Below are positions 1-20,237 of a stretch of DNA of 20,237 bases, in pieces. Location of the stretch: IMG/VR virus record IMGVR_UViG_3300021356_000881, positions 1-20,237 of that record. The stretch is one strand, 5' to 3'. Under the pieces are notes generated by a model, which did no database searches, was not told the DNA's origin, and saw nothing but the letters and a program-made list of their open reading frames with translations. Each line of letters begins with the position of its first letter. Position 1 is the stretch's first letter. The translations under genes and the position numbers were made by a program. The DNA is from a virus.

Positions 1-758
1 TAGGTGAATGTCTGATACAGTTCATAGTAATCGAGAGTCGCAACACCGACGAGTTCATAGACAAGATGTTCACGATTCATTTTCTGAACATACTTGTCGC
101 GGATCTCCTTCCACGGCGAGAGCAACTTGTATTCGCCTTCAACAAACAGTTTCTTCATACGGCTGACAAGATATGGAATATCGAAGAACCGAATGTTCCA
201 ACCAGTCACGATGTCTGGACGCTCCTGATCCCACAGGGCAAGGAACGCGAGAAGCATCTCTCGCTCGTCGTCATACTCCCAACACTTGGCACCATCAACG
301 CGGAACGACCCAACACCGAAAGCGTGAACATCACCACCACCAAAATCCACGGTGACGGCGATGATCTTCTCGGTCGGGTTGTCGATCTGAGGGAAACCGC
401 TCTCTGCGGTGGTTTCGATGTCGATATTCGCCACTTTGAGACGATTGAAATCAAAGTCCACCTCATCGGGGAACTCGTCCCCAATGAAGTGGAAAACAGG
501 GTCCGTCACACCATGAATCTCAAATCCAGAAACATCACGATACTTCTCAAGAAACTTCTTGGTCTCGTACATGTTCCCAGCAACAAAAGGTTCGACGGGT
601 TCACCTGATAGTGTTGTCCATTCCGAAGTGTTTTGTGTGGGCAAAAAGATTGTAGGCTTGTAGGGAATCTTGAAAGTTACGGGTTGTCCATTTTGAAAGC
701 CTCGATAGAGAATCTTAGAGCCTTTTACGGCAACATTCGTATAGAAAGTTTGAGTCAT
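1..758 (-). CDS. 43: DNA polymerase gp43, family B, N-terminal part (runs off the window)
   Basis: Replicative DNA polymerase of T4-like phages; only the first 252 residues are in the window. Translating the minus strand from ATG at 758 gives an open frame to the edge. The 3'-5' exonuclease motifs are visible: Exo I is NIDIETT at residues 111-117 (acidic pair D113/E115), and Exo II is GWNIRFFDIPY at 186-196 with D193. These match the T4 gp43 order (D112/E114, then D222). The polymerase palm and fingers lie beyond the window. The ATG overlaps the stop of the preceding gene as ATGA, so translation is probably coupled to the dUTPase/Nmad1 pair. It should share their sigma70-type early promoter near 1690. 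In T4 this gene follows regA; here about 12 kb of other genes intervene. The family call is very secure. Confidence 0.95.
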   Translation of the reverse strand, partial: MTQTFYTNVAVKGSKILYRGFQNGQPVTFKIPYKPTIFLPTQNTSEWTTLSGEPVEPFVAGNMYETKKFLEKYRDVSGFEIHGVTDPVFHFIGDEFPDEVDFDFNRLKVANIDIETTAESGFPQIDNPTEKIIAVTVDFGGGDVHAFGVGSFRVDGAKCWEYDDEREMLLAFLALWDQERPDIVTGWNIRFFDIPYLVSRMKKLFVEGEYKLLSPWKEIRDKYVQKMNREHLVYELVGVATLDYYELYQTFT

Positions 759-1075
759 TCACTCCCCTTGTCGTGGATGTATGCCGAGAGCAGCACCATG
801 TAATTGATTACATCCACTATTGTATCACGAAAACTTTCATCTTCAACATGCATCTTCCCAGAATCTACAAAAGAAGATAAACGGCTCATCTTGTCAGTCA
901 GTCTCACAAGAAAGCCTTGTTCCGTCGAGCATACGCCCATTGACTCTACGCGAGTAAAATTGGCAAAAGGTGTTTTACCTCCTTTGCCGGCATAGTCTCG
1001 GTTCTTAAGAGACATGAGTTCTTGTGCCTCTTTACAAATGTCATTATGATAACGAAGAAGTTCATCGCGTGTCAT
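755..1075 (-). CDS. DUF1599 / nucleotide-modification-associated domain 1 (Nmad1)-like protein
   Basis: Small all-alpha protein of 106 residues. The pattern of a central NRDYAGKGGKTPFANF stretch, a following LVRLTDKMSRL helix and a C-terminal DTIVDVINYMVLL helix resembles the DUF1599/Nmad1 family as I remember it. That family is linked to nucleotide metabolism or base modification in phages and is distantly like MazG-type all-alpha NTP pyrophosphatases. I chose ATG at 1075 because GGAG stands six bases upstream and the dUTPase stop is one base away; a longer GTG reading from 1102 would overlap dUTPase without a good ribosome site. The gene is packed between dUTPase and gp43 (ATGA overlap with gp43), so a role in controlling the dNTP pool feeding the polymerase is a reasonable inference. 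Substrate unknown. It could equally be described simply as a conserved hypothetical protein. Confidence 0.65.
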   Translation of the reverse strand: MTRDELLRYHNDICKEAQELMSLKNRDYAGKGGKTPFANFTRVESMGVCSTEQGFLVRLTDKMSRLSSFVDSGKMHVEDESFRDTIVDVINYMVLLSAYIHDKGSE

Positions 1076-1076
1076 G

Positions 1077-1649
1077 TCAAACTCCAGTTGATCCAAAGCC
1101 ACCCTTGCGGTTAGATCCTCGATCTCTAGTTGGTGTGGCTTCTGTGTAGGTAATGTAACTCACTGAGCGGTATGGCTGAATAAACTCAACCTGTGCAATC
1201 CGATCTCCATGCGTAATCTTGAAAGGCATGTTTGTAGTGTTGTAAAGAGGGACGAATACTTCTTTGTCGTAGTCCGAATCAATCACACCCTCTGCATTGA
1301 TCAGAGTGATACCATTCTTCCACGCCATACCCGATCGAGGATGAAGTCGTGCAGAGAACTCAACCCCCATGTGAAATATCATACCAGTCGGGATCAACGC
1401 TCGGCACTTTGGACCAAGTTCGAACGAAGTCTCGGGAACATCATTGACGAAGGTCACATCGGGCATCGTCTTGTGTAGTTGATTGTAGCAATCGAACCAC
1501 TGAATCTCGCGGATGACTGCGGGCTTGTCCTCGGGTGGGACTGGCGCACGAAGGTGTGCGTGAATGTCTCGACATGCAGCCTCATTGGTGGACTGCTTGA
1601 GAGGCAAGACATTGGGGTATAACTTGTAAATCTTCATAGTCTCTGACAT
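1077..1649 (-). CDS. dut: dUTP pyrophosphatase (trimeric dUTPase)
   Basis: Hydrolyses dUTP to dUMP and pyrophosphate, keeping uracil out of DNA and supplying dTMP synthesis. The family motifs appear in order: motif 1 as AACRDIHAHL, motif 2 as HPRSGMAWKNGI, motif 3 as INAEGVIDSDY (catalytic Asp), motif 4 as GDRIAQVEF, and the C-terminal glycine-rich motif 5 as RGSNRKGGFGSTG. At 190 residues it is longer than the usual ~150, because about 40 extra residues lie between motif 1 and the LIPTG strand. I chose ATG at 1649, which has GGAG 11 bases upstream. An in-frame TTG at 1688 overlaps the -10 box of the promoter and is unlikely to be used; ATG 1637 is an alternative. It is the first gene of an early unit continuing into Nmad1 and gp43. 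Confidence 0.93.
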   Translation of the reverse strand: MSETMKIYKLYPNVLPLKQSTNEAACRDIHAHLRAPVPPEDKPAVIREIQWFDCYNQLHKTMPDVTFVNDVPETSFELGPKCRALIPTGMIFHMGVEFSARLHPRSGMAWKNGITLINAEGVIDSDYDKEVFVPLYNTTNMPFKITHGDRIAQVEFIQPYRSVSYITYTEATPTRDRGSNRKGGFGSTGV

Positions 1650-1679
1650 AGGTATAGAATCTCCACATGGTTTGTATGG

Positions 1680-1707
1680 ATTATACAAGGAAAATAAGAG
1701 TTGTCAA
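1680..1707 (-). promoter_or_regulatory. Sigma70-type early promoter for dUTPase-Nmad1-gp43
   Basis: On the minus strand TTGACA (1707-1702) is followed by a 16-base spacer and TATAAT (1685-1680). Both hexamers are perfect matches to the bacterial housekeeping consensus. Transcription would begin near 1672, about 23 bases before the dUTPase ATG. It lies in the gap between a late-promoter-driven gene and the dUTPase, where an early promoter is needed to restart replication gene expression. Confidence 0.8.
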
Positions 1708-1714
1708 GTATTAA

Positions 1715-2035
1715 TCAGGTATCGCTTGGATCATAAAGAAGAGGTCGAACACAAGGCTTGTTGATCGCTACTTCTGCTGCCGCGTCGATGTCTCCGAGAA
1801 GAGTGTTGAATACAACAGCGACAGCGTTAATGTCTGCACCAGTCAAACGACTAATACCCTGAGACTCTCTTCCGTCTTCAACGACAGAGGCATCGTTGGG
1901 GAAACCTGCACTCAAGCCACTATCCCACTTTACTTTCCAATCCTTACCTCTTGCGCACATGTAACGAAGGTTTTCGCACATGGGTCGGATGTATTCGTTG
2001 ACAAACTTAATTTCTTCTGGTCCTGTAATAGACAT
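1715..2035 (-). CDS. Small late protein of unknown function (probably virion-associated)
   Basis: Hypothetical protein of 106 residues, soluble, with no signal peptide or membrane segment. A mostly helical N-terminal part (VNEYIRPMCENLRYM) is followed by a central DGRESQGISRLTGADI stretch. I have a faint memory of small phage proteins from structural clusters with a similar 'NE..RP ... DGR ... ITGADV' layout, but I cannot name a function. The ATG at 2035 has a very good ribosome site (GGAG six bases upstream). A T4-type late promoter lies immediately before it, so it is expected to be made late, with the fibre and beta-helix proteins, and not with the replication genes that follow. A small structural, assembly or chaperone role is an inference from that timing only. 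Confidence 0.6.
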   Translation of the reverse strand: MSITGPEEIKFVNEYIRPMCENLRYMCARGKDWKVKWDSGLSAGFPNDASVVEDGRESQGISRLTGADINAVAVVFNTLLGDIDAAAEVAINKPCVRPLLYDPSDT

Positions 2036-2062
2036 GATATCTCCTTTAATTCGATACGATTA

Positions 2063-2070
2063 TATTTATA
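2063..2070 (-). promoter_or_regulatory. T4-type late promoter (TATAAATA)
   Basis: The minus strand carries TATAAATA at 2070-2063, an exact match to the -10 element recognised by the T4 late sigma factor gp55. It starts immediately after the stop of the beta-helix gene and stands about 28 bases before the ATG of the 106-aa gene, the normal late-promoter distance. A TATAAT overlaps its downstream end (2064-2059) but has no good -35. Confidence 0.75.
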
Positions 2071-3309
2071 CTAAAACACATCACCAAACTCTGGAACTGA
2101 TCCACCCGCTAGTTGAGTAAATGCCTTAAGCATCACACCAAGACCAGCAGAGGTGCTGAAGTGATTAAACAAAAGTGTATCGCCGAACGCAATGCCCAGG
2201 TCCGACCCATTACCATCGTGAGTCAATCCAAACGATGCTGCGGTAGGTCCATATCCACCTTTTGTTGACCATCCCCACCTATCCCATGTCGCTCCGAAAG
2301 GTAGACTATGAACACCAGATGTTACATTTTGATATACCTCACCCTCCCAGTGAAGTTTCCCGTCTCTTCTTCTTGAATCTGCTCTGGGATTAATTTCAGT
2401 CGCGGATCCACTTGTGTATTTGTATATGTACCCGCCTATGTCATTATACAAATTACCATAAAAGTTTCCCGCTTTGGGGTGATTCAACTCAGTTGATGAT
2501 CTTTTTGGCTCTATATCAAAACAATCTGTTCCAATATTATCAAATATATTATTTACTAATACATGCAGACCATCTCGGCTGGATCTGGTTTCAAATAGTA
2601 TTGAATAGTCATCTATGTCTTTAAATCTACAATTATGAAGACCCCCACCCCTAAAGTCTCTAATACCTTGATCTAAGTTTATAACTTCACACGCATCAAG
2701 ATTTACGCTTCCAGTATTAACGCTACCCATACGATTCGTGACTCTCGCAAAAGCATTAGAACTGCCTCTCTTTATAAACTTACAGTTTCTAAACAAGTGA
2801 CTAGCATTATCCATAGAACCGAATGGTCTAGTAAATGTTCCGTAGTCCAGTCCACCTGCTTGATCTGTAAATTCACAGTTGAGAAAGGCAGAACAGATAC
2901 TACCACTCGTAAAAGTACCCACACCACCAACAAACGCGATGTTGTGAAAATGAAACCCTTCCAATTCACCGAATGTGCAATTGGTCGCAGAGTCATTTCT
3001 ACAACCCAAGACATATTGTGTGCCGTCTTGAGCGAGAGTGGAGGAATTAACGGATCGAAATATAATGACTGATGCGGTGCTTCCGTGATTGGCAGATGCA
3101 TTTGCCTGATTCCCGAAACCAGTGGACTGTCCTATTTCATCAGTTCCAGCATCGGTGCCGCTCGCCATCAAGTTGACCAGATCACCGAGAACTAGTCCTC
3201 CAACCAAAGTCCCATCGAATAATTCAGCAACCGAGGAAAACGCATCGTTATTTGCGGTTCCTGAGTTTGCACTATCCCCGTTGATTGGATCAACATAGTA
3301 GACGGTCAT
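2071..3309 (-). CDS. Parallel beta-helix protein B (tail fibre/tailspike-like, late)
   Basis: Protein of 412 residues, probably a surface-exposed virion component. It opens with YYVDPINGDSANSGT (residues 4-18), the start seen in many right-handed beta-helix (pectate-lyase-fold) phage adhesins. The body is a run of short strands rich in N, G, S, F and C with ladder-like phrases such as NCTF, NCEF and NCKF. No lyase or hydrolase catalytic set was recognised, so enzymatic activity is not claimed. It is a diverged paralog of the gene just before it: both open with (F/Y)Y(V/I)DPxNG, followed by FSS(V/L)A and then a DGT or DGD turn. The ATG at 3309 overlaps the previous stop (ATGA), so the two are probably translated as a pair from the late promoter near 5945. 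Which virion part carries it cannot be told from this window. Confidence 0.72.
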   Translation of the reverse strand: MTVYYVDPINGDSANSGTANNDAFSSVAELFDGTLVGGLVLGDLVNLMASGTDAGTDEIGQSTGFGNQANASANHGSTASVIIFRSVNSSTLAQDGTQYVLGCRNDSATNCTFGELEGFHFHNIAFVGGVGTFTSGSICSAFLNCEFTDQAGGLDYGTFTRPFGSMDNASHLFRNCKFIKRGSSNAFARVTNRMGSVNTGSVNLDACEVINLDQGIRDFRGGGLHNCRFKDIDDYSILFETRSSRDGLHVLVNNIFDNIGTDCFDIEPKRSSTELNHPKAGNFYGNLYNDIGGYIYKYTSGSATEINPRADSRRRDGKLHWEGEVYQNVTSGVHSLPFGATWDRWGWSTKGGYGPTAASFGLTHDGNGSDLGIAFGDTLLFNHFSTSAGLGVMLKAFTQLAGGSVPEFGDVF

Positions 3310-4655
3310 GATGTTACCCTCGCTTGTTCCGTTTCTGTTCCACCTGCTGCGCCAGATGTTCCGCTGTTCAGGAATCCAGCACCACTAGATATTGCACCAA
3401 TACCAAAGGTTCCAGTTATACCTAAAGCCGATGTTGGGAAGTATTGTAATGTTACTCCATGTGTTGTCGAATCTATTTCTAGAGTTAATCCTGTAATAGA
3501 AACATTTTCTGAAATCCCACCCAAGGATCCGTCACCAGTGAACCCATTATGTATCCCGCCATCACACGCCAGAACATTCGGACCAATAGTACCAGAAGTG
3601 CAATTCTGAAATACATTTTTACGAATTGCAAAGGATAGAGGATATTGTGGTTCATAAGAAGAGTCAGAATTAACTGCGTATGCTCCGATGTCTACAAATA
3701 AGTTATTGATAATTACTGGCGAAAACTTATTTGTTGCATTTCCAATGTGTATTGCATCACCATCTATATTATAAAAAAGATTATTGGCAATATAAAGTCC
3801 TGTTGATTTACCAGTTCCCTGATCTGGAAAAACAAAACCACGGTCACAACTATAAATTAGGTTTCCATAAAAACTATCAGGGGAACTTGCGTGCTGATAT
3901 GCATCTTTCCATCCAGTGAACACGCAACCAATAACATAATTATGCTGACCATACTGGGCACCCATCTTCTGTATGCAATCTCTTGGTGTTGATACATCTT
4001 TACCTGGCCCAATAAATTCACAATGTTTAAATGAATTAGACGGGTTAACTGATGCGAATAAAGGATAGTTACCATGATTATTAAAAGGACCACTCCAGTC
4101 CCATTTACAGTTAATGAAATAGAATCCATCTCCACCACTGGTGAATGCGTAGAACTTCCCAGCATATTCTTGAGCGATATTGTTCCATGTTATGTTACGA
4201 AAACATTCACCCACCCCATTCTGATCAAAAAACTCTCTGTTGTTATTTGTAACATCCGTGTCTGCTGGATCATACGGATCCCAAAGTATTTCGTAACGAG
4301 TTCCATCTTCCTCTAAATTTGTATTAACACCGATAAATGTTGCTGGACCACCATTAGGTGTAATATGAAAATAATTGTTGTAAACATTATGTCCCCATCT
4401 AGTAACATCGGCTTCAAAAGAATAGTTGTGGTAGTTGCCTTTTGTTGCGTCAGCAGATATGACATCTCCCGTAGATGCAATCAGATAGTAAACATCGCCA
4501 GTTCCACCATAAGTTGCGGGATCTGCATCACCGTCCCAAAGAACATCTGCGAGGGAGGAAAAGGGTCCGACACCCCCACCTGGGGTTCCAGATGTAGTTC
4601 CATCGTTCGAGGCAGAACCATTTAGCGGATCAATATAAAATATTCTCCCCGTCAT
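3306..4655 (-). CDS. Parallel beta-helix protein A (tail fibre/tailspike-like, late)
   Basis: Protein of 449 residues. The N terminus reads FYIDPLNGSASNDGT (residues 6-20) and is followed by repeated short beta-strand turns (NCKWDWSG, HCEFIG, GCVFTG, NNLFYNI, NNLFVDI, KNVFQNC) that look like the rungs of a right-handed beta-helix. The C-terminal ~50 residues are G/S/T-rich and less regular, as in a capping or trimerisation region. No catalytic site was recognised. It begins three bases after the fibre gene's stop (4659) and overlaps the next beta-helix gene by four bases, so fibre, A and B look like one late transcript. Likely roles are receptor binding or surface-polysaccharide contact. Tandem duplication followed by divergence is the simplest origin for A and B. 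Confidence 0.72.
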   Translation of the reverse strand: MTGRIFYIDPLNGSASNDGTTSGTPGGGVGPFSSLADVLWDGDADPATYGGTGDVYYLIASTGDVISADATKGNYHNYSFEADVTRWGHNVYNNYFHITPNGGPATFIGVNTNLEEDGTRYEILWDPYDPADTDVTNNNREFFDQNGVGECFRNITWNNIAQEYAGKFYAFTSGGDGFYFINCKWDWSGPFNNHGNYPLFASVNPSNSFKHCEFIGPGKDVSTPRDCIQKMGAQYGQHNYVIGCVFTGWKDAYQHASSPDSFYGNLIYSCDRGFVFPDQGTGKSTGLYIANNLFYNIDGDAIHIGNATNKFSPVIINNLFVDIGAYAVNSDSSYEPQYPLSFAIRKNVFQNCTSGTIGPNVLACDGGIHNGFTGDGSLGGISENVSITGLTLEIDSTTHGVTLQYFPTSALGITGTFGIGAISSGAGFLNSGTSGAAGGTETEQARVTS

Positions 4656-4658
4656 ATA

Positions 4659-5918
4659 TCAACCCTCATAGTTTACGAACAACTGCACGGCACCTGGCAG
4701 TCCTGCACCAGTGACACCACCGAAAAGCAAGTCTCCGCTGGAAAGTGATGTTGAGTCTAAGGTTCCTCCAGTTGCACCAAATACTCCATCGGCCACGGTA
4801 ATGTGAGCGATCTGAGTCTTGTTGCTGTTGAGGGAAGCACCAGAAACTCCAATCAAATCAGAACCTACCTTGAAGATGAAACCCGTAACGGTGCCACCTG
4901 TTGCACCATCTGGTAATCTTATAGAAAGATCCGTGACAGTTGAAGCCTTTTCTACTGGTCTGATAACACCAGTTTTGGTTTCTGCTGCAACATTTGAACC
5001 ACGACCATCATAAAGAAAACCTGCAACATAAGAAGTTTTTGCGGCAGTTGACTGAAAGGTTCCATCGGAGAAGGTGATACCACCAGCATCCATCGAGATA
5101 CCCGCTCTTGCATGGAGAAGGTTGGGAACATCGTTCGCTCTGTTTGCACCAGTGACAATAATTGTTCCCGTGGAAGCATCCACTCTACCGACTCTCACAA
5201 CCTTCTGGACTAGATCAGATCCGCTACTAGGTCTCTCTAGAGTCAGACCACCGCCTGGAGAAACATAGAGTTCGTCATTGGATGTATACCCCGCAGTATT
5301 GAACTGGTCGATACTGCCACCGATGGTCATAAAACCTTCGTCGTTCGTAGAGAAAGCAGTCGATACAATACCCGCAGCAGGCATCTTTGCAGAATCAGAT
5401 GCGTCTGCCTTTGCAACAGTTACGCGATCAGATGCTCCAACATTACCTGTGATGTAGACTGGATCACCAACGGCGAGTGCTTCGTCTGCCTTGATTTTCT
5501 TCTGCTGAGGACCAACCATAGCACCGTCGAAGTGACCCTGGCCTCCTAGTGCAACATCGGTTCCGTCGAAGGTGAAGTCTTCTGATCCAGTGATACCAAG
5601 ACCATTGTGGAACAGAATCTGATTGGTGGTAACACCCGCTGCTACTGCTCCTGTGAATCCCGCGAATGAAGTGACTCCACCAGGCTCTACTGTAACAGCA
5701 CCCGTCTCTCCGTTAACACTAACAACAAAGTTTTCGTTTGTGGAACCAGCAACAGTCCATACATTCCCAGTAGTGGTTCCCCCTGTCTGTTCGCGGAAGA
5801 ACATTTTTCCATCGGACGCATTGATAGCAACCTCACCGAATGAAATGGCGGTATGACCAGGCACACTTGATGCCGTGTCACTTCTCTTCAAGAGTATTTC
5901 GTTAGGTCCAGTTGTCAT
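4659..5918 (-). CDS. Tail-fibre-like structural protein
   Basis: Protein of 419 residues with the composition of a phage fibre: rich in G, T, S, A and V, with few charged residues. The N-terminal LLKRSDTASSVPGHTAI followed by FGEVAINASDGKMFF is a start I associate with phage fibre and receptor-binding proteins. Next come repeated collar-like phrases (VSVNGETGAVTV, SFAGFTGAV, FTFDGTDVALGG) and a longer domain around residues 135-260 (VGDPVYITGN ... SNDELYVSPGGGLT). No C-terminal intramolecular chaperone motif was recognised. The ATG at 5918 has GAGGAG upstream, and a late promoter of the NATAAATA class stands about 25 bases ahead. It leads a late unit with the two beta-helix genes, suggesting that all three contribute to one appendage. 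Exact position in the virion is not determined. Confidence 0.78.
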   Translation of the reverse strand: MTTGPNEILLKRSDTASSVPGHTAISFGEVAINASDGKMFFREQTGGTTTGNVWTVAGSTNENFVVSVNGETGAVTVEPGGVTSFAGFTGAVAAGVTTNQILFHNGLGITGSEDFTFDGTDVALGGQGHFDGAMVGPQQKKIKADEALAVGDPVYITGNVGASDRVTVAKADASDSAKMPAAGIVSTAFSTNDEGFMTIGGSIDQFNTAGYTSNDELYVSPGGGLTLERPSSGSDLVQKVVRVGRVDASTGTIIVTGANRANDVPNLLHARAGISMDAGGITFSDGTFQSTAAKTSYVAGFLYDGRGSNVAAETKTGVIRPVEKASTVTDLSIRLPDGATGGTVTGFIFKVGSDLIGVSGASLNSNKTQIAHITVADGVFGATGGTLDSTSLSSGDLLFGGVTGAGLPGAVQLFVNYEG

Positions 5919-5940
5919 GGATTCTCCTCAGATTATACTC

Positions 5941-5948
5941 TATTTATC
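5941..5948 (-). promoter_or_regulatory. T4-type late promoter (GATAAATA) ahead of the fibre unit
   Basis: The minus strand reads GATAAATA at 5948-5941, fitting the NATAAATA form reported for marine T4-like phages and one base off the T4 consensus. It overlaps the stop codon of the upstream glycosyltransferase gene and stands 22 bases before the fibre ATG. A TATAAT follows at 5937-5932 but has no credible -35, so the late reading is preferred. Confidence 0.65.
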
Positions 5949-7224
5949 GTTTTGCCTTCTGTTGCTTTTTTCTCTTCATGGCTTTTTGCTTCTCTCTTCG
6001 CTTTTCTGCCATTTCTTTTTTCTTTTGATTATCTGCTTTCAACGCCTCCTGCATCTGTTGTTGCTGCTGATGAATCTCCATCAGTTTTTGCTTGTAGACT
6101 TCTGCATTTTGCATGATTCTTTGCTTTTCTGTTTCGGGGACACGATCATTCTTAAGCAATTCAACACAAGCAGCGTATCCCCGCTGAAAATCGTGAGTGT
6201 AAAAAGCACACGCAGCAAATTCATCCAATGCTTGCCATGCATATACATCACCAGAGATGAACAGAATATCTCCCTCGGGATAGTTAATTTCGCAAGCAGT
6301 CTTGGCGTAAAGATAACCAATCCTTGGCTCGTTTCTTTCTTGTCTGTGAATTCTTGCGAGTTGCCAAAGAGGTTCTGCTCTACTGGGACGCAGGGCATAT
6401 GATTGAAGATAGAGTTGAGATTGTTCAGTAAATGGCTTGTCTGTAATCGACGAGATGATTGCCATGCGATACGCAGAGTACCACTGCTCCTCTTCCCATC
6501 CACCAGCGACAACTCGTCTCTTGTAAGCCTCCATCGCCTTGTCCCACTGTTGCGAATCAAAGTACGACTGTGCAAGGTAGAACATATAGCGATGATTCTC
6601 TGGCTCGTCCTTCAGGGCCTCCTCTAGAATCTCTGCGTCTCTCGAATACTTCTGAATAGGATCCTGAGTCTGGTTTCGCTCATGACCCATAGTTCGGGCT
6701 TCAATGTAGTAGTCACCCTCTACCTTGCGAGTTTCTCTTCCCTCTTTGATGTCGCAGTCTGCATGTTCGTGAAGAACACCGATATAACGCCAGTTGACAT
6801 CGGCACCAGTCTTGAACACCTGATTACGCCACCAAACAAAATCCCCACGCTGAATGCGAAGAACATAGGAGGTAGCATCCATTACCTCAGGCCAAGCAAA
6901 TCCCTTCTCTCCTACAAAAATGAAGTCGTCTGCGTCGATGACCCACGCATACTTAGCCTTACCGTCGCAGTTTCTAAGCGACTCGGTTCGTGATCCAATC
7001 TTACCACCATGATCACCGAAGCCCTTCCAGTCAGACTGATAGACCTCGCCAGGGATTCCTTTTTCCTCAAAGAAGTTCTTGATGATCTCCTGAGTTCCGT
7101 CAGTCGAACCAGTGTCGGTAATGTCGTAGCGATCGATGTACTTATAAACAGAGTTTAGACACTCAAGGATAATGTCCTTCTCGTTCTTTACAATCATGCA
7201 CAATGTAATTTGAGGTAATTCCAT
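5944..7224 (-). CDS. Family 2 glycosyltransferase with TPR-like repeats and a basic C-terminal tail
   Basis: Predicted GT-A fold enzyme transferring a sugar from a nucleotide donor. The N terminus reads ITLCMIVKNE, then TDTGSTDGT (36-44), the classic GT2 nucleotide-binding start, and DADD (97-100) supplies the metal-binding DxD. From about residue 190 to 270 the chain has TPR-like helical pairs (AEILEEALKDEPENHRYMFYLAQSYF as two pieces, then WDKAMEAYKRR). The last ~60 residues are a Q- then K/R-rich stretch, probably coiled coil or disordered. The ATG at 7224 has GGA upstream. It lies between the aminotransferase and the fibre gene, so it may transfer the cluster's sugar onto the neighbouring fibre or onto a cell-surface glycan; target unknown. 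The basic tail is unusual for GT2 enzymes and could bind nucleic acid, membrane or protein. Confidence 0.85.
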   Translation of the reverse strand: MELPQITLCMIVKNEKDIILECLNSVYKYIDRYDITDTGSTDGTQEIIKNFFEEKGIPGEVYQSDWKGFGDHGGKIGSRTESLRNCDGKAKYAWVIDADDFIFVGEKGFAWPEVMDATSYVLRIQRGDFVWWRNQVFKTGADVNWRYIGVLHEHADCDIKEGRETRKVEGDYYIEARTMGHERNQTQDPIQKYSRDAEILEEALKDEPENHRYMFYLAQSYFDSQQWDKAMEAYKRRVVAGGWEEEQWYSAYRMAIISSITDKPFTEQSQLYLQSYALRPSRAEPLWQLARIHRQERNEPRIGYLYAKTACEINYPEGDILFISGDVYAWQALDEFAACAFYTHDFQRGYAACVELLKNDRVPETEKQRIMQNAEVYKQKLMEIHQQQQQMQEALKADNQKKKEMAEKRREKQKAMKRKKQQKAKR

Positions 7225-7233
7225 TATAATTCC

Positions 7234-8328
7234 TTATAGTTTATATTCGTTTAATACTTTCACAATTTTAGTTTTATCTTGTTCTGTTAACCACCAACCA
7301 CATGGGACATTCATCATTTTAGAATCAAAAAAATCCAAACCAGGCAAATCATTTTTCTTGAACTTATCAAAAACACTATATCGCAAATTGCTAACATGAG
7401 CAGAGTCTGTTGCGATTCCATTGTCCATCATGTATTTTCTAAAATCTTTTTTGTCTTCTACTAAGACACTAAACAACCAAGAAGAAGATACTCTGTCTGA
7501 ATAACTATCCATAATTGTAATGTTTGGATTATCGATATTGTCTCTAAAATATCTTGCGTTTGATATATGTTTATCTATTAACTGATCTATTGTTTCCAGT
7601 TGACGCAATCCTATGACGGCATTAATATTATTCATGTGAAACTTATACCCACACTCTGGTATGTCCTGCTCCCACCTAGATGCACATTTGAATTGTCTGT
7701 CTAATCCAAACCATCTCAACTTTCTAATTCTAGTTGCATCTTCCTCCGACTTACATACGATTGCACCCCCATCCACGGTGGTTAAATGTTTAACTGCTTG
7801 AAAAGAAAAACAAATATAATCTCCATGATTGCCGATCTTTTTACCTTTATATTCTGATCGGAGTGCGTGTGCGGCATCCTCCACAACCTTGATGTCATTT
7901 TTTTCTGCGATATCTAATATTTCTTCCATGTCACATGGCTGTCCACCCCAATGCACAACTATGATCGCTTTTGTTTTTTCAGTAATCTTTTCTCTGATAC
8001 TATCTGGACATATATTTCCTGTCTTTGGATTGATATCAGCAAAGACAAGATTCGCTCCTGTATGATAGAATGGTTCATTTGTTGCCATGCATGTCATGGC
8101 AGTAGTTATCACTTCATCATCAGAGGAAAGATCTAGCATATGTGCCGCTAGGTGTAAAGCACTGGTACATGAATTCACCAGACATGTATTTGGATTACCA
8201 ATATACTCTCCTAGTTTTTTCTCAAACTCATCTGAGTAATCCCCTTCGGTAACAAAACCAGTATCGAATACATCCTGTAATGTTTCGCCTATGTTTTCGG
8301 GGACATACACTTTCATCAATGGTATCAT
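7234..8328 (-). CDS. DegT/DnrJ/EryC1/StrS-family sugar aminotransferase (PLP-dependent)
   Basis: Transfers an amino group, typically from glutamate, to a keto-sugar nucleotide. In this 364-residue protein, GFVTEGDYSDEFE (24-36) and SCTSALHL (53-60) are family motifs. VVEDAAHAL (148-156) holds the Asp that contacts the PLP ring nitrogen, and SFQAVKHLTTVDGGA carries the PLP lysine (K180). I chose ATG at 8328, with GAGG 11 bases upstream overlapping the previous stop; in-frame starts further up lie inside the SDR gene. Upstream is an SDR of the UXS/ArnA type and then a formyltransferase, the same three parts as ArnA plus ArnB. A 4-amino sugar nucleotide product is therefore likely, though a 3-amino hexose route cannot be excluded from sequence alone. 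AT-rich like its upstream neighbours. A possible promoter lies at 8375-8404. Confidence 0.9.
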   Translation of the reverse strand: MIPLMKVYVPENIGETLQDVFDTGFVTEGDYSDEFEKKLGEYIGNPNTCLVNSCTSALHLAAHMLDLSSDDEVITTAMTCMATNEPFYHTGANLVFADINPKTGNICPDSIREKITEKTKAIIVVHWGGQPCDMEEILDIAEKNDIKVVEDAAHALRSEYKGKKIGNHGDYICFSFQAVKHLTTVDGGAIVCKSEEDATRIRKLRWFGLDRQFKCASRWEQDIPECGYKFHMNNINAVIGLRQLETIDQLIDKHISNARYFRDNIDNPNITIMDSYSDRVSSSWLFSVLVEDKKDFRKYMMDNGIATDSAHVSNLRYSVFDKFKKNDLPGLDFFDSKMMNVPCGWWLTEQDKTKIVKVLNEYKL

Positions 8329-8341
8329 AATTTTAAAATCC

Positions 8342-9397
8342 TCAATCGGCGAACACCGTTCCACCATAATATAAATTATACTCGCTGTTCTTGTACTTAG
8401 TCAAGACATATTCGTAAGTATTTTTAATCCCATCCTCAAACGAGGTGGAGGGTTTGTTTCCAAACTTAGATACAATTTTTGAGATGTCTGGTTTTCTTCT
8501 GTTGGGTTCGTCCTTTGGATAAAAAGATGGGTGTTCTATGATCCTAAGATTATCCATATTGCCATCTAAAATTTCATAGGATGTTTTACATACATCATAT
8601 GCAGACATTTCTATATCCTCACTACCTACATTAAACACCTCCCCGTTTGAATCGGATAAAAGCACTTTAATCATAAGCAATATGGCATCAGCAACATAGC
8701 AATATGTTCTAGTTTGTTTTCCGTCCCCGTAGACAGACATGATATCATTTTCTGCAAGACTCTTGCATAGATTTGCCATCATTCTCCCATCATCCAATCT
8801 CATGTATGGTCCGTATAGATTAAAAGGACGGATGATTTTCACGGGTAGGTTTTGTTCGTTGTAAAAAATATCGGAGAGGGTTTCTATAACAAGTTTACCA
8901 ACATCATAACAACTCCTGCTACTCATGGTTGGAATTTGTCCTGTGTATGTTTCTGGTGTTGGAATATGTTCTGCGGGTGGATCACCGTAGACCTCACTGG
9001 ATGAAAACACCATAACAGACTCTGCCTCGTCCATAAGAGCCTTATTAAACACATTAACCGTTCCCGTATAAGAAACATCTAAAGTTTTAAATGGTTGCTT
9101 CTTGTACCATTTCGGTGAGGCTATCCCGGCACCATTGATATAAAAATGACACTTCGGAATAGACTCCGAAAAATTAGAGTTAGTAATATCTAAACTATTG
9201 GTGTCCCCATGTATAACTGTGCATGACTCGGACTTGGTGTATACATTTTTGTTTAGATAATCAAAGAAAGAGAGAAACCAACGCCCTAAAAATCCGTTCG
9301 TCCCTGATATAAAAATGTTTTTGTTTTTAAATCTTTCTAATTCTTCGCCTGACAATTTCGATACTATATTTTTCAAATCTCTATCAATTACTTTCAT
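8342..9397 (-). CDS. Extended SDR: UDP-glucuronate decarboxylase (UXS/ArnA-C)-like nucleotide-sugar epimerase/dehydratase
   Basis: NAD-dependent nucleotide-sugar enzyme of 351 residues. The Rossmann glycine motif is SGTNGFLG (31-38). SSSEVYGDP (132-140) carries the Ser/Thr and Glu seen in decarboxylases, and SCYDVGK gives the catalytic Y164xxxK168. IRPFNLYGP (189-197), VYGDGKQTR (222-230) and NRRKPDISK (299-307) are all close to UXS and to the C-terminal half of ArnA. Those enzymes oxidise and decarboxylate UDP-glucuronate to a 4-keto-pentose. The first ~25 residues are an extra helical lead. The ATG at 9397 has AGGA eight bases upstream and overlaps the formyltransferase gene by 14 bases. 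With the aminotransferase downstream it forms a keto-sugar-to-amino-sugar pair. A 4,6-dehydratase or 4-epimerase activity is the main alternative. Confidence 0.85.
   Translation of the reverse strand: MKVIDRDLKNIVSKLSGEELERFKNKNIFISGTNGFLGRWFLSFFDYLNKNVYTKSESCTVIHGDTNSLDITNSNFSESIPKCHFYINGAGIASPKWYKKQPFKTLDVSYTGTVNVFNKALMDEAESVMVFSSSEVYGDPPAEHIPTPETYTGQIPTMSSRSCYDVGKLVIETLSDIFYNEQNLPVKIIRPFNLYGPYMRLDDGRMMANLCKSLAENDIMSVYGDGKQTRTYCYVADAILLMIKVLLSDSNGEVFNVGSEDIEMSAYDVCKTSYEILDGNMDNLRIIEHPSFYPKDEPNRRKPDISKIVSKFGNKPSTSFEDGIKNTYEYVLTKYKNSEYNLYYGGTVFAD
8375..8404 (-). promoter_or_regulatory. Possible sigma70 promoter for the aminotransferase and GT2-TPR genes
   Basis: Inside the 3' end of the SDR gene the minus strand has TTGACT (8404-8399), an 18-base spacer and TATAAT (8380-8375). 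This is five of six and six of six matches to consensus, about 45 bases before the aminotransferase ATG. It could allow expression of the downstream genes separately from the upstream ones. In AT-rich coding DNA such matches can arise by chance. Confidence 0.4.
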
Positions 9398-9962
9398 TGT
9401 ATAATTCCTTCACATCAATTGGATCTACTTTGTATTCACGCTCTAATATTCTAGGGCGTTCTATAATACATTTACCTACACTCTCCACACTCATGCCTGC
9501 GATTAGTTTTAAGCAAGAAACCACAAAGGAAGGTGCTATTGAACATTGCTTAATATATAGACTTGTTTCTGTGTCCTCTGGTAGCACTGGATATGTTATT
9601 TTACTAACTATGGGTCCATGATCGTATTCATCTGTCATTCTATGGAATGTTAGTCCCTGTTCCCTCTTTCCCTCATTCAATGTATGTCTAAGAATATCAA
9701 GTCCTCCAAATTCAGGCAGCAATCCCGTGTGAAGGTTGAATGTTTTTGAGTTTGATTTTATGAGAGAATCGTACTGAACAGATATGGCTAAATCATAATC
9801 ACAATTAATAGTGGTTTTTTCCAGTGAAACATTTCCCGGGACCGTGGATCTGATAGAGTTGGGAACATATCCTATCAAGTTAAAGTTGTTCGATTTCAAT
9901 TCATCGACGACCAACTCGGTTAAATATGTTGATCCAAGAATTAAAATTTTATCAATGTTCAA
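9384..9962 (-). CDS. Formyltransferase-family protein (probable sugar N-formyltransferase)
   Basis: Short member (192 residues) of the methionyl-tRNA/sugar N-formyltransferase fold, which uses N10-formyl-tetrahydrofolate. The catalytic triad is visible: FNLHTGLLPEFGG gives N76 and H78, and GLTFHRMTDEYDHGPI gives D114. The spacing is close to ArnA N102/H104/D140. The N-terminal Rossmann part (ILILGSTYLTELVVDEL) is shorter than in tRNA formyltransferases, and there is no C-terminal tRNA-binding domain, which favours a sugar substrate. The only reasonable start is TTG at 9962: an upstream stop closes the frame, no earlier ATG exists, and GGGAGAG stands about six bases ahead. It overlaps both neighbours (11 and 14 bases). 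Followed by SDR and aminotransferase genes, it probably formylates the amino group they install. Confidence 0.8.
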   Translation of the reverse strand: MNIDKILILGSTYLTELVVDELKSNNFNLIGYVPNSIRSTVPGNVSLEKTTINCDYDLAISVQYDSLIKSNSKTFNLHTGLLPEFGGLDILRHTLNEGKREQGLTFHRMTDEYDHGPIVSKITYPVLPEDTETSLYIKQCSIAPSFVVSCLKLIAGMSVESVGKCIIERPRILEREYKVDPIDVKELYNESN

Positions 9963-10878
9963 ACCAACTCTCCCATTCCGATTCTGTACATTCTAAAAAC
10001 GCATCGACTCCCATTCCTACTATTTTAGCACCACTTATATCTTTTAATTTAGAATCCGTTTTCCATATCGAACGATCGCCCCAGTAACCTTTCTGCTCTG
10101 ATGCCATCGCTCCTATTATTATGTTCACACCACCAAAGTATGATGCAATTATGGCATTACCACCGGGAGTGCTGAAGTGTATATCTGATAAAGAATGCAT
10201 CATACACTGCAATTCGTTATAATTTAGATGAGGGTATTGCACAAAAAGATCGGTATCAACTATCATTTCATGGTGGTTTTCTTTTATTAGATGCTTGTCG
10301 TTCCATTCCATAATTAGGTTGTCGTCTTGCACATATCCCTTGGTACTAGACTCTGGTCTGAAGTAAATAATGGTATGCGTATCTTTAAACTCATTGTAAA
10401 TTTTAGAGATGCAATCATTGTCTATTACATTAACTGGATTAAGCCCATGCTCTTTGCTATATTTGTTGTTTATAACCACCAAGGGTTTATCAAATCTTTC
10501 ATTCATACCGCACTCTTTTGCAAGTTTCGAAAAGTGTGACTTGAAGTCGGGAAATGAAACCCTCTGCATTTTAGTATCGTGTTTATAATAGTCATGATAC
10601 CCAACACCAACGGCATTCCAATAGTTTGCCATCTGACCACTGTCGGCAGGTTCAACGGTGATCTTTTTACCGCATGGGGCTGTGCGTGTAAATTGCTCTA
10701 GTTCTAAATCGTCGTGGTGATTTTTTGACCAAAAGTAAAAACAGGATGTCTCGGGGAGAGAATGTGTATGAACATCAAGGTGTGGTAAATTTTCCACAGC
10801 ATAGTTCATGTGAGGTATTCCGACATGCAAAAGAAAACTAAATTCTTGGTGTAAGAACATATCAAATCTGTCTGTCAT
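9952..10878 (-). CDS. Putative glycosyltransferase-like protein (GT-B-like C-terminal half)
   Basis: Protein of 308 residues that I cannot assign firmly. The C-terminal half has FSTPGGNAIIASYFGG, which looks like the donor-binding stretch of GT-B enzymes, where small residues precede a helix and identify a protected nucleotide-sugar site. Before it, KPLVVINNKYSKEHG and IIYFRPESS resemble strands around the domain boundary. No signal peptide or membrane segment is seen. It overlaps the previous gene by four bases (ATGA) and the formyltransferase by 11, with GGAG five bases before the ATG, so it is plainly part of the same transcript. Context (sugar-transfer genes upstream, sugar-nucleotide enzymes downstream) supports a sugar-transfer role, but another carbohydrate-related function is possible. 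Confidence 0.5.
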   Translation of the reverse strand: MTDRFDMFLHQEFSFLLHVGIPHMNYAVENLPHLDVHTHSLPETSCFYFWSKNHHDDLELEQFTRTAPCGKKITVEPADSGQMANYWNAVGVGYHDYYKHDTKMQRVSFPDFKSHFSKLAKECGMNERFDKPLVVINNKYSKEHGLNPVNVIDNDCISKIYNEFKDTHTIIYFRPESSTKGYVQDDNLIMEWNDKHLIKENHHEMIVDTDLFVQYPHLNYNELQCMMHSLSDIHFSTPGGNAIIASYFGGVNIIIGAMASEQKGYWGDRSIWKTDSKLKDISGAKIVGMGVDAFLECTESEWESWFEH

Positions 10879-11738
10879 ATTGACTCCAGTGCGATTTTCA
10901 TATTAAACCCGATTGACTCGGCTATAATTTCATCAATCAAGGACTGGTGTTGTTCGTAGGGTCTAGCGGGAAACGAGTCAACAAAAAATCCTTTGGCTAT
11001 CATTTCTCGTTGGGTGTCTGTCAATTTTGTTTGGTTCCAAAAATTCATGTCAAAATCAGGCAAACCAAACGACACCATAGTGTTAGGTGATCTATCTATT
11101 CTGTGAGCATATCTCATCTGGATAAAGTTAGGTAGATCTATATTAGCCAACTTTATATCATTCCTAATAGAACAATATCTAAACAACGACTCATCAGAAA
11201 ACCGATCGAACGGGTTACTCGTTTGTTCCTTTGAGTCAATAGGATCTTCTATCTTGGAGTATGTTACAAGCAAATCTTCAAAAGTAGACTCATCATTCAA
11301 ACCCAAAAGTTTTCTAAATCCACTGGGTCTAGCAGTGGTAAAATACATGGGCCACTTTCCCTGTTCACTTGTATTTTGGTAAGCGTTTGCACCAAAAGCA
11401 AGAATGTCTGCTTCCTCTTCCAGTTGCATGAACTTATTCACGCCAGATTCTACAAACTTAATGTTGATCAAGATCTGATCTACATCCAGCAGTGTGTAAA
11501 AGTCATCTGGCAAAGTAGATGCGAGATAACTCCGTGCAAGTTTTGCCTGCACACCAGAATCATAGCCAGGGATAGGTCGGAGATTCAATACAGAATCACA
11601 ATCAAGACCATCAATGTTTTCGTTGTCAGACAAATACGCAAAATGAATCTTGTATCCCAATTTTTTGTAGTATTCGCAAACAACTTTAGCGAATCCAAAA
11701 TATGTGGGATTATCGTTACAAGACATCACAAAGTTCAT
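10875..11738 (-). CDS. Putative GT-A-type glycosyltransferase (DVD motif)
   Basis: Protein of 287 residues. The N terminus begins with a short strand (MNFVMSCND), then an alpha/beta segment with YKIHFAYLSD. A helix containing GVQAKLARSYLA (62-73) is followed by FYTLLDVDQIL, whose DVD (85-87) fits the metal/nucleotide DxD of GT-A enzymes. Later, FSDESLFRYCS resembles the D/E-rich acceptor-side segment in similar proteins. The exact family was not recognised. The ATG at 11738 has GGAG eight bases upstream and overlaps the previous stop by four bases; the stop overlaps the next start in the same way. Base composition turns AT-rich from this gene onward. Donor and acceptor are unknown. Confidence 0.6.
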   Translation of the reverse strand: MNFVMSCNDNPTYFGFAKVVCEYYKKLGYKIHFAYLSDNENIDGLDCDSVLNLRPIPGYDSGVQAKLARSYLASTLPDDFYTLLDVDQILINIKFVESGVNKFMQLEEEADILAFGANAYQNTSEQGKWPMYFTTARPSGFRKLLGLNDESTFEDLLVTYSKIEDPIDSKEQTSNPFDRFSDESLFRYCSIRNDIKLANIDLPNFIQMRYAHRIDRSPNTMVSFGLPDFDMNFWNQTKLTDTQREMIAKGFFVDSFPARPYEQHQSLIDEIIAESIGFNMKIALESI

Positions 11739-12433
11739 ACCAAAGTCTCCTTCTTATCCAGAACATCCCTATCAGCCTGTGACCAGATAGTATCATCTTC
11801 TCTCACTGCCTCACCCACAAAGTAAACCATCGCGTTCGGATCACGCTCTGGGGTAGGAAAGGGTGCGTTCTCTGTGTAGAAAGGATCGTGAGTAACATTG
11901 TCTGTCATAGCGAGAGGCCAAACAAGACCCCACAAGAACGCTTGATCGGCTCCCTTGGCATCTTTGTGGTAGTTCCCATTCAAGAACTGCTGAATCTTGA
12001 GTCCCATGTTCATTCTAGCAGTTCTTTTCATTCCCCACATACCGCCCATGATCGCTGTGGTATGGTAGGGATGATCTCTCATGACATGGAAGTTCTTGTT
12101 GGACTCCATCCACTCATCTACTGCTTCCTTCTCCCTGATGGACAGACGAGAATCTGTGTCTCTGGAAATGAAACACTCAACATCCTCGTCGTCACATGCA
12201 GTGAATCGCCACATCATTGAATTGGGTGTACCCTCTTCGTCCATGACTACGACTTCTGTGTTGTCATACGCCTTCAGTCGCTCAATGACTTCACTGGGGG
12301 TGTTCTTCCCAGCGACATAGTATCGACAAATCCACTCAGGATAAATCTCCTTGGCGAGTTCTGCGTTCTTGCAGGCACCCTCAAGGTAGAATGGGTTGTC
12401 TCCCCAAAGAGAAAAGGTGATCAGTTTCTTCAT
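11735..12433 (-). CDS. Glycosyltransferase-like protein (DTD motif)
   Basis: Protein of 232 residues. It starts ITFSLWGDNPFYLEGACKNA; then CFISRDTDSRLSIREK supplies a DxD-like metal site (DTD), followed by FHVMRDHPYH and IMGGMWGMKR. This arrangement, with the sugar-donor Asp pair followed by a 'RDHP..H ... GGMWG' segment, is one I associate with glycosyltransferase-like proteins of large viruses and bacteria, although I cannot give a CAZy number. I chose ATG at 12433 because it forms an ATGA overlap with the preceding gene's stop and has GGTGGTGA before it. An in-frame start 12 residues earlier would lie inside the upstream gene. GC content resembles the upstream GT2 genes more than the AT-rich genes that follow. 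Confidence 0.65.
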   Translation of the reverse strand: MKKLITFSLWGDNPFYLEGACKNAELAKEIYPEWICRYYVAGKNTPSEVIERLKAYDNTEVVVMDEEGTPNSMMWRFTACDDEDVECFISRDTDSRLSIREKEAVDEWMESNKNFHVMRDHPYHTTAIMGGMWGMKRTARMNMGLKIQQFLNGNYHKDAKGADQAFLWGLVWPLAMTDNVTHDPFYTENAPFPTPERDPNAMVYFVGEAVREDDTIWSQADRDVLDKKETLV

Positions 12434-13053
12434 TGTGTCACCACCGATTCTGTTCCCTCGGATGTCCAACGATAGATGTGCAAGAAGTCATCCATCTTGT
12501 ACGATCGAAGAACCTTGGGGTAGAGTCTCATCAGCCAATGAATATCCTCACAGGACTGACCATTAGCAGAATAATACTCCTCGAATGCCTCGGACTGGGC
12601 AAGTTCAGTCTTCCAACAACACCAGTGGTATGGTGGTCGAAGGGTGTCCCTGTAGTTTCCTTTCTCGTCTAGAAGAACGGGATCATGTGGATTACCCATC
12701 TCACAAAACACGCGAGCGTGCTTTCCGTCAAGATATGTGTCCTGATTGAACGAGATAACATCCCACGAAGGATCTTCGCCAATCACCTCAGTCAGACGAG
12801 AGATGTAGTTGTCGGCGATGTCATCATCGTCATCCAGCCAGCACAGGTGACTACCTCTAGCCGCTTGTAGAAGAACATTTCTCTTCTCGTAGATGTGAAG
12901 AGACTTGTTGTCGATGAACGATAGGACTTCGACATCTTCTCGATCACCAATCTGGGCGAGTAGTTTATTTTGTAGGATTTCGTATTCTCGTAGCCGAGAA
13001 GGAATTGAAAGAATAAGAATACTAAGTTTGATCTGCGACGGGTCTTTCGGCAT
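12430..13053 (-). CDS. Family 2 glycosyltransferase
   Basis: GT-A fold enzyme of 207 residues. LSILILSIPSR (10-20) is the first strand. A middle helix (EKRNVLLQAARGSHL) leads to CWLDDDDDIADNY, where D74-D78 provide the DxD that binds metal and the nucleotide donor; this is the clearest GT2 signature in the block. Near the C terminus, CEDIHWLMRL looks like the ED catalytic-base segment of GT2 enzymes. The ATG at 13053 has GGAG seven bases upstream. The gene overlaps the preceding GT by 32 bases and the following one by four, so its translation is probably coupled. Short for GT2 but complete. Donor and acceptor unknown. Confidence 0.85.
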   Translation of the reverse strand: MPKDPSQIKLSILILSIPSRLREYEILQNKLLAQIGDREDVEVLSFIDNKSLHIYEKRNVLLQAARGSHLCWLDDDDDIADNYISRLTEVIGEDPSWDVISFNQDTYLDGKHARVFCEMGNPHDPVLLDEKGNYRDTLRPPYHWCCWKTELAQSEAFEEYYSANGQSCEDIHWLMRLYPKVLRSYKMDDFLHIYRWTSEGTESVVTQ

Positions 13054-13753
13054 CGAGACGCTCCTTCACTGAATTCATATCAAAATCAATCTTCATTCGC
13101 TCCTGATAGATCGCTCCATCCTTAGCGTACATTTCTGCATTCTCGTTTCTCTGATGAAGAGCGTCGGCTTCGGGGTGGTCGCCAGGAACCCACGCATGTC
13201 GAATGATGCAAGTAGGCGACTTCGCAAGAATGTTCATCTTGGCGAACAGGGCCGTCATCTCAGTATCGCAATACAGAGAAGTGTAATCGGGATGATAGAG
13301 ATGACCCATCGCTCTATAGACAGGGAAACCAAGAACAGGAAGTGTCATCAGAAGATCATCTGGTCCGCGAAGACCATCGTTGAACTTGATGGCACCACAG
13401 AAGTCAGGGAAGATCTGGTTGAATCCCTCGGCGATGATGTCGTCCCATCCTTCAAGGCAGGGAACCATGTCATCACTGACGAGAACAAGAATGTCTCCGT
13501 CTTCACCTTCAAGATCGGCATTACATGCCTCGATCTTGGTCTTCGAGTGTCCGTAGTTATACTTGAGATCAATGTCCAAAGAGTCCAACCACTCCTTGAT
13601 CTCAGGCGTGTTCATAGTAGCATCGTCTTCATCCATCGTGATGACGAAACGAAGTTCGTGTTTCCCCGAAAGGAAGTCGATGTACTTCTGTAGAACCTGC
13701 TTGAATTTTTCTGGACGAGATCGAGTTGGAAATTTAACCACAATTTTTGTCAT
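13022..13753 (-). CDS. Glycosyltransferase, GT2-like
   Basis: Protein of 243 residues and first gene of the sugar-transfer run. VVKFPTRSRPEKFKQVL (5-21) is the typical GT2 opening strand plus TRxRPEKF helix. FVITMDEDD (36-44) and ILVLVSDDMVP (88-98) give two acidic clusters, the second in the DxD position. HAWVPGDHPEAD further on is the likely acceptor-side segment with conserved His. The ATG at 13753 has AGGA ten bases upstream, and the regA stop is 16 bases before it. No strong promoter is visible in that short gap, so expression may come from read-through of the replication operon or from a weak element inside regA (13824-13852). GC content is about half, like the replication genes. Confidence 0.75.
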   Translation of the reverse strand: MTKIVVKFPTRSRPEKFKQVLQKYIDFLSGKHELRFVITMDEDDATMNTPEIKEWLDSLDIDLKYNYGHSKTKIEACNADLEGEDGDILVLVSDDMVPCLEGWDDIIAEGFNQIFPDFCGAIKFNDGLRGPDDLLMTLPVLGFPVYRAMGHLYHPDYTSLYCDTEMTALFAKMNILAKSPTCIIRHAWVPGDHPEADALHQRNENAEMYAKDGAIYQERMKIDFDMNSVKERLDAERPVADQT

Positions 13754-13769
13754 AATAAAGATTCCTTTT

Positions 13770-14177
13770 TTACTTTCTCCTACCTATATGGTATTTAGGT
13801 ACGAGTTCCCAATCCCTCTTGTCATTATACGAAATAATTTTGATTTGTGCAAGAGAAACCTTCGGCTCTTTCACCTTCGACGAATCTACAATAGAAAGAA
13901 GACCCCACTCTTCCAAGAGAGAGGTGATGGTATTTCTTCTTCCTAAATCGGTTTCACTTATATCCGTTGGTAAACCGTCCAACGCGAACAATTCTTTGAA
14001 GTGAACGATGTAATATTTTCCACGCTTGTGCAAGATGTGGCAAGACTGATATAATTTGTTTTCGGTTCGTGATGATACACCGATACGAGTAAGTGTTTCT
14101 CTCACCTTGAGAAAATCATCTTCCTCCTCTAGTGTTATCTCAACCAAGTCTTCCACAGATAATTCTATATGTTCCAT
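13770..14177 (-). CDS. regA: RegA translational repressor
   Basis: RNA-binding protein that, in T4, blocks translation of many early mRNAs (including those of clamp and clamp-loader genes) by covering their start regions. Close similarity to T4 RegA is readable across the whole 135 residues: VEITLEEEDDFLKVRETLTRIG, read in two parts, then YQSCHILHKRGKYYIVHFKE, then RRNTITSLLEEWGLLSIV and WELVPKYHIGR at the C terminus. The N terminus has about nine residues more than T4. I chose ATG at 14177, which has GGAGG six bases upstream; a TTG further up would put that ribosome site inside the coding region. In T4 the next gene is 43, but here the glycosylation and fibre island follows. Confidence 0.95.
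   Translation of the reverse strand: MEHIELSVEDLVEITLEEEDDFLKVRETLTRIGVSSRTENKLYQSCHILHKRGKYYIVHFKELFALDGLPTDISETDLGRRNTITSLLEEWGLLSIVDSSKVKEPKVSLAQIKIISYNDKRDWELVPKYHIGRRK
13824..13852 (-). promoter_or_regulatory. Weak candidate promoter inside regA for the glycosyltransferase run
   Basis: The minus strand has TTGCAC (13852-13847), a 17-base spacer and TATAAT (13829-13824). The -10 is perfect but the -35 matches only three of six bases. It is the only promoter-like element near the start of the glycosyltransferase run. Low confidence. Confidence 0.22.
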
Positions 14178-14212
14178 TAAAAACCTCCATACTGAACACA
14201 ATATGTAGGATT

Positions 14213-14599
14213 TTAACTATTTTTGTCACCGAAGGTGGTGTGATCTCGAATCTCCTTGATCTGCTCTTCGGTCAGGATGGACAAATACTCCTCGGCCCTC
14301 TTACGAGATACCTTGTAATACTCCATTATCCACGGTAGTCTCTCATCCTGTTGCTTCTTCTGCCACTTGCTGAATCGCTTTCTCTTGCGGACGGAGTGTA
14401 GAAAATACTCGTAGTGCATTCTCTTGTCCACGCCTGGAATGGAGTTCATGTTGTTGGACAGGAAGATCGTATCAGAAAAGTAGGACAGAGACTTGGTGAT
14501 GATGAATGGAGCGTAGGACTTCTCCTCTCGCTCGTCACGCTCACGAAGGATGTTCTCCTTGTTGTGGTTGATCGAGTTTAGGATCTCACTCAGATTCAC
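14213..14599 (-). CDS. 62: Clamp loader small subunit gp62
   Basis: Partner of gp44 in the complex that opens the gp45 ring and places it on DNA. At 128 residues it is shorter than T4 gp62 (187) but like the compact versions I know from marine T4-like phages. The segments SYAPFIITKSLSYFSDTI, then NNMNSIPGVDKRMHYEYFLHSVRKRKRFSKW (two overlapping stretches), are characteristic; T4 has the equivalent NYLMAAVPRGKRYGKW. The C terminus ends with LTEEQIKEIR. Start is GTG at 14599 (GGAG six bases upstream), overlapping the co-chaperonin gene by 14 bases. It stands between the co-chaperonin and regA; in T4 it directly follows 44. Confidence 0.88.
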   Translation of the reverse strand: MNLSEILNSINHNKENILRERDEREEKSYAPFIITKSLSYFSDTIFLSNNMNSIPGVDKRMHYEYFLHSVRKRKRFSKWQKKQQDERLPWIMEYYKVSRKRAEEYLSILTEEQIKEIRDHTTFGDKNS

Positions 14600-14873
14600 A
14601 AATCACTCCGACAATATCATCAAGGTCCACGATATCGTAGGCATCAAAACCATTGACCTTCCGCATGTCGTAGATCACCGATGCACCGATCTCGAACTCT
14701 GCGTCACGAACACGACCGTTTGGATAGACCTTACCCTCACCAATGGCGACAACAGTGCCACGGATCCAGTAATCCTGCTGCTTTTCGGTATACACAATAC
14801 CATGCTCAGTGGTTTGTTCACCTTTGGTTTCTCGGGTGATTATAACTTTACCTCTAGTTGGAATCATTATCAT
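14586..14873 (-). CDS. GroES/gp31-like co-chaperonin
   Basis: Protein of 95 residues matching the GroES length and layout. The order is a first strand with KVIITRE, then a mobile-loop-like stretch (KGEQTTEHGIVYTEKQQD) whose GIVY matches the GroEL-binding GIVL tripeptide region, then RGTVVAIGEGKVYPNGRV and FEIGASVIYDM. The C-terminal VDLDDIVGVI corresponds to the ESDILAIV strand of GroES. It should cap host GroEL during folding; in T4 the analogous gp31 is needed to fold the major capsid protein. The ATG at 14873 has GGAG seven bases upstream and overlaps the SET gene by 20 bases. Its place inside the clamp-loader run differs from T4, where gene 31 is elsewhere. Alternative: a GroES-fold protein with another client. 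Confidence 0.8.
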   Translation of the reverse strand: MIMIPTRGKVIITRETKGEQTTEHGIVYTEKQQDYWIRGTVVAIGEGKVYPNGRVRDAEFEIGASVIYDMRKVNGFDAYDIVDLDDIVGVICESE

Positions 14874-15207
14874 TTATAAACTCCTTTGGATCATACAATT
14901 TATAAGATGCCGTTAGTTCCTCACCCCTTTTCACATCAGTGATGGTTTTCATGTAAAGATAACTACCACTCTTTGCTATCGCAGGGAACCCCTTGTCTTT
15001 ACTAAAAAATTCACTATTTGGCTCCGTAGAGTGGTTAACAAATCCACCTAGAGGCGTCCGAATGTAACCATTTGGAAATTCCACATTCATGACATGGGAG
15101 ATACCAAAGATAGTTTCCTTTGGGATATCATCTACGGCAAAAAGACCTAGACCTTCGATATTAGATTCTTTGATGGTTAAATTTTTAGGTAAAGGTCGGT
15201 ATGTCAT
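14854..15207 (-). CDS. Compact SET-domain protein (putative protein-lysine methyltransferase)
   Basis: Protein of 117 residues that is essentially a bare SET domain. GLGLFAVDDIPKETIFG (19-35) is the GxG SAM-binding start. GGFVNHSTEPNSEF (54-67) is the NHSxxPN motif that closes the active-site pseudoknot, and GEELTASY (95-102) is the ELTxxY motif with the catalytic Tyr. No pre-SET or post-SET cysteine clusters are present. The size is close to the chlorella-virus vSET (119 residues), a histone lysine methyltransferase. The substrate here is unknown; host or phage proteins are both possible. The gene starts with an ATGA overlap with gp44 and ends inside the co-chaperonin start, so it is co-translated with the clamp loader. 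Motifs are clear; activity is inferred. Confidence 0.85.
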   Translation of the reverse strand: MTYRPLPKNLTIKESNIEGLGLFAVDDIPKETIFGISHVMNVEFPNGYIRTPLGGFVNHSTEPNSEFFSKDKGFPAIAKSGSYLYMKTITDVKRGEELTASYKLYDPKEFINDNDSN

Positions 15208-16139
15208 TTGAACTCACACCTCATCATAAGTTCTGTAAGACATGCCACCATGTTGATCTCATGATCGGCAACAAAAGCGGACTTGTATTGATACTCAGCA
15301 ATCACTAGAACTGCCTCTGGGATCGAATGATCCTTCATGTGAACATACAAGCCATCATAGATTTTTCGGAAGATCTGTGTTTGATCGTTGTCCAGATGTT
15401 CAACAACCCAACTGCGAACCTTTCCAAACTCCTTAGTCTTCATTGAAGAGATCAGTTCCTTGATGCTGACATCGCCCAACTGGGAGAGAATGCCAACATC
15501 GATCTTTCCGCTGACCGAGTATCGCTGAAGTTCGTTTAGAATTCTGCGAATGTCGGGGAAGTGCTTCATGATCAACTTGGCAAGCACCTTGTCCTCGAAT
15601 GGAACATCTTCCTGCGTGAGAATCTTGGTGACTCTCTCGTAGGTTTGTGCTGCCATCTGAGGTCTCTGATCGATAGGAATCTTGAACTCAACAACAGTGC
15701 ATCGAGAGTGAAGCGGCTCGATGATACGATTCTTGTAGTTGCAAGTCAGAATAAACCGACAGTTCTTCGAAAACTCCTCAATGAATCCACGAAGTGCAGG
15801 CTGTGTTGACTGGGGGTTTGAATAGTCAAACTCATCGAGGATGACAACCTTCTTACCACCAGACATGGATACCGTGCTTGCAAAGTTTCGAATCGTTGTT
15901 CGGAGTGTGTCGATGTTGCCATCCTCCGAGCAGTTGATCATCATGAACTCACTGTCCATTTCATGACAGAGAGCCTTGGCAACGGTAGTCTTCCCGCAAC
16001 CAGGCCCACCGCAGAGTAGTAGATTCTGAGTTTCCCCAGAGTCTACCATCTGCTTGAAGGTGGACTTGATCGATGCAGGGAGAATACAGTCGTCAATCTT
16101 CTTCGGACGATACTTTTCTACCCAGAGAAATTCATCCAT
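15204..16139 (-). CDS. 44: Clamp loader large subunit gp44 (AAA+ ATPase)
   Basis: ATPase subunit of the T4-type clamp loader, RFC/gamma family, 311 residues. It has the N-terminal LWVEKYRPKKIDDCIL box, Walker A as GGPGCGKTT (44-52), and Walker B as VVILDEFD (98-105). Sensor 1 is ILTCNYKN (130-137), and the SRC motif at 145-147 supplies the arginine finger. Start is ATG at 16139, giving the usual MDEFLWVEKYRP beginning; an in-frame extension up to 16241 lies inside gp45 and has no homologous look. The first eight bases overlap the gp45 end (ATGGATGA), and the stop overlaps the SET gene, so gp45-gp44-SET are tightly coupled. Confidence 0.96.
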   Translation of the reverse strand: MDEFLWVEKYRPKKIDDCILPASIKSTFKQMVDSGETQNLLLCGGPGCGKTTVAKALCHEMDSEFMMINCSEDGNIDTLRTTIRNFASTVSMSGGKKVVILDEFDYSNPQSTQPALRGFIEEFSKNCRFILTCNYKNRIIEPLHSRCTVVEFKIPIDQRPQMAAQTYERVTKILTQEDVPFEDKVLAKLIMKHFPDIRRILNELQRYSVSGKIDVGILSQLGDVSIKELISSMKTKEFGKVRSWVVEHLDNDQTQIFRKIYDGLYVHMKDHSIPEAVLVIAEYQYKSAFVADHEINMVACLTELMMRCEFK

Positions 16140-16827
16140 TGTATACCGAGTCCGACTCAAGGGCGATCCAATACTGAACGCCAGAAGTCTTGTGAGTGAA
16201 GTGACTGACCACCTGCTTGGCGATTGAGACATCATAGTCACCAGTGATCATCTTAAGGTTCTCTACCTTGAAGAAGAACTTGAAGTCATGATCTCCATGA
16301 GGAAGTTCACCAAGTTCGATCGAGTAGGTGTTGGAACTATTGCTGGCCTTCTTATCAAGAGCAGACATGACAAGCGAGTCACCATCGGCCTGAACACAAA
16401 GATCGGGGAGACCAAGAACAGCAGCAGCCTTCTGAAGTTCGATCAGGTCTCGCTGACGAAGTTCGAAGTCAACTGCCACCTCTGGCATCGTGATCTTCTT
16501 GCTCGGCGCCGTGATTAGATTTGGTGCAGAGTAAAAATAACGAACGCTCGAACCGTTGTTACCAGAGATGATAACATGGTTTTCGTCAAACTCGAAAGAA
16601 GGCTTGTCGAACAGACTGATCGTTCCAAGGAACTGATTGAGATCCCAGATGGCAATCTCACGATCAAAGGTCTCTTCAATCTCGGCTTCAGCGAGAATGT
16701 TCTTCATGTGCGAAACCGTGGTAAGCGTGTTACCAGGCTTAATCAGAATGTTTGAGTTGATCCCAGCGAAGTTCTTAAGAATCGCTAGGGTCTTTTCGGA
16801 CAAAACGGTCTTAGTTGCAGTCATCAT
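16132..16827 (-). CDS. 45: DNA polymerase sliding clamp gp45
   Basis: Trimeric ring that tethers the polymerase and, in T4, also activates late transcription with gp33 and gp55. The 231-residue chain matches gp45 in length and layout. Recognisable pieces are LSEKTLAILKNFAGIN, then ILIKPGNTL, REIAIWDLNQFLGTISLF, FELRQRDLIELQKAAAVLGL and a C-terminal FFFKVENLKMITGDYDVSI. Several starts are close together: ATG 16827 (GGAG ten bases upstream) is preferred, ATG 16824 is possible, and GTG 16833 is too near the GGAG. It starts two bases after the small charged protein's stop. The late promoters in the fibre block fit a phage using the gp45-dependent late system. Confidence 0.95.
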   Translation of the reverse strand: MMTATKTVLSEKTLAILKNFAGINSNILIKPGNTLTTVSHMKNILAEAEIEETFDREIAIWDLNQFLGTISLFDKPSFEFDENHVIISGNNGSSVRYFYSAPNLITAPSKKITMPEVAVDFELRQRDLIELQKAAAVLGLPDLCVQADGDSLVMSALDKKASNSSNTYSIELGELPHGDHDFKFFFKVENLKMITGDYDVSIAKQVVSHFTHKTSGVQYWIALESDSVYNG

Positions 16828-16829
16828 AT

Positions 16830-17021
16830 TCACCAGTCTCCTTCTTCAAGGTCTTCAGCATAATCATCAAAACTATCTTTGTCATTCATAAGGTCACGAA
16901 GAATCTTCTTGTTTTGCTTTCGCTTGCCCTTACGCTGTTCACGGCGGACACCGCGATTTCCATCCTCTTGATAGTCCTCGCCCCACGAACGCTTCTTCAT
17001 CTTTCTGTAGTCTCTTGACAT
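16830..17021 (-). CDS. Small highly charged protein of unknown function
   Basis: A 63-residue protein with a polar split: the first ~40 residues are strongly basic (RREQRKGKRKQNKK), the last ~20 strongly acidic (DSFDDYAEDLEEGDW). It is probably disordered, or folds on a partner. No known domain recognised. Its ATG overlaps the rnh stop as TAATG, with GGAG six bases upstream, and its stop lies two bases before the gp45 ATG. It is thus embedded in the replication operon and surely translated. A nucleic-acid-binding or clamp/polymerase-adaptor role could be imagined from charge and place; T4 has small RNA-polymerase-binding genes near 45, but I see no real similarity. Confidence 0.65.
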   Translation of the reverse strand: MSRDYRKMKKRSWGEDYQEDGNRGVRREQRKGKRKQNKKILRDLMNDKDSFDDYAEDLEEGDW

Positions 17022-17863
17022 TAAAACTCTCCGATGCTTTCCATTAGATTCTTCAGTCCTTTCTGAATAAAGTAATTGAGAAGTCCACTCCTTGGAGCAA
17101 TCTCTTGTGTGTCGTAACTGTCGTTGATACGCTCAACGATGTCTCTTGGAATGCAGTTGAAATCAATCAACTGACGGTTCCTATCATAGTTTCTTGAGAT
17201 GGTTTCGTCAACTTCATTTCCGTTGATTACTTCACGCACGCGAGTCTTCGCCTTTGCGTTCATCGGCTTCTGTCGCTTTCCCTCCACAACGAAAGTGTCG
17301 TCGTCGGATAGAATATTAGGAACACCGTCGCTGACATCCCCCTTCATGATATGATTGAAGAGGAATGACTCGGGACGCTCGCACACCAACATCTTCTTCT
17401 GGATGGGACTATACTGCTCGACATTCGAGAACGCCTGCAATTGCTGAAAGTCCTTGTCACCAGAAATGATCATGATCTTTTCGTTCTGGTGAAAGCGTGC
17501 AGCAAGAACGGCGATGACATCATCTGCCTCGCAGTTGTTTACGGTAAGGTTCATGTATGGTAGGTTGTCTCTTACCTCATTACGAATCGAGGTAAGAGAA
17601 TCGTAGATGGCACTCCAATCAACATTCGACTCACGCTGCTGCTTCTTACGAGCAGCCTTGTAGTGTTCGAAGATACCTCGGCGCCACGGACCACCAGCGT
17701 CGTTGCAAATTACAAGTTCACCATAATCGGAAAACTTGGTGCGATACATGCGGTAGGTATTGAGAACGAGATGACGAATGAAGTCATCATCCATGTTTGG
17801 ATTATACTTGATTGATTGAAAGATGTTTGCCAGAATGATCTGACTGTTATCGAGGAGAATCAC
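17021..17863 (-). CDS. rnh: RNase H (T4 rnh-type 5'-3' exonuclease, FEN family)
   Basis: Removes RNA primers and flaps from lagging-strand fragments. Of 280 residues, it aligns by eye with T4 RNase H (305) along its length. The first metal-binding Asp is in LLDNSQI (D5), the second in CNDAGGPWRRG (D55). CEADDVIAVL gives E112/D114/D115, SGDKDFQQL gives D136/D138, and KGDVSDGVPN gives D176/D179. The C-terminal PRSGLLNYFIQKGLKNL, then IGEF, matches the T4 ending. Start is GTG at 17863; the nearby ATG at 17873 is out of frame. The preceding GGA is a weak ribosome site, so translation may depend on the upstream gene, whose stop is ten bases away. It stands two genes ahead of gp45. Confidence 0.93.
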   Translation of the reverse strand: MILLDNSQIILANIFQSIKYNPNMDDDFIRHLVLNTYRMYRTKFSDYGELVICNDAGGPWRRGIFEHYKAARKKQQRESNVDWSAIYDSLTSIRNEVRDNLPYMNLTVNNCEADDVIAVLAARFHQNEKIMIISGDKDFQQLQAFSNVEQYSPIQKKMLVCERPESFLFNHIMKGDVSDGVPNILSDDDTFVVEGKRQKPMNAKAKTRVREVINGNEVDETISRNYDRNRQLIDFNCIPRDIVERINDSYDTQEIAPRSGLLNYFIQKGLKNLMESIGEF

Positions 17864-17873
17864 TGTTATCCAT

Positions 17874-18563
17874 TCACTTTGAAACTTTAACGAGAATCAC
17901 ATCACCGCTCACGCGACCAGTGGCTTCTAGATTCTTGTTCTTGAGTCTATCCATTTCATTCTTGATTGACATGACGCCTGCATTTGCCAGACTCTTAAGA
18001 GTCATCTTGGATCGTCCGAAGTTCTTGCCATACGACTTGTCGGGATTGAAATTCTGAATCGTGGTGCCTTTTACTTCGAAGCCTGTGTCGCTCTCATACC
18101 AGAACAACTTGTTCTGCTTACAATTATAGCATACAAGGATCGTAGATCCAATAATTTTTTCGGGTTCGACGGACTTTACACCCTCACACTCATCCTTGAA
18201 CTTCATCTTCTTGACCTGATCGGCAGCAGACTTGGCTCGCCTCTTGCGAGTGATCTTGCTGTTCGACTCCAAAAAGTCACGAACGATTGTGGCAAATGAG
18301 ATGAGGTGGTTCAGTTTGGTCTTGGAAAGAAAGTCCCAGGCTTCCAGAAGTTCTTCGTCCCCGCCAAGGGCAGAATCGATCTCGTCAACGAGCGACGAGT
18401 AGTCTTCCAGAAGTGCCTTCATGTCCTTCTTGGTAGGCTTGTAGGCAGTTACAAGACTCTTGTCTACTTTAGGCTTTCGTGTCGAGGTTCCCTGTCTCAG
18501 CGTATGAATGTAATCATCAGTCATAGTATTGAGAACGGTCGCTAGATTATCTCTGGTCGTCAT
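17874..18563 (-). CDS. Conserved-looking phage protein of unknown function
   Basis: Protein of 229 residues, no family recognised with confidence. The first ~110 residues are mostly helical and charged; a very basic patch follows (KITRKRRAKSAADQVKKMKF, residues around 110-128). A beta-rich part comes next: STILVCYNCKQNKLFWYES, then GFEVKGTTIQNF. The chain ends with a short strand (VSGDVILVKV). I have a vague memory of similar 'KGTTI..F' proteins in T4-like marine phages, but no function. The basic patch suggests nucleic-acid contact. ATG at 18563 overlaps the end of the methyltransferase gene by 17 bases; its ribosome site is poor. Position ahead of rnh in the replication operon suggests a replication or recombination accessory role (inference). 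Two of the sigma70-like elements lie near it, one ahead of it and one inside it. Confidence 0.6.
   Translation of the reverse strand: MTTRDNLATVLNTMTDDYIHTLRQGTSTRKPKVDKSLVTAYKPTKKDMKALLEDYSSLVDEIDSALGGDEELLEAWDFLSKTKLNHLISFATIVRDFLESNSKITRKRRAKSAADQVKKMKFKDECEGVKSVEPEKIIGSTILVCYNCKQNKLFWYESDTGFEVKGTTIQNFNPDKSYGKNFGRSKMTLKSLANAGVMSIKNEMDRLKNKNLEATGRVSGDVILVKVSK
18123..18151 (-). promoter_or_regulatory. Possible extended -10 promoter ahead of rnh
   Basis: Within the unknown 229-aa gene the minus strand has TTGGAT (18151-18146), a 17-base spacer and TATAAT (18128-18123), with TGC directly before the -10 (extended -10 pattern). The -35 matches only three of six bases. It could add transcription of rnh, gp45 and gp44. 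Low confidence. Confidence 0.28.
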
Positions 18564-20139
18564 TAGGCTTAAAGAACACAAATACGGGTTCGTACTTGAG
18601 ATACTTTCCTTTCACTTGGCAAAAGTTCTTACACTTGGGCTTACCATCTTCACCAACGCGGTTCTGACCTGGCATACCCTCAAGGGCCATCTTCAAAGTA
18701 TATCTATAAATCATCCCTCTGTCAAGTAGGATGTTCTTGGAATCCTCCTCCAGCGGAAGATAATTTCCGCTCACCAGAATATCGGCAATATTCCAGAGAA
18801 GATATCCTCCAGGCCGTAACCACTCAACGGCAGTTTCCAATGTAGGCTTCAGGAATCCGTCTCGCCACGATTCGTATGTCGAACCATACTTCTTGTAACT
18901 CTGGTTTTCATCTTCACTATAAGCCTCTCGATTGAAGTAAGGAGGTGAAGTAAATACCAAGTCAATTTCGCCTCGGTGTCGTTGAAAATCTTCATTGTGT
19001 TGAATCTCCTCTGAGCCTAGTTGGAAGACCTCGTATGTGTTTGTGCTTGAGAAGAACGGGTTTGATCGGTAGGTCTTGGTGTTATAAAAATCTGCGACAT
19101 CAGAATATCGAGAATCCACAGCAGAATAAAAGTTATCAGGATTGGGGTCGGTGCCGATGTAATGAATGGTACGGTCATCACGGACAGCCATAGCACCAAG
19201 TATCCGACCACCCCACCCACTTGACGGATCGTAGATCTTAATGGGACGGTCTTTGATGTGTTCTGTAAATCGTTCATAGAGATACTTTGCAGTCATTGGG
19301 GGGAAGTTAACAGCGGGTTGAATGTAGCCGATACGAAACGACTTGAAGCCGCCAGGAAAAATCTTCTTACCCTTGTCGTACATTCGAATGGCATAGACAT
19401 GTTCGTCGTCCATGTTCTCGATGTCAAAGGTAGAGTGGTGTCGATATTGAAGCCAACCATTGTCCTTGAATGCTTGAACCTGATCCTTCGTCAACTGAAG
19501 AATCTCGGTCTGCTCTACCTGAGAGTAACCGCTGTTTAATCCCTCACGAACCTTCACCTGCTCAAGCAGGAAGTCCTTACCTTTGAACATATCGGGATGC
19601 ATGAAGAAGGCACGAATCCAATCGTCGGCTTCGTTCACCTTGACAACAGATTGCTTGGCACTGTTCTTAATTGTAGAAGCGGCGTGACTGTAGAACGAGT
19701 CTCGTCTAAAGTGACGAAGCGATCCCTTGTATACTCGCTCAAAGTAATCTGGGTTCGCCACCAAATCGTAGATTGAGTAGCCGTTGTCCTTCTCGGTGTA
19801 GTTGATTCGAGTCTTGAACATATTGTCAAAGAACTGGTCCACCTCTACACCAAGGCGTGACTTGTTTAGAATTACATCCTTCGGTACATCACTCAACTCA
19901 TCATCGAACTCAAACTCATGAACAGGAAACTCAGACATTCGATTGAATGCCGCAATCATATCCTCTTCGTTCTTTCCCGTTCGTGGAGGACAACCGTATG
20001 TGTCCCATGCGTATGTAAGTTCCTCACGCAAACGAACAACCCAATCCTTGAACTGATCGGGCGTCATCTCTAGCAGGTCTTCAAATTTTACATTCACATC
20101 GCTGTTGATGATGTGATCATTACGCTGATAAAATTTCAT
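18547..20139 (-). CDS. DNA methyltransferase (amino-group, TSPPY type) with large N-terminal domain
   Basis: SAM-dependent methyltransferase, 530 residues. The C-terminal catalytic part has motif I as YDPSSGWGGRILGA (303-316) for SAM binding, then GTDPNPDN (329-336), and motif IV as VFTSPPYF (395-402). TSPPY is typical of N4-cytosine enzymes but also of some N6-adenine ones; order is I before IV. LRPGGYLLWNIADI later is the usual strand after motif IV. The ~290-residue N-terminal region is charged, not recognised, and makes the protein larger than most orphan phage methylases; it may hold target recognition or another activity. ATG at 20139 overlaps the previous stop (ATGA). No restriction gene is visible. 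It might protect phage DNA or mark replication products. Its 3' end holds a strong promoter-like element. Confidence 0.85.
   Translation of the reverse strand: MKFYQRNDHIINSDVNVKFEDLLEMTPDQFKDWVVRLREELTYAWDTYGCPPRTGKNEEDMIAAFNRMSEFPVHEFEFDDELSDVPKDVILNKSRLGVEVDQFFDNMFKTRINYTEKDNGYSIYDLVANPDYFERVYKGSLRHFRRDSFYSHAASTIKNSAKQSVVKVNEADDWIRAFFMHPDMFKGKDFLLEQVKVREGLNSGYSQVEQTEILQLTKDQVQAFKDNGWLQYRHHSTFDIENMDDEHVYAIRMYDKGKKIFPGGFKSFRIGYIQPAVNFPPMTAKYLYERFTEHIKDRPIKIYDPSSGWGGRILGAMAVRDDRTIHYIGTDPNPDNFYSAVDSRYSDVADFYNTKTYRSNPFFSSTNTYEVFQLGSEEIQHNEDFQRHRGEIDLVFTSPPYFNREAYSEDENQSYKKYGSTYESWRDGFLKPTLETAVEWLRPGGYLLWNIADILVSGNYLPLEEDSKNILLDRGMIYRYTLKMALEGMPGQNRVGEDGKPKCKNFCQVKGKYLKYEPVFVFFKPNDDQR
18697..18725 (-). 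promoter_or_regulatory. Sigma70-type promoter for the replication operon, inside the methyltransferase gene
   Basis: The minus strand carries TTGACA (18725-18720), a 17-base spacer and TATACT (18702-18697): six of six and five of six matches with ideal spacing. Transcription would start near 18690 and first reach the 229-aa gene, then rnh, gp45 and gp44. The element lies in coding sequence (residues LLDRGMIYRYTLK), so it could be chance, but the match is strong. Confidence 0.5.
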
Positions 20140-20237
20140 GCTCCTACATTCCAAAAAAGGGCGCCTGGTGAAGCGTGTTCTAACATGAACTCCCAGGCTT
20201 TCGCGTCGTATGTTGGTGCTGACGGAAACGGGGGCAA
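20136..20237 (-). CDS. C-terminal end of an unknown gene (partial)
   Basis: The minus strand is open from the window edge for 33 codons and stops with TGA at 20138-20136, which overlaps the methyltransferase ATG as ATGA. The readable end is PTYDAKAWEFMLEHA, then PGALFWNVGA. This is too little to name a family. The tight overlap, typical of this window, is the reason to believe it is a real gene. Its last codons also contain the GGAG that precedes the methyltransferase ATG. Confidence 0.6.
   Translation of the reverse strand: MPPFPSAPTYDAKAWEFMLEHASPGALFWNVGA
20153..20198 (-). terminator. Possible terminator-like hairpin in the 3' end of the partial gene
   Basis: On the minus strand GCCTGG (20198-20193) can pair with CCAGGC (20168-20163), enclosing a second small stem GTTC/GAAC (20190-20187 with 20180-20177). 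A run of six T (20158-20153) follows four bases after the outer stem. Shape and T-run resemble an intrinsic terminator or attenuator just before the methyltransferase start. The loop is long and the gap before the T-run is not ideal. Confidence 0.25.

Follow-up and report, generated by a model that had tools for sequence, protein, structure and literature searches.

A predicted phage-encoded route to an N-formylated 4-amino-4-deoxy-pentose in an exchangeable amino-sugar cassette

The cassette and its genomic setting

The window, which is the whole stretch of DNA analyzed here, spans a complete IMG/VR record (20,237 bases) and represents a fragment of a marine T4-like phage. Its minus-strand gene order includes RNase H, gp45, gp44, SET, gp62, regA, an island of ~12 kb, dUTPase, a DUF1599-like gene and the start of the DNA polymerase gene; several of the gp names were assigned by position and resemblance to T4. 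The closest isolates identified via gp44 are marine T4-like phages with ~57% identity, and a megablast search against phage isolates gave no match and thus no near-identical isolate. The glyco-island lies within the replication gene cluster, with regA on one side and the gene for DNA polymerase on the other. Within it, three adjacent and intact open reading frames on the same strand encode a DegT-family aminotransferase (AT), a UXS/ArnA-type SDR and a formyltransferase (FT) (Table 1). Both the coordinates given for these genes in an earlier, sequence-only reading of the locus and the spacing it described, a 14-base overlap between FT and SDR and a 13-base gap between SDR and AT, were borne out. 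The gap applies to an AT start at 8328 (MIPLMKV...), which is most likely the true start as judged from where the relatives begin, and the PLP lysine is then K180; an alternative upstream ATG at 8367 would yield a protein of 377 aa in which the same lysine is K193. The Pfam matches of the three products (DegT, 1.6e-89; Epimerase, 1.8e-33; Formyl_trans_N, 2.3e-16), together with the recurrence of the triplet in four other viral contigs, exclude chance as an explanation for it.

Table 1. Features of the glyco-island and its surroundings in the window
Feature	Coordinates	Strand	Description	Basis
Fibre-like ORFs	2071..5918	-	Three tail fibre- or spike-like ORFs	Sequence style
GT2	5944..7224	-	GT2 glycosyltransferase with TPR-like C-terminal part	Pfam GT2 3.2e-11
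AT	7234..8328	-	DegT-family PLP aminotransferase, AtmS13/CalS13 type, 364 aa	Pfam, PDB matches, tree
SDR	8342..9397	-	Predicted UDP-glucuronate decarboxylase (UXS/ArnA type), 351 aa; S133, E135, Y164, K168, N193, R301	PDB match, motifs, tree, AU test
FT	9384..9962	-	Predicted nucleotide-sugar N-formyltransferase, 192 aa, catalytic domain only; N76, H78, D114	Pfam, AlphaFold model, conserved residues
orf308	9952..10878	-	Glycosyltransferase-like (GT-B-like, weak); overlaps FT start by 11 bases	Family beside cassette, low-confidence model
orf287	10875..11738	-	DVDQ motif; weak relative beside cassette in L065	Sequence
orf244	11735..12469	-	Conserved glyco-island protein; relative in L065	Sequence
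phrog_8858	12430..13053	-	Glycosyltransferase	1.2e-21
phrog_14945	13022..13753	-	Glycosyltransferase	2e-08
regA	13770-14201	-		Translat_reg 2.8e-43

Several glycosyltransferases are found in the island alongside the fibre-like ORFs, for which no database family confirmed a fibre identity. The family of orf308 adjoins the UXS-AT cassette in 7 contigs, and orf308 is probably the transferase for the cassette sugar; its structural model has low confidence (pLDDT 54), with TagF and GT9 as best folds, and gives a GT-B-like hint only. The adjacent orf287 had no match in Pfam, NCBIfam or PHROG, and its DVDQ motif suggests a GT-A-type glycosyltransferase. The GT2 glycosyltransferase downstream of AT is retained in the syntenic relatives L002, L003, L029 and L030.

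Family placement of the three enzymes

On the basis of its motifs and phylogeny, we assign the SDR to the UDP-glucuronate decarboxylases (UXS/ArnA). Its best PDB relative is human UXS1 (2e-34), with ArnA at ~4e-13 or weaker, and a profile built from seven sequences scored 191 bits against UXS versus ~105 bits against ArnA; in a plasmid collection, most of the annotated matches carry the name UDP-glucuronic acid decarboxylase family protein. The motifs SSSEVYGDP, RSCYDVGK, RPFNLYGPYMRLDDGR, GKQTRTYCY and RRKPDI match those of UXS, and LDDGR is among the decarboxylase motifs of the SDR, whereas RmlB-type enzymes in the same comparison have STDEVYG or STDEVFG, PYSASK and PGHDLRY. The decarboxylase catalytic set comprises E135 (hUXS1 E120), Y164/K168 (YxxxK), R301 (hUXS1 R277, ArnA R619) and N193, with E135, Y164, K168 and R301 invariant in 7/7 relatives. 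In a tree of 50 sequences the seven phage sequences cluster in a single clade (100/99), which falls inside the decarboxylase group with UXS and ArnA (92/94). The tree places them as sister to ArnA at 83/77 support only, and a UXS-only grouping was not rejected by the AU test (p=0.35); these comparisons put the SDR no farther from UXS than from ArnA.

Two other identities were considered for the SDR. It is not an RmlB dTDP-glucose 4,6-dehydratase, as it has SSE in place of TDE and the AU test rejected its grouping with RmlB (p=0.00036, or 0.0004 when rounded). An acidic residue, Glu, distinguishes decarboxylases from UDP-GlcA 4-epimerases, in which the position is Ser (Ser128 in BcUGAepi; PMC7984243); the SDR has Glu135 there, which speaks against a UDP-GlcA 4-epimerase.

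The SDR differs from UXS in three respects: the Thr of the triad is replaced by Ser, Val/Ile stands for Glu in YDEGK, and Pro is found in RPFN, the latter two being the ArnA state. The Ser occupies the triad position before Ser-Glu in all seven phage SDRs. The Thr is conserved in UXS/ArnA decarboxylases, whereas SDR triads commonly have Ser, and we did not treat this change as excluding UXS membership. In EvdS6, the triad Thr (T126) and an Asn have a role in the final reduction, and loss of the Thr favours the keto product (PMC10338323). As the Asn is kept in the phage enzyme and the Thr is Ser, release of a 4-keto pentose from UDP-GlcA by the SDR is plausible.

The FT is predicted to fold like nucleotide-sugar N-formyltransferases. 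In a search with its AlphaFold model (pLDDT 87.9), the top 19 PDB folds were sugar N-formyltransferases, headed by WbkC, ArnA-N, WlaRD and QdtF, with methionyl-tRNA formyltransferases close behind, and N76/H78/D114 are invariant in 8/8 relatives. The best folds are thus sugar enzymes rather than folate enzymes acting on non-sugar substrates. At 192 aa, the protein is without the C-terminal part of ArnA-N.

The best PDB matches of AT are 4zwv (6.7e-69), an AtmS13 structure, and 4zas (9.4e-61), titled CalS13. The entries 4zwv and 4xau carry only "putative aminotransferase" in their PDB titles, and we take them to be AtmS13. AT falls in the same clade as AtmS13/CalS13, shares the PGLD...P.GWWLTE.D motif, and has a SFQAVKH lysine that is invariant in 12/12 relatives. 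In the AT2433 and calicheamicin aminopentose pathways, the decarboxylases AtmS9/CalS9 make a 4-keto pentose that AtmS13/CalS13 are assigned to transaminate (PMC10338323; PMC10951976), although the AtmS13 step itself has been described as postulated (PMC10951976). The phage cassette resembles these systems in pairing a decarboxylase that would release a 4-keto pentose with a DegT aminotransferase of the same group; they differ in using TDP sugars, C2 deoxygenation and N-alkylation, where the phage cassette has N-formylation. AT was ruled out as an ArnB orthologue, as a 100/100 branch separates ArnB from its group and its PRK11658 score is 193 bits against a cut-off of 631.

These results sustain much of what had been read from the sequence. 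The catalytic residues named for FT (N76/H78/D114), SDR (Y164/K168 and the SSSEVYG Glu) and AT (K180) are present and invariant in relatives. The proposal of ArnA/ArnB-like chemistry along a pentose route agrees with the sugar N-formyltransferase fold of FT and with an SDR that groups with decarboxylases, having both E135 and R301, and not with dehydratases or 4-epimerases. A literal split ArnA/ArnB set is not supported, given the 100/100 branch between AT and ArnB, an SDR at least as close to UXS, and the missing C-terminal part of FT. The cassette could in principle have been acquired by transfer of the arn lipid A (polymyxin resistance) pathway, with which it shares enzyme folds, decarboxylase, aminotransferase and formyltransferase chemistry, and ArnA-N among the best FT matches. 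We consider this highly improbable: AT belongs to another clade than ArnB, the short FT and the SDR are separate overlapping genes where ArnA is fused, and searches of the window and of six related loci turned up no arnC, arnD, arnT, arnE or arnF, these records being fragments. For the same reasons, of the surface uses that had been suggested for the sugar, a lipid A role is not indicated and a surface glycan, on the virion and fibres or on the host envelope, is the better reading.

Linkage and exchange of cassette parts among viral contigs

Viral contigs were scanned with SDR, AT, and alignments of FT and SDR, which added 12 contigs carrying an SDR of this clade. Since loci were gathered by searching with the same genes, the counts that follow describe linkage and not prevalence. 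AT lies immediately downstream of this SDR type in 13/13 viral contigs, the window counted and non-syntenic phages included. An N-acyltransferase precedes the SDR in all 12 contigs that have upstream sequence, being FT in 5 (the window, L002, L003, L008 and L065) and GNAT in 7 (L007, L010, L098, L100, L101, L102 and L104, with L101 and L102 near-copies of each other). The profile search proposed earlier for phages with the same triplet thus returned four other viral contigs, of which L002 and L003 are syntenic with the window and L008 and L065 are contigs for which such synteny was not established; in L003, one gene, encoding an FkbM methyltransferase, intervenes between FT and SDR. Searching the viral contigs with the single FT sequence gave no matches, and searching with the FT alignment gave 25 loci. 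AT was within 1.7 kb of FT in 20/23 distinct FT-family loci, and 2 of the 3 exceptions are at contig ends. Among bacteria, FT relatives were found at a single locus, in a Patescibacteria MAG.

The keto-sugar maker also varies. L029 and L030 share synteny with the window and keep FT and AT, but their SDR is an RmlB-type 4,6-dehydratase; L021 and L044 have an RmlC-type gene in its place. In the tree, the phage ATs with a UXS partner fall within those that have an RmlB-type partner, and a close AT relative in L006 (66%), inside the UXS-partnered group, nevertheless lies beside an RmlB-type enzyme; the SDR partners of AT have therefore been exchanged more than once. The linkage of SDR, AT and acyltransferase and the swapping of parts are established, as are the gene anatomy, family placement and catalytic residues of the pathway enzymes. 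The cassette is exchangeable, and the window carries its pentose, formyl version. Such enzyme swapping suggests that phages vary the sugars that they make.

The same exchanges mean that AT alone is no proof of a pentose: L006 is one example, AT relatives at 50-55% identity partner hexose enzymes, and the wider AtmS13/CalS13 clade also includes ATs with hexose partners. Alternatively, then, the SDR might make UDP-xylose and AT and FT might use a hexose from elsewhere (e.g., dTDP-4-keto-6-deoxyglucose), so that the three genes would not form one pathway. We regard this as improbable. UXS chemistry usually stops at xylose (PMC10338323) and RmlB-type dehydratases are the partners of most close AT relatives, but the SDR is directly upstream of AT in every contig of the set, in non-syntenic phages too, and the window has no separate RmlB-type gene, its sole RmlB match being the SDR itself. 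In addition, R170, V192, C145 and C356 of AT track the UXS partner (7/7 versus 1/19 others), a contrast whose p value is overstated and which is no independent test, as the sequences are related.

We give roughly even odds to a broader reading, in which the cassette is an exchangeable amino-sugar module: its DegT AT stays constant, and the keto-sugar maker (UXS, RmlB or RmlC type), the acyltransferase (formyl or acetyl) and the glycosyltransferase can each be swapped. Replacement of a single gene would then alter which sugar is displayed, much as bacteria switch O-antigens, and the window would hold the first viral route to a 4-formamido-4-deoxy-pentose.

Proposed chemistry and destination of the sugar

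We propose, with a probability of about 0.68, that the three enzymes of this phage cassette together make an N-formylated 4-amino-4-deoxy-pentose. The figure covers the chemistry, which is common to virion, host-envelope and DNA destinations and is not shared by the hexose and arn alternatives, and the weights given to the different readings are not additive. The SDR would oxidize UDP-glucuronate, or possibly dTDP-glucuronate, at C4, decarboxylate it and release an NDP-4-keto-pentose; AT would convert the 4-ketone into a 4-amine using PLP and an amino donor; and FT would formylate the amine from N10-formyl-THF to give the 4-formamido-4-deoxy-pentose, which orf308 and other glycosyltransferases of the island would probably transfer to a surface glycan. 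Within this scheme, the release of the keto sugar, the stereochemistry, the nucleotide and the acceptor are what we infer.

UXS enzymes usually proceed to UDP-xylose, which is a point against the proposed route, and the sequence does not decide ketone release; the triad Thr, whose loss in EvdS6 favours the keto product, is here only exchanged for Ser.

No gene for making UDP-GlcA was found in the 20 kb window, and the host may supply this substrate. The closest relatives, L002 and L003, have a short UDP-glucose-dehydrogenase-like gene (266-322 aa class), with the catalytic Cys region kept in L002, whose product could be a source of UDP-GlcA, and such a gene lies beside the cassette in L007 and L010. 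These genes were not enriched in UXS contigs (6/11 versus 8/18, p=0.71); being equally common without UXS, they are compatible with a pentose route and are no evidence for it.

The most likely destination is a phage fibre or virion glycan, followed by the host envelope and then DNA, the surface role being based on the neighboring genes. Placement of the same sugar on the host envelope during infection, as O-chain or capsule remodeling that might for instance block other phages, is a possibility that we hold to be rather unlikely. It would accord with the interpretation of glycosyltransferases of related marine T4-like phages, in SAR11 phages, as host-envelope modification (PMC7029224), and with that of ocean-virus arnA as membrane remodeling (PMC11360552). 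However, searches of the window and six related loci (fragmentary records) turned up no lipid carrier transferase, flippase, deformylase or ArnT, and the island glycosyltransferases adjoin fibre-like ORFs. Decidedly improbable is a sugar on phage DNA, like the arabinose of RB69. Pentose-modified DNA exists in T4-like and other phages, namely RB69 (PMC6024577) and Thanatos (PMC12838424), and the island lies among replication genes. Against this, a dCMP-hydroxymethylase/thymidylate-synthase family match occurs in only 1/9 related contigs and is absent from those of 102 and 191 kb, several glycosyltransferases exceed the need of a base modification, and an aminotransferase is mentioned neither for RB69 (PMC6024577) nor for Thanatos (PMC12838424). 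RB69 arabinosyl-hmC resembles the proposed product in being a pentose modification in a T4-like phage and differs in that arabinose is placed on DNA, with amination or formylation not described in the part of that source consulted (PMC6024577).

Virus-made rare sugars have been worked out mainly in giant viruses, and those of phages tend to appear in lists of scattered auxiliary genes. The virion glycan that we favor has a precedent in the R141-L136-L142 UDP-viosamine pathway of Mimivirus, in which a viral 4-keto sugar maker, a sugar aminotransferase and an N-acyltransferase provide N-acetylated viosamine for virion fibre glycans (PMC4691112); this pathway differs in its hexose, its N-acetyl group and its eukaryotic virus. 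In the open-access literature searched, a scope outside which most subscription papers fall, we found no report of a viral 4-formamido-pentose route. As arnA (K10011) was already reported in 2024 to be enriched in marine viruses, where it was interpreted as lipid A remodeling (PMC11360552), the novelty lies in the anatomy of the cassette and the swapping of its parts; in the available portion of that study arnA is reported as a single gene, and the cassette, the partner swap and the linkage to AT are not described. Here a complete three-step route can be read, its decisive enzyme, the SDR, has been assigned against named alternatives, and relatives provide natural part-swaps, so that which sugar the phage makes and where it is placed are directly testable. 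The cassette also offers an interpretation of the ocean-virus arnA signal that is preferable to lipid A remodeling.

Position of the glycan island in the phage core

The T4 core gene order 45-44-62-regA-43 is interrupted in the window by an island of glycan and fibre-like genes, and in the four syntenic relatives (L002, L003, L029 and L030) glycan genes likewise lie directly after regA.

Features of the window and of related loci
Feature	Location	Remarks
Glycan and fibre-like island	window 1715-13769	~12 kb; between DNA polymerase (3-758) plus dUTPase and regA (13770-14201)
DUF1599-like protein (nucleotide modification associated domain 1)	window 755-1102	adjoins DNA polymerase; weak Pfam match, under cut-off
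Short UDP-glucose-dehydrogenase-like gene	L002:10144-11019	others in L003, L007, L010, L018 and further contigs
Formyltransferase-family domain fused to GNAT acetyltransferase domain	L056:5998-7122	Patescibacteria MAG
~680-aa aminotransferase-containing proteins	L061:2371-4374; L063:1535-3577; L066:1538-3577; L081:1535-3577	
FkbM-family methyltransferase	L003:7347-7988	between formyltransferase and UXS-type SDR
Gene starting MKKICLTFDDGLESH	L011:10041-10763; L014:9825-10541	near RmlB-GNAT-aminotransferase cassettes

Fusions and additional genes in related cassettes

The fused formyltransferase domain of L056 belongs to the same family as that of the window, and a related aminotransferase adjoins it. 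In the ~680-aa proteins the aminotransferase forms the C-terminal half, behind an N-terminal half for which no identity was found (checked on L063), and each is followed by a formyltransferase and an RmlB-type SDR. The FkbM-family methyltransferase of L003 may O-methylate the cassette sugar. The gene listed for L011 and L014 resembles polysaccharide deacetylases.

Sugar-nucleotide genes in other phage records

Short UDP-glucose-dehydrogenase-like genes (266-322 aa), which lack the usual C-terminal UDP-binding domain, were found in 14 of 29 contigs of related phages. Separately, an apparent bacterial arn operon lies within an unverified phage record, OQ572407 (Pseudomonas phage Y5, L092); it is probably host sequence, and its ArnA and ArnB were used as reference sequences.
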